The notes beneath the pieces are model-generated. The model ran no database searches. It had not been told where the DNA came from and saw nothing but the letters and a program-made list of their open reading frames with translations. A program made the position numbers and the translations under genes. From contig OX328109.1 in NCBI GenBank assembly GCA_946811185.2, positions 34,270,129 through 34,334,128 of the forward strand: 64,000 nucleotides of DNA. The letters are read 5' to 3'. This document shows positions 1-64,000 of the stretch, piece after piece (position 1 is the stretch's first letter; each line of letters starts with the position of its first letter). This DNA comes from Hippopus hippopus. Lineage: Eukaryota > Mollusca > Bivalvia > Cardiida > Cardiidae.

Positions 1-13
1 TAAGCTGAAGTTT

Positions 14-176
14 TCATTGATGGCTGCAAGGCTGGGTTTTAATGATAAGAATACCATCATCAGCAAAGCCAAGTTTCCTGCAGTTTGAAGCCACACAATG
101 GACTATCTGTGTTCCACTGCTCAGTGCTGTCAACAAAGGTGTACATCTATAAACAATTAGACTCTGAGGGCTGAGA
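14..176 (-). CDS. Candidate terminal coding exon, unknown protein
   Basis: An open minus-strand frame of 53 codons ends in TGA at 14-16. It follows a plausible acceptor (gttacag, AG at 178-177) and has ordinary codon use with three scattered Cys. If it follows the exon at 4699-4805 its phase fits, because that exon ends in AG and this one begins with T. The plus strand is also open from position 2 to 97, so the strand is uncertain. I do not recognise the protein. A cDNA would decide whether this is a real exon. Confidence 0.22.
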
Positions 177-522
177 CTGTAACTTTTTACAATATTTGGA
201 CCCATTAGAAAAAGTGTGAGCTTAAATATCATAAGTGCCACAACCTGTAAGAATATGATTATCATAATGATAATAGATTTATTTAACAAAACTCTGTTTA
301 AAATATCACAAACGTATTACCAAATAATTACAAACAGTTTTTAACTTAATTACTTCTGCTCCAAAAGTTGATTGTATGAAGCAAACTTATAAATATGTGT
401 GTATCAAAGTCAAAGGCTCTCATCTGGGGTTCTTAAAAGAAGTGTGAAATCCTTCTAGTCAACAGAGATTCCATTTACATAACACATGTAATTCCATCAT
501 GGCTGATATACAAATGTAGAGA

Positions 523-1197
523 CAGATATGAGGAACAGAGGGTACCATCTGCAGAAGAAATTAGACATACAACTGCAGCAAAGAAAGGTTCAATTTGCTA
601 GGCCAGTTTGCACTTTTTCAGTCAATCCTCTTTTAAAGGAGGGCCTGATTCCAGATTCCTTCTCACATTTATTTCCACCAGCTCCAACCAAATCTGAAAA
701 TACCAGATCAGACTCTCTGTTAAAGTTTTTAAAGCTTTCACTATAAAACTTGTACTTCTCTCATCTAAATATGAAATAATGAACAGGTGTTAAGCAATAT
801 TCAAACATTTTCACATATTGAAAAAGTCAAAATGTCTATTTCAATTTTAATTACCAGACCCTAAAAAATTATACAAAAAATGTACATACATAGGTGTACA
901 TGTCAAATCAACACCATATCTGTTTGGGGTTTCTGAATCTGTAGGAAACAGTGATAACATACTTACGAGTTCACAATAGGCTGGAAGAAAACAGAGATGC
1001 TGAAGAAGAGAGATAAGAGCAGACAGACAGTAGGAGGGCAGAAAAGAAAAAGAAGAAATACATGTGTAACTTCTGAATGCACTAACAAGACTACAAAATC
1101 AAATACAGAAGAAAAGCAGTCTTACACTGTTTTAGATGATAGTCTGATAAGTATGTTTAAAAGTCTGTGTTTCCAGATTGTGAACTGCTTGCATTGA
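523..1197 (+). other. Two unassigned plus-strand open frames
   Basis: Two plus-strand open frames, about 523-746 (75 codons) and 977-1197 (73 codons), each follow a possible splice acceptor (caaatgtag at about 522, cacaatag at about 976). The second is rich in Lys and Arg in its first half and ends in TGA. Neither matches a family I know and no clear donor links them. They may be terminal exons of a plus-strand gene or chance frames. The rest of 1-3080 shows no gene I can support apart from the weak exon candidate at 1687-1717. Confidence 0.15.
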
Positions 1198-1686
1198 GTT
1201 AGAACAGATACTTGTAGTTTCACCAAGAGAGTGTGGGTTTATCCATGTTTTGGATAAAAGTTATTTTGTCTGTAGTAATTGTTGTCAGTGAGAGAGTTTG
1301 GCTGTAAAAGAAAAACATCTATTTTACAATTAAGATCTTTCTGTGAAATATGATAATTCATCATTCTGCACCACTGAATTTTTCTGTTTATGCACCTGAT
1401 CATATGGTGCCATCACCTGAAGTCACCTGACACCTTCCTCTTAAAAAAGGTATTTGTGATTGTGAAATAATAAAATTTGTGATTGTGAAATAACAAAATA
1501 TAATTTTAATCTGTTCAATGGGTCAGTTTCAGCATCAGCATTTTTTATAAACTATGTGTTCATGAAATAATTGGCTTTTTTTTTCCTTAAAATCCTAATT
1601 GAAATAATTTGCAGTATTTTACCATCGTAACCAAGTACATCAACAAATGAAATGCTGTCAGATTACAAAACTGAGCTTATACTCAC

Positions 1687-1717
1687 CCGAGGTATGTTTT
1701 TCCCTCCACGTTTTCCC
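1687..1717 (-). CDS. Candidate 31-nt micro-exon
   Basis: On the minus strand, 31 nt lie between a possible acceptor (cctgaaaatag) and a strong donor (CGG|GTGAGTATAAG). Joined to the exon at 4699-4805, which ends in phase 2, it stays open, adds ten Gly/Lys/Arg-rich residues and ends in phase 0. The donor is the persuasive part. The acceptor is weak and so short an exon could arise by chance. Confidence 0.22.
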
Positions 1718-2866
1718 CTATTTTCAGGAAGAATGATATATGCAGTTGCATATTGATAAACTTCCAGAATTATCCTACCCCCTGTGCAACCTCAGCTGCC
1801 GCAGTGCATATCTATTTTTGGCTCGCGCATGCGTGTATGAATTTTGATAGTAGAATATGGACCCAGCTGTAGGTTGTTCCTTTTTAACCGTCTGTATGGA
1901 TCGTATGAAACCTTAGACTTGCTAGAATATTGCATAATTTCACGAAAAAATGATTTTCTATTCGATATCTTCTGGCGATTGTGATATTACAGTAGATCTA
2001 ATTCTGTGTACAAAATCCGGGTGGTCGCCGCTAGTACTCTTCGTAACGTAAGTTCATCCAATGACCGACCGGGCTATCCATAACGTTTCGAGTTTCAGTT
2101 ATAGTCTATTTCAGATTTCCTCTCGTGAATTTAACTATATTGAACCCTAGTTCAATAAGTATGCATTGTCAACTTGAAGAGGATTAACTTGTAGATTAGA
2201 AAAGGTTTGAAAAAATGGCCGCCACTGGTCGTCAGCCAGTAGATCTATATATTAGTTGCACTGATAATAGCCTGTGATTGTACTATGATTCCGAAATGAC
2301 AAATTTAAAACCAGACTAACGAGCTGAAGTACTCTTATAGACTAATTTTAAGAGCAAAATGGTAAAAGGGGAAAATGCTTGTAAAATGCTTGTAAGCAGT
2401 ATTCTCTGCTTTTCCCACAACGTTTACAAAAGCAGCCAAGGTCCTTAAAAACAAAATTGTTAAAAAAGAGTAGCTGTTACAGGGTTTAGAAACAGGGCAC
2501 GGTTTCACGAAAAAACTTAAGTACATGTATCTTATTTTGTTCAGATCCCCTCACAGACTCATTTTCTGACTAAGTTTGAGTTTGTTAATTGAGACACTTT
2601 AAGTTTGTTAACTGAGTTACATGTAGGCCTAAGTCCGTTAAATTTGCTGAGTTGAGTCTGAGACGTGTCAGCTAAGGATTTTTGGGAACGTTACTTAAGT
2701 CTGTTAATGTCTGCGAAATGCGTTTCAAATAACAAACTCAAGTACGAAATTAGTCCGTTAGGGGTTTTGAGCAAAAAATACAGACTACAACTTTTTCGTG
2801 AAACCGGGCCCAGGTTACAAAAAAGCAGCATATAAAGATAGGGAGAGAGGGGAGGAGGAGGGGGGG

Positions 2867-2868
<2 letters not shown>

Positions 2869-2926
<58 letters not shown>
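2869..2926. repeat. (GA)n microsatellite
   Basis: An uninterrupted GA dinucleotide run of about 58 bp, flanked by G-rich tracts on both sides (gggggggg at about 2861 and 2932). The long Ser-Leu open frames on the opposite strand here are artefacts of this repeat. Confidence 0.97.
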
Positions 2927-2931
<5 letters not shown>

Positions 2932-3087
2932 GGGGGGGGAGAAGCTGTAGGTTTAGAAAACATAGCAACAGCTTAACAGCGATCTTAATTTGCGTATAAT
3001 GAACCTAACATGCCAAAGTGCTCTATACTTTATCTCTACAAGGACTAAGTGACAGACAGATCATTTTCACGTTATCTAAAATAAGAC

Positions 3088-3294
3088 TTAACCCTTATTC
3101 TGCTAAATAAGTTAAATAAAAGTTCCAAGCGCAAAAACCAGACTAGTGTTATTTCAAACTTTTTTTTTTTGAAAGATATCTCCTTAACGGACAGTGTAGA
3201 GTCAGGATCAGACTGCACGTTCTGTGCAGTCTGATCCTGACTCTACACTGTCAGTAAGAGGTCGGTCAGTTGCGCTTAGCAGCTTAAGGGTTAA
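3088..3294 (-). mobile_element. MITE family A (TTAA-bounded, central hairpin)
   Basis: About 207 bp that starts TTAACCCTTA and ends TAAGGGTTAA. The ends are inverted and include the TTAA. The centre is a perfect 29-bp stem with a 5-nt loop (3190-3252, core GATCAGACTGCAC / GTGCAGTCTGATC). More than ten relatives occur in this window in both orientations. TTAA-bounded ends with CCCTTA resemble non-autonomous piggyBac-type elements (inference). Confidence 0.85.
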
Positions 3295-3478
3295 CTCTTT
3301 ACCACACGATAAAAATGTAGACTAGTCCAGATTGAAAGCACTTACAGACGACAATTTAAATGTGTCTCAAATGATGGAATCTGTCTTTGATGGGGTGTAA
3401 AACATTTTGGGAGATGGAGAAAATGCTGGTTGTTCCTCTTGGTCGTTTAAACTCGGAATTATGTGGTCAAGGGCTAAA
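3291..3478 (+). mobile_element. MITE family B, partial
   Basis: It begins TTAACTCTTTACCACACGA and carries the family hallmarks (a cttacagacgac tract, then ggagaaaatgctgg), but the right half of the central palindrome is lost. It abuts the family A copy on its left and shares its TTAA, which suggests insertion at the same tetranucleotide. Confidence 0.65.
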
Positions 3479-3911
3479 CTACCGAAATTTGTTCTTAGAA
3501 AGATACTATCATATATTTGAAGCAAGAGTACCGTAAGTGATTGCCAACGCTCGTCTGCATTTGCTATTTAGTGAAAATCTTAACCCGAAAAAAAAAAAAG
3601 GCGACACCGTGTCGAAGATATTCATGATTATCTCATAGTTGACGGTTGCGTGTTTGAAAAATTGGAAGTGTGATTCTATCATTCTATCTTTCTAATTATA
3701 GAAACACACATTTCAAAAGTTTCGATCACGCAACCGTCACCTTTGGATTATCTGCGCTTCTGCTTTTGGTTCCCCTTTTGGTAGTTCACAACGAGCTTAA
3801 GTTTAAAGCAAATGTCAAAGTTCAAGTTTGAAGCAAGTGTCAACTTTTTTTTTTACGACGACGATGATGCAGGCGACGAGGGGGCTATGATGATACCTTG
3901 ACGTTTATCTT

Positions 3912-4125
3912 TTAACCCTTGGGCTGCTGAGCGCGACTCAAGGGCCTCTACCGGACAGTGTAGATCAAGATCAGACTGCACGTTCTTGGATCTGCACTTT
4001 CCGATAAAAAGATAAATTAAGAAAAGAAAAAAAAAAAAAAAAAAAAAAATCTTTGCAATAGCAACAGTTGGGTTTTCACAATCCCCTTGAAAGTTTCATT
4101 TCACACACTTAGCAGCTTTGGTGTA
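3912..4125 (+). mobile_element. MITE family A, degenerate
   Basis: It starts TTAACCCTTGGGCTGCTGAG and keeps the left stem of the central hairpin (gtgtagatcaagatcagac), but the right stem is shortened to ggatctgcac. A poly-A stretch lies at about 4027-4049. The right end (cttagcagcttt) has drifted. Confidence 0.65.
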
Positions 4126-4458
4126 ATAAACAGTCGAGCTAAAATATCTTTTTATTGCATTTTCTATGTCGTTTTCTCAATAAATCCTACATGATATCGG
4201 ACAGTTCAACCTTTATTGCTTTAAACTCAATTTTTCTTGCTTTTGTTTTCAGTGTAGATTAAGATTTGGTTGCACAGAATGGGCAAGCTATGATTTGATC
4301 GATCCGCATCGTACCGCTTTTTTGTGATATAAAATTCTGGCTCAACCTACGTGTAAATATATTTGATTACGGTATTTTAGATAAAATTATTTGTCTGGAT
4401 AAATATACTAAACTTATTGCCAAATCAGCGCCATAAATCGAGAGAGTGGCTTGTGTGG

Positions 4459-4519
4459 ACGGTATAGATCAAGATCAGACTGCACAGAGTGCGCAGTCTG
4501 ATCTTGGATCTATACCATC
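4459..4519. repeat. Family A central hairpin, isolated
   Basis: An inverted repeat with stems of about 27 bp (ggtatagatcaagatcagac ... and its near complement) around an acagagt-type loop, without the outer TTAACCC ends. It is probably the eroded core of a family A MITE. Confidence 0.7.
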
Positions 4520-4698
4520 GGCTTGTTTAGTCAAGCCGAAAAAGTAAGCATCTTTCTGAGTTTCAGTGGATTATATTTTCAGCCGTTGAAAGAGGCCGAG
4601 TTTATGTGTTTTGCGCTGAAAGAGTCACTTCAATGTTCTGAGGCTTAAATCTAAGATCAGACTATCGCTAATCTCGACCAAAACTAGTTCTAACCCAC

Positions 4699-4805
4699 CT
4701 GTTATACAGCTCTTCGAGCTCTGCTAGCGTCATCGTTTTGAGGACCTCGTCGGTTGGTATAAAGAGTCTCCCTTCCTTGTCAATGTATTTTGATGTGTCG
4801 AATAC
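4699..4805 (-). CDS. Internal coding exon of an unrecognised host gene
   Basis: The best-supported internal exon in the window. On the minus strand a 107-nt open segment lies between an acceptor (ctatatatag) and a donor (CAG|GTGGGT). It is open in phase 0 for 35 codons and leaves 2 nt. The encoded peptide is compact and acidic-amphipathic. It begins VFDTSKYIDKEG and continues LFIPTDEVLKTM, then AELEELYN, and looks like globular, conserved protein. Exon 1 at 15974-16102 also ends in phase 0 on the same strand, so the two could be joined across an 11-kb intron (inference). I do not recognise the family. Confidence 0.55.
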
Positions 4806-5067
4806 CTATATATAGAAGTTATACGAAGCTACACGTGGCAAAACTTATAAACGGAATCCTGATATTTTGCGGTATGTTGGTAAATTTCAAGTACAAACTG
4901 GAAAACCATTTCATATGTTGTGAGTTCATTTAATTCCATAGAAACATGTGAAATTTCATTCAAATTGGAAAAGATTTAAGAAAATAACAATTTGGGTGAA
5001 CATGGTACCCCTCAAAACGGTAAGTCACAGATAATGGGAAATTAGTGTCTGTTTTGTCAATAGACTG

Positions 5068-6296
5068 TATTGTCCCCATTTGCTGCATTGATCGCTCGGC
5101 ACCTGGTCCTCACCGAAATGATTTAATTTCTGATATCATTTTGAGCCAGATTAGCACATACTGTATTTGTATGGCCCCATTTTACTACAATGACCGCCCG
5201 GCAGCTGGCCCTTTATTAAAATGTTGTGATTTCTGATATCATTTTGAGCCAGATTAGCACATACTGTATTTGTATGGCCCCATTTTACTACAATGACCGC
5301 CCGGCAGCTGGCCCTTTATTAAAATGTTGTGATTTCTGATATCATTTTGAGCCAGATTAGCACATTCTGTATTTGTATGGCCCCATTTTACTACAATGAC
5401 CGCCCGGCAGCTGGCCCTTTATTACATTGTTGTAATTTCTGCTATCATTTTGAGCCAGATTGGCACATACTGTATTTGTATGGCCCCATTTTACTACAAT
5501 GACCGCCCGGCAGCTGGCCCTTTATTAAAATGTTGTAATTTCTGATATCATTTTGAGCCAGATTAGCACATACTGTATTTGTATGGCCCCATTTTACTAC
5601 AATGACCGCCCGGCAGCTGGCCCTTTATTAAAATGTTGTAATTTCTGATATCATTTTGAGCCAGATTAGCACATTCTGTATTTGTATGGCCCCATTTTAC
5701 TACAATGACCGCCCGGCAGCTGGCCCTTTATTAAAATGTTGTAATTTCTGATATCATTTTGAGACAGATTAGCACATACTGTATTTGTATGGCCCCATTT
5801 TACTACAATGACCGCCCGGCAGCTGGCCCTTTATTAAAATGTTGTAATTTCTGATATCATTTTGAGCCAGATTAGCACATTCTGTATTTGTATGGCCCCA
5901 TTTTACTACAATGACCGCCCGGCAGCTGGCCCTTTATTAAAATGTTGTAATTTCTGATATCATTTTGAGCCAGATTAGCACATACTGTATTTGTATGGCC
6001 CCATTTTACTACAATGACCGCCCGGCAGCTGGCCCTTTATTAAAATGTTGTAATTTCTGATATCATTTTGAGACAGATTAGCACATTCTGTATTTGTATG
6101 GCCCCATTTTACTACAATGACCGCCCGGCAGCTGGCCCTTTATTAAAATGTTGTAATTTCTGATATCATTTTGAGCCAGATTAGCACATACTGTATTTGT
6201 ATGGCCCCATTTTACTACAATGACCGCCCGGCAGCTGGCCCTTTATTAAAATGTTGTAATTTCTGATATCATTTTGAGCCAGATTAGCACATTCAG
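5068..6296. repeat. 103-bp tandem repeat array, about 11.5 copies
   Basis: Direct repeats with a 103-bp period (for example, atgttgtgatttctgat starts at 5221 and 5324). Eleven copies contain tgaccgcccggcagctgg, and a diverged first copy lies at 5068-5130. The variants catACtgt and catTCtgt alternate in the right half, and a gagACag variant recurs exactly 309 bp apart (5761, 6070), so some copies spread as multi-unit blocks. Read on the minus strand, the unit begins with the last transposase codons of the neighbouring pseudogene, so the array grew from the 3' end of that gene. Confidence 0.95.
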
Positions 6297-6565
6297 TAAT
6301 TACATCACGAGCAAGCTCAGCGAGATTTTGCATCTGCCGAAGATCTCTTACCTGTCTTTTCAGCACGTCCAAAACATATTTCATTGGTTTTAAGATCCAG
6401 GCTTTTGACCGGCCAAGGCATGACATGAAAAATGTTGGCTGCCACCATATTCTTGGTAGCTCTGGCGCTACATGTATGTGGGCAGAGATTGCCAGAATCT
6501 TCTTTTACAAACTCGATCGTTTTCGGGATAGATCCATAATGATTTGGACAGGAATTTAAATGCAT
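6181..6565 (-). pseudogene. Tc1-like transposase C-terminal remnant
   Basis: Two overlapping minus-strand frames together give the C-terminal third of a Tc1-type DDE transposase. Visible parts are a decayed second-Asp region (GNLCPHTCSARAT, where family members have DNARPH), then VMPWPVKSLDLK (family pattern LPWPxxSPDLNPIEH), then a basic helix with LKRQVRDL and the ARDVITE helix that usually precedes the terminal NNIPQ segment. A frameshift at about 6370-6430 separates the frames. The Asp of the DN motif is gone, so the protein cannot be active. Confidence 0.72.
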
Positions 6566-6740
6566 ACGAAGACACCAATTTTACTAGTTTCAAGTTATCT
6601 GTGAATTTCCGTTTTGAAGGGTACCATGTTCACCACACTTGTCAGGTGTTCATTAATAAATTTTCCATACTGTATTACGTGTATATGGGCATCTGATATT
6701 TCTTAACCGTTTTAGGGCAACACACGAAAATAGGCGCTTC

Positions 6741-6808
6741 TGCGGACGTCATAGATCAAGATTAGACTGTACAGAACGTGTAATCGGATCTTTAATCCAC
6801 TGTCCGCT
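6741..6808. repeat. Family A hairpin, degenerate
   Basis: Eroded inverted repeat (gcggacgtcatagatcaag ... ggatctttaatccactgtccgc) related to the central hairpin of MITE family A. Confidence 0.55.
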
Positions 6809-7052
6809 TCTTCAGCCAAGCATATAAGCTAAATTGAAAACTGAAGAACTCTTAACCGAGGGACCTAGCAACGACGAAAACTTGAGAAATGTGCCGCCAG
6901 GTAAAATTTGCATGCTTCGAGCTAGAAGTAGAACTGGGCTGCCTTTCTCTAAACTGCGTAGATTTTCGCAATGCTTTTTTTTGGGGGGGTGGGGGGTTGG
7001 GGGCGGTATTGTATATACCCACATACTCGTTGTCTAACTGTATTACCTTTGA

Positions 7053-7190
7053 CCAGCCCGCATAGCTCAAGTGGTATAGCATAGGACTTGTAAAGATCAA
7101 GTCTTGGGTCACTTGAGCGTGTTGGTTTGTGCCCCACGGCTGGCCATATAAAATTACTAAAAGTCTTTCGGATGAGACGTTTTATACATA
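7053..7190 (+). mobile_element. SINE type 3 (tRNA-derived)
   Basis: It starts gaccagcccgcatagctc. It holds an A-box-like TAGCTCAAGTGGT and, about 60 bp on, a decayed B-box (GGTTTGTGCCC where the other copy has GGTTCGAGCCC). The body ctggccatataaaatta..agtctttcggatgagacgtt matches the minus-strand copy split at 47478/53745. Box spacing is that of a tRNA promoter, but no cloverleaf gene is preserved. Confidence 0.75.
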
Positions 7191-7242
7191 TACTGGTTGT
7201 CCTAAAAAAGCGCTTTTGGAAAAAAGAGAAGTTAACCGTCAA

Positions 7243-7353
7243 TAGTAATGGTAGGGATAATAGCGACTGCAGCCGCTATTCTCCCTACCCTGAGTGGAAT
7301 TTTTTGGTGTTAAGTCGCTATTTTGCCTACCCCCGGGTAGGCAAAATAGCGAC
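7243..7353. repeat. Pair of palindromes, one of 40 bp perfect
   Basis: At 7314-7353 two perfect 19-bp arms (gtcgctattttgcctaccc and its complement) flank CC. Just before it (7243-7290) is a related imperfect palindrome built on ggtaggg..ataatagcgac..gctattctccctacc. A third relative (cctctaccc...gggtagagg) lies at 7629-7670. The sequence could extrude as cruciforms. It is the first unusual structure to the left of the small-gene cluster. Confidence 0.85.
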
Positions 7354-8091
7354 TAAATCGTGAAATTTCTCATTTTTGGGCACCACTTAGCCTTTAACTT
7401 ATGCGGAATACCTTGGTCCCTTGGTCTTCACCCAAACTGCAACATTTCGGATAAGTTGTGAAACGAATTCTACTTCCGGTTGTTCTACTTCCGGTTGTTC
7501 TACGGGAACTTAAGAAAGTCACTTGACCTCCTGGCAACCATGGAAACAAATTTGTCCACCCAGGTTACCTATCCGTGAAGTCTGATCTCGATCCACACTG
7601 TCTCAGAACAGAGGCTAGAGCTGGATTGATCCCTCTACCCTGAGTGGATTTCCCTATCCCGGGTAGAGGAACTGGGGAAAAATGTTTATTTTTCGTCTTT
7701 GACTAGTTTGACTATCTGAGGTAGGCTGTGGATCTTTAATCCCAAACGCAACATTTCGGATAAGTTGTGTCTAGCTGGCTTATTACTTTTTTCAAGGACC
7801 GTATTCACCAACAACTGTCTCAGATCAGAGGCTAGGGATGGTTTGGAGCGTCCCCAGACTTTCTGCTAGGGTTAGGATTGCTCTATTGTTTACTTTTTTA
7901 ACCACTACTTGGGCTTTAATTGGGCTTAGAGCAAGAAAAGACCAGGGTTTGGACTTAGTCTTTTTTTTTTTTGTATGGAATACAGTGTGATTTTTTGAGA
8001 GAGAAACTAGCGATCTGGACTTAGACTTTTTGAGTGTAACTCTTAGTGAAATTGACAAATTTGAAAGAAAGAACTTTCGTGGTGTTGGGTT

Positions 8092-8107
8092 AGCCCTGAA
8101 AAGGGCA
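8092..8107 (-). terminator. Histone-type 3' stem-loop of gene 1
   Basis: On the minus strand GCCCT-TTTC-AGGGC (5 bp, with a mismatched base pair at the foot), followed by (T)AACCCAACACC and then ACGAAAG. It lies 31 nt after the stop of the ORF at 8139-8756. Loop TTTC and the downstream CCCA match metazoan histone mRNA ends. Confidence 0.75.
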
Positions 8108-8138
8108 GTTTTTTCTGTCTTGGTATGTTTTTTCCCCT

Positions 8139-8756
8139 CTACTGACAGCTTTTCTTTGGTTTTTTCGGGATCTTGAAATCATCGAAGTCATCAATCTTTT
8201 TTCCATATTTGCCCTGACCCGTTATTGTCGAGATTGTCCAGTTGTTGAGAACTCCTTGTTTTTTGTGAAGTTGACTTTTGTCTTCCTCTGATTTTCTTTT
8301 TGTTGCTCTTGGTTGTTTTTCCTTTGACTGTTGATTTTCCTTTGGTTGTTTTTCTTTCCTTACAACAGTCACGATGGAGTCTACTAGTTTATGAAGACTG
8401 CTTTTATTAAAGTCAAACTCCACCGGAATTTTCACAGGAACAGGTGAAATACGCTTTCTCTGTTGCCATAATGTCTCAATGTTTCTGCCCAGTTGATTGG
8501 TGTTTGCGTTCAAAGTCTTTATCTCCTCCAAATGTTTGTTGAAAGTCTTCAGTTCTTCTAAAATACAAGTCAATAAAGAATCTTGTTTTGAATTCAACTG
8601 TCTTACTTCTTCAAAAATGTTGTCCAATACTGTCGTTGGTCTGATGAGTGTTGAATTTATCGCTGTCGATAGAATATCCCCATTGTTTTCTTTTGGTAGG
8701 AATTCGTTTATGTCGAAATCGTCTAAGTTGAAACCGTCTAAATTGAAATCCAGTTT
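8139..8756 (-). CDS. Cluster gene 1: coiled-coil, Lys-rich protein
   Basis: An open minus-strand frame of 205 codons runs from just after a stop at 8757-8759 to TGA at 8139. No ATG occurs in the first two thirds, so the start is unknown: a non-AUG start, a lost ATG, or an upstream exon are all possible. The N-terminal part is acidic with a repeated LDxFNLDDF-like pattern. Residues of about 45-110 form a heptad-type coiled coil (IFEEVRQLNSKQD onward). A highly basic Lys/Gln/Glu stretch (KEKQPKENQQSKEKQPR) then resembles a nuclear-localisation tail. A TATA-like box and shared promoter element lie upstream, and the histone-type stem-loop lies just downstream. I do not recognise the family. Confidence 0.55.
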   Translation of the reverse strand, partial: KLDFNLDGFNLDDFDINEFLPKENNGDILSTAINSTLIRPTTVLDNIFEEVRQLNSKQDSLLTCILEELKTFNKHLEEIKTLNANTNQLGRNIETLWQQRKRISPVPVKIPVEFDFNKSSLHKLVDSIVTVVRKEKQPKENQQSKEKQPRATKRKSEEDKSQLHKKQGVLNNWTISTITGQGKYGKKIDDFDDFKIPKKPKKSCQ

Positions 8757-8825
8757 TTAGCTAGCGCTTATCCGTACTACTCGAGAGCTGAGAGTCAAAT
8801 TATTAATGTGTAGGAAATTTTCACT

Positions 8826-8900
8826 GGCTTTTACACGTTTACGGGTGGATTGACCTACTTTGAGTCAGAATTAAGAGCGCGACCCAGGATGAAGGGGCTA
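8826..8900 (-). promoter_or_regulatory. Promoter of cluster gene 1
   Basis: On the minus strand TGACTCAAAGTAGGTCAATCC (8847-8867) contains a perfect AP-1 site (TGACTCA) and an AGGTCA half-site. A TATA-like TGTAAAAGCC lies at 8826-8837, about 10 bp downstream. The GC-rich block found upstream in other modules is reduced here to gcgcgacccagg. Confidence 0.6.
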
Positions 8901-9072
8901 AAGCTATGTGTTATTGAGTGTAACTCTTAGAGGAAGAAATGACAAAATTTGAAAGAATAATCTTTTTGAAATGTATTTGTTTTTAAAAATGACAACTTTT
9001 TAAAAAGAAAAGCTTACTCTTTTGGAGAAATTGACAAAAATTTGAAAAGATAGATCTTTCTTTGTGATGGGT

Positions 9073-9088
9073 AGCCCTGAAAAGGGCT
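9073..9088 (-). terminator. Histone-type 3' stem-loop of gene 2
   Basis: Perfect AGCCCT-TTTC-AGGGCT followed by ACCCA on the minus strand, with a purine stretch (agaaagatc) about 10 nt on. It lies 34 nt after the stop at 9122. Confidence 0.8.
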
Positions 9089-9121
9089 GTTTGTGCAGGC
9101 TAACTTTTCAATCTCCTCTCT

Positions 9122-9262
9122 TTAGCCTCCTCTCTTTATTTCCCTAGTTTCCATTACATTTAGTACCTGGATCAGATGCTCAACTTCATGCCTTATATGT
9201 CTAATACGTTCCCATTCTTCTACCCAGTTAAGCAATGTGAGGAAAATTGTTAATCCAAACAT
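9122..9262 (-). CDS. Cluster gene 2: 46-aa peptide with a hydrophobic start
   Basis: A short ATG-to-TAA frame of 46 codons lies directly upstream of a histone-type stem-loop, in the place an ORF occupies in the sister modules. The peptide has a hydrophobic first third (MFGLTIFLTLLNW, a possible membrane helix) followed by a charged amphipathic helix (EEWERIRHIRHEVEHL). No TATA/AP-1 unit of the usual type is obvious upstream (9263-9500), so it may be a remnant. Length and position are the main support. Confidence 0.4.
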   Translation of the reverse strand: MFGLTIFLTLLNWVEEWERIRHIRHEVEHLIQVLNVMETREIKRGG

Positions 9263-9513
9263 TGTGCTAGTTCGACTTAACTCTACGATAGTTGAGTGAC
9301 GAATGAGATTAACGGGATGAGTGAATGTGTTTTGTGAATGTTTTTTAGTCTACAGGGCTATGAATAGTGACTACGAAATATTTGAACTATGTTCACTGAG
9401 AAAAAAACGGAGGTTAGTGTTTACATAGAAAATGGTGTTGGACTTAGTCCTTTTTTGTCTAATTAGAGGAAATTGACAATTTTGAAAAGAAAGCTCTTTT
9501 CGTAGTGTTGGGT

Positions 9514-9529
9514 AGCCCTGAAAAGGGCT
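9514..9529 (-). terminator. Histone-type 3' stem-loop of gene 3
   Basis: Perfect AGCCCT-TTTC-AGGGCT then ACCCAACACTACGAAAAG on the minus strand, 30 nt after the stop of the ORF at 9560-9766. Confidence 0.82.
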
Positions 9530-9559
9530 ATTTGTATAGTCTTTTCTTGTCTGTTGAGA

Positions 9560-9766
9560 CTATTCCTGCACTGTATAAACCACCGGTCTGATCTCTTGCC
9601 AGCAATATTTGCACCAAACCCCTAGGTCTTCATCTTCATCATAAAATCCCTCATCTGGATTGGGACAATTGTGTTTTTGTCCAAGATACTGCAGGGGAAA
9701 TGTACATTTCCCACACTCAATATCGCATGCTTGAGCACACAGAGGGCAAAGAAGAATCTGAACCAT
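9560..9766 (-). CDS. Cluster gene 3: 68-aa Cys-rich zinc-binding-like protein
   Basis: An intact ATG-to-stop frame of 68 codons in good start context (aaccATGG). Eight Cys and one His fall into pairs: CPLC at residues 7-10, CxxxCxxC around 14-21, HNC near 32-34, and CKYC near 52-55. These could bind one or two zinc ions like a small zinc ribbon or treble clef. An acidic patch (YDEDEDLG) separates the halves. The gene has a TATA box, the AP-1-like element, a CCAAT box and a perfect stem-loop, so it is the least damaged module. No family match is known to me. Confidence 0.6.
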   Translation of the reverse strand: MVQILLCPLCAQACDIECGKCTFPLQYLGQKHNCPNPDEGFYDEDEDLGVWCKYCWQEIRPVVYTVQE

Positions 9767-9801
9767 GGTTGATCGATTATGATTTGGTGTATAAACATTG
9801 G

Positions 9802-9863
9802 CTTTTTATAGCTTGCAGAGTGGATTGACCTACTTTTGACTCAGAATTAACGTTATCCAATCA
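9802..9863 (-). promoter_or_regulatory. Promoter of cluster gene 3
   Basis: Minus strand order: CCAAT box (TGATTGG, 9857-9863), AACGTT, AP-1 element TGAGTCAAAAGTAGGTCAATCC (9822-9843), then TATA box GCTATAAAAAG (9802-9812), about 35 bp before the start codon. The order and spacing are those of an RNA polymerase II core promoter. Confidence 0.68.
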
Positions 9864-10202
9864 AAATGTTCGTTATATCTTTATAAGTTTTGATTGGAGA
9901 GATGGGATTTCTTAGGCAAAATTACTGTTGGACTTAGTCTGTTTGAGGAACGATTTTGTTCTTTGGGAAAAGATTTAGCTAGAGAGTTGTCGGTGGAGAC
10001 CTCTATTCCTCTGTCTTTTTTTTTTTTTCCACCTCCTCTGGTTCTCTGGCCATGGTTAAGGTTACCTTGTCTATCTATGATGGGATATTTTCTCAGGCAA
10101 AATGGAATTGGACCTAGTCTTTTTTTCGACTGTGTTTTTGGAGGGTTTCTCTTTTTAGAGAAAATTGACAATTTGAAAGATTGCTCTTTCTTAGTGTTGG
10201 GT

Positions 10203-10218
10203 AGCCCTGAAAAGGGCT
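10203..10218 (-). terminator. Histone-type 3' stem-loop of gene 4
   Basis: Perfect AGCCCT-TTTC-AGGGCT followed by ACCCAACAC on the minus strand, with an AAGAAAGAGC purine element next. Confidence 0.82.
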
Positions 10219-10256
10219 GTTTTGAAGAAATCAACTCGATTTATTCAGAGTCGGAC

Positions 10257-10556
10257 CTAATCGCTGAACAGCTCTCGGTGAAGTTCCTCCATCTGCTCAG
10301 ATTTACCACGGGCATACTCGTAGTACATATCGAGTGTTTCTTCAATAACTCAAACTTTTATCCGAAGGTAATAACAGAACAATCTGTTATTTGCACGTTC
10401 TGCCAACCCGTATTTTTTCTCTACCTCGTCTTGACGATGTTCTAGCAAGTGGATCTGCATAAAGGCTTCTAAATATTGTCGTTTGACAACATTCATCTTG
10501 GAACGTATCTCACGAGTTCTTGTCTTTAATTCTATCTCGAGAATTCTTGAATTCAT
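10257..10556 (-). pseudogene. Cluster gene 4: helical protein, paralogue of gene 6
   Basis: It starts at ATG 10554-10556 and reads 68 codons to an in-frame TGA (10350-10352). The same frame then continues for about 30 codons with clear similarity to cluster gene 6 (YYEYAxxK..Q..ELHRELFxD) to TAG at 10257-10259, where gene 6 has four more codons. The protein is nearly all helical and charged. Conserved blocks shared with gene 6 are YxxAERxNNRxFxYxLR and IExTxxMYYEYA. The stop and the altered end suggest a decayed copy. TGA readthrough cannot be excluded from sequence alone. Confidence 0.6.
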
Positions 10557-10609
10557 GATGATTCGATTTGGTTATCTAGTTGATAATAATTTTTCACGAT
10601 TGACTTGGA

Positions 10610-10712
10610 CTTTATATATTCTTGCATAGGGATTGACCTACTTTGACTCAGAATTAAGAGCGCGTTCCCGCGCGAAAGCACCCTCCCATGAATTAAGAGC
10701 GCGTTCCCGAGC
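10610..10712 (-). promoter_or_regulatory. Promoter of cluster gene 4, with E2F-like sites
   Basis: TATA-like AATATATAAAG (10610-10620), AP-1 element TGAGTCAAAGTAGGTCAATCC (10630-10650) and upstream TTTCGCGCGGGAA (10665-10677), which matches the E2F palindrome TTTSGCGCSAAA closely. A second, mutated copy (ttcccgagcgaaa, about 10700) arises from a tandem duplication of about 40 bp. E2F control would mean G1/S expression (inference). Confidence 0.65.
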
Positions 10713-11076
10713 GAAAGCACCCTATGAATTAAAAAAAAATATAGAATCGTATTCCTGAGATATAGACTTTTGTCAAACTTTTTTAGCTTGCCACAGAATT
10801 AACGTTTTGACCATTCAGAAGCTACGTTGCTTTAACGTTGACCAATCAGAAACTTCGTTATATTTTTTATTCGCCAGAGTTAAAAAAAAAAAAGCTAGAA
10901 AAACAAGATCGTGTTATGGACCGGAGTTGGACTTTTTTTTTTTTTTGGACTCATTTTTTGGTATGGAATACAGTGTTATTTTTTTGAGAAACTAGGGATC
11001 TGGACTTAGACTTTTTGGGTGTAGCTCTTAGAGAAATTGACAAATTTGAAAGAAAGAACTTTCGTGGTGGTAGGTT

Positions 11077-11092
11077 AGCCCTGAAAAGGGCT
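11077..11092 (-). terminator. Histone-type 3' stem-loop of gene 5
   Basis: Perfect AGCCCT-TTTC-AGGGCT with AACCTACC downstream (here the ACCCA flank has one change), then ACGAAAGTTC. It lies about 40 nt after the TAA at 11132-11134. Confidence 0.78.
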
Positions 11093-11131
11093 GTTTTTTC
11101 TGTTTTTTTCTGTCTTGGTATGTTTTTCCTT

Positions 11132-11449
11132 TTAGTGACAGCATCTAAAATTCGCCCGACAGATTGGACATGCACCAACTCTTCTTGTGATTGTTAATGC
11201 TCCACCATTATAAGTAACCTTCCTTCCGAATTCGACATCGACCAAAGTAACATCAGGAATTGACTGTAAATACAGTTCAAGTTATCACTCACCGAGATCT
11301 TTGTACGGTTGAGATACTCGATCTATCTGTCTTTTAATCTCCTGTATGTTATCTCCTTCTATGATCCTGTTGTTTAGTACCAACAGCTGTTCACCGGCAA
11401 TCAGATAGTCTTGGAGAGTCTCAACTAGTTGATTATTTATTTGTTCCAT
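11132..11449 (-). pseudogene. Cluster gene 5: coiled coil plus Cys-rich tail, double stop
   Basis: ATG at 11447-11449 opens 54 codons of amphipathic helix (MEQINNQLVETLQDY onward), ending in adjacent TGA-TAA (11285 region). The same frame then continues for about 47 codons to TAA at 11132 with a beta-rich segment and a Cys-rich end (CPICRANFRCCH). The tail resembles that of cluster gene 7 (CPACRKVGGCA), so the two halves were probably one protein. A GTGAGT...TTTACAG segment of 29 nt spans the stops but would shift the frame and is very short for an intron. Broken gene or a short real ORF with 3' remnant. Confidence 0.5.
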
Positions 11450-11518
11450 ATTGAAACTGTTTCCACACTGTTCGAGAGCTGATAGTCGAATGATTAATGT
11501 ATAGGAAAATTTCACTGG

Positions 11519-11590
11519 CTTTTATACGTTTACAGCTGGATTGACCTACTTTGAGTCAGAATGAAGAGCGCGACCCCGGTCGAAAGCACC
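11519..11590 (-). promoter_or_regulatory. Promoter of cluster gene 5
   Basis: Minus strand: TATA box CGTATAAAAG (11519-11528), AP-1 element TGACTCAAAGTAGGTCAATCC (11538-11558), and a GC-rich block gggtgctttcgaccggg upstream. It is closely similar to 8826-8900 and 13074-13140. Confidence 0.68.
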
Positions 11591-11779
11591 CCCGATGAAA
11601 GGGCTAAAGCTATGTGTTATTGAGTGTAACTCTTAGAGGAAGAAATGCCAAAATTTGAAAGAATAATCTTTTTGAAGTGTATTTGTTTTTTTAAAAATGA
11701 CAATTTTTAAAAAGAAAAGCTTAATCTTTTGGAGAAATCGACAAATTTGAAGAAAGATAGATCTTTCGTAGTGTTGGGT

Positions 11780-11795
11780 AGCCCTGAAAAGGCCT
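11780..11795 (-). terminator. Histone-type 3' stem-loop of gene 6, one mismatch
   Basis: AGGCCT-TTTC-AGGGCT then ACCCAACACTACGAAAGAT on the minus strand. One stem position is mispaired compared with the sister copies. It ends 22 nt from the ORF stop at 11818. Confidence 0.72.
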
Positions 11796-11817
11796 GTTTT
11801 GAAGAAATCACCTCGAA

Positions 11818-12057
11818 TTATTCAGAGTCAGACAAATCGTTGAACAGTTCCCGGTGAAGTTGGATAATCTGATCAGCTTTGGAATAGGCATATTCGTAAT
11901 ACATTTCAATTGTTCCTTCAATGACAGCAAGTTTCAGTCGAAGGTTATAGCGGAACGATCTGTTGTTTGTACGTTCTGCCATCTTGTACCGTTTCTTCAC
12001 CTCGGCTAGACGTTGCTCCAGCAAGACGATCTGACTGTAAACGTCGTTTAGCATCAT
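11818..12057 (-). CDS. Cluster gene 6: 79-aa helical protein
   Basis: An intact ATG-to-TAA frame of 79 codons, almost entirely charged helix. It shares IVLLEQRLAEVKKRYKMAER and the MYYEYA..K.DQIIQLHRELF block with the broken gene 4. An alternative upstream ATG at about 12100 aligns with the start of gene 4 but is out of frame after about 15 codons, which suggests a small deletion and a re-used internal start. The C-terminus is acidic (NDLSDSE). It is likely dimeric or a scaffold (inference from heptads). I know no family for it. Confidence 0.55.
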   Translation of the reverse strand: MMLNDVYSQIVLLEQRLAEVKKRYKMAERTNNRSFRYNLRLKLAVIEGTIEMYYEYAYSKADQIIQLHRELFNDLSDSE

Positions 12058-12152
12058 TTAAAGTGAAACGTTTGTCAAGAGTTCTTATTCTTGAAGGCAT
12101 GTTGATGATTTGGATATCTGGTTGATAATATTTTTTTACGATAGGTTCAGGG

Positions 12153-12215
12153 GTATATATATTCCTGCATAGGGGATTGAGTTACTTTTGATTCAGAATT
12201 AACGTTGTCCAATCA
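12153..12215 (-). promoter_or_regulatory. Promoter of cluster gene 6
   Basis: CCAAT box (TGATTGG, 12209-12215), AACGTT, a diverged AP-1 element (TGAATCAAAAGTAACTCAATCC, 12174-12195) and TATA-like AATATATATAC (12153-12163). It is the same arrangement as at 9802-9863 and 10610 onward. Confidence 0.62.
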
Positions 12216-12692
12216 AAAGGCTCGTTACATTTTTTATCCCAACCGAGTAAAGTATAGATGGATAAAATAAAGGGTAAAAAAAACAAGATCGTGTTATGGA
12301 TAGAGAACAATGGTTGGATAGAGATCAATGGTTGGAGTTAAGTCTTTTTTTTAACGATGGGGATTTTTTTTTACTGTTTTTTGAGAAGATGAGGATAGAA
12401 TGTCAATCTATGATAGGATTCCTTAGGCAAAAAATGGACATGGACCATAACCTATTTTTCTCAAGACTTTTTTTCAAAGGAAAACTGAGGGATAAATTGT
12501 CTATGAAAGGTTTCCTTAGGTAAAATCGTTATCGGACTTAGACTTTTTTTAGAGGGTGAGTGATAGGGATTACGATTTAGACTTTTTTTGAGGTAGAAAA
12601 CTGACGAATTGACTTAGTCTTTTTTTTTTTTTTTTTGGCTGGTTAGAAAAAAATTGACAAATTTGAAAGAAAGGTCTTCCGTGGTGTTGGGT

Positions 12693-12708
12693 AGCCCTGA
12701 AATGGGCT
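12693..12708 (-). terminator. Histone-type 3' stem-loop of gene 7, top pair changed
   Basis: AGCCC-ATTTCA-GGGCT followed by ACCCAACACCACGGAAG on the minus strand. One base at the top of the stem differs from the other copies. It lies 29 nt after the ORF stop at 12738. Confidence 0.72.
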
Positions 12709-12737
12709 GTTTTTTCTGTTTTTATGAGGTTGCATTT

Positions 12738-13043
12738 TTACGCACAACCTCCAACTTTCCTACAGGCTGGACAGCTACTCACTGTCCGCCTCCCCAGCTT
12801 CTTTAACTGCTGCTCGTCTAAGTCGAAGTGCAGCGAAAACGGTGGCTCGTCGTCGTCATCCCAGCACTCCGTCTCTGGGATGACGACCTTCTTATTGACT
12901 GGCGGCAGCGGTGTTGATGGTAGTCTTTCTTTTTCCTTCTCAACCATTGGCTTCTCGAGTTGGCCGTTTACCCTCTCTAATTTCAATGAGAGGGACGCTG
13001 CCACTCTCATTAAGTTTTGAACCGATTTTCTGAGTTCTCCCAT
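12738..13043 (-). CDS. Cluster gene 7: 101-aa coiled coil with CPxC tail
   Basis: An intact ATG-to-TAA frame of 101 codons. Residues 1-32 form an amphipathic helix. A Pro-rich linker (STPLPPVNKK) and an acidic WDDDDEPPF patch follow, and the C-terminus holds a Cys cluster (SSCPACRKVGGCA) that could bind metal. The design (helix, linker, CPxCR tail) matches the broken gene 5. GC content is visibly higher than in neighbouring modules, so it may have joined the array from another source or be under stronger constraint. Its own TATA promoter and stem-loop are present. Confidence 0.58.
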   Translation of the reverse strand: MGELRKSVQNLMRVAASLSLKLERVNGQLEKPMVEKEKERLPSTPLPPVNKKVVIPETECWDDDDEPPFSLHFDLDEQQLKKLGRRTVSSCPACRKVGGCA

Positions 13044-13073
13044 CGTTCAATTGAATAGGGAAAAATTTCGCTG

Positions 13074-13140
13074 CCTTTTATACGTTTACGGGTGGATTGA
13101 CCTCGTTTGGTTCTGAATTAAGAGCGCGTTCCTGCCCGAA
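13074..13140 (-). promoter_or_regulatory. Promoter of cluster gene 7
   Basis: TATA box CGTATAAAAGG (13074-13084), a diverged element AGAACCAAACGAGGTCAATCC (13094-13115, AP-1 half lost, AGGTCA kept) and upstream tttcgggcaggaacgcgc, a weakened E2F-like block. Confidence 0.6.
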
Positions 13141-13776
13141 AGCACCCCCATGAATTAAGGAAACGTATTCCTTAGGGGTGAATACGACCCGTGGAAAAAC
13201 ATAGACTTTTTTGTCAAAAGTCAATGTTGATTTTCACAAGTCAATGTCAATAAAATGTTTTTATTTAAAACTTTTGTACAATGAAACAAGACATGAACTC
13301 TGAAAAAAATAATGAAAACAATGGATTGAAAAAAAACAATGGATTGAAAAACAATATTATATCGACACATTTTTTTAAAACTTAAATCAATATTTTTGCA
13401 ACAGTTTTTAGTTGAAACATTTTTTAAAACTTAAAACAATTTTTCAACCAGTTTTTCCAAAAACACTTTTTTTGTTGACACATTTTTTCGACTCAATGTG
13501 TTTTTCTTTTTTTCTCCGGAATGTCAGATTCACATTCACTCTTACGTTTTTTCCCTTAATCATTGTTTTTTAATACCATATCTGGACAGATTTTATCCCC
13601 ATGTTTTTTGATTTGCAAAAGAAATAGTTCTTTTTCTATTGTTTTCACTGCTTTGCCGTTTCTCCTCTCTGGGTGAAAGAGCCTCCTCTGAAGAAAGTTC
13701 GTTGTTTTTTAGATCCAAAGTTTGTTGTTTTCTTAGATTATCGCTTGTAGATATTTTTTTTTCTCTTTCTGTTCTG

Positions 13777-14334
13777 TTATTTTACAGATCTCTGCATCGC
13801 TGATAGTCGTGTTGTCGATCTGCATATTTTCGATCTGATTTTCAACCGATATGTTGTAGCCTGTGGTGAGCTTGTTTTCCATTTATTTTCGTTGCAGAAT
13901 GACTTTAGAACACCAACAAAATTCATGTGCTGAAATTTAACACCAACTCCCATTGCTGGTGAAATTTTGATATCGTGACTGTGTGGATCCACGTAGACAA
14001 AAACGATTGTCCCTCTCTGCTTTTCTTTTTCTGGACATTGTCTGGCCCAATGTCCTGGTTTGTTGCATGTAAAACAAATATTTGTTCTCTTGCCATCCAC
14101 CCCATATCGTTTGTCGATGGTCGTTTGATCCAAAACTCTGTATCTGGTAATACGGTAAACATCTTTTTCTGTTAAATGTTGGTGGGATAAAAATGATCCC
14201 ACGTAGTTCCCGATATGTTGAACTTGATACTTTGACGGAATATTGCTGATCTCATAATCGTGGGTGTATGGGTTAACATACAGATACACCCTCTTTCTAA
14301 GTGGTGATGTACTTTGTAGCTTAAACTCGCTCAT
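13777..14334 (-). CDS. Cluster gene 8: 185-aa CCHC zinc-knuckle protein
   Basis: Intact from ATG 14332-14334 to stop. Residues of about 85-100 form a classical CCHC knuckle (CFTCNKPGHWARQC), as in retroviral nucleocapsids and many RNA-binding proteins. The flanks form an internal repeat: YLYVNPYTHDYEIS with QVQHIGNYVGSF before the knuckle, and FVYVDPHSHDIKIS with KFQHMNFVGVLKSF after it. Two copies of one beta-rich module therefore bracket the knuckle. The last 40 residues are basic. There is no histone-type stem-loop after it and the 3' flank (13190-13770) is very AT-rich. The pattern does not match gag proteins I know. Confidence 0.62.
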   Translation of the reverse strand: MSEFKLQSTSPLRKRVYLYVNPYTHDYEISNIPSKYQVQHIGNYVGSFLSHQHLTEKDVYRITRYRVLDQTTIDKRYGVDGKRTNICFTCNKPGHWARQCPEKEKQRGTIVFVYVDPHSHDIKISPAMGVGVKFQHMNFVGVLKSFCNENKWKTSSPQATTYRLKIRSKICRSTTRLSAMQRSVK

Positions 14335-14408
14335 TATTTTTTGTCAACTGTACTGTCTGAGGTCGATCAGAGGAATGATGTAGATTTCGTAGATTTCGTA
14401 GCTAACGT

Positions 14409-14447
14409 CTCTATTTATACATTATTGGGCTGAAAGGCTGTATAAAA
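14409..14447. promoter_or_regulatory. Divergent promoter pair
   Basis: Two TATA boxes face away from each other: GTATAAATAGAG on the minus strand (14409-14420), serving gene 8, and TATAAAA on the plus strand (14441-14447), 54 bp before the ATG at 14501. The arrangement suggests a bidirectional promoter at the head of the cluster. Confidence 0.6.
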
Positions 14448-14500
14448 TGTTAGGTTTTGACTTACCGTGTCATTGTCTGTCTTACAGTCAGACATAAACG

Positions 14501-14599
14501 ATGTCAAAAAGAAAAATAATAGTACCCTATTCAGACAGTGGAAGTGACGATGAGTCATTTCCACCATCAAAAAAGAAAAAATCGGAGTGTGCAGGCTGA
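14501..14599 (+). pseudogene. Cluster gene 9: truncated acidic/NLS N-terminus
   Basis: The only plus-strand gene of the cluster. ATG 14501 opens 32 codons: a basic start (MSKRK), an acidic Ser-rich stretch (YSDSGSDDESF), then PPSKKKK, a likely nuclear-localisation signal. The frame ends within sequence belonging to a family C MITE fragment that begins at about 14588, so the original coding sequence was cut there. The TATA box is at 14441. Confidence 0.5.
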
Positions 14600-14652
14600 C
14601 ATGGGGTCGATACTTTTTGCAGATGCCTTAAACTACCTTTTCACAAATCATG
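14588..14652 (+). mobile_element. MITE family C, right-half fragment
   Basis: Half palindrome (tgcaggctgacatggggtcg), then atactttttgcagatgccttaa and ctaccttttcacaaatcatg, the right end of family C. The left half is absent. It marks the right edge of the small-gene cluster. Confidence 0.7.
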
Positions 14653-14813
14653 AGTCATTTTATTTTAGCTTTAGCATTTAATTTATAGCGATTATAAGTC
14701 TTTTTACCTCCACCAAGTTTATGATGCCAACACGTCTATAGACGCTTATTTTCATTTTTTTTTTACGCATGAACAAAGTAAGGATACATGTTTCTTGAGG
14801 TTTCTTTTGACAA

Positions 14814-14985
14814 ATACGTCGAGTCTGGTAGAGCAGTGGGTAGGGTCCAAGACTTGAAACCAGGGGGGTCGCTGGTTCGAATTCCAAGATCGATGATTTT
14901 TTTTCCAAGGATTGATGATAGTAATTGCGACAGGATTTATTTCTCTCTCACCTCTGATCATTTTTTTCGACAATGATTATGCTGA
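14814..14985 (+). mobile_element. SINE type 1 (tRNA-derived)
   Basis: tRNA-like head with A-box-like tctggtagagcagtggg and B-box GGTTCGAATTCC, then a body gattgatgatagtaattgcgac..atttctctctcacctctgatcat that matches copies at 45386 and 59620. Confidence 0.82.
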
Positions 14986-15317
14986 GAAAAATATTGCAAA
15001 GTGCTCCATGTATAAGCAAGGACTGGTACACAGATGATTTCGAAAACGGTAGTAAACACCAAACAAACAAAACAATCAAACAAATCTGACAAATTCAATT
15101 CAAATTAAAATATTTATTTAAAAATATAGGACACCAGCCCGTAATATATAAGCAATTTTACAAGACATTCACTCACAAGATTTCACATGTTAATAATTAT
15201 TTAAACCGAGACATTATCATTTTCGATGTACGGGGAAATTTCGTCTTATCCAAATTGAAAGCGTCTACTGCAGATACATCAACGGCTCAGTTCGGTTGGA
15301 TTTGTTTCTATAATAGT

Positions 15318-15400
15318 AGAAGACATTGTTTGAGAAGGAGAAAATGCCCGTTCTGAGCATTTTCTCATTTTCCCACAATGCTCTCACCTCAAATACATCC
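15318..15400. repeat. MITE family B core fragment
   Basis: gaagacattgtttgagaaggagaaaatgcccgttctgagcattttctc...ccacaatg: the central palindrome of family B without its ends. Confidence 0.55.
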
Positions 15401-15430
15401 ATCTGACACCCTAATTTGTTTGCTTAGATA

Positions 15431-15605
15431 GTGTTTAAAGCCGCTTTCACCAGTTTTTCAGTCATATTGTGGCAGCATCATGTATGGCTTTTGTGGGATT
15501 TTGAGGGTTTCATTCATACTGGGCTGGGGCTATGTAGTGCCTTCCCTATGTACACTCTCACTCAACAGGTACCGCCCGCGAGGATCGAAGCAGCGATATC
15601 TTTTC
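15431..15605 (-). mobile_element. SINE type 2, degenerate
   Basis: Minus-strand copy. The tail (gccgctttcaccagtttttcagtcatattgtggcagc, read as its complement) and the body aggcactacat...actgagtg are recognisable. The B-box region (ggatcgaagc / rc gcttcgatcc) is partly kept. Confidence 0.5.
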
Positions 15606-15973
15606 TCCTTTTCACACAATGTTTTCTACTATCTAGGAGAGAAGTTCCACTACTTAAGCCAAATTTAATTAATTAATTTAAGCAAATGCTTTTAATTTGG
15701 ACAAGTCTTAAATTTTGTAGTTTGGTAAAGAGTTCATTGAGGTGACCACTGAAAAAAAAAAAAGGTTTGTACGCTTTTGCATAATCAATACCTATCTATA
15801 TATTTTTTCTTGTTATTTATGAAAAGTTTACGAAATACTGACTTACTCTGTACCTAAATATATCCAATACAACTTTTTCAAAGTTTGGTAAAATGATAAA
15901 AACCAAGATTCCCCCACTCCCTGTCTCCAAAGGTATATACACTTTTATGATATGATATATACGTGGAACTTAC

Positions 15974-16102
15974 CAGATGATGAGCCTTTTTCGGCGGGGT
16001 TTTCACAGGTCCAGACCATCCAAAATCGAATAACATCATTGTTAACAGTGATATACACACTGTGCCCAAAAATAAAACGCGACATCGGTTGACATTAAAC
16101 AT
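15974..16102 (-). CDS. Candidate first exon: type II signal-anchor protein
   Basis: ATG 16100-16102 opens exactly 43 codons to a strong donor (CTG|GTAAGT, GT at 15973-15972). The peptide has a short basic N-terminus (MFNVNRCR), a 17-18 residue hydrophobic helix (VLFLGTVCISLLTMMLF) and then a Pro/Lys-rich luminal stem. This is the plan of Golgi glycosyltransferases and sulfotransferases (type II membrane anchors), but the catalytic part is not in view. It ends in phase 0, matching the exon at 4699-4805 on the same strand. No other exons are recognised. The small-gene cluster would lie in its first intron. Confidence 0.5.
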
Positions 16103-17873
16103 GGCGTGTCCTCTATTATCTGCGAAGCAAAATGAACAAGAAACTATTCTTAAACATTGATAAAGATCACACGAGGACCATTAAGGTCCTGTATAGCCCA
16201 CATGTCTTAACAATAGCTGGATCCAGATTCACCCACAATTGGAGAAAAAAGTGATATTCAACTTATCTCCCTTATTAGATAAAATCCAAGGTGACCAAAT
16301 TGCAAGTAGGTCCTTTTATTTGGTTTTCTTTGTTTTTATCTTTGCTTTACTAAGAGTTGTAGCGATTATTATAATTTGACTTATGATGTATATGTACGAT
16401 CTTCATAATATTTGCAAATTGAATTTCACACACTGTTACAATTGAAATTTGTCAAATAGATCAAATTTGTGTGTTGATAAATTTTGAAGGAGATATTTAG
16501 ACCTGAACATTCCTAAACAGTGCAAAGAATATCAAGCATAAAAACCAAGTAATACCTTTTCCAGGACCTAGTAAGTGTTAGAGAGCTCTCAAGGGAAGTA
16601 ACTGTCTTTTGTCTCCAATTCACCAACATTGCATTCTTAGGTTTTTAGCGGATTTGCTATATAGCAAATCCCCTTACTGTGATCGTTTTGACCGGAACCA
16701 AATACATCATGCGTAACGACGCATGCGCGCTTACTTTCAGTTTTGCATGGCTGGTGATTGGGACGAACAACGCAGATCTACAAATGATATTCAACTCTGA
16801 CCCTAAACAAGTCATACAAATTAAGTTTGATTTCTTTATCGAAATTTCGCCAAAACTAAAAGAATTGTCAATCTAAAATACTTTAAATACTGAAACAAAG
16901 TTTGTTCTTTTTTTTTTTTCAAAATATAGCCATATGCGTATGAACATTGTTTACACTGCCCTCGTTTTCATTCAAGAACTTTCATTCACAACTTGTGTCG
17001 TCCGCTGCCAAAATAAACAAGGAGATTAAGCAGTCTTCCTCGATAAAATTACATTTTCAACCATGTATTATATCAAATATCTTTAACTGTTTAGATAGCC
17101 AGCTAGAATTTGGCCATAAATAATTTAAAGCCCTTTCGATAACGAATACACAGAACTTATAAAGTCGACTCGGCACCAAGTTACCGCCATTCGTATAACG
17201 CTATCGATGAATTTCCGAATTGTTTGAAACATTTTTGCTGAAAGTTTGAAGGAATGGAGATCGTGCAGTCTATCAAAAAATTATTTAATGTTTGATTTAT
17301 GCAAGACTGCATTGGAAAAGCTTCCAAGATTTCTCTCTAGTTATCGAAGGGACATTAAGAAATCCTTTATTTACAAACGGCCCCGATCAAGTACGAGTCA
17401 GGGACATGAATTTATACTGAAGGTTTTTGATGGGAAATCGTGTCCTTCTCAGTGAACTAGACATCCACTTACTTGAAGCCTCAGAGACTCAGACAGGCTT
17501 ACAATTTGTCTTCAAGATGTAAAACTCCATTTATAGTCCTTCTGATACATTGAATTTTATATTGTGACGTTTCAGAAAAAAAAGATGCTGAATTTGCAGA
17601 TAAATTTATGATAAAAGATCCACAGGAATGCATCTATACGTCTTTCTATTTAGACATATAGATTTAAAATCTTTGGTATATTTTTGATCCTGTGAATTAG
17701 AAGTGTATGTGTATATAGAGCAAGTTGAAAATATTTTTACTTTACTTATAAATTTTTATTATGAACTGCTGCTCAACCCATACTTAAGACGGTGACTGTG
17801 TTTTATGTAATTCAAACCTTAGCGTGAAAGTATGCCTATAGTTTTTAAACTTTTATAGAGTGACCCAATTCTT
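16103..17873. other. Non-coding AT-rich stretch
   Basis: No gene recognised. It contains a perfect 22-bp palindrome (16650-16671), a nearby CpG-containing patch gcgtaacgacgcatgcgcgc (about 16713), and short frames on the plus strand (16679-16876, 17246-17455) without similarity or splice context. Confidence 0.6.
16650..16671. repeat. Perfect 22-bp palindrome
   Basis: ggatttgctat-atagcaaatcc with no spacer. It may be the terminal hairpin of an unrecognised element, as the sequence to its right differs in composition. Confidence 0.9.
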
Positions 17874-18075
17874 TTAACCCTTAGGCTGCTAAGTACTACT
17901 CAAGGACCTTTTGCAGACAGTGTTGATTAAGTTCAGATTGCACAGAAAGTGCAGTCTGATCTTTGATCCATACTGCCTGGTAATAAAGTATTTTTCCCCA
18001 AAGAATAACTTCAAAATAGCAATAATTGGATTTGTACATTCAACTTGAAAGTTTCATTTTAGTTATGTTAAGGTC
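17874..18075 (+). mobile_element. MITE family A
   Basis: Left end TTAACCCTTAGGCTGCTAAG, central imperfect hairpin (agattgcacagaaagtgcagtct), and a partly lost right end (gttatgttaagg). Confidence 0.78.
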
Positions 18076-18784
18076 ATTTTGTACTCTGCATAACAACTTG
18101 TCACACTGAGTGTGAACTTGATCCATTCTGGCTGCTAAAGTACCTTCAGCTGTACCAAGGGCTTGGATTCACACATATAAGAAAAGGACTATGTTCTGCC
18201 AGGTGATGAGTAATGATTTTAATTCTTTTCTTTAGACCATGGAAATGGATTCACTCAAAAATGCATTGGATGTAATGAATAACCCTTATACCAGTGTAAA
18301 TATTGAATTTCAAGTATCTCATAATGCTACATCAGGTATTTTTTACACATATTCCTGCAATGATTTAGTTTTGTAGTATGCAAGGTTGCCAAAGAGCAGG
18401 TCAATATGAGTATTGACCTGTCTGGCAGTTTTAACCGGTTATAAACGGTCAATACTGATCACAAGTGGTCGATTGGTGGTCAATTGGAGTGGTTGATTTC
18501 GTTGATTAAATCACTGGCATACATACCCACCTGGGTAAATTAATATTAAAAGCGGTCCTCTTACATCCTGTACATGAAGGTTTATTACATATTATCATCA
18601 GTATCATAGTTTTTATTAATGAGGTCCTTTTTTATTTGATCATAATTCAAAAGACAAGTATTGCTGGTCAACTGAAGAGGTTGTTGGAATGACTTTCCTT
18701 ACTGAACTTGAATAGAGGTCGGTTCTTTTCAAGCAAAAATGTTTGTCTATCATCATTCCTTACAGGTTAGATAATGTTTATAGT

Positions 18785-18863
<79 letters not shown>

Positions 18864-21077
18864 ACCACAAACACACTTAGGTTTTAAAAATATAGATGAT
18901 TTAACATGGTATTTGGTCATAAAAGTTCAAAGGTAGCATAAAAAAGCAGCTAATATATAATTTTCATGTTAAATTGCAGAAAAAAACAGTCATACATAGG
19001 CAAACATGTGAAATATACAGGTGTGTCATTAATCTATAGGAATATTGAGGTACACATGAAGAAGGCACTAACTGATTAAATAAACAATAGTTAAGGATAC
19101 ATCAATGTCTTTGAAGTACATTTAGTGCCTATCTACACCTTTAAATTGCTGTCAAAACACATTAAAAGGTTTAAAAGTTGCCCTTTTCTGGGTGTGGCTT
19201 AAATCAAATTACCAAAGGGACAAATCATGTGTCCCTATTTGGGGTATTATCCTTGACACCAGGCTTTATTCCCAAAGCGTGAAATAATGACTTATATGCA
19301 ATCATGATAATATCTTATCATCAAGCAATTACTTAAGGTGTCAAACATGGAACCTAAAGACCTTATTAGGAACTTCTACACAGTTTTGGGAAAGTGGCAA
19401 AGGCCAGCTGCTGAGTACCCTTGGCAGGGACAAAACAGTTTTTCCTCTCCTCTCTTTCATATTGATGAAATCAACTTATCTGAGGAAAAAAAATCCACAC
19501 AACAAATCATCCACTAATTAGCATAACTGTCCTTTTAAAACTCATCTGACCATTAGAATTTCCAAATGACCTCTACAAGTCGAACACTATTGACCAGTAT
19601 TGACCACTTATGGATTATCACAGGTTCTATGCTCTTCTAGATGTTAGGATTTTGTAGAATGCCCATAGACAAGACACTGCAGAGAACCAGCCTAGCCCTA
19701 GTAAAACCCAAGAGGTACACAAATAGATGAATTGTTGTCACTGTAAGACTGAAACAGTGTTGACACTAATGTAAACACCAGAAATCAGTCGACCATCAAA
19801 TTATTCTTGAAGGTAGTTACAACCAATTTCATGTTTTGTGGGACTGCATGAGTTGACTTACTTTCCTTTGTAAAATCATTATTTTCTTGACTTGTTTCTT
19901 TATGAAGATACACGGTAAATTTTCATTTATCTTATAGAAGAAAGATACATTCAATATTCATGAATTACACATGATCTAAATCTTAGAAATTACTGAACAC
20001 ATCACTTAGTTTTCACCTTTCAGACTATTTCAAAACATTTTTGAGTTCAGGAATGAAACCAAGAACATTCTTATGAAAGGAAAGAAGAAATCATTTTACC
20101 TGAACAATCAAATTATTGTTTCTAGTTTGATTTTGTGTTTCATTTTGAAATTAATAGTTTGAAGTTGTGTAGTAATTAGGAGGAATCCTTGAAGGGATTC
20201 CTATGTGTTAGAGTTATGGAAAGGACAATGTGCTTTCAGTAAGATTTTGCATACAAAATACCACTGTTTCTTTTTCCCTGAGAGGACTCCTGTATTGTTT
20301 TTTTTAAACTAAACTGTACTAGTTTCAAAACAATGCATGCTTTATACCTCAGAATGTGGACAGTCTGTATGGTATGTAACAAGTGTAAAGGTAGATTAAG
20401 ATCGGACTGCCTAACATAGTAAAATTCCATTCTTATAGAAACACTATTTAAGATTTGAATTATATGATTATACCAACCATATAAAAGTTTAGAAATTGTT
20501 GTGTTTAGGCTAGAATTGTAAAATGCTGCTGAAAAATTCAAAACCCTGAGTACAGAAGTTTCAATCTTTTAAAAGAGTCTTGCGTAATGATGAATAATGA
20601 TAATTTTAGAAATGCTTAAAATGCTATAGAAAAGAAAGATATAGTCATCATGTTTAGTGTATCTATGTAAGCTCACATCTTTACAAACCCTAGGGTGAGC
20701 TGTTAATATTGTCAATCTGATTTAAACCAAAGTCTCAGACATAAAACACCTTCACTGGTTCTTCTGAAAACCTTTGATTTTTAGTTGGCTAAAATTGCTG
20801 AATGAAGCTCAGCCAATTGGATAAGTTGTTTCAAAAGTTTTTTCTGAACATCCTTCAAAATGGGATAATATAGCCACACTTACCTTGTATCCTTAATGGT
20901 GTTATGGGATGGGGAAAAATGACTTAAGCAAGAATGAAAACTGAAAATCTGTTGGTCTACCAATGTTTTCAAAAACTTAACAGCTACATTTTGTGAGGCT
21001 GACAGAAATGTTAGATGAAGGTTAACCTTGCAGGCCAATGTTAGATCCACATGTAATTAATTGAATGATGTTTATTG
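18076..21077. other. Non-coding AT-rich stretch
   Basis: About 3 kb with no gene, transposase or SINE I can support. It holds an AC/TC microsatellite at 18788-18860 and a fragment of the family A stem (gtagattaagatcggactgc, about 20390). Confidence 0.6.
18788..18860. repeat. Compound (AC)n(TC)n microsatellite
   Basis: An AC run of about 43 bp passes directly into a TC run of about 30 bp. Confidence 0.97.
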
Positions 21078-21280
21078 TCACTTTCAACATCATTTCAGTC
21101 ATATAACTGCTACAGTTAGCTTATTTCTGTATGTCTTGGTTTTAGTAGTACTAGGCTAGGGCTCTGAATTGTCTTGCCTAAGGACACTCTTGCAGAAAAA
21201 CATGGTGCATCCAATGAGGCTGGGACCTAGACCATCAGGTAACAAGTCCTACACTTTACTGGTGAGCCATGCAGGACCCC
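21078..21280 (-). mobile_element. SINE type 2 (tRNA-derived)
   Basis: Read on the minus strand: a tRNA-like head (gtcctgcatggctcacc..), then body with tgtccttaggcaagacaatt and ccctagcctagtact, then tail atgatgttgaaagtg. The head, body and tail are collinear with 54522-54742 and 59014-59235. Confidence 0.72.
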
Positions 21281-21443
21281 AGATCCACATTTAGATGGGA
21301 GTTAATTTTTGTAAGATTGTTCAGGTTAGTCTACGTCAACCATCTATGCATAAGTTACTTTTTGTTTTTTTAATCAAATATTGTAATCAAATGGATGCCA
21401 TTTCGTTGTTCATTCCTTTCCCATATGACAAGTTTTAGGCACT

Positions 21444-21657
21444 TTAACTCTTTCACTACTAAACAAATTAATTGCATTGTCTCAAAAGCTAAAAATACAT
21501 TTCTTCTGCAAGATCAAGAAACAGTTTCGGTCATAATCTACAATATAGTAGTAAACAGTGGAGATCAGAGATCAGACTGCATGTTCTGTGCAGTCTGATC
21601 TTGATCTACACTGTCCACAAAAGCTTCTCGTGTTGTCTATAGTATGGAAAGAGTTAA
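21444..21657 (-). mobile_element. MITE family A
   Basis: Bounded by TTAACTCTTTC and GAAAGAGTTAA. The central hairpin is cagtggagatcagagatcag...ctgatcttgatctacactg. Confidence 0.8.
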
Positions 21658-22069
21658 ATGCATCCGGAGACAACACAAAATAACACCTGTAAATGAACTG
21701 AAGTTCACTCATATAATTGAAAACACTATTGGAACAGGAGAAAATACAAAAAAAAAATTGCTTACCAGAAATTTGTCTTGGTCCCATAATGCTTTCAACT
21801 GCATATTTCCTTAAAATACTGCTTACCAGAATTTGTCTTTGTCTCATAATGCTTTCAATTGCCTATTTCCTTCAGGATTATTAACACAGAGTGTTTGGTA
21901 TTTACACTTTTAAGTGTTAAAATAAACCCTAATCAAAATTTTCTCAAGATCCAGTTGTCGGATGCCATGACCAGACATGGATATGTTGTATACTGGTCTA
22001 TCCCACAGATTGATGTAAATTGTGTTTGTATAAGGGGAAACGTATACTGTCTTGCTATAGAGCTAGCTT

Positions 22070-22140
22070 TTGTAGTAGTGTGGTAGACTGTTCGACTTGG
22101 GACCTGAAGATTCTGGGTTCAATCCCAGCCTTGGGGGGCT
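22070..22140 (+). mobile_element. tRNA-like SINE head
   Basis: gtagtgtggtagactgttcgacttgg...ctgggttcaatcccagcc has A- and B-box-like motifs at tRNA spacing. The rest of the element is not recognised. It does not fold as an intact tRNA by eye. Confidence 0.45.
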
Positions 22141-23863
22141 ATTTAGCAGAACTGTTACAGATACATATAATCAATATTTGGAATACTTTATGGTTTGTCC
22201 AAACATGACCTATATTTGACCCTTGAATTTTGTGTCATACAAAGTTAAATTGGGAGAATTTTTGAGGATTTTTCTTTTTTTAGTCCTTTTAACGCACAAT
22301 AAATCTTGTGTTTTATGAGTCCTGTGTAAAAGGGTTCATGAAAACATTGTTGGAAAATAAGACATCAGTATTTCTTTTTTTTTTTTTTTCTTCAAGAATT
22401 TTTTCTAACCTTTACAAATACAAACCACATAATCTGAGCCATATTTATTGAAATGTATGTGAATGGTCTTGATATGAAGTTATTTAGTTTTTATATCACA
22501 AATCAAAATTATTTGTAAAAGGCAAATAAATACTACCAGAGAAATATTCCATTTTCATAATGTGTACGGTTAAATTCAGTAAAATGATGCAAATTTGGGC
22601 GTTTGATAATGAAATTATACTTTAACAATAGGTCACTCTTTCATTTTTATTACACCAGATATAACGTCTTGATACTTATTTGAATATGAATCCTTGTCAA
22701 CCGTGCCTGTTGTTGACATGAAATCTAATAATACCCATAGAGGCTATGTAGCACATTGAGGAAATACCAATTAAGATATTTTTTTTCTAAACCTTATCTT
22801 AGTTCTTTAACAACAATTTTCCATCTAAATAGTTGTTTTTAATTTGGGACAGGCAAATATTTTGTCCTCTTGTCAAGAGTTCAATAAGAAGGTCCAAAAA
22901 TTTCATATTGCACACGTGCGTAAGTAGCAATATATTGCACTCTTTGATCAAATTTGTTTATGTTTGCTAAAACTGATTGACAATTGTAGACCTTAACACT
23001 TTGTTTTTACAGAATTATCATGATCATTTGTCTTTGAGGCAAAAACTGTCTTATTTTGTACAGTTTCTTTTTAATCTTACTCATCAATAACTGAAGTGTT
23101 TTATATACTTGTCAAATAATTTTTACTTATATAAATCCATCCTGGTTTATTTCAACATGTTTGTACTTTCTAGTATGTTTACATGTAGCTACACTACACC
23201 ATTCTGCTACAAAAATGTTAAATGTTTGAATGATTTTGAAAGCTTTAGAAGGATCTTAGATTTCTGAAGAAATAAACAAGTGTAAATTAGACAGACCTTT
23301 TATTTAGAACCATAATTATCTCTAAAACTTCTTCAGTTTATGCTGATGTTAGCCTTGAAAAATATTCTTTTTTCAAGATCGTACAATGTTATCGGTTTGA
23401 TCCAAACCAGATACTGTCATGTGTGCATGTTTTGCACACCAACAATCCTACTTCAAGTTTTAGCTAGTACACCACAACTTCACCTTTTTTAAACACTGTA
23501 TACTTGGATCAAATTATTACTCTAAAACAGTAGTAAAATAACAGTTGCTGTAAAGCACACTTGGTAGAACGACTTCGACTTCCATTGTCCTTGCTCAATC
23601 TATTTATTGTTTACATTTCATAGATCTACATGCATTACATGTGATAAAAGATTTTAATTTTCTTACATCAAATCATAACTTGAAACTGTTCAACAAATCC
23701 GCTTTTCAGGACTTTCAGTCCTTCGATTCTTTGTTTCTTCCATATAGAAGATTCACAAACACACACACAAAAGTCAATGAAAATAAATCAAAAGTTACAT
23801 AATTATACGGATGTGGACTTGAGAAAAAACCGCGAGAACTGTACTGTACATGCATTTGAACTT
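22141..23863. other. Non-coding AT-rich stretch
   Basis: No gene or mobile element that I can support. A poly-T run lies at 22375-22390. Confidence 0.6.
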
Positions 23864-24101
23864 TGCTCTGTGAAAAGGGGGCTTAATGCAGCAACAAAAA
23901 GTATCGACCCAGGTCAGCCTGCGCAGTCTGCGCAGGCTGACCTCGGCCAAACATTTTTGCTATTGGTCAATTTCCTGCATGTCAAAGGACCGGCTTACGG
24001 CATCATTCAGTCTATTTTTATACAAAATTGGTTTTATTGAACCATAATTGAGTGATGACTTCCTCGGAGATGCATTAAGCTCCCTTTTGCCAGAACATGG
24101 C
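23864..24101 (+). mobile_element. MITE family C
   Basis: Inverted ends ctctgtgaaaagggggcttaatgca / tgcattaagctcccttttgccagaacatgg and a GC-rich central palindrome (gtcagcctgcgcag-tctgcgcaggctgac). About 240 bp. Confidence 0.8.
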
Positions 24102-24131
24102 TTCATAAACCTTGCTCGTTGATTGATGAAG

Positions 24132-24226
24132 TCATTGCAGATGCTACTTTTGGTCTGGGCTTGCCTTGCCAGTGCAATGCTAGGGCTCTGAAGTGTCTTT
24201 TCAAAGGACACTCTCACAAAAACCAA
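24132..24226 (-). mobile_element. SINE type 2 fragment
   Basis: gctagggctctgaagtgtcttttcaaaggacactctcaca corresponds to the middle of SINE type 2 read on the minus strand. Both ends are missing. Confidence 0.5.
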
Positions 24227-24400
24227 TAGCTTAGAAAATTTTGGCTGAATACAGGCCCAGGTCTCGTCATTCTAATTTTTCGTGTATCAGAAGCTAAGAT
24301 AATGGATTTGATTTCCGGGGGTTCTGTACTGGGGGATACTTATGGGGCGCCGTTGAAAAAGCACTGTAGAATCGGGACATACGAATTAGCGAGCTGTTTA

Positions 24401-25258
24401 CAGGGTATCCAGAAAGTAAGGTAACAGTTCTGTACATTTACAATAGGGCTTTAAATTTCAGATATATATATATTATAAATGTATATACATTGTATACACG
24501 AGTATATGAAATATACACAAGTTCTAAGTGTAATAATTTCTTTTAATTTTCATAACATTACGCACCTATAATACAGATTTCAAATTAGAAGTACCTTTCT
24601 GTCAGTGGCGTCATTTTATTAATTGATCACGTTGTCTCACTTCCTGTTGTCTGGATATGTTTGTAAACTAAATATGTGCTTTTAGGGACATGAACAACCA
24701 CACAGTTTCACAGACAGACCACTCTACAATAAAAATCTAACATTATTGTGTGCATTGTCATGTCATAGTGTCTTTAACGACATGATTAACTGTGATATAC
24801 TTTTTGTACGGTACTTTCGGTTATAGGATAATATCAAGACGGTATTCGGAGGTAAAAGATTGCGGAATATCGTGGCCTGCGCAAAGTTCTGACCTCCACC
24901 TGTGCGACTTCTTCCTTGGCGGTTATTAGAAGTTAAAGGTCTACAATCCCAAGCCAGACAACACATACATAATGTTAAAGAACATTAAACGTGAAACCAA
25001 GAAGATTGATATTGGCATGTGCGCTAGAGTGATTGACAATTTCATGGTGCGTGTTTGGCATTAAAACAGCATAAAAGATTGTCGCATTGAAAGCGTCATT
25101 TATTACTCAAATGACGCCAATGACAAAAAGGTACTTTTGATTTGAAATCTGTATAAAAGTGCGTAATGAATGAAATGAAATTATGACACACACACACACA
25201 CAAATTAAAGCAATATTATAAAAATACAAAAGCGTTAGGTTACTTTCCGAACACCCTG
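24401..25258 (+). mobile_element. Deleted mariner-type transposon
   Basis: Inverted ends CAGGGTATCCAGAAAGTAAGGTAAC (24401) and GTTAGGTTACTTTCCGAACACCCTG (to 25258). A TA precedes the left end, and the right flank reads TC (one change from TA). At 858 bp it has lost the 5' part of its transposase. Confidence 0.8.
24868..25150 (+). pseudogene. Mariner-type transposase C-terminal remnant
   Basis: A frame with one early stop gives WPAQSSDLHLCDFFLGGY, the third catalytic region (family pattern WPxRSPDLxPCDFFLWGY), followed by VYNPKP and a helical NIKRETKKI...RVIDNF tail. The Asp of CDFF is kept and the N-terminal two thirds are deleted. It is the cargo of the element at 24401-25258. Confidence 0.75.
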
Positions 25259-25649
25259 TCGCTCTCATGTGATACTTTCGACCTGAAAGGTAGCTCTGAT
25301 GTTATTTTGTGATTGTTTCTCCGCTCACTTTTGTGGCAGCCATTCCTCTTTTGACTTCTGGAATTTTCAAAATCTTACCGGTCATCTATCAGACAGAAAT
25401 ATGTGTCTTAACTCTGCTTGTCAGCTATTAAAATGGATGTGGATAGATAGAAAAATCATTTACGCCACGTTGATACCAAGTTTAGTACAAGGCTTTCATC
25501 GAACTGTTTGTGTATTACCTTTATTTTGACATAAACACATCTGTAAACAAATTGAAGACAAACAGTCATTATAAATTCAGTTAACTGCACATGCACATTC
25601 AATTTAACCCCCCCCCCCCAAAAAAAAAAACACATACCTCATGATTGGA

Positions 25650-26140
25650 TATTGAAGTGTTAAGTATGACTCCTCGTAAATGAAATACATCAAGTTCATT
25701 TTAGTTTCCGTTTCCATGCCCAAGCCGAGTAATAAGAAAGACGACAAATTGTGGAAAAAATCCTTTACTGTACTTGTAATTACTTCCGGAACATGGGCAG
25801 TAAACGTGGAGCCTACTTTCGATTTCCTTGGAATGTGGCAAATGGATATTTTCAGTTAAAAAAATGGAATTACAAGGAGGCAACAGTTACACTTTTTTAA
25901 TAATGAGTATTTTGGTGTTTTTATAAAGATTGATTACTAGTGTACCGATCAAGAACATAACTTTTAGCTGACAATGAAAGGATAGGCGCCTACAGCCATT
26001 TGAGACGATGCCGTTTTTTTTTTTTTTTTTTCATCTTTTGAATCCAGAATGGGGATAAGAATATCTGCAACGGAAGCAAGCGGAGACACATCACAAAAAT
26101 AACATCGGAGCGATCCTCCGAGTCGGTGGTATCACGCGAT
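25650..26140 (+). repeat. Promoter/first-exon repeat, copy alpha
   Basis: It matches the complement of about 55935-55480: ctcctcgtaaatgaaatacatc, then ctttactgt..cttccggaacatg, then gaatccagaatggg with an ATG at 26049 opening a short peptide related to those at 55576 and 56205 (shared core SGDT/R). Here the frame hits a stop after 17 codons. It may be a duplicated gene start or the 5' region of an unknown element. Confidence 0.55.
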
Positions 26141-26519
26141 AGACATTTCATTATCATTTTATGTTATTACGGTGTCTTGGATACTGAATGGCTATGGCTT
26201 ACACGACGATGTAATAGATTAATAAAGAACAGAAGAGTTCCACTGTGTTTTAAAATTTAACATGAGCCATGTTGACAAGGCCATCCCCCGCCGAATGCTT
26301 GGTCAATAGAAAATGTGTGTCTTCTTGTAGGTTGGTTTAAATGCTAAAACAGCTAGATTTAAGAATTATTTTCTGGCAATGCTAAATACAAAGTACTATA
26401 AAAAACTTCAATATGGTACATTTTTCTTATATAGCTGTTAAGTGTAAACATATATGAAATCGGACAGAAAAAAAAATCTGAAAAACAACAAAGGGCACTA
26501 AATAAATAATCATGAAAGG

Positions 26520-27040
26520 TAGAGTTATCATTCTTGTGTACTGCACTCCTCCTCAGAGACAACTATCCAGCTGTGATGTCAACGCAACTCGAGTTATGCT
26601 CCAAAGAAAACTTGAGGCTAAAAAATTAACAACTAAAAATTAATGCAACCAAGAGTTATGGTTCTTGTGCACTGCACTTCTCCTCAATGTGATCTATGTA
26701 CCTGTGAAGAATCATGTTTACACCTATTATAGTTTTTGAGTTATGCTCCGGACAAAATTTATGAAAAATAACAAAGGGCAATAACTCTTAAACTATGGCG
26801 CTGAAAGTTATGGTTCTTGTACACTGCATTTCTCTTCAATGTTATCTATCAACCTGTGAAGTTTCATGTTTATATCTCGTGCAATTTTCAAGTTATGCTC
26901 TGGACAAAATTTAAGTAAGGAAAAAAAGGGTAATTACTCTTGAATGATGCAATCAAGAGTTAATGTTCATGTGCACTACACTTCTCCTTGATGAAATCTA
27001 TCTACCTGTGAAGTATCATGTTTACATCTCTTAAAGTTTT
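26520..27040 (+). repeat. 150-bp-unit interspersed repeat, left part
   Basis: At least three imperfect units of about 150-155 bp, each with agagttatggttcttgtgcac, ctcctcaatgtgatctat, ctgtgaagtatcatg and gagttatgctccggacaaa. The array continues at 31749 after a LINE insertion. I associate such repeats with bivalve genomes (recollection, not checked). Confidence 0.85.
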
Positions 27041-27458
27041 AAACTGAAGGTCAAACTTGTCCTTGAGTGGAGGCCCGGTTTAAAATATACTCGTAAAATT
27101 ACAAGAAAAAAAAAAAATGAATCTTTGACTTTATATTTCTTAGGAATTTTGTTTTTAATTGTCTGTATAACTAGCATCGACATAAATCGCAATGCTGATA
27201 AAATCTTTAAAATATTATAAAACCTTACCATCTACAACAAAATATAAGGCGTGTATATAATTGAATTCTACAAAGATAGTACACCGCACCAATAATTCAC
27301 ATTTTTTTTTTCCACAATATACACAAATTATTTCAGATCAGATCCATACATTGAATATGATCAACAACATATACTTCACAAAAGATTTGCTTTTGAAGTG
27401 GGAGTACTCGTTCTTTCCATTATCGATAAGTGGCACTACTTATTAACCGGTCTTCACG

Positions 27459-28208
27459 GATAGTCTAAAAATTTGTTCCTACAATTGTCGTGGATTAAAT
27501 AATACAAAAAAAAAACGCGTTGACCTATTCAATCTTTTTAAGGAAAAAAATGTTGATATACTATGCTTACAAGAAACTCATTTCGTTGAAATGATAGAAA
27601 ACTGAATTTATTCGGAATGGGATGGGCAATGTTATTTCAGTAATGGTACCCATAATTGTAGAGGAGTAGCAATTTTGCCTAAAAAGAATGTTGATATCAA
27701 AATTGTTGAAAGCAAAAGAGACAACAATGGTCAATTTATCGCACTGAACTTATTGTACAATAATACACCATTTATTCTCGCAAACATATACGCACCAAAT
27801 ACAGACAACCCTATTTTTTTCGAAAATATCTTTCAACAAAAAGATTCTTTCGATAACATTGATGAGTATATCATTTGTGGGGACTTCAACTTAGTTCTTG
27901 ACCCAAACATTGACTATGAGAATTACAAATCATCCAATCATAATGTAAAATCTAGACAACTTTTGATATCAATTATAAGTGATAGAAACTTAACCGACCC
28001 TTTTAGACATTTAAATGGAAATTCCAGAAAATATACATGGAAAAGATTCAATCCTTTACAAAAAGGGAGACTAGATTTCTTCTTACTAACGCAAAATTTA
28101 ATACAATTCCTAAGATTCTGTGATATCGACATAAGTTATAAATCTGACCATTCTATTATAGTACTTGAGCTAAAACCAGACTCATGGGAAGAGTTATTGG
28201 AAATTTAA
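27459..28208 (+). pseudogene. LINE ORF2, apurinic-like endonuclease part
   Basis: Motifs in order: CSYNCRGLN (N-terminal Asn), LCLQETH (metal-binding Glu), ANIYAPN, IICGDFN, RLDFFL and YKSDHSI (catalytic His). All the main catalytic residues are visible. A TGA at 27603 breaks the frame after the QETH motif, and a frameshift at about 28195 separates this part from the reverse transcriptase, which follows one frame over. The enzyme would nick target DNA to prime reverse transcription. Confidence 0.85.
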
Positions 28209-31200
28209 CAACTCCCTTTTAAACGACATAGAATATATAAATTGTATAAATTCAAAAATTGATAATATTATTAAACAATATTGTTTGCCTATTTATAATA
28301 TCGAAAATGTGCTTCAAATTGATCGATCCGAGATTCAATTTGTAATTGAGGATCAACTTTTTTTGGAAACTCTTTTAATGGAAATTCGAGGTGAAACAAT
28401 ATCTTTTTCTAGCCATAAGAATAAATTAAAAGACTCCAAAGAAAACTATCTTCTTAACGAAATCAAAAAACTAGAATTAAACTTAGATGAAACTAATAAG
28501 GCCCAAGTGATTGAGTTAAAAAATGAACTAGAGGACTTCCGAAATAACAAAATGAAAGGTTTTTTCATTAGATCTAGAGCAAATTGGGTTGACAACGGTG
28601 AAAAATTTACCAAATATTTTTGCAACCTAGAAAAACAACACATTGCATCAAAGTCAATCCCTTTCTTAGAAAAAGAAGACGGTTCCCACAGTTTTGACCA
28701 AAGTGAAATACTTAATGAATTAAAAGCATATTACAAAAATCTATACTCTGAACAAGCTTGTGATAATGATTCTAATCTACAAAATGACTTAATGAATTGT
28801 AACACAATTAAACTAAACGAAGCTCAAAAAGATAGCATTGAAGGCTTATTACAATATCACGAAGTAGCAAATACTTTGAAAAATATGAAAAATGATAAAA
28901 GCCCTGGCATTGATGGTTTTACGACAGATTTTTATAAGGTATTTTGGGGTAAAATAGGAAAGTTTGTTGTAAGAGCTTTAAATCATGCTTTTTTAAATAA
29001 CTCCTTTTCTAAAAATATAAAATTAGGAACAATCATATGTATACCTAAGGAAAATAAACCAAAACAGTTTTTAAAAAATCTGAGACCCATTACTCTCTTG
29101 AACGTATTATACAATCTTGCTTCAGGCAGCATTGCAAATAGATTAAAGTCAGTTTTAAATCAAATCATATCAAAAGAACAAACTGGCTTTCTAAAAGATA
29201 GATTTATAGGCGAGAATACTAGATTAGTGTATGATATTATGCATCACTGTGATGAAAGAAATAAACCTGGTCTTTTAATGTTGATAGATTTTGTAAAAGC
29301 CTTTGATTCAATTTCTTTCAAGTTCATAGAAAAGACACTAGAGTTTTTTAACTTCGGTGAAACTTTTAAAAGATGGATTAAATTATTTTTATACAATACC
29401 GACGTTTGTGTACAATTAAATGGCTTTTTGTCAGAATATTTCACCGTAAAGAGAGCTTGTCGTCAAGGTGATCCAATTTTCGCGTATCTATTTATTCTAT
29501 GCACAGAAATTCTAAATATCAAATTAAAAAATAATGAAAATATCAAAGGTATACAACTACAAAATAAAGAATACTTAATCTCACAATTCGCTGATGATAC
29601 GACACTCTTCCTAGACGGCTCACAAAAGACGCTGAACAGTACTTTAGATTTATTACAAAATTTTTCACACATTTCAGGCCTTAAAATTAACTTTGACAAA
29701 ACAAAACTGATTTGGATTGGTAATATGAAGTATAGTACTCGCTCAATAAAAACTAAATGGAAATTATCATGGGGAGAAACCCAATTCAAGTTACTCGGTA
29801 TTTTATTCCACGTTGATCTAAAAGAAATGGTAAAATTAAACTTTGAACCAAAAGTACAAAGCATGAGTAACTGTATACGATATTGGAAAAAAAGAAAATT
29901 AACACCTTTTGGAAAAATAGCTGTAGTAAAAAGCATTCTAGTACCCATCTTAACTCACTTATTCATAAGTATTCCGTCTCCATCAAATAACTATTTAAAA
30001 AAAATTAGTGACATGTTATATAACTTTGTATCGGACGGAACGTGTAATAAAATTAAACAAAAAGTGCTAATTAAAGATTATGAAGAAGGCGGCTTAAAGA
30101 TGATTGACTTACTTAATTACAGCCTGAATATGAAAATTAAATGGATAAAAAAACTCATTTCCGATGGTAACAAAGACTGTTACGAATTTACCAACAATAT
30201 TTTCGATATTAATAAACTATTCAATTCTGGCAGAAAGTATTGTGAACAGCTCTGCAAAATGATAAAAAATGAATTCTGGAAAGACGTTTTATACTCACTT
30301 ATGAGGTATATGTCAAAATGTTATTTTACAAATTGGATAGAACTAATCAATATGCCTCTATTCTATGATGAAAACTTAATGATTGGCTCTAAGCACTTTT
30401 TTAATCACATTCTGTACAATGGTGGAATAAGGTATGTTAAAGACTTGTTAAATGAAGATGATAGCTTTAAAACCTTGAATGACATGAAAAATACCATTAA
30501 TAACGGAATCAACTTTTTAGATTTTTATAGCATTATCAGCGCTATTTAAGCCCTGTTTGCAAAACATAAGATCACTAACAAGAATAAGTCATTACAAGGT
30601 TTCCATAACCCAAATATAAACTGCTATTTTTATCAAATAATTATTAAGTCTTGTAGTAACAAATTCACATATAACGTTCTGATAAAGAATAACGAAAAAC
30701 CTACATGTCATAGTAAGTGGAACAGCACTTTTCCAAACTCTAATATTAATTGGAATGTTATACACAGTAATGTTTTTAAATATTCAAGTGACAGATACTC
30801 CCAATGGTTTCAAACAAGAATAATACACAGAATTCTTCCAACCAACTCGCTTCTTTTTAAAATGAACTTGGTCGAAACAAATATGTGTTCTTTTTGTAAC
30901 AGATGTGAAGAAACTATAGCACATTTATTTTATTAATGTCAAAATATTAAACCTATTTGGGAGCGCATTTCAATACTTGTTAATAATTTAGATCAGTTGA
31001 TGTCAATAAGCAAACAGAACGTGCTTTTGGGTTCAAATGAAACAAATCTGAAGCTAGACAGATTACTTCTTGAAACAAAAAAATATATTTACAAATGTAA
31101 AAACAAAGATATTAAACCATCTTTATTAGGCCTGAAAAATAGTCTCTTCTATAATCTTAGCATCATTAGAAGCTCAAAAAATTATGAAAATGAACGAAGG

Positions 31201-31242
31201 CTTACGACAATTGTAGAATACATCAGTCAAAACCTCCCATAA
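28209..31242 (+). pseudogene. LINE ORF2, reverse transcriptase and C-terminal part
   Basis: A long, mostly open frame (28285-30549 uninterrupted, 754 codons). Reverse transcriptase blocks are SPGIDGFTTDFYK, LRPITLLNVLYNL, LLMLIDFVKAFDSI (catalytic Asp), ACRQGDP, and FADDTTLFLDGS (catalytic Asp pair). The FADD form and overall layout fit the L1/Tx1 group. After a TAA at 30547 the same frame continues to 31242 with only one more stop (30934), and includes WFQTRIIHRILPTN and a C-terminal zinc motif CSFCNRCEETIAHLFY. Only a few lesions suggest a fairly young copy. Confidence 0.88.
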
Positions 31243-31748
31243 ACCAAAAGCATTTTTTTTCCATGCACACGAACAATGCTGCAGTGCTGAAGCCTCAAAA
31301 GAGTACCTACCTTATGTAACGTTTCCTTTTTGCTTTTGACGTTTCAGTACTGTACATTGAACCAAGATCAAAGTAACACTTTATCAACACAATCACTTTC
31401 ACTCTCACGCAGCTCTCACACAATTTTTTTTTTACACATTTATATATAAAAATAAGCTTTTTTGTCCACATATTAAAAAAAAACTGTAACAAATAAGAAA
31501 ATTAAACCTGTTATTAGTCATTATTGATAAAATCTTCATATTTTAGTAGCCATATCAATATAGTAATACAATAGTAGCTGTAAAAAATCTGGAATCTGTA
31601 ATTACGACTTTTGTTTCTATTTTAATGTTTAATTTCTAACACAGAATACTAACAACGATCTGTAAGGTGCATTGAGGGATGGCCACGACCCTCAAGTACC
31701 ATAAAGACGTGAAAAATAAAGTTTAAGAAGAAAAAAAAAAAGAAAAAA

Positions 31749-32222
31749 ATGTTTACATTTCTTATACTTTTTGAGTTATGCACCAGACAAAATTTAAATA
31801 TGAAAAATAACAAAGGGCAATAACTCCTAAATTATGGCACTGGAAGTTTTGGTATTATACACAGCACTTCTCCTTAACGTCATCTATCAACCTGTGAAGT
31901 TTCATGTTTATATCTTAAGGAGTTTTCAAGTTATGCTCTAGACAAAATTTAAGTGAGAAAAAAAAAGGGTAATATCTTTAAAATATGCAATCATGAGTTA
32001 TAGTTCATGTGCACTGCGCTTCTCCTTGATGAGATCTATCAACAAGTGAAGTATCATGTTTACACCTGTTATAGTTTTTGAGTTATGCTCCGGACAAGAA
32101 AGTGGGACGGAAGGACGGACAACAGACGGAATGATTGAAATACGGAATGACGGAATTTCGGAATGACGGAATGACGGACGGCTACTATTACCATATCCCC
32201 CGCCGCCTTTTCGGCGGGGGAT
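31749..32222 (+). repeat. 150-bp-unit interspersed repeat, right part and terminal hairpin
   Basis: Two to three more units continue after the LINE, then a run of gacgga-type repeats (ggaaggacggac, ggaatgacgg) and a GC-rich terminal hairpin tatcccccgccg-ccttttcgg-cgggggata. A hairpin at the end recalls Helitron 3' ends, but no CTRR follows, so I leave the class open. Confidence 0.8.
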
Positions 32223-32593
32223 AATAATTCAAAACACAGTAATTTACAACACAAATGATACTATAAGCTCCCACTTACAGTTCACAGAGTCTAACCAATT
32301 CAAACTGTCATAATATGTAACAATTCTGTTAATCCAGAATCCGAGAAATTCACGAAGAACGCATAAAATTCCTGGTCTCAATAGAACTCTAAAAAGCTGA
32401 AAATCCAACGATGATAATGACAGTATAAGAGTTAACAGTAATGCCAGTAGAATACTTAATCTTTAAATTCTTTCCAAACTTCATTCGTAAACATCAATCT
32501 CACAAATTTTCTCCTTTTACCAAGCCTTCGGTGTTTGAGCCCTTATATATCATAATAGAAGAATCGAGTACACCCGAAGTATGTAAGTATGTA

Positions 32594-33621
32594 CAGGGTG
32601 TTTCATAATATCTGTCCTTATTCTACGAGTCAGTATTTTCTACAAGTTTCAATTTAAACTGAATTGAAAGCTTCCAACTTTTTGCAGACATAATAAAATT
32701 TCATTTGATATGTAGTACATAGACATTACTCACATAATAGTTACTACACTACACTTTTTCTGACAAGTCCACTTTACAACAATGACGTCTACTGTGAGCA
32801 ATTCTGACGTCTAGTGTAGGCCTATTGTGAGAGTTTTTCATTACATGTCTTCGACCCCCCCCTCCGTTATTTTTATAAATTTCTTTTTTGATTGCAGCCT
32901 TAAAGTCGTAAATAGATCTATCTCCTGACATTGGGCTGTACACTTTTTATAATGCACCTTACAAGAAAAAGTTGGAGGGTCAAAATGTGTAACCAGACCT
33001 GAAAGAAATTAACTTTTGCCAGGATGCTTTTGAAAGTCATTCAGTTATGCTTCCGGTCGTATGTTGTGTGGCTCCTCCTTGCTAAAATCAAATGTATGTA
33101 CTAGTACCCGTGTCTTTGATCTTAATACCTTTTTCTTTTGGCATCGGAATGAAATTCTTCCTCAGAATGTTCAGATAGCTCTCCTTATTTACTGTGTCGG
33201 CATTGTCCTCGCCACCTGCGAAAAACATATGGGAACCACTATACCGTCTGCGCTGAAAACAGCCCATGAGGTAATTGTCTCATTGGTGTAGCAGTTTTTT
33301 CAATATGAAAGCACGATTTCTCTGTTGCTCTAAACCCGTTCTGCTGCTTGTAAACCTCTGCGCTTCTAGGATAATCTCTAAACAAAGTGTTGACATTATG
33401 TAAAGTCCCAGAATTGACGTTGTGCAGGACGCTTGTTGTGAAATGGACTTGTCAGAAAAAGTGTAGTGTGTTAAAGAATGTTTAGGTAATGTTTGTGTAT
33501 TATATATCAAATGAAATTTTATTATGTCTGCAAAAAGGCAGTAGCTTTCAATTTATTTGAATCCTACATATGCAGACAATATTCATGTTCAGAATAAGGA
33601 CATATATTATGAAACACCCTG
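32594..33621 (-). mobile_element. Tc1/mariner-type transposon with long inverted ends
   Basis: Termini CAGGGTGTTTCATAATAT and its complement, 30 of 31 identical, flanked by TA on both sides. The inverted similarity continues imperfectly for about 220 bp inward (gcagacataataaaatttcat on both arms). The interior carries a degenerate minus-strand transposase segment. Confidence 0.85.
33100..33300 (-). pseudogene. Degenerate mariner-like transposase segment
   Basis: The minus-strand frame gives FAGGEDNADTVNKESYLNIL, which resembles the VxVNxExYLxxLRxxFIP segment between the first two catalytic Asp in many mariner-related transposases. No catalytic residue can be assigned, so the identification is tentative. 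Confidence 0.4.
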
Positions 33622-34046
33622 TATATACCAGAAGTATATTCGAGAAAACACAAGGGAATTCCAAATAAGAAATGTTTGCTGGATTATGGCAATAATAACA
33701 TCGATTTTTCTTTGAGACCAGGATATGGACCTATCATATGAATAATTAAGTACCTACATTACTATCGATCATAATCATTCGCTAATTACGAAATAATTAT
33801 AAAAAATCAATATTCTTTCTAGACCATTCTGTGTACATCTTGTTTGTAAAAAAACCCCGAAAGTACTGTAATAGTCACGAACATTCCGTAACACCTCCCC
33901 ACTTAATGAAAAAGAAAGCTTAAAAGAAGAAAGGTTTCTTTCCATAACATATAAACGTACAGCATAAATATAGGAGTGTTACACATAACATAACATAATA
34001 ATAATATATATTTTTTAAACAAACTTTACAAACTAAAATGAAGTAA

Positions 34047-34480
34047 CTACTCAGACCTGGAGAGTGCATCTGCTATAACATTATCTCTACCCATTTTATG
34101 TTTCAGGTCGAGATTATACTCTTGAAGAAGGAGGCTCCACCGCAACAACCTCTGGTTTTTATTTTTCATTTTATGAAGAAAAGTGAGAGGGTTGTGATCG
34201 GTGAAGACAGAGCGAAAGAAGAGGATGAAACATACACTTAAAAAAATTGAAGAGAAAGAATAAGAGCAAAACACTCTTTTTCAATGGTGGAATACATTTT
34301 CTGGTGTTTATTAAATTAATGTGAAAAATAACAAACAGAATCATCAACACCATTTTCATCTTCTTGCAAAAGCACTCCCCCTGCACCAACGTCCCTAGTA
34401 TCAACAGCAAGTTTAAACGGTTAATAGAAATTTGGAGCCAAAAGCACCGGTGCACTTCTAAGCATGGCTTTGATATTCTC
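34047..34480 (-). pseudogene. RNase H region of copy 3
   Basis: Broken minus-strand frames. The end is clear: VFTDHNPLTFLHKMKNKNQ, LLRWSLLLQEYNLDLKHK, GRDNVIADALSR, the standard C-terminal RNase H motifs of Ty3/gypsy elements (catalytic Asp in TDHNPL). The upstream part with the first Asp and Glu has frameshifts. Confidence 0.8.
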
Positions 34481-35239
34481 AAAAGAATTTTGACAAACTT
34501 CAGTCCAAACGAGTTTATTATTTTTCTTTGAAAGATCAGTTAATGGAGCTGAAATAGAAGAAAAATTATCACGGAATTTTTTGTAATAACCAGACGTACC
34601 CAGAAAACGCATAAGTTGCTTCTTACTCGAAGGTACAGAAAAATCATTGATTGCTTGAATTTTTGCAGAAATAGGTTTCACCTGACCCTGCCTCACCACA
34701 TGTCCTAAAAAAGTTAATGTTCCATGACAGAATTCACTTTTGTTCAAATTTACTCTCAACTGATATTCCGAAAGTCTGTCGAAGAAAGATCGAATTTTGC
34801 AAAGATGTTCCTCGCAGGTGTTTCTGTAGATAATGACATCGTCGATGTAAGCTCCAACACCATCAAGTCCAGAAATAACCATGTTGACAAGACGTTGAAA
34901 TGTAGCAGGCAAATTTTTCATACCAAATGACATTACTTTGTACTGGAAAAGACCATCTGGAGTAAAGAAAGCGGAAATTTCTTTGGCTTTTTCAGTGAAA
35001 GGAATCTGCCAAAATCCCTTTAATAAGTCAAATTTTGAATGTCCAATTTTGTCAATACAGTCGTCAATTCTTGGAATTGGAAAAGTGTGCGTTTTGGTGA
35101 CATTATTGACTATCCGATAATTTGTACACATACGAAAGCTTCCATCAGATTTTGGAACCAAAAAGCAAGGAAACGACCCCTCACTTTTTGATGGCTCAAT
35201 AAAGCCATTTTCTAATAAATATTGTATTTGTTCCTTCAA
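34421..35239 (-). pseudogene. Reverse transcriptase of copy 3
   Basis: A 272-codon open frame. Motifs: CFLVPKSDGSFRMCTNYR, FDLLKGFWQIPF (catalytic Asp), FGMKNLPATFQRLVN, AYIDDVIIY (YxDD pair), then FLGHVV and the connection segment FLGTSGYYKKFRDNFS. This frame is uninterrupted, although three residues are missing before FDLLKG relative to the other copies. It is the best-preserved part of the element. Confidence 0.88.
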
Positions 35240-36417
35240 ATATTGTTGTTTGAAAGGATGTGTCCGATATGGATGTTATTTTATTGCTTTGGCATCACCA
35301 ATGTCCACATCATGAAAATTCTTGTTGGTTCTTGAAGGCACATCAGGAAACAAGTATTCACAAATAAATTCCTTGAGTTGTTGCTTTTGAAAATATTCTA
35401 AATGTCCCAGTTTCTAATCCAAGTCCTGAAGAATGTCCGAGTTTTAACATATTAATATGACATAATTGAGTATTCTTGCGTCTATCAGGTGTGCAAACTG
35501 CATAATTTAGATCACTATTTTTTTCCTGTATACTATAAGGACCAAAGTACTTTGCTTGCAGAGGCTTGCCAGGGACAGGTAAAAGAATTAAAACTTTGTC
35601 TCCCGGTTTGAAAAACCTGGATTTAGACTGTTTATCATGTCGTGTTTTTCATTTTTGTTTGAGTAAAGATTGTCCTCAGCAAGTTCACAAGCTTTAAATA
35701 GATATGTTTGATCCTAAAGTCAGAAACATAATTCAAAAGGTTTAAAGAAGTGTCATCTTCAGAGAGAAGTTTCTCTTTGTAGAATTTTAAAGGACCTCTT
35801 ATAGAATGTCCAAAAACTAATTCAAAAGGACTGGACCCAAGAGATTCCTAAACAGATTCTCTAACAGCAAACAATAAAAGATGAATTCCTTCATCCCAAT
35901 CTCTACCTTTTTGATGACAGTAGGTCTTTATCATGTTTTTAAGTGTTTGGTGATCTCTCTCATGAGCTCCTTGAATCTCTGGATGATAAGCAGAAGTCTT
36001 GTATCAATGAGTGTTTAACTCACAGATAACTTGTTGAAAAATACTAGACATAAAGTTAGAGCCCTGATGTGACTGGATAGATTTTGGTAGACAAACCAAA
36101 GTAGAAGACTTAATAAGGGCTTTGACAATTGTTTTGGCCTTAATATTCATTAAAGGTATAGCTTCAGGAAATCTTGTAGAAGTACACATAATAGTGAGCA
36201 AGTATTCATTCCCAGATTTAGATTTTGGTAAAGAACCAACGCAATCAATAAGAACTCTACTAAAAGGCTCTTCAAAAGCTGGAATAGGATGAAGAGGCGC
36301 GCGAGGAATTTTCTGATTTGGCTTGCCTACAACTTGGCAACTATGACATATCCTGCAAAACTTAGAAACATCCTTTTTCATGCATGGCAAAGAAAAAAAA
36401 AAAAAAAAATGACTAAG
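35240..36417 (-). pseudogene. Integrase core of copy 3
   Basis: The minus-strand frame 36004-36432 contains the zinc-finger Cys pair (FCRICHSC) and the core with LIDCVGSLPKSKSGNEYLL (first catalytic Asp kept) and SIQSHQGSNFMSS, where the second catalytic Asp is replaced by His. The remaining C-terminal part (35240-36000) is fragmented. The N-terminal zinc-binding half lies beyond an inserted transposon (40169 onward). Confidence 0.82.
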
Positions 36418-36647
36418 TACCTTAAAGGGCAAATCAACAAGTTTCAGATATGGTTAATTTTCAAATCTACACTTATCAAATGGTAACCTGGTAATGTTGT
36501 AATTAGAAAAAAAAAAAAAAAAAAAATTAGTAAAAGTACTTTTTTTCAATTCATATTTCTGCTTATTAATTTTTATTGCATCGCTTATCTCCCTTACTTA
36601 TTGTTGCGTCCCTTGATTTGTGACGTCATAGGAGAGCTTGTTTCATT

Positions 36648-36841
36648 ATGGATGTTGTTTACGATAGTGAACTGAGCGATATTGAAGACGAAGAAATAGA
36701 CGATTCTGGGCCGGTAAGGCCGTACATGTACGAGCCAATTTTTAAAGAAACTTATTAAGTTTCTGATGATGAGGATAAAAGTAACTTTTCGCCCACTGAT
36801 GACGAAAATGACGATGTTGTGCCGGACTTTTCAACCTGTTG
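36648..36841 (+). pseudogene. Acidic N-terminal frame in the THAP transposon
   Basis: ATG 36648 opens 36 codons (MDVVYDSELSDIEDEE, then VRPYMYEPIF) to TAA at 36756. The same frame continues for 27 more acidic codons (VSDDEDKS, PTDDENDD) to TGA at 36841. Acidic starts followed by a PYxxEP motif occur in several transposon-linked and P2X7-tail-like proteins as I recall. The downstream domains are missing. Confidence 0.4.
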
Positions 36842-37757
36842 AGTATTGCGCGCTATTGAAATACGTCTATTACAGGGCGAACATCGCTTACAGAAATATT
36901 ATTCTATACATGATAAAATTAAGTGTATGGCATAAACTTTGTTTCACGTGAAGCATTTTCAGTAGATTAACGGGCGGAATTAAACAAAAAAAAAAAAAAA
37001 AAAAAATACGGTTTCAAGACAGTTCCACGACAACACAGTTCCCCGACACTTTTGAAGACATTTCCCCGACACTTTAGTTTCATGTCAAATAACCCTTTTC
37101 TTGACTTTTACGATTGATAATCGTAAGATGTTAGTTCTAACTATTTGTTGATGGGTCCTTGTTGATATTTGTACCTTGTAAAGAATTCTGTAAACATTGA
37201 CGGGTACAAGTTTATTCTCTCGTGGGTGAAGGGTTACACAATAAATCACGATTTTCATGAGAATAAGAATATTTTGAAATGCTGTTAACCAGCATGAAAT
37301 TTGATAAAAGAATATGTTCCGAGATTATTAAGAGTTAATTCTCAAAATTATTTTGAAAATTATTTTAGTTGTATTTCTTACCATACAGAAATACATGAAC
37401 ATCAGAGAGGGGGAGAGGGGATCTACCTCTGTGAAATACTTATTTGCTGTTTACCTTGTCCACATGATCCATTCAATGCAAAAATTTATCATACATGTAT
37501 AGCTATTGTATGTTCCATATAGAGCTTCTCTGTGGAAGTCTTAAACTCTGAATTGTAATTTTTTCAGTTCTTGTTTGTCTTATGCAAATTGTTTCAATTT
37601 GGGTAAGTCTCAAATTGGTCTACCGTCTACTAGGGACTGAGCGGTTAATACTGACATTCCGGTCAAATTGCAGTATAGACGATTTCAGATTCACTGTAAA
37701 AACATAGAAAGAGCTGGTAACTACCAATTGGTCCTTTATCCACAATATTTTCTATTT

Positions 37758-37990
37758 TTAACTCTTTACCAAACGACAAAATATTAAACAGGTCCAAATT
37801 GAAATTACTTGCAGACGACAAAATAAAGTTGAATATTTCAAAAATTGAAATTTGTTTCCAGCAGAGTAGAAAACACTGTGGTTAAAGGAGAAAATGCTGG
37901 CTACCAGCATTATCTCCTTTTCCTACAATGTTTTTAAAAGGCTTCTGTCTCAGCGTCGTAAAAACTAGGGATTGATTGGTAAAGGGTTAA
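37758..37990 (+). mobile_element. MITE family B, full copy
   Basis: TTAACTCTTTACC...GGTAAAGGGTTAA ends, and a central palindrome aaggagaaaatgctgg-ctac-cagcattatctcctt. 233 bp. It lies inside the THAP transposon. Confidence 0.85.
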
Positions 37991-38103
37991 ATATAAATCT
38001 CACACATTGGGCACGAGTTTTGTTTTGGTTCCCAGGAAGCAGTATCCGAAGAGATTAGTACGAGTTGTATGAACTTGTTTCTCAAGAGATGTAAAATACA
38101 TGT

Positions 38104-38338
38104 TTAAATTGTTACCAAACGTCAAATTTATTGACTCAACCGAATTGAGAGCATTTGGACTCAACAAAATTAAATTTTACTCACATGTTTGGACTTGTCT
38201 TTGATGGGGTAGAAAACATTGTAGAAAAAGGAGAAAATACTTGTTACCAGCATTTTCTCCTTACCTACAATGTTTTCAAAAGGTTTTTCTTTCTTCACAA
38301 GGGTCGTTAAAACAAAGGATTGTTTGGTAAAGGGTTAA
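38104..38338 (+). mobile_element. MITE family B
   Basis: Left end eroded (gttaccaaacgtcaaa), centre aaaggagaaaatacttgttaccagcattttctcctt, right end GGTAAAGGGTTAA. Confidence 0.75.
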
Positions 38339-38449
38339 ACTAAGTTAAACTAAATTCCAATAAACAATCACATTTTATCGGTCATATTTAAATGCTGTAG
38401 ATTTGAAATATTCTAATTTTTTATCATTTGGATTAGGGTTAGGCTAAAC

Positions 38450-38662
38450 CCTTACACAGATGGCAAAACTTTAGACTTGTCCACTCCACACCGAAAGTAT
38501 TTGCAGACCACGATCAAATGTGGCCTTGACAATTGGTCTGAGGGTAGAAAATATTATAGGAAAAGAAGATAACTCTGGGTATCAGGACTTATTCCTTCTT
38601 TCACCCTGTCCTCAAAAGCCTTCTCCATTAGGGTGGTTGAAGGTCAGAATTTTGAGGTAAAA
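38450..38662 (+). mobile_element. MITE family B, diverged
   Basis: taaacccttacacagatggc start, gtagaaaatattataggaaaagaag centre, and tgaggtaaaagaattgg end. Recognisable only by collinearity with the two copies to its left. Another decayed copy probably covers about 39139-39420. Confidence 0.5.
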
Positions 38663-39628
38663 GAATTGGTGTGTGAGACTGGTCAAAAACATTCTGTTTC
38701 CTAATTTAAAAAAAAAAATGTGTTATTTTTAATTTTCTCACTTTTGTCTGATTATCAGAGAAAATGACTTGTGTCAAATGTGCATTTTCAATATTTTCAT
38801 ACTGACATGTTCAAAACATTTTTCTCGGTAGCCTGTCTAGAAGACATAATATGGATAGGAAAAGGAAATATCCACAAATCGAAATTGTATAGATATAATT
38901 CAAAATTTGTTCAAAATGCATGTAAGTTGTCAAATCATTTTTAAGAGTGAAATGTCAAAGAGAAGTAGTGTATGGGATAAAAGCTGTAACATGGGTTTAC
39001 TGTCACAAACAAACATTACAGTGTAAAGGGGTGAGATATGCAAATGTTATGTAATCATTTCCTGTATTGTTTCAACTGGTCGGTGATGGATTAACATTTA
39101 TGACCATGACTAGGGGTAGCCAGATACTGACTTCACCCTTTACCATACAAACCCTAGATCTAGTTTCCAATACCCAGAGAAAGAGTGTTTGAAAAACAGT
39201 GTGGGAAGAAAACGATGTTTGCTGTTCAAAGAATGATTATTATCCCTTGAAAGTTTACATCATTTGAACAATATCGACTTTGTTATTTGCAAAATTTGTG
39301 TTATGAATTTGGATGAATCTATAATTTTGTTAAATGTTGAAATCATTTGGAAAAGGGAGAAAACGGCAGCAATTTCTCCTTTGTTCAGAATGAAGCGATA
39401 ATGTAGAAAAGGGTAAAATAGTACGAATAACAATTCATGTATTCCAATTTCAAGAAAAAAAAAAAATACCTACTTCATGTTGGATTTTCTTTTTGGAAAT
39501 TGCCGTTGCGGAATGTCTGTCTTTCGGAGTTTCGGTTTAAGGCCTATCTCTTTTCGACTCGGAGTTTCGAATAATGTCGGCACAGCGTCAGGTTTTAACC
39601 GCAGCCTAAAATTCCTACAACCAACTTC

Positions 39629-39847
39629 TTATGCGAGTTTTAGACTTATTAAGAACTGACTGTCATCGAAGTATTTCAGACACAATTTCGAATGAACCGA
39701 TGGCAAAAAATCCGTCGCTACTGTCCGGCCCCGGTTTAAACGTTGAATCCATAGTTTCCTCCTTCTTAATTCCTTCGGAGATTTGAAAATACTAATTCTA
39801 TGAGTTCCCGAATCGACGTTGCAGCCATAGGCTGCACAATTTACCAT
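39629..39847 (-). pseudogene. THAP-type zinc-finger remnant
   Basis: ATG-initiated 72-codon frame: MVNCAAYGCNV, then FKSPKELRRRKLWIQRLNRG, then SKLCLKYFDDSQF. Spacing fits the C2CH THAP domain (C-x4-C ... W ... C-x2-H-F), but the final zinc-ligand His is Tyr here, so it should not fold as a normal zinc finger. THAP domains bind DNA in P-element, ISL2EU-type and other transposases and in host proteins. The frame has no catalytic domain after it. Confidence 0.75.
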
Positions 39848-40168
39848 TTTTTCGGCTCAATTCTCAGTTAATACTCAGATATCTGCATACAATCATCCGC
39901 GTTCCTACTTTATGTCTACTGACGGTATACACAGACCGACTCGACAATGACGTCACACATGCACGGGAGATAAGCGAATCAGGGGAAGTAAGCCATGTAC
40001 CATTTTTAGGGCCGTATATCAGCGTGACAATTCGGCCGTGGTTTATGGCATGTTACAGGGAGGTATTTATGAAAAATGACGGACACATGTTTAGCTGACA
40101 TCATTTGCAGTTGATTAAAGGTAAAAAACAGTCTGGTCAAAATATTTTAGGATTTGCCCTTTAAGGTA

Positions 40169-40632
40169 AATTTTAGTAGCTCCAAGATGACCAGCTAAAG
40201 GACTTCATCGGCTATTGAAAGTACCTGATTTCTAGAAAATTTGGGTTAAACAATTTGATGTTTAATAGCCCAGTCACCATCTGTTGACACGTCAGTGGGT
40301 CTCCACTTCAGCATAAGAACGCCATTCTTGAAATAATATCCAACAGGAACTGAAGAAATATCATCTTCAGACAAGACCTTATTGAAAAGATTGGAAATCT
40401 CGGGGTCTTTTTCTTGTTTAATAATTAAATTCTCACGAGAGAAAACTTGAGATCCATGAGAAGTCTCAGTGGAAGATTTAACCCTTAGTTTATGAGAATC
40501 TACATCTAAATCGTGTGACCGAATATCCTTTTTAGGTAAGTCACAGTGAGGCGTAAAAGTAGAAGGGTCTACTAGAAGAATGGACATCTGAAGGACGGTG
40601 AAAACCATGGACGACACTGGAATTATTACCAC
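40169..40632 (-). pseudogene. Integrase N-terminal region of copy 3
   Basis: Minus-strand frames: PVGYYFKNGVLMLKWRP and GDWAIKHQIV, matching the pre-integrase linker of copy 1 (ELVCFYIKNGILMRKWR, DEWAVNHQVV), then a GHLGATK zinc-finger segment up to the transposon junction. A stop lies at 40246. Confidence 0.75.
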
Positions 40633-41066
40633 CAGTAACGACCAAAGGTTTCAAAGAATCCTTAAAAGGATGAGAAGAAAACTGACGTTTGTCAGAAATA
40701 ACCTTTTCAGGTAATCTAGGGAAATTTCCTTTAACTCCATCAAAGTCTTTTCCAGGGAGAAAAATCCCATCTTCATAGAATTTCTTTTGAGGAATTTGTG
40801 ACGACAAAACGTCAACAGATCCTGTATCAGGTACCGTAAGTCAAAAGACTAATTATGAATCCCAGAATGAGGCCAAGAAGTTTGAAAACTATCATCCTCA
40901 TCAGAAAAAATCTGGGATAAGAATGTGTCAGCCAGATTGTACTCTGAAGAACTCTTATTACAATGAGTTTTAGATAAAATTGCTTTTTGGGCCATAGCAC
41001 GAGTGACCGCACATGAAGGATACAAGTCAGGAATTTCTTCCTCATTTGGGTCGATGACCTCGTCCA

Positions 41067-41568
41067 TCTTAGGCTTTTCTGAATAAATTAGGTTTGCAAT
41101 AACCTTCCACCTGCTAGGTCATTTTCCATTAACAAATGAACTCCATCAATGGGTAAAGAAGATCAAACACCCACAGTTTCAGGACCAGAAATCAAATCTG
41201 ACTTAAGACTAACATGATGGAGGGGAGCACTGACTAGCCACACTCAACACCACGAAGTAAAACATTCTTGCCAGAGGAGGACTTCTCAGAAAAAGGCAGA
41301 GTATCTCCTAATAATAGAGATTGAGAAGCGCCCGTACCTCTCAAATTTTAATCCTCTTTCCATTGGCTTGGTCATTCAATAAAGAAATTAAACCCTCCGA
41401 AATAAAAGGTTCATAGACTTCTGAAAGTGAGAAGTCAGATAAAACACAAACATCCTGAACTTTGAGTAAATCCTGAGAAACAGGCATAAGATCCCCATTG
41501 TTGGATAAAGAATCCTCATTACTGAGCACATAATCCCCACAATTGGGTACAATATCCCTTCTGGACAT
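41067..41568 (-). pseudogene. Protease region of copy 3
   Basis: VYEPFISEGLISLL and then a GTGASQSLLLGDTLPFSE segment equivalent to the DTGASQSLILADVLPFSE of copy 1. The catalytic Asp of D(T/S)G is Gly here. A stop lies at about 41348. Downstream EEEIPDLYPSCAVTRA is shared with copy 1 (50000). Confidence 0.72.
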
Positions 41569-41807
41569 AGAGGAAGAAAAATCCTTATTTGGAACAGAAA
41601 AGCTTGGTTTTGAGCATGGTAAATGTACAAATATGCATAGACCGTTAAGTTAAAAAAGGAGGTAATTTGATCGAATTAAAGGTACATTTTAATAAGTACA
41701 TGCTTATTTCGTCAGAAAACAGGGATTGGGGTCACTGTGGAAGTTAACTTTCTCCAAAAAAAACTTCACCCTCTACAATACGGATCCCATGCGGTAAATC
41801 ATGTAAA

Positions 41808-41945
41808 ATGACCTCATTCATTCTTCAGGAGTCAGCAAACTATTGCCAAGAAAGACATAGTGTCCTCTACTCTTGTTTTCTTGACACTATGAAAGCATTC
41901 GACCATACGTGGATAAATGGTGTAATATACTGCCTTGTCTGGTGC
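41808..41945 (+). pseudogene. LINE reverse-transcriptase fragment
   Basis: A plus-strand frame holds VLYSCFLDTMKAFDHTWING, motif A of non-LTR reverse transcriptases (FLDxxKAFDxVW). The sequence to either side is unrelated. It is a small fragment of a Jockey/CR1-type LINE, different from the element at 27 kb. Confidence 0.65.
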
Positions 41946-42529
41946 CCGGTAATATCCTGTAAGGCTCGGTTAAGTGTCCGTGCGGTAGAACACGTGCGGT
42001 AGAACACGACCAGTACAACCAGTCATCACTTTGTTGAGCATTCTCAGGCCTTTTCCTCTGATGCCAAGATGAAACAGTTTATACATTTTTGTGTATCAGG
42101 AAAGTGGCTTACTCATTGTGTATACACTTTACAGCATCAACAAATCTACAGGTAACTCACCTTCCAGGAAATGCCAAGCTGTGATTGGATAATACTCTAA
42201 TACAAATCTTAGGAAATAGGGCATTGTTCTAAATCCAATACAGTTTCATGTATTAATCTTTTAATACATGTATTAGGGATGTACAGACAGTAAGATTTGT
42301 CTCAGATTAAAACATCTCTGAGACTGATCATGCTGTGTGTACCGAGCTTTAATCGTACGAAAGTGTTTGACTACAAATTTTGGACCCTGACTGGCTTAGT
42401 CATAACTGCAAACTGGTGCGCTGTAAAACTGTAAGAAACATTCGGCCAAAATCGGGTGATCCGTTAATCAAATCCTTAGGTGTAGGTATGGATGAATTAT
42501 ATATCAATAAAACTTTGATATGCAGTAAA

Positions 42530-42616
42530 TATACTCACAGCAAAAAAAGTTTCGACCCATGTCAGCCTGCCTGGTCCGCGCAGGCTGACATGGGCCGATA
42601 CTTTACGTTGATGCAT
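42530..42616 (+). mobile_element. MITE family C, right half
   Basis: gtttcgacccatgtcagcctg...caggctgacatgggccgatac and ttgatgcattaa. The left arm is absent. Confidence 0.65.
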
Positions 42617-42844
42617 TAACCCTTTACCAAACAATCCCCGGTTTTTACAACCCTGAGATAGAAGTCTTTTGAAAACATGGTGGGAAAAGGAGAAAATGCT
42701 GGTAATGAGCATTTTCTCCTTTTCCCACAATGTTTTCTACTCTGCTGGAAACAAATTTCATTTTTTGAGTTACGTTTATCTTGTTGTCTGCAAGTGCTTT
42801 CAATTTGGGCCTGTCTAAAATTTTGTCGTTTAGTAAGGAGTTAA
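42616..42844 (-). mobile_element. MITE family B, full copy
   Basis: TTAACCCTTTACCAAACAA ... TCGTTTAGTAAGGAGTTAA, with a central near-perfect palindrome (ggagaaaatgctggtaat-gagcattttctcc). It begins in the TTAA that ends the family C fragment. Confidence 0.85.
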
Positions 42845-43059
42845 GCCGTCTCACATGTATTTGTGCCACCAAACTTTTTTCAGAGAGAATTTTGATCTGT
42901 TTTCAGAAAAAAAAAGAAGGACAAAAAAATCTGCACCTACCTACACGCCACAATTTATATGGAGAAAACACGTCTAATGTTTTTGCCTATTAACCGTGAC
43001 ACAATACTAGACTCTTGTACTAGTATACTAGTATTGGGTCAATATAGAGACAACACATA

Positions 43060-44188
43060 CGTGGGGTGATCAGAAAGATCGTGGACCACCTCGTTATTTT
43101 GAAAACTACTACACTTAGGATTACACAAATTTGCATAGATGAGCATTAATTATCTGGTAATTGACTCACGCTTTCAAATGTTGTCATATTAAAGTAGGTA
43201 AAGTATGACGTCATTTTAATGACGTTATATACTGCATTAGTGGTCCAAAATATCGGACGACGTTTTATTTGAGCCGAGAGTAATCATAAAGTTTTGCGTC
43301 AAACTCGGAAAGTATTTATCGGAAATTAAAACCGACTTAGAAACAGTTTAAGGGGACTCTGCACTCAAGGAATCTGATATTCGTACATGGATCGGACCGG
43401 TTTAGACAAGGGTGCGATACTGTTAAAGATGACCCTAAATCTGGCCGTCCATCAACATCAATCACAGACAAAATCATAACGGATGTAGAGCAGCATGTAA
43501 AACAAGATGGCCGAGATGCTGTCAGAAAAATAGCTGACACATTTGACATTTCATATATAAGTACTCAGGAGATTTTGACTGAGAGTCTTGGAATGTCGCG
43601 TGTTTGCACAATGTGGGTACCTCGGCAACTGACGCCAGAGAAAATGAGGGTTAGGGTCGAAATCTGTTAAGAAATTTCAGAAAGCATTAGGGTAGAGGGG
43701 TCAAACTTTACTGATCGTATTGTAACATGCGATGAAACATAGGTACACTTTACCGACACTGAATCTAAACGAAAAAGCAGCGTATTGAAACATCCAACAT
43801 CGCCTTCCGCTAGTAAAGCCAACCTTTCTAAGTCACTTGGTAAAGTTATCTTCATCAAGTATTTCTGTTCTGTTTTTCTTCTAAATCATGTTGTATCTTT
43901 ACATACTACAGTCAATTATGAGTTTTATGCCCACATTATTCAAATAAATTTCACGAACACCATACGAAAAACACAGCCAGAAGTCCTGCGGAGGGACGTC
44001 AATTTACACCAAGATAACGCCCTAGCTCACAAAGCCACACTTGTACTGGAAACTTTGCAAAAACTAAACAAAGAAACACTTGCCAACGCTCCTTATAGAA
44101 CTCAAAGGAGGTTACTTTCAAAAATATTGTTTTTTATAACAATATTCAGATAGCGGCACTGGTCCACGTTCTTTCTGATCACCCCTCG
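43060..44188 (+). mobile_element. Mariner transposon
   Basis: Inverted ends CGTGGGGTGATCAGAAAGAT / ..TTCTTTCTGATCACCCCTCG differ at two positions in about 28. TA flanks both sides (43058-43059, 44189-44190). Total 1129 bp, near the usual 1.2-1.3 kb. It carries a decayed transposase. Confidence 0.92.
43255..44153 (+). pseudogene. Mariner transposase (decayed)
   Basis: Frames with several stops and shifts. An N-terminal helix-turn-helix part (VIIKFCVKLGK onward) and the linker SGRPSTSITDKI are visible. The first catalytic region is VTCDETxVHF, with the family Trp codon changed to TAG. Next comes VNLHQDNALAHKA, with the second catalytic Asp kept. The third catalytic region (SPDLAPSDF in the family) is degraded or deleted after PYRTQ. 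It belongs to the DD34D mariner group by spacing (inference). Inactive. Confidence 0.85.
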
Positions 44189-44464
44189 TATAATGACAAC
44201 ACTTTTACTCGATACTTTGTTCAGATATTGCATCCGGAAATAGCTTAATTTAAAATCTGTACAGGAAGATTAACTCATAGGTTGCTTAGCGCGACTCAAG
44301 GACCTTTTGCGGACAGTGTAGATCAAGATCAGACTCTTGTACTAGTATACTAATATTGGATTGGGTCAATATAGAGACAATACATATAATGACAACACTT
44401 TTACTCGATGCTTTGTTCAGATATTGCATCCGGAAATAGCTTAATTTAAAATCTGTACAGGAAG

Positions 44465-44660
44465 ATTAACTCATAGGTTGCTTAGCGCGACTCAAGGACC
44501 TTTTGCGGACAGTGTAGATCTTGAATGTGCACTGTCCGATAAGGAGATATCCCTCCTAAAAAAATGAAATAGCAAAATTATGGGTTTTAATATTATTAGT
44601 TTTATCATCGGCTTGAAAGTCTCATTTCACTTAATTAGCAGGTTAGGGGTTTAACTGATT
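44465..44660 (+). mobile_element. MITE family A, within the duplicated segment
   Basis: ttaactcataggttgcttagcgcgactcaagg, a collapsed hairpin (gtgtagatcttgaatgtgcactgtcc), and taggggtttaac at the end. The first duplicate (44267-44335) carries only its left third, cut at the duplication junction. Confidence 0.7.
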
Positions 44661-44822
44661 CGTTTGTGTCACAAGACAATTTCCTAAACTATTACGCCCA
44701 TGAAATAGATTTACAGTAGTCGACTTTGAACTTTCCTTGTAGTTTTAAACCTTTTTAAAGTTTGTAGTTTTTGCTAAATAAATAAAACGAGCATTTTCAC
44801 TCAATAATAAACTATATATATA

Positions 44823-44872
44823 TATAGAGAGAGAGAGAGAGACAGAGAGAGACAGAGAGAGAGAGAGAGCAG
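44823..44872. repeat. (TA)n(GA)n microsatellite
   Basis: tatatatatata followed by gagagagagagagacagagag, about 55 bp in all. Confidence 0.9.
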
Positions 44873-44924
44873 TTTCAAAGTTGATTTCACCGTTAAGAAG
44901 GAACATATTCTACCGTATCTACCA

Positions 44925-45015
44925 GTGTAGATCAAAATCAGACTGCACATTTCGTGCAGTCTGATCTAGATCTACGCTGTCCGCAAAAATCCCCGAGTCT
45001 CGCTTAACTGTCTAT
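44925..45015 (-). repeat. Family A hairpin
   Basis: cagtgtagatcaaaatcagactgcac-atttc-gtgcagtctgatctagatctacgctg plus part of the right side (ccgcaaaaatccc). Outer ends missing. Confidence 0.65.
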
Positions 45016-45147
45016 GGGTAAACATAATTGTCCAACATGATAAAAGGGTTTGTACATGCATGCAAGTGTACAATTATAAAACAGGAAGGAAATTGGCCTT
45101 TTGAACAATTATTGTGAACATGGTAGTCACATTACTTTTAAGGATTA

Positions 45148-45352
45148 CGACCCCTAACTCATCGGTAAACACCGACGTTTTCGTAAAGGCTATTCGGCTA
45201 ACCTCAGCAACTTCGTCTTTTAATATGAGAGTTAGGGGCCGTAGACTCACCAACTCATCGGTGAACATCGTGTTACATCGACGTTTTCGTGGGCTATTCG
45301 GCCAATCTCGGTAGCTTCCATCTTTTAATATGAGAGTTAGGGGCCGTAGACC
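45148..45352 (+). repeat. Tandem pair of about 100 bp with inverted flank
   Basis: aactcatcggt..acatcg..cgttttcgt..ggctattcggc..ttttaatatgagagttagggg occurs twice in a row. The motif cccctaactc just before the first copy is the complement of gagttagggg at each copy's end, so the unit has inverted ends. Confidence 0.8.
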
Positions 45353-45385
45353 TTAAATAGTAACGTCTTCGAGATAGGGTTAAAT

Positions 45386-45560
45386 AGCCCCGGTAGCTCA
45401 GTCGGTAGTGTGCAGGACTTGAGAACGGGGATAGTTCGTTCGATCCCCGGCTCGGCAAATTTCTTTCCGATGATTGCTGATAGTAACTGCGACGACACGA
45501 TTCATTCCTCTCTAACAGTTGTCTGCGCATGTCATATTCTTCGAAGATTCGACCTGTCTG
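45386..45560 (+). mobile_element. SINE type 1 (tRNA-derived)
   Basis: Well-kept tRNA-like head: gccccggtagctcagtcggt (A-box) ... cgttcgatccccgg (B-box), then gatgattgctgatagtaactgcgac and cctctctaacagttg. Confidence 0.85.
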
Positions 45561-45834
45561 CTATGACGCATCACCAACCTCATGTACAGGGGGAAAGTAG
45601 GGCTTATACCAAACTTATTAACCAAGCCTGTAGGGGCTGTTTTAATAAATGGCCGGTGCATAGGTTACATGCTAGCTGATCAAAGATGAATGAATCGCAC
45701 CAGGTAGCGTTTTTATTGAGTAAACGTTTATTTTGTTTTGAAATTCAAAGTAACGGTTGTCGTTTTGAGAAGTAGTCCGGTTCTGTACCCAGAATACCCA
45801 AAATCAGATGTGTATTTGAAGAATGCGGAAGATA

Positions 45835-45992
45835 ATGCTCTCTCACCGCTGACCATTGTTTCGACGAATGTTATGTGGGAAAGCAGCCAGTGGCTTGGAA
45901 AGAATATTGTGCGGAGTATTGGTAAAAGAATCTCCAGGAAAGCATGGATAGGTGCACTGGCCGCAGCGATAAAACTGAAACAATGTATGTAA
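45835..45992 (+). mobile_element. SINE type 1, 3' fragment
   Basis: ctctctcaccgctgaccattg ... gtgcggagtattggtaaa ... gtgcactggccgcagcgataaaactgaaacaatg matches the 3' half of the copy at 59620-59892. It abuts the end of a Tc1 transposase pseudogene, so one inserted beside or into the other. Confidence 0.7.
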
Positions 45993-47009
45993 GAGTATGT
46001 GACCCGTTGCTATCAATGACAGCTTGATATCGTCTTTGCATGGCCCCAATTAGGTTTTGGATAACCATTTGTGGAATAGAATTCCATTCCTCGACAAGGA
46101 ATGCACCAAGTTGCTTCATACTTAATGGCTGGACCTGACAGGCCAAAATGTGGACCTGTAACTCATTCCACATGTGTTCAATTGGATTTAAGTCGGGGGA
46201 ACGGGATGGCCAATCCATACGCTGGATACCCTCCCATTGCAAGTACTCTTGGACAACATGGGCCGAATGAGGACGAGCACTATCGCCAATTAAAATGAAC
46301 CCATCGCCATCAGCACCCGCATACAACCTTACCTGTGTGTCGAGAATTTCATCTCGATACTGCTGGGCAGTCAATGTGCCTCGATCGAGCACATCCAGGC
46401 CAGTTCGTCCATCCCAGCTTATCCATGATAGAGCCGCCCCCATACCGACCATACTCAGCAATGTTTGCTGCATGAAACCTCTTCCCTGGCCTTCTCCACA
46501 CTTGAACATGCATATCCGTGTAGTCCAAGCAGTATCGAGACTCATCTGTAAAGAGGACAGGTCGCCAATCCATTCTCCTTCAACCAACATGGTCCATCGC
46601 CAAAGCAAACCGATGCTTACAGTGGTTTGTAGATAAGGGGGATACGAATACATGGTCTTCTCGATCGTAGGCCACTGTCGTGCAACCGTGTGCGTACGGT
46701 TTGAGCCGAAACTCTGACCCCAGAAGCATTTTGGACGTCAGAATGAGTTGCAGTCGCAAAACGGTTTCTCCGAGCCTGTATGACCAAATATCGATCATCA
46801 GCTGCAGATGTAGCCCTTCTACTGCCACAACCATTTCGCCTGATGGGTGAACCATACTGCTGGTACTTCGCCCAGGCTCTGGTAATAACAGTATGGTGCA
46901 CACCAAGTGCCTCACCAACCTCACGATGAAGAGCTCCTCATTCAAACATTCCATTTGCCCGCAACATGTCTGCATCTGATAAATGTCTTCTGACATTTGC
47001 ATTTGCCAT
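45993..47009 (-). pseudogene. Tc1-like transposase (decayed)
   Basis: ATG 47007-47009 starts MANANVRRHLSD. The HTH region reads GVHHTVITRAWAKYQQYGS. Then come VSAQTVRTRLHDSGLRSRRP and the catalytic regions VLFTDESRYCL (first Asp), LIGDSARPHSAHVV (second Asp; family DNARPH) and WPSRSPDLNPIEHMWNEL (Glu). The end is PQMVIQNLIGAMQRRYQAVI. All three acidic residues survive, but the frame shifts at about 46900, 46640 and 46570 and there is a stop near the N-terminus. No convincing inverted ends were found. It is a different Tc1 lineage from the remnant at 6.2-6.6 kb. Confidence 0.88.
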
Positions 47010-47477
47010 ATTAACATCAAAAACGTTCAGCCTTTCAAAAGAAAGTGAAGAATAAAGAGTGGTTACACAAGTTTGCTACATGTATGCAGTGTCACCAAAC
47101 ACTATGAAAAGTTGGGTATCTGCATTTGCAAGAACTTGCACAAGGAGTTTGCCTGAGATACAAGGCAATGCATGAACTGAGACCTTCTCGATACACCACT
47201 GAATGATTTCGAAAATAAACTTCACAAAAACATAGAAAACAGACTCTGCTTTGGTGCTAGGAAATCTTAGTGCTTAGCAAACTTTGAGTAGCATATGTTC
47301 TAAACTGTCTCAGCTATTCATTGTTGCAACTGAGCGATTATGTTTGATTGAATTTGTGTTTATTTATCGTCGCCATCGGTTGCCCATATGGGCAGCACCC
47401 CATAAAGGCTGTTAGTTTTGTTACGGGGGATAGTGCAAGATACATGACGAAACCCATTGTAAGTTTTTTAACGTGCT

Positions 47478-47597
47478 TGGTGTATAGCAGCGTCACACGG
47501 GACCTCAATTTAACGTCTCATTCGAAAGACTAATGTTAATTTTAGATGGCTAGCCGTAGGGCTCGAACCCACACCCTCAAGTGACATGACTTGATGT
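47478..47597 (-). mobile_element. SINE type 3, 3' part (split by LTR element)
   Basis: Minus-strand SINE with B-box GGGTTCGAGCCC and body ggctagccatctaaaat, agtctttcgaatgagacgtt. It is interrupted at ATGT by the retrotransposon that follows. Its head resumes at 53691. Confidence 0.82.
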
Positions 47598-48208
47598 TGT
47601 TATATAAATAGGCTATACATGTAACCTGTTTTCATTATCACTTTCACTCTATATACAGAGTATTCTAGAAACATAAAGAACATTCATTGGTTTTTCCATG
47701 GTTATTTTTAGAAACAGGTTGTTAGTAAACAAGTTGTTTACCAATCCATGTTGTCACCTTTCTAGAAAAGACTAATCTAGAAAAGACTAATCTAGAATTT
47801 TCCAAGCTGATATAAATAGGAGTGACTTACTTGGTGGATTTGGATTTTGATCTTAGACTTGTGGATTGGAGGATACAGAATTAGTGAAAAGTGTTGGATT
47901 TAAATTCGAATATAGATCTGTAAGTTGGAATTATCTATTTCTTAAACAGGTTGCTCATATCTATTTGCATGTTAAAACTATTGTTAAATTAGGTTTTAGG
48001 AACCAGAAATTTCATACTTTTTGTAGTCTCAACATAATTCTTAATTTTGAGGGACTTATTCTATTTCTTATTCTAAGATTAAAAATTGTCAAAATTTCAT
48101 TCAAACTTAACTCTTATTGTACTCTTTTGTCTTTATTCATTAATAAATACTGTTAATTGTTAAAGGCTTGTTGCTGGTTTTCTTTCTCGTTACGCTTGTC
48201 TCGTAACA
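47598..48208 (+). repeat. 5' LTR of copy 1 (611 bp)
   Basis: TGTTATATAAATAGG ... TCTCGTAACA. It contains an extra tandem copy of about 15 bp (agaaaagactaatct) relative to the 3' LTR, and otherwise only scattered differences, so the insertion is not very old. The 96-codon open frames inside both LTRs are incidental. Confidence 0.93.
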
Positions 48209-48213
48209 GAAAT

Positions 48214-48231
48214 TGGGGACTCGTCCGGGAT
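48214..48231 (+). promoter_or_regulatory. Primer-binding site
   Basis: TGGGGACTCGTCCGGGAT begins 5 nt after the LTR. It differs at one position from the well-known tRNA-Pro primer site (TGGGGGCTCGTCCGGGAT), so a tRNA-Pro primer is likely. The exact tRNA would need the host tRNA set. Confidence 0.85.
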
Positions 48232-48362
48232 TGATCATCTGGTCATATTGGATACACTTTGATTATTTTGAACTTGTTACAGTATTAAAGTTTATTAGAT
48301 ACTAAAAAATAATAAAAAGATAAAATTTGATTTCTATTCTACTGAACCAGCAAAAAGCAATA

Positions 48363-49426
48363 ATGTCTTTTGATCTTGAAAAATTTATTGCTGAGCCCTC
48401 TCAGGAGTTGTTAAATTTCGCAAGAAAGTCTGATTTATTAGATCTTCCTTCTCATTATAAACTGACTGCCATTAAAGGTACTATGTTAAAGCATGAAATT
48501 AGGAATTCTATTGTTCAGTTTTTAGTTGATGAAGAAATACTTGACTCGTCTGCTCTGTCTTTTATTCTTGTGTCTCAGACAGACGTTAAAAATAATATTG
48601 ATTTAGAAAAATTAAAACTACAGATGGAAAAAGAAGAGAGATTACAGGAGAAAAAAATAAAATTAGAGCAAGAAGAAAGGATGAAAGAAAAAGAATTAGA
48701 GCAAGAAGAAAGGATGAAAGAAAAAGAATTAGAGTTAGAAAAAATGCATGTTGAAGAAAGACAGAAAGAAAGGCATTTTCAGTTGAGAATGAAAGAATTA
48801 GAAATAGAAAATAAAGAAAAACCATCTTTGCATATGATTAAAGATTTTGACATAACAAAACACCTCAGACTTGTTCCACCATTTCAAGAACAGGAAGTTG
48901 ATAAATATTTTTCACATTTTGAAAGATTTGCCGAAAATTTAAAGTGGCCAAAGAGCACTGGACCTTACTCTTGCAAAGCGTTGTAACTGGAAAGGCTCGT
49001 GATATTTTTTCTCAGCTAAGTAATGAACAGCTTTCTAATTAGGATAATGTTAAAGAATTGATTCTAAAGGCTTATGAATTGGTACCTGAAGCATATAGAC
49101 AAAAATTTAGGAATTGAAGAAAAGAAAATGGTCAAACCCATGTTGAATTTGCTAGAACTAAAGAACAATTATTTGATAGCTGGTGCCATTCAAAGAAAAT
49201 AGATTCAGATCATGGAAAACTTAGACAATTATTGTTAGTTGAAGAATTTAAAAGGTGCATTAATTCAGATATAAAAACTTTCTTAGATGAGAAAGAAGTT
49301 GAAACTTTAAAAGAAGCTGCTTGCCTAGCAGACAACTTTGCCTTGACCCATAAGGTCTCTTTTATAATTAAATCAAACCCTCGAAAACCTTTTTATTCAT
49401 CTACTGGTCCTAAAACCAAATTTTAA
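48363..49426 (+). pseudogene. gag of copy 1 with SCAN-like capsid
   Basis: ATG 48363 opens a frame to 48986: an N-terminal helical region, a long charged coiled coil (repeats of EEERMKEKELEQ type) and the start of a capsid domain (FQEQEVDKYFSHFERFAENL). After a frameshift at about 48965 it continues (LLLQSVVTGKARDIFSQL ... AYRQKF ... FLDEKEVETLKEAACLAD) with stops at about 49040 and 49117. This layout resembles the SCAN-type capsids of Gmr1-like elements. A decayed CCHC knuckle (CNHCKEPG) lies at about 49495. Confidence 0.8.
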
Positions 49427-49603
49427 TCAAAATAATGACAATTCCAATCAGAATAATCCCAATGAAGCCAAAGGTCAAAATCCCTTATCTCGACCCACTT
49501 GTAATCATTGCAAAGAACCAGGCCTTTCTTAAAGGCTACACCTGAGTCATGTTTTAAAGACCAAACCTTTGTCCAGGCCAAAGTACCTTAGACTGATACT
49601 GTT

Positions 49604-49970
49604 ATGGAGATTTATGAACCATTCTTGTCAGATGGTTTTGTGTCACTAAAAAGTGATTTTGACAAGTCTACCCCTATTAAAATTTTACCTGATACTGGAG
49701 CTTCTCAATCTCTTATTTTAGCAGATGTCCTGCCTTTTTCTGAGAAGACTTCTTCTGGGACAAGTGTCCTTATTCAGGGTGTAGAATGTGGATTTGTTAA
49801 TGTTCCGCTTCATAACATTTATTTGTCTTCAGACTTAATTAATGGTCCAGTGACTGTTGGTATTAGAAAAAAAATTACCTTTTAAAGGTATTCATTTGTT
49901 ATTAGGCAACGATTTAGCCGGAGATAAGATAATTGTTAGTCCACTTGTAACTGACACACCTTGCATGGAT
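49604..49970 (+). pseudogene. Aspartic protease of copy 1
   Basis: KILPDTGASQSLILADVLPF holds the catalytic DTG. The flap-like region follows, and after a frameshift at about 49865 (A-run) the second conserved block IHLLLGNDLAG. Then comes a linker with EEEIPDLYPSCAVTRA shared by all three copies. Confidence 0.82.
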
Positions 49971-51515
49971 CAATCACCCGATCGGATTGAGGAAGAAATT
50001 CCTGACCTTTACCCGTCATGTGCAGTTACTAGAGCTAAGGCAAAGAAAGCCATTTTGACTGAAAATCAATCTGATATTGACTTATCTGATTCTTTGTTGG
50101 GTCATTTATTTAAAAAAGAAATTCACAGCTCTATTTCACAAAACCCGTCTGAAAGTCAGACTAATTCTAAACATAATTCATCAGAATTTGATTATATATC
50201 TTCATCCTTATTTAATGAAGGCCATGATACAAGGTCAAGGTCAAAATTAAATGGAGACCAACACAATGATGCAGAACTTGCACCTTTATTTCAAAGAGCT
50301 GTCAGTGAAACTGATCTTTCACAGGAACTTGTCTGTTTTTATATAAAAAATGGAATATTAATGAGAAAGTGGCGCCTCTTGAAGTCTCTGTTGATGATGA
50401 GTGGGCTGTCAATCATCAAGTCGTCGTTCCTAAATCTTATAGATCAGAAATATTAAGCTTAGCTCATGAAACGTCTATGTCAGGTCATTTAGGTATCAAT
50501 AAGACATATCACAAAATTCTTAATCATTATTATTGGCCTGGTCTAAAAACAGATGTATCAGATTATTGTAGGTCTTGTCATCCTTTCAAATGGAAGGCAA
50601 ACCCAACCAGGTCATACCTAAGGCTAAACTACAACCAATCCCTGCATTTGATGAACCTTTTAGCAGGATTATAATTCATTCTGTAGGTCCATTGCCAAAA
50701 ACTAAGGCTGGCAATGAGTACCTTTTGACTATTATGTGTGCTTCCACCCGTTTTCCTGAAGCAATACCTTAAAGAAATATCAAATCTAAAACAATTGTCA
50801 AACCTTTAGTGAAATTTTTCACTTTATGGACTTCCTAAATCTGTTCAATCTGATCAAGGGTCAAATTTTATGTCTGGTATTTTCCAACAAGTGATGCACG
50901 AGTTGGGAATTAAACAATATAGGTCACCTGCATATCATCCTGAAAGCCAAGGTGCCCTTGAACGGTTACACCAGACCTTAAAAAAATATGATAAAGTCAT
51001 ATTGCTTTGACACACAAAAGGATTGGGATGAAGGTATACATCTTTTACTCTTTGCAGTAATAGAGTCTGTACAGGAATCTCTTGGTTTTAGTCCCTTTGA
51101 GCTTGCCTTTCGCCACACAGTTCGTGGACCTTTAAAACTTTTAAAAGAAACATTTCTTTCACAAGAAGATTCTCCTTTAAATTTACTTCAGTATGTATCT
51201 GACTTTAGAAACAGATTATTCAAAGCTTGTGAGGTTGCAAAATCAAATTTAAAGAAAATCCAATGTAAAATGAAAGAAAGATATGACAAAAATACTAAAG
51301 AAAGAAATTTTAAACCTGGAGATAAAGTTTTAGCTCTTCTACCAATTCCTGGTAGGCCTCTACAAGCAAGATATTTTGGTCCTTATTCTGTAGAGAAAAA
51401 GGTCAGTGACTTAAATTATGTGATAACAACTCCTGACAGGCGAAAGCAAAAGCAATTATGTCATATTAATATGTTAAAAGAATATATAGGGATAATTCAA
51501 ATATTTCACCAATAA
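49971..51515 (+). pseudogene. Integrase of copy 1, upstream of RT
   Basis: The zinc-binding part is HETSMSGHLGINKTYHKIL, WPGLKTDV, CRSC (HHCC). In the core the usual IDxVGPL is IIIHSVGPLPKT, so the first catalytic Asp is His. SDQGSNFMSG (second Asp) and HPESQGALERLHQ (Glu) are intact. The C-terminal part (51000-51515) has a GPY/F-type domain: FKPGDKVLALLPIPGRPLQ then RYFGPYSV. Frameshifts at about 50600 and 50800 and stops make it inactive. Confidence 0.87.
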
Positions 51516-51580
51516 ATGTAGTTTCCTCAGTCCCTCAAAATCAAAATCACATTAACCATGAAGACATAAATTGTGAAGAA

Positions 51581-52533
51581 ATGAACTTTGATAAGTCTAA
51601 CCCTATTTGTTCAAATCGACAGAATTCTGACATTTTAAGAAATTTATTTCAAAAACTTTCACATTTAGATAATAATCAAAAAGATGAATTAGAAAAGTTA
51701 ATTTCTGAACATGAGCACCTGTTCCCTGATATTCCAACACGGACAGATACAATATACCATGATGTGGACATTGAAAATTCAAAACCAGTGAAACAACATC
51801 CATATCGAACGAATCCCAAGGAACTGGAGCATCTTAGAGAGGAAATAAAGTATCTATTGGACAATGACTTTATTGAACCTAGTCAAAGTGAATGGAGTTC
51901 TCCCTGTATTCTTGTACCAAAGCCAGATGGAACTTTTCGTATGTGCACTGACTATAGAAAAGTTAATACTGTGACCAAGACTGATTCGTTTCCAGTGCCA
52001 AGAGTTGATGACTGCATTGACAATATTGGCCATGCAAAATATGTAACCAAATTTGATCTTCTAAAAGCATTTTGGCAAATTCCTCTCACTGAAAGAGCTA
52101 AAGAGATCTGCATTTGTAACTCCAGATGGACTTTATTAGTACAGAGTTATGCTTTTTGGGATGAAAAACTCGCCAGCAACATTTCAACGTCTTATCAACA
52201 ATATTAATATCTGGATTGGACAGCTGTAGGGCCTACATCAATGACGTCATCATTCACAGCGATGATTGGGATGCATATCTAAAGACTAGCAGAGAATTTT
52301 TTGACAGACTGAGTAAAGCCAAATTAACAATTAATCTTGTTAAAAGTGAATTTTGTCAAGCTAGTTTAACATTTTTGGTTCATGTTGTTGGACAAGGACA
52401 GGTAAAACCCGTAGAAGCTAAAGTAAAAGCTATTTCTGATTTTCCTGTACCTACATGCAAAAGACAACTTATGACATTTCTTGGTATGGCTGGTTATGGA
52501 ATGATGATTGTCAAAAAGCTTTCGATAAAGTAA
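51581..52533 (+). pseudogene. Reverse transcriptase of copy 1
   Basis: Motifs: CILVPKPDGTFRMCTDYRKV, KFDLLKAFWQIPL (catalytic Asp), then a frameshift at about 52110 that garbles the FGMKN block, and then AYINDVIIHSDDWD, where the YxDD motif reads YIND, so the first Asp of the pair is Asn. The connection region ends abruptly at GY (52495), where about 75 bp are lost relative to copy 3. Confidence 0.88.
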
Positions 52534-52559
52534 AAGCCATACTAAAAAGTTAACCAGTT

Positions 52560-52961
52560 CTTTTAGCTCCTAATTTTAAAAAATATTTTAAGCTTGCAGT
52601 AGATGCTAGTGATACTGGTGCAGGTGGTGTTTTACTTCAAGAAGATTGTAATGGTGTAGATCATCCAGTTAGTTATTTTTCTAAAAAGTTTAACAAACAT
52701 CAGAAAAACTACTCAACAGTAGAAAAAGAGTGTTTATCTCTCATTCTTGCTCTTCAGCATTTCGAAATATATTGGTCATCTTCTCCTGCACCCATCATTG
52801 TATATAGTGATCATAATCCTCTCACTTTTATCCATAATATGAAAAAAAAAAAGAAGCAGCTTTTACTCAGATGGGGTCTGTTTTTACAAGAATATAACAT
52901 GGATATTAGACACATAAAAGGTAGGGATAATATTATCCCTGATGCTTTGTCTAGAGTTTAA
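52560..52961 (+). pseudogene. RNase H of copy 1
   Basis: PNFKKYFKLAVDASDTGAGG (first Asp), STVEKECLSLILALQHF (Glu), VYSDHNPLTFIHNM (Asp), and GRDNIIPDALSR before TAA at 52959. All three catalytic acids are kept in one open frame, which is preceded by a stop at about 52551. Confidence 0.87.
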
Positions 52962-53080
52962 CTTAAAAATAGTTAACATTTGTCTTTATGTATAGTGTAT
53001 TTTTATGGACATTAATGTGTAATGATGTTTTCTATCTTCAGACAAAAGAAAGTTATACATCTTAAAACTTCCTTTTCCTT

Positions 53081-53092
53081 TAGGAGGGGAAG
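53081..53092 (+). promoter_or_regulatory. Polypurine tract
   Basis: taggaggggaag directly before the 3' LTR. It would prime plus-strand DNA. The complement of the same tract borders the LTR in copy 2 (62188-62200). Confidence 0.88.
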
Positions 53093-53690
53093 TGTTATAT
53101 AAATAGGCTATACATGTAACCTGTTTTCATTATCACTTTCACTCTATATACAGAGTATTCTAGAACATAAAGAACATTCATTGGTTTTTCCATTGTGGTT
53201 ATTTTTAGAAACAGGTTGTTAGTAAACAAGTTGTTTACCAATCCATGTTGTCATCTTTCTAGAAAAAACTAATCTAGAATTTTTCAAGCTGATATAAATA
53301 GGAGTGACTTACTTGGTGGATTTGGATTTTGAACTTAGACTTGTGGCTTGGAGGATACAAAATTAGTGAAAAGTGTTGGATTTAAATTCGAATATAGTTC
53401 TGTAAGTTGGAATTATCTATTTCTTAAACAGGTTGGTCATATCTATTTGCATGTTAAAACTATTGTTAATTTAGGTTTTAGGAACCAGAAATTTCATACT
53501 TTTTGTAGTCTCAACATAATTCTTAATTTTGAGGGACTTAGTCTATTTCTTGTTCTAAGATTAAAAATTGTCAAAATTTCATTCAAACTTAACTCTTATT
53601 ATACTCTTTTGTCTTTATTCATTAATAAATATTGTTAATTGTTAAAGGCTTGTTGCTGGTTTTCTTTCTCGTTACGCTTGTCTCGTAACA
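53093..53690 (+). repeat. 3' LTR of copy 1 (598 bp)
   Basis: TGTTATATAAATAGG ... TCTCGTAACA, collinear with the 5' LTR. Confidence 0.93.
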
Positions 53691-53745
53691 ATGTTTACAA
53701 GTCCAACGCTCTACCACTTGAGCTATGCAGGCTGGTCATTGAGCG
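53691..53745 (-). mobile_element. SINE type 3, 5' head (split by LTR element)
   Basis: Complement reads atgaccagcctgcatagctc..aagtggtagagcgttggac, the tRNA-like head with A-box. Joined to 47478-47597 it forms one SINE, which predates the retrotransposon. Confidence 0.85.
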
Positions 53746-53828
53746 TTTGAGATTACCACCAGTGCTTTAGACACATCTTGTGACCAAGCATATGCTTTAC
53801 ATCCCTCCATAATGGACTAGTGAGTATT

Positions 53829-54060
53829 TTAACCCTTTACCAAACGACAAATTTGTAGACTTGTCGAAATCTAAAGCATTTGCAGATGGCAAAATAAATA
53901 TTAATCAAAAATTGAAATTTGTTATTGGAAGGACAGAAAACATTGTTGGGAAAGGAGAAAATGCTGGTTACCAGCATTTTCTCCTTTTTCCAACTGTTTT
54001 CAAAAGCCTTCATCCTCAGGGCCGTTATAAGTCGGAATTGCGTTGTAAAAGATTACGGTA
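53829..54060 (+). mobile_element. MITE family B
   Basis: TTAACCCTTTACCAAACGAC start, a perfect central palindrome ggagaaaatgctggt-taccagcattttctcc, and an eroded right end. Confidence 0.82.
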
Positions 54061-54299
54061 AATTCTCTTCCCAATGTCGTTTCAATTCCAGCATTATTTT
54101 CCTTTCTCCACATTGTTTTTCAAAAAAAAACCCAAAAAAACTCTACTCTTGAGGTTCGTTCAAAACGGAATTGCTGGCTAATGGATTTACATTTAACGAT
54201 CAATATGAAAATATTTGTTCTGATAATTGTAACACGAAACCAATTCAGGATGACCATTCATCGTCTAACTTCATGAATACACTTCACAATATTATTTAC

Positions 54300-54512
54300 G
54301 AATATTTTAGTCCTTAGTCTGCTAAGCAAGACTAAAGGACATCTTGCGAACAGTGTAGATTCAAGATTAGACCGCACAGAACGTGCAGTCTGATCTTGGA
54401 TCTACACTATCCGGTAAGAAGATATTTCCCTCCAAAATACCTTTGATAGCAAAATTTGGGTTTTGTGCTATCGGCTCGAAAGTTTCATTTCACTTATTGA
54501 GAAGGTTAAGCG
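54300..54512 (+). mobile_element. MITE family A
   Basis: gtccttagtctgctaagcaag, central hairpin (agattagaccgcac..gtgcagtctgatct), and right end cttattgagaaggttaag. The terminal TTAA is lost on the left. Confidence 0.75.
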
Positions 54513-54521
54513 ATAAAAGAA

Positions 54522-54742
54522 TCATGAAGCGTGTTTATGCCACTTTCAACATTATTTCGGTTACACAACAGCGACAGCTCATATATTCTTGTAAGTCCTG
54601 GGTTTCAACAGTACTAGGTTAGGGCTCCGACATGTCTTACCGAAGGAAAACTCCCAAAAACCCAGTGCTTCCGGTGAGGCTCGAACCCGTCACCTCCAGG
54701 TTAGGAGTCCAACACTTTACCTCTAAGCCACGCAGGACTCTT
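54522..54742 (-). mobile_element. SINE type 2, full copy
   Basis: Complement: gtcctgcgtggcttagaggt (A-box), gacgggttcgagcctcacc (B-box), cggtaagacatgtcggagcc, tactgttgaaacccaggac, and a tail with cgaaataatgttgaaagtgg. The best-kept copy of this family here. Confidence 0.85.
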
Positions 54743-54802
54743 TATTTTAAACGCAATATCTCCTCACATAGTGAAATATTGATTGACAAGGGTTTTTTTT
54801 TT

Positions 54803-55016
54803 TAAAGCCTCATCCTGCTAAATAACTGAAATGAAATTTTCATTTCGGTAATAAAAACCCTAATACTGCTATTTCAAAAATATGCTTTGTGAAATAATTA
54901 TCTCCTTCTCGGACAGTGTAGATCCAAGATCAGACTGCACGTTATGTGCAGTGTGATCTTGATCAACACTGTCCGCAAAAGGTCAGTCAGTAGCGCTTAG
55001 CAGCTTAATGGTTAAA
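54803..55016 (-). mobile_element. MITE family A
   Basis: cctcatcctgctaaataactg, central hairpin (gatccaagatcagactgcac-gttat-gtgcagtgtgatcttgatc), and cttagcagcttaatggttaa. Confidence 0.78.
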
Positions 55017-55114
55017 AGTGGGACCACCGAACTGACTAGTTCTCTTTAACTACTGACTTTTGTTACAATATACCATATGATCGTGAGCCCATGTTCGTAA
55101 ACCATTCGAAATTG

Positions 55115-55440
55115 CAGTCTCAATCTTACTCTAAAGGTTTTGAAAGTAAACCAAGCTCCAATTGGCTAAATCATTTGGTGCAGCCAATTACCAATCACTT
55201 TGAAATATAGAAAATTTTTGAGAATTAGATTCAGAAAGATATTAGAATGGTTGGTGAAAACTTGAACTGGTAAAACCATCCTCAAGAACATTCTTTGTCT
55301 AATTCTGAATTTAGAAAGTAACACAACTGCTGATTGGCTAAACCATTTGGTTTAGCCAATCAGAAGTTGTGTTACTTTTAAATTGAGAAAATTCTTGAGA
55401 ATAAGACTAAGAATATCCTAGGAATTGTTAGTGAATATTG
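55115..55440. repeat. Two palindromic units with CCAAT-like cores
   Basis: At 55315-55378, arms of 31 bp with one mismatch (aaagtaacacaact..ctgattggctaaacca) flank TT. A diverged version (accaagctccaattggcta..) lies at 55150-55205. Outer sequences (ctcaagaa..attct / agaattttctc) are also inverted, so the whole may be two head-to-tail palindromic elements. Confidence 0.8.
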
Positions 55441-55576
55441 ACCCAGGTCTTCGTGCAAAAAGACGAAGATTATGCCTATGTATAATGTGTCCTATTCCAA
55501 ATTCGTCGGTCAGCTTCGATGTTATTTTTGTAATCCTGTCTCCGCTAGTCCCCCGAGCAGCAGTTCTTCTGCCCAT
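55418..55576 (-). CDS. Candidate gene start, copy beta
   Basis: ATG 55574-55576 opens 52 codons (MGRRTAARGTSGDRITKITS, then KLTDEFGIGHI) to a stop at 55418. Upstream (to 55935) it shares a promoter-like block with 25650-26050. The peptide core is shared with 26049 and 56205. It may be the first exon of a small gene family or part of an unknown repeat. Confidence 0.35.
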   Translation of the reverse strand: MGRRTAARGTSGDRITKITSKLTDEFGIGHIIHRHNLRLFARRPGSIFTNNS

Positions 55577-56204
55577 TTCTGGATTGAAAAATGAAAACAC
55601 TGCCATAGTTTCAAATGGCTGTATGCGTCGATATTTTCATTGTGAGCTTACAATAAGGTCCTTGATCGATATATTAATGCTTAATCTTAACAAAAACACC
55701 AAAATAATTACAAAAGTAACTCTTACCTTCTTACAATTCCATTTTTAAATATAAATATCCATTGACCTACTTCCGGAGAAATCCAAACTAGGCTTGACAT
55801 TTACTGTGCATGTTCCGGAAGTCATTTCAAATACAGTAAAGTTCATTTTTTCCGCATTTTTTTAAAATCAGCTTAGGCATATTAAAGAAAGCTAAAAAGT
55901 TATGGATGTATTTCATTTACGAGGCGTCATACTTGTCACCTAAATTGCCGATCATACGGAGCTATTTTTCAAATGAAATTAAATGGGCATGCGCAATCGA
56001 CTAAAATAACAACGTGTGTGTTTATGTCAAAAAAATACAATAAGATAGATGAAAACGTTTCACTAAACTTAGTGTCAATTGAAGTTAAATCATTTATCTA
56101 CCGATCGACTTCCATTTCCACGGCTGAAAAGCAGATTAAAGACACATAAAACAGTTTGAAAAGATGAGCGGTAGGATTTTGAAATATCCAGAAGTATGTA
56201 AAGA

Positions 56205-56273
56205 ATGGCTGATGCGAAGTTGAGCGGAGACACAGTCATAAAAATAATATCAGAGCTAGCCTTCGGGTCGAAG
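56205..56273 (+). CDS. Candidate first exon, copy gamma
   Basis: ATG 56205 opens exactly 23 codons (MADAKLSGDTVIKIISELA..) to a donor (AAG|GTAAAT). The core SGDxxxKIxSEL is shared with copy beta, which lies head-to-head with it across about 600 bp. That interval includes an NRF1-like patch, ggcatgcgcaatcg (about 55985). The rest of the gene is not recognised. Confidence 0.4.
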
Positions 56274-56522
56274 GTAAATTTTTCCCAGTTCAATGACGTC
56301 TCACTTAACCAGGTAACTAAGAATAATACTGATATCAAAATTTCACAATTACATTGAAAATAAACACAATTTTTCACAAACTCACAAAAATCTTAAACTA
56401 CCCACCATCGATCAAGTGTTGTCAACTGGGTATCACCAACGTCGATGTTTGATGTATGTAAACCGTATGCGTGTGTTTTAGGGAAAGTTCACCCTTACAC
56501 CGCCTATCACAACTATAGTTGC

Positions 56523-56592
56523 CTTTGTAGCCAATTAAGACCAAGATCAGACTGTACAAAACGTGCAGTCTGATCTTTGATCTTCACTGTCC
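56523..56592. repeat. Family A hairpin, isolated
   Basis: taagaccaagatcagactg..acaaaacg..cagtctgatctttgatctt with ctgtccgc to the right. Ends missing. Confidence 0.65.
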
Positions 56593-56784
56593 GCTTTGCT
56601 GAAACACCAGAGACATAAAAAAATCCATGAAATTACATTTATTTAGGTCTTATTTCAAGGTTGAAAATGTCTTTATTCGGCGCTCTACGGGTTCAGTGTG
56701 ATTTTAAAGGGGGCTATGTAGGTATTTGCTGTGAATCGAAGTTTCTTTTAAACACTTAGAATACTAACACATTTGACACATGCT

Positions 56785-57040
56785 CTGGCAAAAGGGGTCA
56801 TAATGCTTCTCCGTGATGAATCATACCAAGCTAGTCATCACAGTATTCTACATCCCTAAAATCCGTTTTGTATAACAACCTACTGAATCATGAGGTACAC
56901 TGGTCCTTTGAAATACAGAAAATTGACCGATAGCGCAAAGTTTCGGCCCAGGCTAGCCTGCGCGGACTGCCTAGGCTGACCTGGGTCGATACTTTTCGCA
57001 AAGGCATTAAGCGCCCCTCCTTCACAGAACATGGCTCATA
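56785..57040 (+). mobile_element. MITE family C
   Basis: gctctggcaaaaggggtcataatgc start, a body with gaatcatgaggtacactggtcc, a central-right palindrome (cccaggctagcctgcgcgg..), and ggcattaagcgcccctccttcacagaacatgg end. Confidence 0.8.
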
Positions 57041-57142
57041 TATTCTTTTATGCAAAGTTAAATTGGATGGTTCATTTTAAAAAGAGGCATTAGCAGTCAA
57101 ATGTAAACGGTTCTGTTGATGATAAAATACAGGTAAATTAAG

Positions 57143-57742
57143 AATTCTAACATGACACGTGAAGTCGGCTCTATAAACACAGTGCAACGAAAGCATGGTA
57201 AAATCTGCGTCATTCTATATAGAGTGACGTCATTCTATATACAGTGACGTCATTCTGCATAAAGTAAGTAAGTTATTCAGTGGAATATAATCTGCATCCG
57301 CGTTTTTACTCTAAGTATGAACTTGTTTTTCTTTGATTAAGAGTTGGTCATGTTAGAATCGAAATAATCTTCTTTCTATCGTGGTTTATCATTCAATAAA
57401 CCACAGTTATGAGTTATGAGGCACAATAAATAATCATCAGTCCACGAGGGCGATAGCTCATAACTCACAACGTGGTTTATTGAACGATAAACCACGATAG
57501 AAAGAAGATTATTTCGATTCTAACATGACCAACTCTTAATCAAAGGAAAACAAGTTCATACTTAAACGCGGATGCAGATTGTATTCCATTGAATAACTTA
57601 CTTACTTACTTACTTACTTACTTTATACAGAATGACGTCACTCTATATAGAATGACGTCACTCTACATAGAATACCGAAGATTTTACCACGTTTTTGTTG
57701 CACTGTGTTCATAGAGCTGAATTCACGTGTCATGTTAGAATT
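57143..57742. mobile_element. 600-bp foldback element
   Basis: Inverted arms 57143-57420 and 57457-57742 surround a 36-bp loop. Outer ends are aattctaacatgacacgtga and its complement. Nested within each arm is the small palindrome gtggtttat..ataaaccac, and near the ends are repeated tgacgtca-containing units (gagtgacgtcattctatata), which match the CREB/ATF site. The right arm has extra acttactt repeats. No protein. It is a foldback or long-TIR MITE. Confidence 0.92.
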
Positions 57743-57867
57743 TTATTTATACCATTAAAATTATGACGATTATTGTAATTCTAACGATCGCTTAAGTGCA
57801 GTTGGTCGAAGTTCCATTCCCTGACAGAAAAATAAATGTTTAAACTGGAATCAGTATGTGGGACGTT

Positions 57868-58076
57868 AACTCTTAGGCTTCCAAGCGCAAGTCAAGGATC
57901 TATTGCAGACAGTGTAGATCAAGATTAGACTGCACAGAACGTGCAGTCTGATCTTGGATCTACACTGTCCGATAAGGTGATATTTCCCCCCCCCCCCAAT
58001 CTTTGAAGCTATCTTTGAATTATTACTATCGGCTGGAATCTGTCATTTGATTTATTGATCAGGTTAAGGGTTGACA
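57868..58076 (+). mobile_element. MITE family A
   Basis: TTAACTCTTAGGCTTCCAAG start, hairpin (gtgtagatcaagattagac..gtctgatcttggatctacac), a poly-C run, and caggttaagggtt end. Confidence 0.82.
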
Positions 58077-58133
58077 ATAATTTTAATATCTATTGTCCTG
58101 CCTGTGACTGAAATTTTAACCAACATTATTTTA

Positions 58134-58336
58134 ACCCTTATCTTGCTAAATAACTGAAATGAAATTTTTGAGCCGAATGTAAAAATCCAATTTTGGCTAT
58201 GTTAAAGGTACTTTTTGGGCGGATGATATGTCTTTATCGGACAGTGTAGATTAAAGATCAGACTGCATGTTCTGTGCAGTCTGATCTTGATATACACTGT
58301 CCACAAAAGGCCAGTGAGTCGCGCTTAAGGGTTAAC
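58134..58336 (-). mobile_element. MITE family A
   Basis: TTAACCCTTATCTTGCTAAA ... CGCTTAAGGGTTAA, with a hairpin gattaaagatcagactgca..tgcagtctgatcttgata. Opposite in orientation to both neighbours. Confidence 0.82.
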
Positions 58337-58367
58337 AGATAACCAGGCGCATGACAATAGCCATACT

Positions 58368-58580
58368 TTTAACCCGTAGACTGCTAAGCGCGATTCCGGA
58401 ACCTTTTGCGGACAATGTAGATCAAGATCAGACCGTGCACAGAACGTGCAGTTCGATCTTGGATCTACACTGTCCGTTAAGGACATACCTTTGCCTAAAA
58501 ATGTCTTTGAAATGGTAACATTAGGGTTTTTACTATCGTCTCGAAAGTTTCTTTTCACTTATTTAGCAGGAAGAAGGTTA
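58368..58580 (+). mobile_element. MITE family A
   Basis: TTAACCCGTAGACTGCTAAG ... GGAAGAAGGTTAA. The hairpin has small insertions (accgtgcacagaacgtgcag). Confidence 0.8.
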
Positions 58581-58604
58581 ATTGGCATTAATAAAATCTG
58601 CTTC

Positions 58605-58865
58605 AGCCATGCTTGGGCAAAAGGGGGCCTAATGCATCTACATGATCCATGGTACCAAGCAAGTCATCACATACCTATGGATTCATAATATTCCCCTTTT
58701 TTGACAATCAACTTATTCATGAGCTAGACTGGTCCTTGGACATGCAGAAAATAGACCAATAGCGAAAGGTTTTGGCCCAGGTCGGCCTGTGCGGACTGCG
58801 CAGGCTGACCTGAGTCCTTAAATTTCGCAGATACATTAATCCCCCTTTTCACAGAGCTTGGCTCA
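58605..58865 (+). mobile_element. MITE family C
   Basis: gcttgggcaaaagggggcct start, gtcggcctgtgcggactgcg..caggctgacc palindrome, cccccttttcacagagcttgg end. Confidence 0.8.
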
Positions 58866-58967
58866 ATTTAAATTAAAACTGTCTAATACTAGGTTAACGT
58901 CAACTACTTTCCGGGGTAGCAATATAATTCAGATATAAATCTTAATTTCTGTCATGGGAAAGCATAT

Positions 58968-59013
58968 TAACTCTTTAGCAAACGACAAATACTTAGCCTT
59001 GCTGAAATAGAAC
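58968..59013 (+). mobile_element. MITE family B, left end only
   Basis: TTAACTCTTTAGCAAACGAC then cttagccttgctgaaatagaac, cut by the SINE that follows. Confidence 0.6.
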
Positions 59014-59235
59014 TTAGGGGTCTTGCGTGGTAAAGTGTAGGAGTCGTGTCCTGGAGACCAAGGGTTCGAGCCTCACTGGATCCTCTGGTTTTCGTGTGAG
59101 TGTCCTTGGGCAAGACATGAACTCCAGTCCAGTACTGGTGATACCCAGGAATACATGAATATGTGAGCTGTAACCGTGACATGACTGTAGTAATGTTGAC
59201 AAATCGTCCATAACAATTCATCACTGAATTAAATA
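59014..59235 (+). mobile_element. SINE type 2
   Basis: gtcttgcgtggtaaagtgta head (A-box reduced), gggttcgagcctcactgg B-box, tgtccttgggcaagacatg body, and a tail with gactgtagtaatgttgac. Confidence 0.8.
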
Positions 59236-59267
59236 AGGCGACAGCTTGCAAACCATATGAGCTGCGC

Positions 59268-59522
59268 TCTGGCAAAAAGGGGCTTGATGCATCTCAGTGA
59301 AGTATAATACTAATCCGGTCATCATACAATTATGGATCCATAAAATCCATTTTGTCTAACAAGCGACTGAGTCATAAGGTAGACTGGTACTTTGATATGC
59401 AGAAAATTGACCAATAGCAAAAAAGTTTCGACCCAGGTCAGCCTGCGCGGACTGCGCAGGCTCACCTAGGTGGATACTTTTTGCAGATGAATTAAACCGC
59501 CTTTTCACCGAGTGTGGCTTTT
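59268..59522 (+). mobile_element. MITE family C
   Basis: gcgctctggcaaaaaggggc ... gtcagcctgcgcggactgcg-caggctcac ... ccgccttttcaccgagtgtgg. Confidence 0.82.
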
Positions 59523-59619
59523 GTGTAAAGATTATGTGGGATCTTATTAAATACAAGTACGATGATGTCATTTCTGTTCTAAGAAAAGTAGACTGAGTTT
59601 CCGATTGCGACCATTAAAC

Positions 59620-59892
59620 GCCGTTTTCAACATTATTTCAGTTATTTCACGGCGGCCAGTGGACCTGGCGTTTTTGTTTACCAATACTTCGCACAACATA
59701 CTTAGCAAACCATTGACTTCTTTCCCTCTATCGTACAAACAATGATCAGCGGTGAGAGAGGAATTAATCTTGTTGCAATGACTATCATCTATTCTCGGAA
59801 AGAAATTTGTCGATCTGGGAATTCGAACCTGCGACCCCACGGTTTCAAGTCCCGTACGCTATCGACAGCGCAACCGGGCTCGGCATGCACAC
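59620..59892 (-). mobile_element. SINE type 1, full copy
   Basis: Complement: gccgagcccggttgcgctgt head, gcaggttcgaattcc B-box, gaatagatgatagtcattgc and tcctctctcaccgctgatc body, tail with ccactggccgccgtgaaat and aataatgttgaaaacggcg. The last block of the tail is shared with SINE type 2, so the two families have a common 3' module. Confidence 0.85.
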
Positions 59893-60501
59893 TGCAACTC
59901 ATATTAGTTTGTCTTGAGTTTAAGACTTTTTTTACCGAATAAGTTCGTGTTTAACGATCGAAATGAAGAAGGACTTAAGGCTAAAATATTGTGGGATAAA
60001 TGAGGTTGTAAGCATCGTTTTCTCCCTTTCCGACGATGTTTCTCCTTTTATAGACACGTTCGCCGTACGAGTCATATTGAAATTTTGTCATTTGGTACTT
60101 ATAGAAGGGTAAAAGCTGATTTCAACAGTTTTTCAGTTGTCTCACACAGGCCAGTGCATCTGTTGGTGCTTATCTGAAGTTGTTTAACCATCGTAAGCAG
60201 TCTGGTCCTTATCCCTACACTTCAGTTATTTAGCCTTTAAATTTAGGACTGCATAAACGTGTATGACTGTATATACTTTTGTGGTAAAAGCGAGGTTGAA
60301 GTGTACTAGCTAAAACCGAAAGTAGAATTAATAGAGCCTAGGCGTGTATGACTATCAGACTGAACACAGTAAGCTGATTTTCTACACAAATACGCTAAAA
60401 GATCATATATACCATACAGACTAAACAAAGAACTGTTTAGCTTTTTAAAGAGAAATATCCTTTCCTACTGTCACATAAGGAATAAGTTTATATAGATATT
60501 T

Positions 60502-60755
60502 ATGAGCCACGCCCCGGCAAAAGGGGCTTTAATGCATCTCTGTGATGCATTATACCAAGAAAGTCATCACATTATTATGGATCTATTTTTTGTCTAACAA
60601 CCGACTGAATCATGAGGTAGGCTGGTTATTAGATATACAGATAATTTACCAATAGTAAAAAAAGTTTCGACTCATGTCAGCATGCGCGGACTGACACGAG
60701 TCGATACTTTTTGCAGATGCATTAAACCGTCGTTTCACAGAGCATGGCTCATACA
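60502..60755 (+). mobile_element. MITE family C
   Basis: gccacgccccggcaaaaggg ... gtcagcatgcgcggactgac ... ccgtcgtttcacagagcatgg. Confidence 0.8.
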
Positions 60756-60795
60756 TTTATACGTCCGCCTAAACTTATCAATATGACTTATCTTT

Positions 60796-61008
60796 AACCC
60801 TTAGGCTGCTAAGCACGACTCACTGACCTTTGGCGGACAGTGTAGATCAAGATCAGACTACACAAAACGTGCAGTCTGATCTTTGATCTACACTATCCGG
60901 TATGGAGATATCTTTCCCCAAAACATAACTTTGAAATAGCAATATTTGGGTTTTTACCATCCAATTGAAAATTGTCAGTTTAGTTATTTAGCAGGATAAG
61001 GTTTAATA
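60796..61008 (+). mobile_element. MITE family A
   Basis: TTAACCCTTAGGCTGCTAAG ... GGATAAGGTTTAA with a central hairpin (agatcagactacac..gtgcagtctgatct). A typical copy. Between 59893 and 60501, apart from decayed family B and SINE-tail fragments (about 59950-60180), I see nothing. Confidence 0.85.
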
Positions 61009-61424
61009 CTGTTTAACTGAAATGATCAAAAGAGACAAGGACCGTTAAACATTTACCAAGCAATCCTGAGCTTTAACAACTCTGTAAAAATAGGTGTTGA
61101 AAACATCGTTGGAAAAGGAGAATATGCCGCCAGGGGCAAGATTTGGGATGAAGATACTAGAACGATTATATTCTGATAAAAAAAAAAAAAAAAAAGATGA
61201 AATGGGTTTAAAAAAAACTTGCTGAAAACGAGTAAAGTTGTGTCTTTAAAGCGATTAGATTCTCTTGCATATGATGGAAAAGGTAAATGGTCAACAACAG
61301 CTTATCTTGTATGATAATTATTGGTATCAAAAAGATACGAGACGGTCAGTGGGGATGTTATCAGCATGTTTGGTTGAATTGGTCCTTTTCATTCTCTCAC
61401 TGCCGATGGTGAGTGAAATATGTT

Positions 61425-61500
61425 TTGTGAACGGCGTAGATTAAGATCAGACTGCACAGAACGTGCAGTCTGATCTTAGATCTACAACGTTCGCTACCCT
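61425..61500. repeat. Family A hairpin, isolated
   Basis: gaacggcgtagattaagatc-agactgcac-agaac-gtgcagtct-gatcttagatctacaacgttcgc. Stem of about 30 bp. The outer TIRs are absent. Confidence 0.7.
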
Positions 61501-61625
61501 ATGCTATACTTGAATTCAAATCATTTTGACAGCATGAGATCTACATTTAGACCTCGAAAAAAGTAGATGTTATCTAGACAAGGAAAGAGCTAAGTAATCA
61601 TCTAAAACTTTATTCAAGTTTTAAT

Positions 61626-62187
61626 TGTTACGAGCCAAACGTAAACCAGCAACAAGCTTTTAACAATTAACAATATTTATTAATGAACAAAGACAAAAGA
61701 GTACAATAAGAGTTAAGTTTAAATGAAATTTTGACAATTTTTAATCTTGGAACAAGATTAGAGTAAATCCCTCAAAATTAAGAATTATGTTTAGATTACA
61801 AAAAGAATGAAATTTCAGGTTCCTAAAACCTAAATTAACAATAGTTTAACTTGCAAGTAGATATGAGCAACCTGTTTAAATAAAAGAAAATTCCAACTTA
61901 CAGATGTATATCCAAAGTTAAATCCAACACTTTTCACTAATTCTGTATCCACAAAGCCACAAGTCTAACTTCAAAATCCAAAATCACCAAGTAAGTCATT
62001 TCTATTTATATCAGCTTGGAAAATTCTAGATTAGTCTTTTCTAGAAAGATGACATCATCGATTAGTAAACAGCTTGTTTACCAACAATCTGTTTCTAAAA
62101 ATAACCACAATGGAAAAACCAATAAATGATCTTCATGTTTCTAGAATATTCTGAAAACAGGTCACTGTATATCCTATCTATATAACA
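61626..62187 (-). repeat. 3' LTR of copy 2 (562 bp)
   Basis: Complement begins TGTTATATAGATAGGATAT (62187) and ends GGCTCGTAACA (61627). It aligns along its length with the LTRs of copy 1, but with more differences than those show between each other. Confidence 0.88.
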
Positions 62188-62432
62188 CTTCCCCTCCTAA
62201 AGGAAAAGAAAGTTTTAAGAAGTAAAACTTTTTTTTGTCTGAAGATAGAAAATATCATTACACATAAATGTACATGAAAATACATAAAGACAAATGTTAA
62301 CTAAATACAAATTGAAATATTATACATGAAGACAAATGTTAACTAATTACAAGTCTATTCACTTTTAACAAGATTAAATGTTAATTTGGCTTTAGTCAGT
62401 CTATCAAAAAATTCTGTGATAGTCTTTAGATG

Positions 62433-63235
62433 TTAATCCCAATCATCGCTGTGAATGATGACATCATCGATGTAGGCTCTACAGTCGTCCAATCCAGATA
62501 TTATCATGTTGATAAGACATTTAAATGTTGCTGGCGAGTTTTTCATCCCAAAAGGCATAACTTTGTACTGATAAAGTCCATCAGGAGTTACAAATGCAGA
62601 GATCTCTTTGGCCCTTTCATGAGAGGAATTTGCCAAAATCCTTTTAAAAGATCAAATTTAGTAATATATTTTGCATGACCAATATTGTCAATGCAGTCAT
62701 CAACTCTTGTCACTGGAAACGAATCAGTCTTGGTCACAGTATTAACTTTTCTATAGTCAGTGCACATACGAAAAGTTCCATCTGGCTTTGGTACAAGAAT
62801 ACAGGGAGAACTCCATTCACTTTGACTAGGTTGAATAAAGTCATTGTCCAATAGATACTTTATTTCCTCTCTAAGATGCTCCAGTTTCTTGGGATTCATT
62901 CGATATGGATGTTGTTTCACTGGTTTTGAATTTTCAGTGTCCACATCATGGTATATTGTTTCTGTCCGTGTTGGAATATCAGGGAACAGGTGCTCATATT
63001 CAGAAATTAACTTTTTTAATTCATTTTTTTTATTATTATCTAAATGTGAAAGTTTTTGATCTAAATTTCTTAAAATGTCAGAATTCTGAAGTTTTGAACA
63101 AATAGGGTTAGACTTATCAAAGTTCATTTCTTCACAATTTATGTCTTCATGGTTATTTTGATTTTGAGGGACTGAGGAAACTACATTTATTGGCGAAATG
63201 TTTGAATCATCCCTATCAACATATTCTTTTAACAT
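62433..63235 (-). pseudogene. Reverse transcriptase of copy 2
   Basis: CILVPKPDGTFRMCTDYRKV and KFDLLKGFWQIPL in one frame (62588-63235), then a frameshift at about 62610 into YKVMPFGMKNSPATFKCLIN and AYIDDVIIHSDDWD (62433-62636), with the catalytic YIDD intact. No connection or RNase H domain follows. Confidence 0.87.
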
Positions 63236-63239
63236 ATTA

Positions 63240-64000
63240 ATATGACATAATTGCTTTTGCTTTCACCTGTCAGGAGTTCTTATCACATAATTTAAGTCAC
63301 TGACCTTTTTCTCTACGGAATAAGGACCAAAATATCTTGCTTGTAGAGGTCCACCAGGAATTGGTAATAGAGCTAAAACTTTATCTCCAGGTTTAAAATT
63401 TCTTTCTTTAGTATTCTTGTCATATCTTTCTTTCATTTTACATTGAATTTTCTTTCAATTTGATTTTGCAACCTCACAAGCTTTGAATAATCTGTTTCTA
63501 AAGTCAGATACATACTGAAGTAAATTTAAAGGAGAATCTTCTTGAGAAAGAAATGTTTCTTTTAAAAGTTTTAAAGGTCCACGAACTGTGTGACCAAAAA
63601 CAAGCTCAAAGGGACTAAAACCAAGAGATTCCTGTACAGTTTCCCTTACTGCAAAGAGTAATAGATGTATACCTTCATCCCAATCTTTTTGTGTGTCAAA
63701 GTAATATGACCTTTGAAGGTCTGATGTAACCGTTCAAGGGCACCTTGGCTTTCAGGATGATATACAGATGACCTATATTGTTTAATTCCCAACTCGTGCA
63801 TCACTTGTTGGAAAATGCAAGACATAAAATTTGACCCTTGATCAGATTGAACCGATTTAGGAAGTCCTACAAAAGTGAAAAATTTCACTAAAGCTTTGAC
63901 AATTGTTTTAGATTTTATATTTCTTAAAGGTATTGCTTCAGGAAAACGGGTGGAAGCACACATAACAGTCAAAAGGTACTCATTATCAGCCTTAGTTTTT
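63240..64000 (-). pseudogene. Integrase of copy 2, partial
   Basis: From the window edge: MCASTRFPEAIPLRNIKSK, VQSDQGSNFMSC (second catalytic Asp), VYHPESQGALERLHQTFKG (catalytic Glu). A frameshift at about 63700 leads to the C-terminal GPY/F-type part (GPYSV-like, complement at about 63310-63420). The N-terminal half lies outside the window. Confidence 0.83.

Follow-up and report, generated by a model that had tools for sequence, protein, structure and literature searches.

Histone-type 3′ ends on small non-histone genes of a dispersed DNA polymerase B element in the bivalve Hippopus hippopus

Introduction

Why should a row of small genes that do not encode histones end in the stem-loop of a histone mRNA? 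The question is raised by a 64,000-nucleotide stretch of the H. hippopus genome (the window), in which an initial annotation, made from the sequence alone, described an array of non-histone genes with histone-type mRNA 3′ ends and proposed that they form an S-phase-coupled, poly(A)-less set, possibly from a virus-like insertion. According to excerpts of two papers (PMC6303110, PMC10388802), replication-dependent histone mRNAs are the only metazoan mRNAs known to lack poly(A). The histone-type ends themselves are borne out by the sequence. As we describe below, comparison with other copies and with the host's histone genes makes it likely, in our judgment, that the array represents one arm, now decayed, of a Polinton-related element that is present in many copies and has a family B DNA polymerase (PolB), and that its small genes are expressed in the manner of replication-dependent histone genes.

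Results

Stem-loops of the window array

All seven stem-loops described on the minus strand (at 8092, 9073, 9514, 10203, 11077, 11780 and 12693) are present, compared with a mean of 0.34 and a maximum of 2 in dinucleotide shuffles (n = 100), and each lies 3′ of a small non-histone gene or gene remnant, as had been reported (Table 1). The sequence AGCCCT-TTTC-AGGGCT, said to be shared by the seven, is exact in four, but the stem-loops at 8092, 11780 and 12693 each carry one change that breaks a pair. Of the flanking features, ACCCA directly adjoins the stem in 5/7 (AACCCA follows at 8092 and AACCTA at 11077), and a purine element lies downstream in 7/7, in every case inside a second small predicted hairpin. 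The G-C second stem pair, which the annotation took to be a requirement, is kept in 43/43 aligned ends (five host histone ends, from H1, H2A, H2B, H3 and H4, and 38 element ends), in which 98.1% of cells are paired.

We compared the stem-loops with the Rfam histone 3′ stem-loop model (Histone3), a check that the annotation had proposed. Six of the seven stem-loops are listed at E <= 10 (E values of 2.3e-6, 1.4e-5, 7.5e-5, 0.07, 1.4 and 6.5), with that at 12693 absent from the matches at this threshold, but 0/7 reach the 34-bit gathering score. Of the host histone ends, two distinct ones were scanned; one scores 35.2 bits and the other 31.5 bits, so that a host histone end, too, can fall below this cut-off.

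The seven window units are related by duplication and thus do not represent seven independent events; all seven match stem-loop gene families in copies elsewhere in the genome. Across the H. hippopus genome, the stem followed by ACC gives 7,370 matches versus 4 for the reversed pattern, and a stem pattern in which the two inner pairs may vary gives 16,564 versus 277. Together with the shuffles, these reversed-pattern counts rule out chance or a simple repeat as the source of the stem-loops.

Table 1. Positions of element features within the window
Feature	Positions	Strand	Remarks
Element remnant, left terminus to truncated PolB start	7241..14599	.	terminus reading and gene homology
Unit 1 stem-loop, purine element, distal TGTCA	8047..8107	-	first stem base changed
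Unit 1 gene	8225..8753	-	start codon lost; relative of L036:3709-4302 (tblastn)
Unit 1 promoter	8829..8900	-	TATA decayed (GTAAAAG)
Unit 2 stem-loop, purine element, distal TGTCA	9028..9088	-	Rfam E 7.5e-5
Unit 2 gene	9122..9262	-	ORF of 46 aa
Unit 3 stem-loop, purine element, distal TGTCA	9469..9529	-	Rfam E 2.3e-6
Unit 3 gene	9560..9766	-	Cys-rich ORF, 68 aa; relative of L041:3277-3513
Unit 3 promoter	9798..9850	-	AGGTCAATCC and TATA
Unit 4 stem-loop, purine element, distal TGTCA	10158..10218	-	Rfam E 1.4e-5
Unit 4 gene	10260..10556	-	stop interrupts frame; relative of L041:2628-2915
Unit 4 promoter	10612..10684	-	GGTGCTTTCG box, AGGTCAATCC, TATA
Unit 5 stem-loop, purine element, distal TGTCA	11032..11092	-	
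Unit 5 gene	11135..11449	-	stop interrupts frame; relative of L043:6433-6699
Unit 5 promoter	11520..11592	-	GGTGCTTTCG box, AGGTCAATCC, TATA
Unit 6 stem-loop, purine element, distal TGTC	11735..11795	-	one pair broken
Unit 6 gene	11818..12100	-	frame shift; 31 family relatives in public protein data
Unit 7 stem-loop, purine element, distal TGTCA	12648..12708	-	closing pair broken
Unit 7 gene	12738..13043	-	open ORF, 101 aa
Unit 7 promoter	13076..13148	-	GGTGCTTTCG box, AGGTCAATCC, TATA
CCHC zinc-knuckle gene	13502..14334	-	C-terminal part broken; relatives examined lack a same-strand stem-loop
DNA polymerase B ORF, truncated start	14501..14599	+	29 residues match

A dispersed PolB element

The window stretch is the decayed, truncated left arm of a dispersed element. 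The array is present where it had been placed, at 7960..14599, but the element remnant begins earlier, at about 7241; its left terminus reads AATAGTAATGG, and that of an intact-ended copy AGTAGTAAAGG. Five copies examined (A-E) measure 14.0-15.5 kb and have inverted repeats, with AGTAGTA ends and 6-bp target duplications in 5/5 (for copy D by visual inspection, its termini lying within the printed ends). The element codes for a family B DNA polymerase (PF03175 in Pfam, E 2.3e-37 and 3.1e-29), a CCHC protein and the stem-loop genes, which occur in both arms and flank the central PolB/CCHC region. Every ORF longer than 300 aa in copies A-E reads as a piece of PolB. A Pfam scan of 20 ORFs from copies A-C found no retrovirus-like integrase, and none is apparent in the ORF lists of copies A-E; nor was a capsid, packaging ATPase or Ulp1-like protease recognised among those 20 ORFs, in a scan that very diverged capsids could escape. 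We note in addition that other palindromes occur near the element termini, that the 3′ modules recombine around unrelated genes, and that tandem double stem-loops occur, several of them without a clear ORF.

A 6-bp target duplication and AG...CT ends are marks of Polintons. The element is like Polintons/Mavericks in its long inverted repeats, family B polymerase, dispersed copies and size, which lies within the 10-40 kb given for them in an excerpt of PMC10175614. Unlike them, it has no recognised retrovirus-like integrase, capsid, packaging ATPase or protease in the ORFs scanned, and it bears histone-type promoters and ends on its accessory genes. The virus-like insertion that the annotation had suggested is supported by the sequence, given the polymerase, the inverted repeats and the 6-bp target duplications of the element.

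The annotation's statement that no encoded protein is a histone is upheld, in that Pfam scans of the window and element proteins returned no histone family. Searches of IMG/VR confirmed no viral relatives for the protein families of the CCHC gene, units 4 and 6, or unit 7; the exact stem was found there in 0 stretches, and a relaxed stem in 5 contigs, with a single match each and no arrays. A known exogenous virus was accordingly rejected as the source, IMG/VR having given neither a confirmed protein relative nor a stem-loop array. PHROGs yielded two weak matches (E 0.03 and 0.07), no relatives of the unit 4 and 6 proteins were confirmed in prokaryote genomes, and the unit 1 protein had zero relatives among 137 candidates. 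The unit 6 protein is predicted by structure modelling to form a two-helix hairpin and has no PDB match at E <= 0.001. A sequence search of PDB with the CCHC protein, whose structure model is unreliable (pLDDT 38), matched nothing beyond the zinc-knuckle part, and P0046 matched no PDB sequence.

Signals shared with host histone genes

In the host, a stem-loop followed by a distal TGTCA is present at the ends of the H1, H2A, H2B, H3 and H4 genes (5/5), with a clear purine element between the two in 4/5 and only GAA in H2A. Element 3′ ends have a stem-loop, a purine element and a distal TGTCA at similar spacing: among 90 single or last element stem-loops, a purine run is found at 90/90, TTGTCA at 75/90 and TGTCA at 83/90, with TTGTCA occurring in 1.1% of random stretches. 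A reading of the downstream block as a fragment of U7 encoded in cis was abandoned, since host histone genes have a distal TGTCA too. The search for U7 detected neither it nor any of the controls.

Most stem changes are compensatory, and element stems are fully paired, in three forms, in 96/103 cases. Their covariation score exceeds that of all 500/500 shuffles, and the number of pairs with a two-sided change is not unusual (118/500 shuffles), the relatedness of the copies being uncontrolled.

Resemblance to the host extends upstream. Long boxes are common to the element promoters and 4/5 host histone promoters (H4, H2A, H2B and H1), the H3 promoter giving no match to element promoters at E < 0.05; blastn promoter matches number 118, versus 4 in a 49 kb control, and CAATCC lies 18-19 nt upstream of TATA in 18/22 stem-loop genes. 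Element genes are thus like the host's replication-dependent histone genes in being small and intronless, in their promoter boxes and TATA, and, at the 3′ end, in the 6-bp stem-loop, G-C second pair, purine element and distal TGTCA. They differ in having no histone product, in their dispersal by a mobile element, in a first stem pair that is A-U versus G-C in the host, and in the tandem double stem-loops of some. The first reading could not draw on the host's histone genes, whose agreement with the element in 3′ signals and promoter boxes strengthens its case.

These comparisons bear directly on the proposal that the hairpins are DNA features, serving replication, recombination or packaging and unconnected with mRNA ends. 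The palindromes by the termini and the shuffling of modules around unrelated genes would fit such a role, but the hairpins stand 3′ of ORFs and on the coding strand, and stem type, promoter boxes and downstream motif all recur in the host histone genes; we regard the proposal as quite improbable.

Two classes of gene in one element

In 7/7 ends examined, the central units (PolB with its downstream gene, and CCHC) lack a same-strand stem-loop and have AATAAA or ATTAAA, so the histone route would not apply to every element gene. Judging by these signals, ordinary polyadenylation is probable for the PolB and CCHC genes, and one element has two promoter/terminator classes. Compared frames, which were picked because they were open, gave dN/dS of 0.13-0.63 in 13/13 comparisons, with values >0.15 in 10/13.

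Could the signals be present on the small genes and yet serve another end, or none? The very high copy number, and the tandem double stem-loops of which several lack a clear ORF, might be expected of a decoy that absorbs SLBP or U7 and upsets the host's histone supply. However, the preceding ORFs, where present, have their own promoter, and dN/dS in the compared frames is below 1; we give the decoy very little credence. An equally slight chance attaches to histone flanks having been captured once in the past, with the copies as relics that carry the signals without use: the window copy is indeed decayed, but the compensatory stem variants and the constraint on the compared frames argue otherwise.

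The signals could also be real and once derived from histone genes, while transcription in practice continues past the hairpins and yields mostly polyadenylated mRNAs, with processing of the histone type weakened or lost. AATAAA lies about 25 nt upstream of stem-loop 4, members of the unit 6 family occur on numerous short contigs in public data, and C. elegans histone genes retain a poly(A) signal next to the hairpin, according to an excerpt of PMC1924863. Diverged copies nevertheless retain paired stems, the purine element, the distal motif and the spacing of TATA, and we consider read-through unlikely.

Discussion

The presence of histone-like promoter boxes together with histone-type 3′ signals makes it likely that the small genes are expressed as replication-dependent histone genes are. 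Under such a mechanism, SLBP would bind the element hairpin, and U7 snRNP and cleavage factors would cut the transcript after it; the resulting mRNAs, without poly(A), would rise in S phase and be degraded as it ends. Production of the accessory proteins would thereby coincide with DNA replication, when the element's own polymerase can copy the element.

Viral histone genes are known, for example the histone H4 of bracoviruses. They are like the element in being foreign DNA that exploits histone biology, but they encode a histone protein, whereas the element shares only histone regulation. On balance we lean towards the view that PolB elements without a recognisable capsid or integrase carry accessory genes that are look-alikes of histone genes in both promoter and 3′ end, with poly(A)-less S-phase mRNAs that would form the first non-histone class in metazoans and would make the element a parasite under the regulation of a histone locus, and that a distal TGTCA signal belongs to all five host histone genes.

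If this is true, the full signal set at the ends of thousands of genes that are not histone genes would contradict the rule that metazoan mRNAs lacking poly(A) are histone mRNAs only, and a mobile element would be able to couple its own genes to S phase by imitating histone regulation. The element ends would offer natural experiments on which letters of the hairpin, the downstream region and the promoter matter, and the distal TGTCA common to the element and the host histone genes is a candidate histone 3′ processing signal.

Histone-type stem-loops and their gene units in the window

An initial annotation had reported seven minus-strand stem-loops in the window, each 3′ of a small gene or gene remnant (units 1–7), and we recovered all of them. 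Four are exact and three carry a single change that breaks one pair, against a mean of 0.34 pattern matches in window shuffles. With the Rfam Histone3 model, six of seven are detected at E ≤ 10 (best 2.3e-6), none reaching the gathering score. As the units are paralogous copies of one another, we place weight on conservation rather than number; aligning the seven blocks leaves 41 columns without change, of which 36 lie in or 3′ of the stem-loop.

Two further features concern unit layout. A second predicted hairpin (GAAAGA...TCTTTC) holds the purine element in all seven units. In addition, the control modules flanking units 1 and 5 are alike despite unrelated coding bodies, which suggests that gene bodies may have been swapped between conserved control modules.

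The array belongs to a probably Polinton-related element

The window lies on contig C14 of a 1.07-Gb, 34-contig assembly, in which the stem plus ACC (at most two mismatches) gave 7,370 matches versus 4 for the reversed pattern. The 100 matches listed all fall on contig C1, from which five element copies (A–E) were taken. Each shows inverted repeats, carries AGTAGTA at its ends, and is flanked by a duplicated 6-bp target. The centre codes for a family B DNA polymerase (PolB; PF03175), a 217–218-aa protein, and a CCHC zinc-knuckle protein, with stem-loop genes in both arms. Because the window's seven units and its CCHC gene map onto these copies, as do the initial 29 PolB residues, the window array is evidently a truncated, decayed left arm. 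The element appears to be a variant of the Polinton kind, differing in that neither a retrovirus-like integrase nor a capsid set was recognised among the scanned ORFs.

We note in passing a near-perfect palindrome (23-nt arms, 2-nt gap) near the left end, and an outer inverted pair around copy B (97.6% alike), perhaps another element that received it. Elsewhere in the window are a tandem array and ORFs that by eye resemble a LINE, polyproteins of Gypsy type, and a transposase of Tc1 type.

Coordinates and lengths of features (window positions unless stated)
Feature	Position or length	Remark
Left arm, as read from sequence	about 7241-14599	
Palindrome	7310-7357	
Second predicted hairpin	8047-12708	3′ of each stem-loop
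Modules, units 1/5	8781-9092 / 11472-11799	88%
Modules, units 1/5	7966-8149 / 10954-11142	86%
Tandem array	5116-6292	103-bp unit, 11.4 copies
Transposon-like ORFs	27606-31242, 34421-35275, 45871-47026, 48324-52961	
Copy A	13,995 bp	
Copy B	15,530 bp	
Copy C	15,402 bp	
Copy D	~15,426 bp	trimmed by eye to AGTAGTA ends
Copy E	15,012 bp	
Outer pair, copy B	G000 C1:12501103-12501957 and 12518614-12519469	L062, L063
Double stem-loops	L042:1496-1858, L045:7845-8207	three per element locus
Host histone stem-loops	L060: 808, 2538, 3596, 4761, 8279	

Element and host histone genes share 3′ end signals

The same genome carries a tandem histone cluster on contig C15 (58 H4 matches). In one of its repeat units (L060), the genes for H1, H2A, H2B, H3, and H4 all terminate with a stem-loop of 6 bp, of GGCCCT or GGTCCT type, and a distal TGTCA. 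A purine run of at least five lies between stem and TGTCA in H1, H2B, H3, and H4, and H2A has GAA only. This TGTCA starts 31–35 nt 3′ of the stem in all five (manual count), past the usual downstream element, and is a candidate for an additional 3′ signal of histone genes.

Across the C1 loci and the window we counted 103 element stem-loops (AG...TTTC...CT, at least five of six pairs); window stem-loop 8092 falls outside because its first letter is changed. Thirteen come first in a tandem pair. The other 90 all have the purine run, 83 TGTCA, and 75 TTGTCA, which occurs in 1.1% of random stretches from the same kind of loci; in these 75, TGTCA starts 33–40 nt past the stem, most commonly 37. 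The double stem-loops run AGCTCT...AGAGCT, an AACC(C/T)(A/T)AC-type spacer, AGTCCT...AGGACT, and one purine element.

Fully paired stems comprise 69 CCC/GGG, 14 TCC/GGA, and 13 CTC/GAG; seven of the 103 contain one non-Watson-Crick pair. Leaving the two inner pairs free gave 16,564 genome matches versus 277 reversed, and among the 100 listed (all C1, manual count) both pairs were Watson-Crick in 89, whereas 9 contained a G-U and 2 a mismatch. We then consider an alignment of 37 of the 73 distinct element ends, window unit 1, and five host ends, omitting CTC-type first members of double stem-loops. Here 98.1% of cells pair, and the covariation score, which ignores kinship of copies, was 0.142, a value that none of 500 shuffles reached (0.074 in shuffles). 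The count of two-sided pair changes was not unusual (118 of 500 shuffles), and the first-pair change from A-U to G-C is contributed wholly by host rows.

Promoter boxes shared with host histone genes

The 250 bases upstream of the five host histone genes gave 118 blastn matches (E ≤ 0.5) in element pieces, some counted twice because pieces overlap, versus 4 in 49 kb taken from the rest of the window. Matches below E 0.05 came from H4, H2B, H2A, and H1; H3 gave none at this level. H4 shares a long box, GAGGGTGCTTTCGCCC(A/G)GGAACGCGCT, with the element, H1 and H2B share a similar one, and H2A shares ATTGG...TTAATTCTG...AAAGTAGGTCAATCC...TATATAAA. In 56.7 kb of element pieces, which overlap in part, TCAATCC is followed by TATA 34 times; the control has no such case, and letter shuffles give a mean of 0.48.

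An ORF of at least 40 aa ends within 180 nt upstream of 22 of 30 stem-loops (six loci, copies A–C); 18 of these 22 have CAATCC 18–19 nt 5′ of the TATA box, copies in the two arms not being independent. The TATA promoter of the PolB and CCHC genes is of another kind, and all seven ends examined for these units lack a same-strand stem-loop and carry AATAAA or ATTAAA within 500 nt.

Encoded proteins

As originally proposed, no scanned window or element protein is a histone by Pfam; only zf-CCHC and DNA_pol_B_2 reach their cut-offs. A protein search with the CCHC gene yielded 44 relatives out of 57 candidates (source ‘ena’ throughout), and one with units 4/6 yielded 31 out of 33; no relative was confirmed in IMG/VR. 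Unit 1 had none among 137 candidates. Between copies, dN/dS of open frames was 0.13 to 0.63 (13 comparisons), a range biased towards constraint by the choice of open frames.

A proposed expression strategy

Replication-dependent histone mRNAs are described as the only known metazoan mRNAs without poly(A) (PMC10388802). Our literature search, covering few subscription journals, returned no non-histone, viral, or mobile-element genes with histone-type ends. We know of no precedent for this gene-expression strategy. The histone-like anatomy of element genes, in ends and promoter boxes, is evident at the sequence level; from it we infer expression, dependence on SLBP and U7 (the histone mRNA 3′ end factors), and benefit to the element. 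On the simplest account, histone regulation was captured from the host lineage or came to be imitated by the element; the element's accessory proteins would then be produced during S phase, from mRNAs that are bound by SLBP and lack poly(A).
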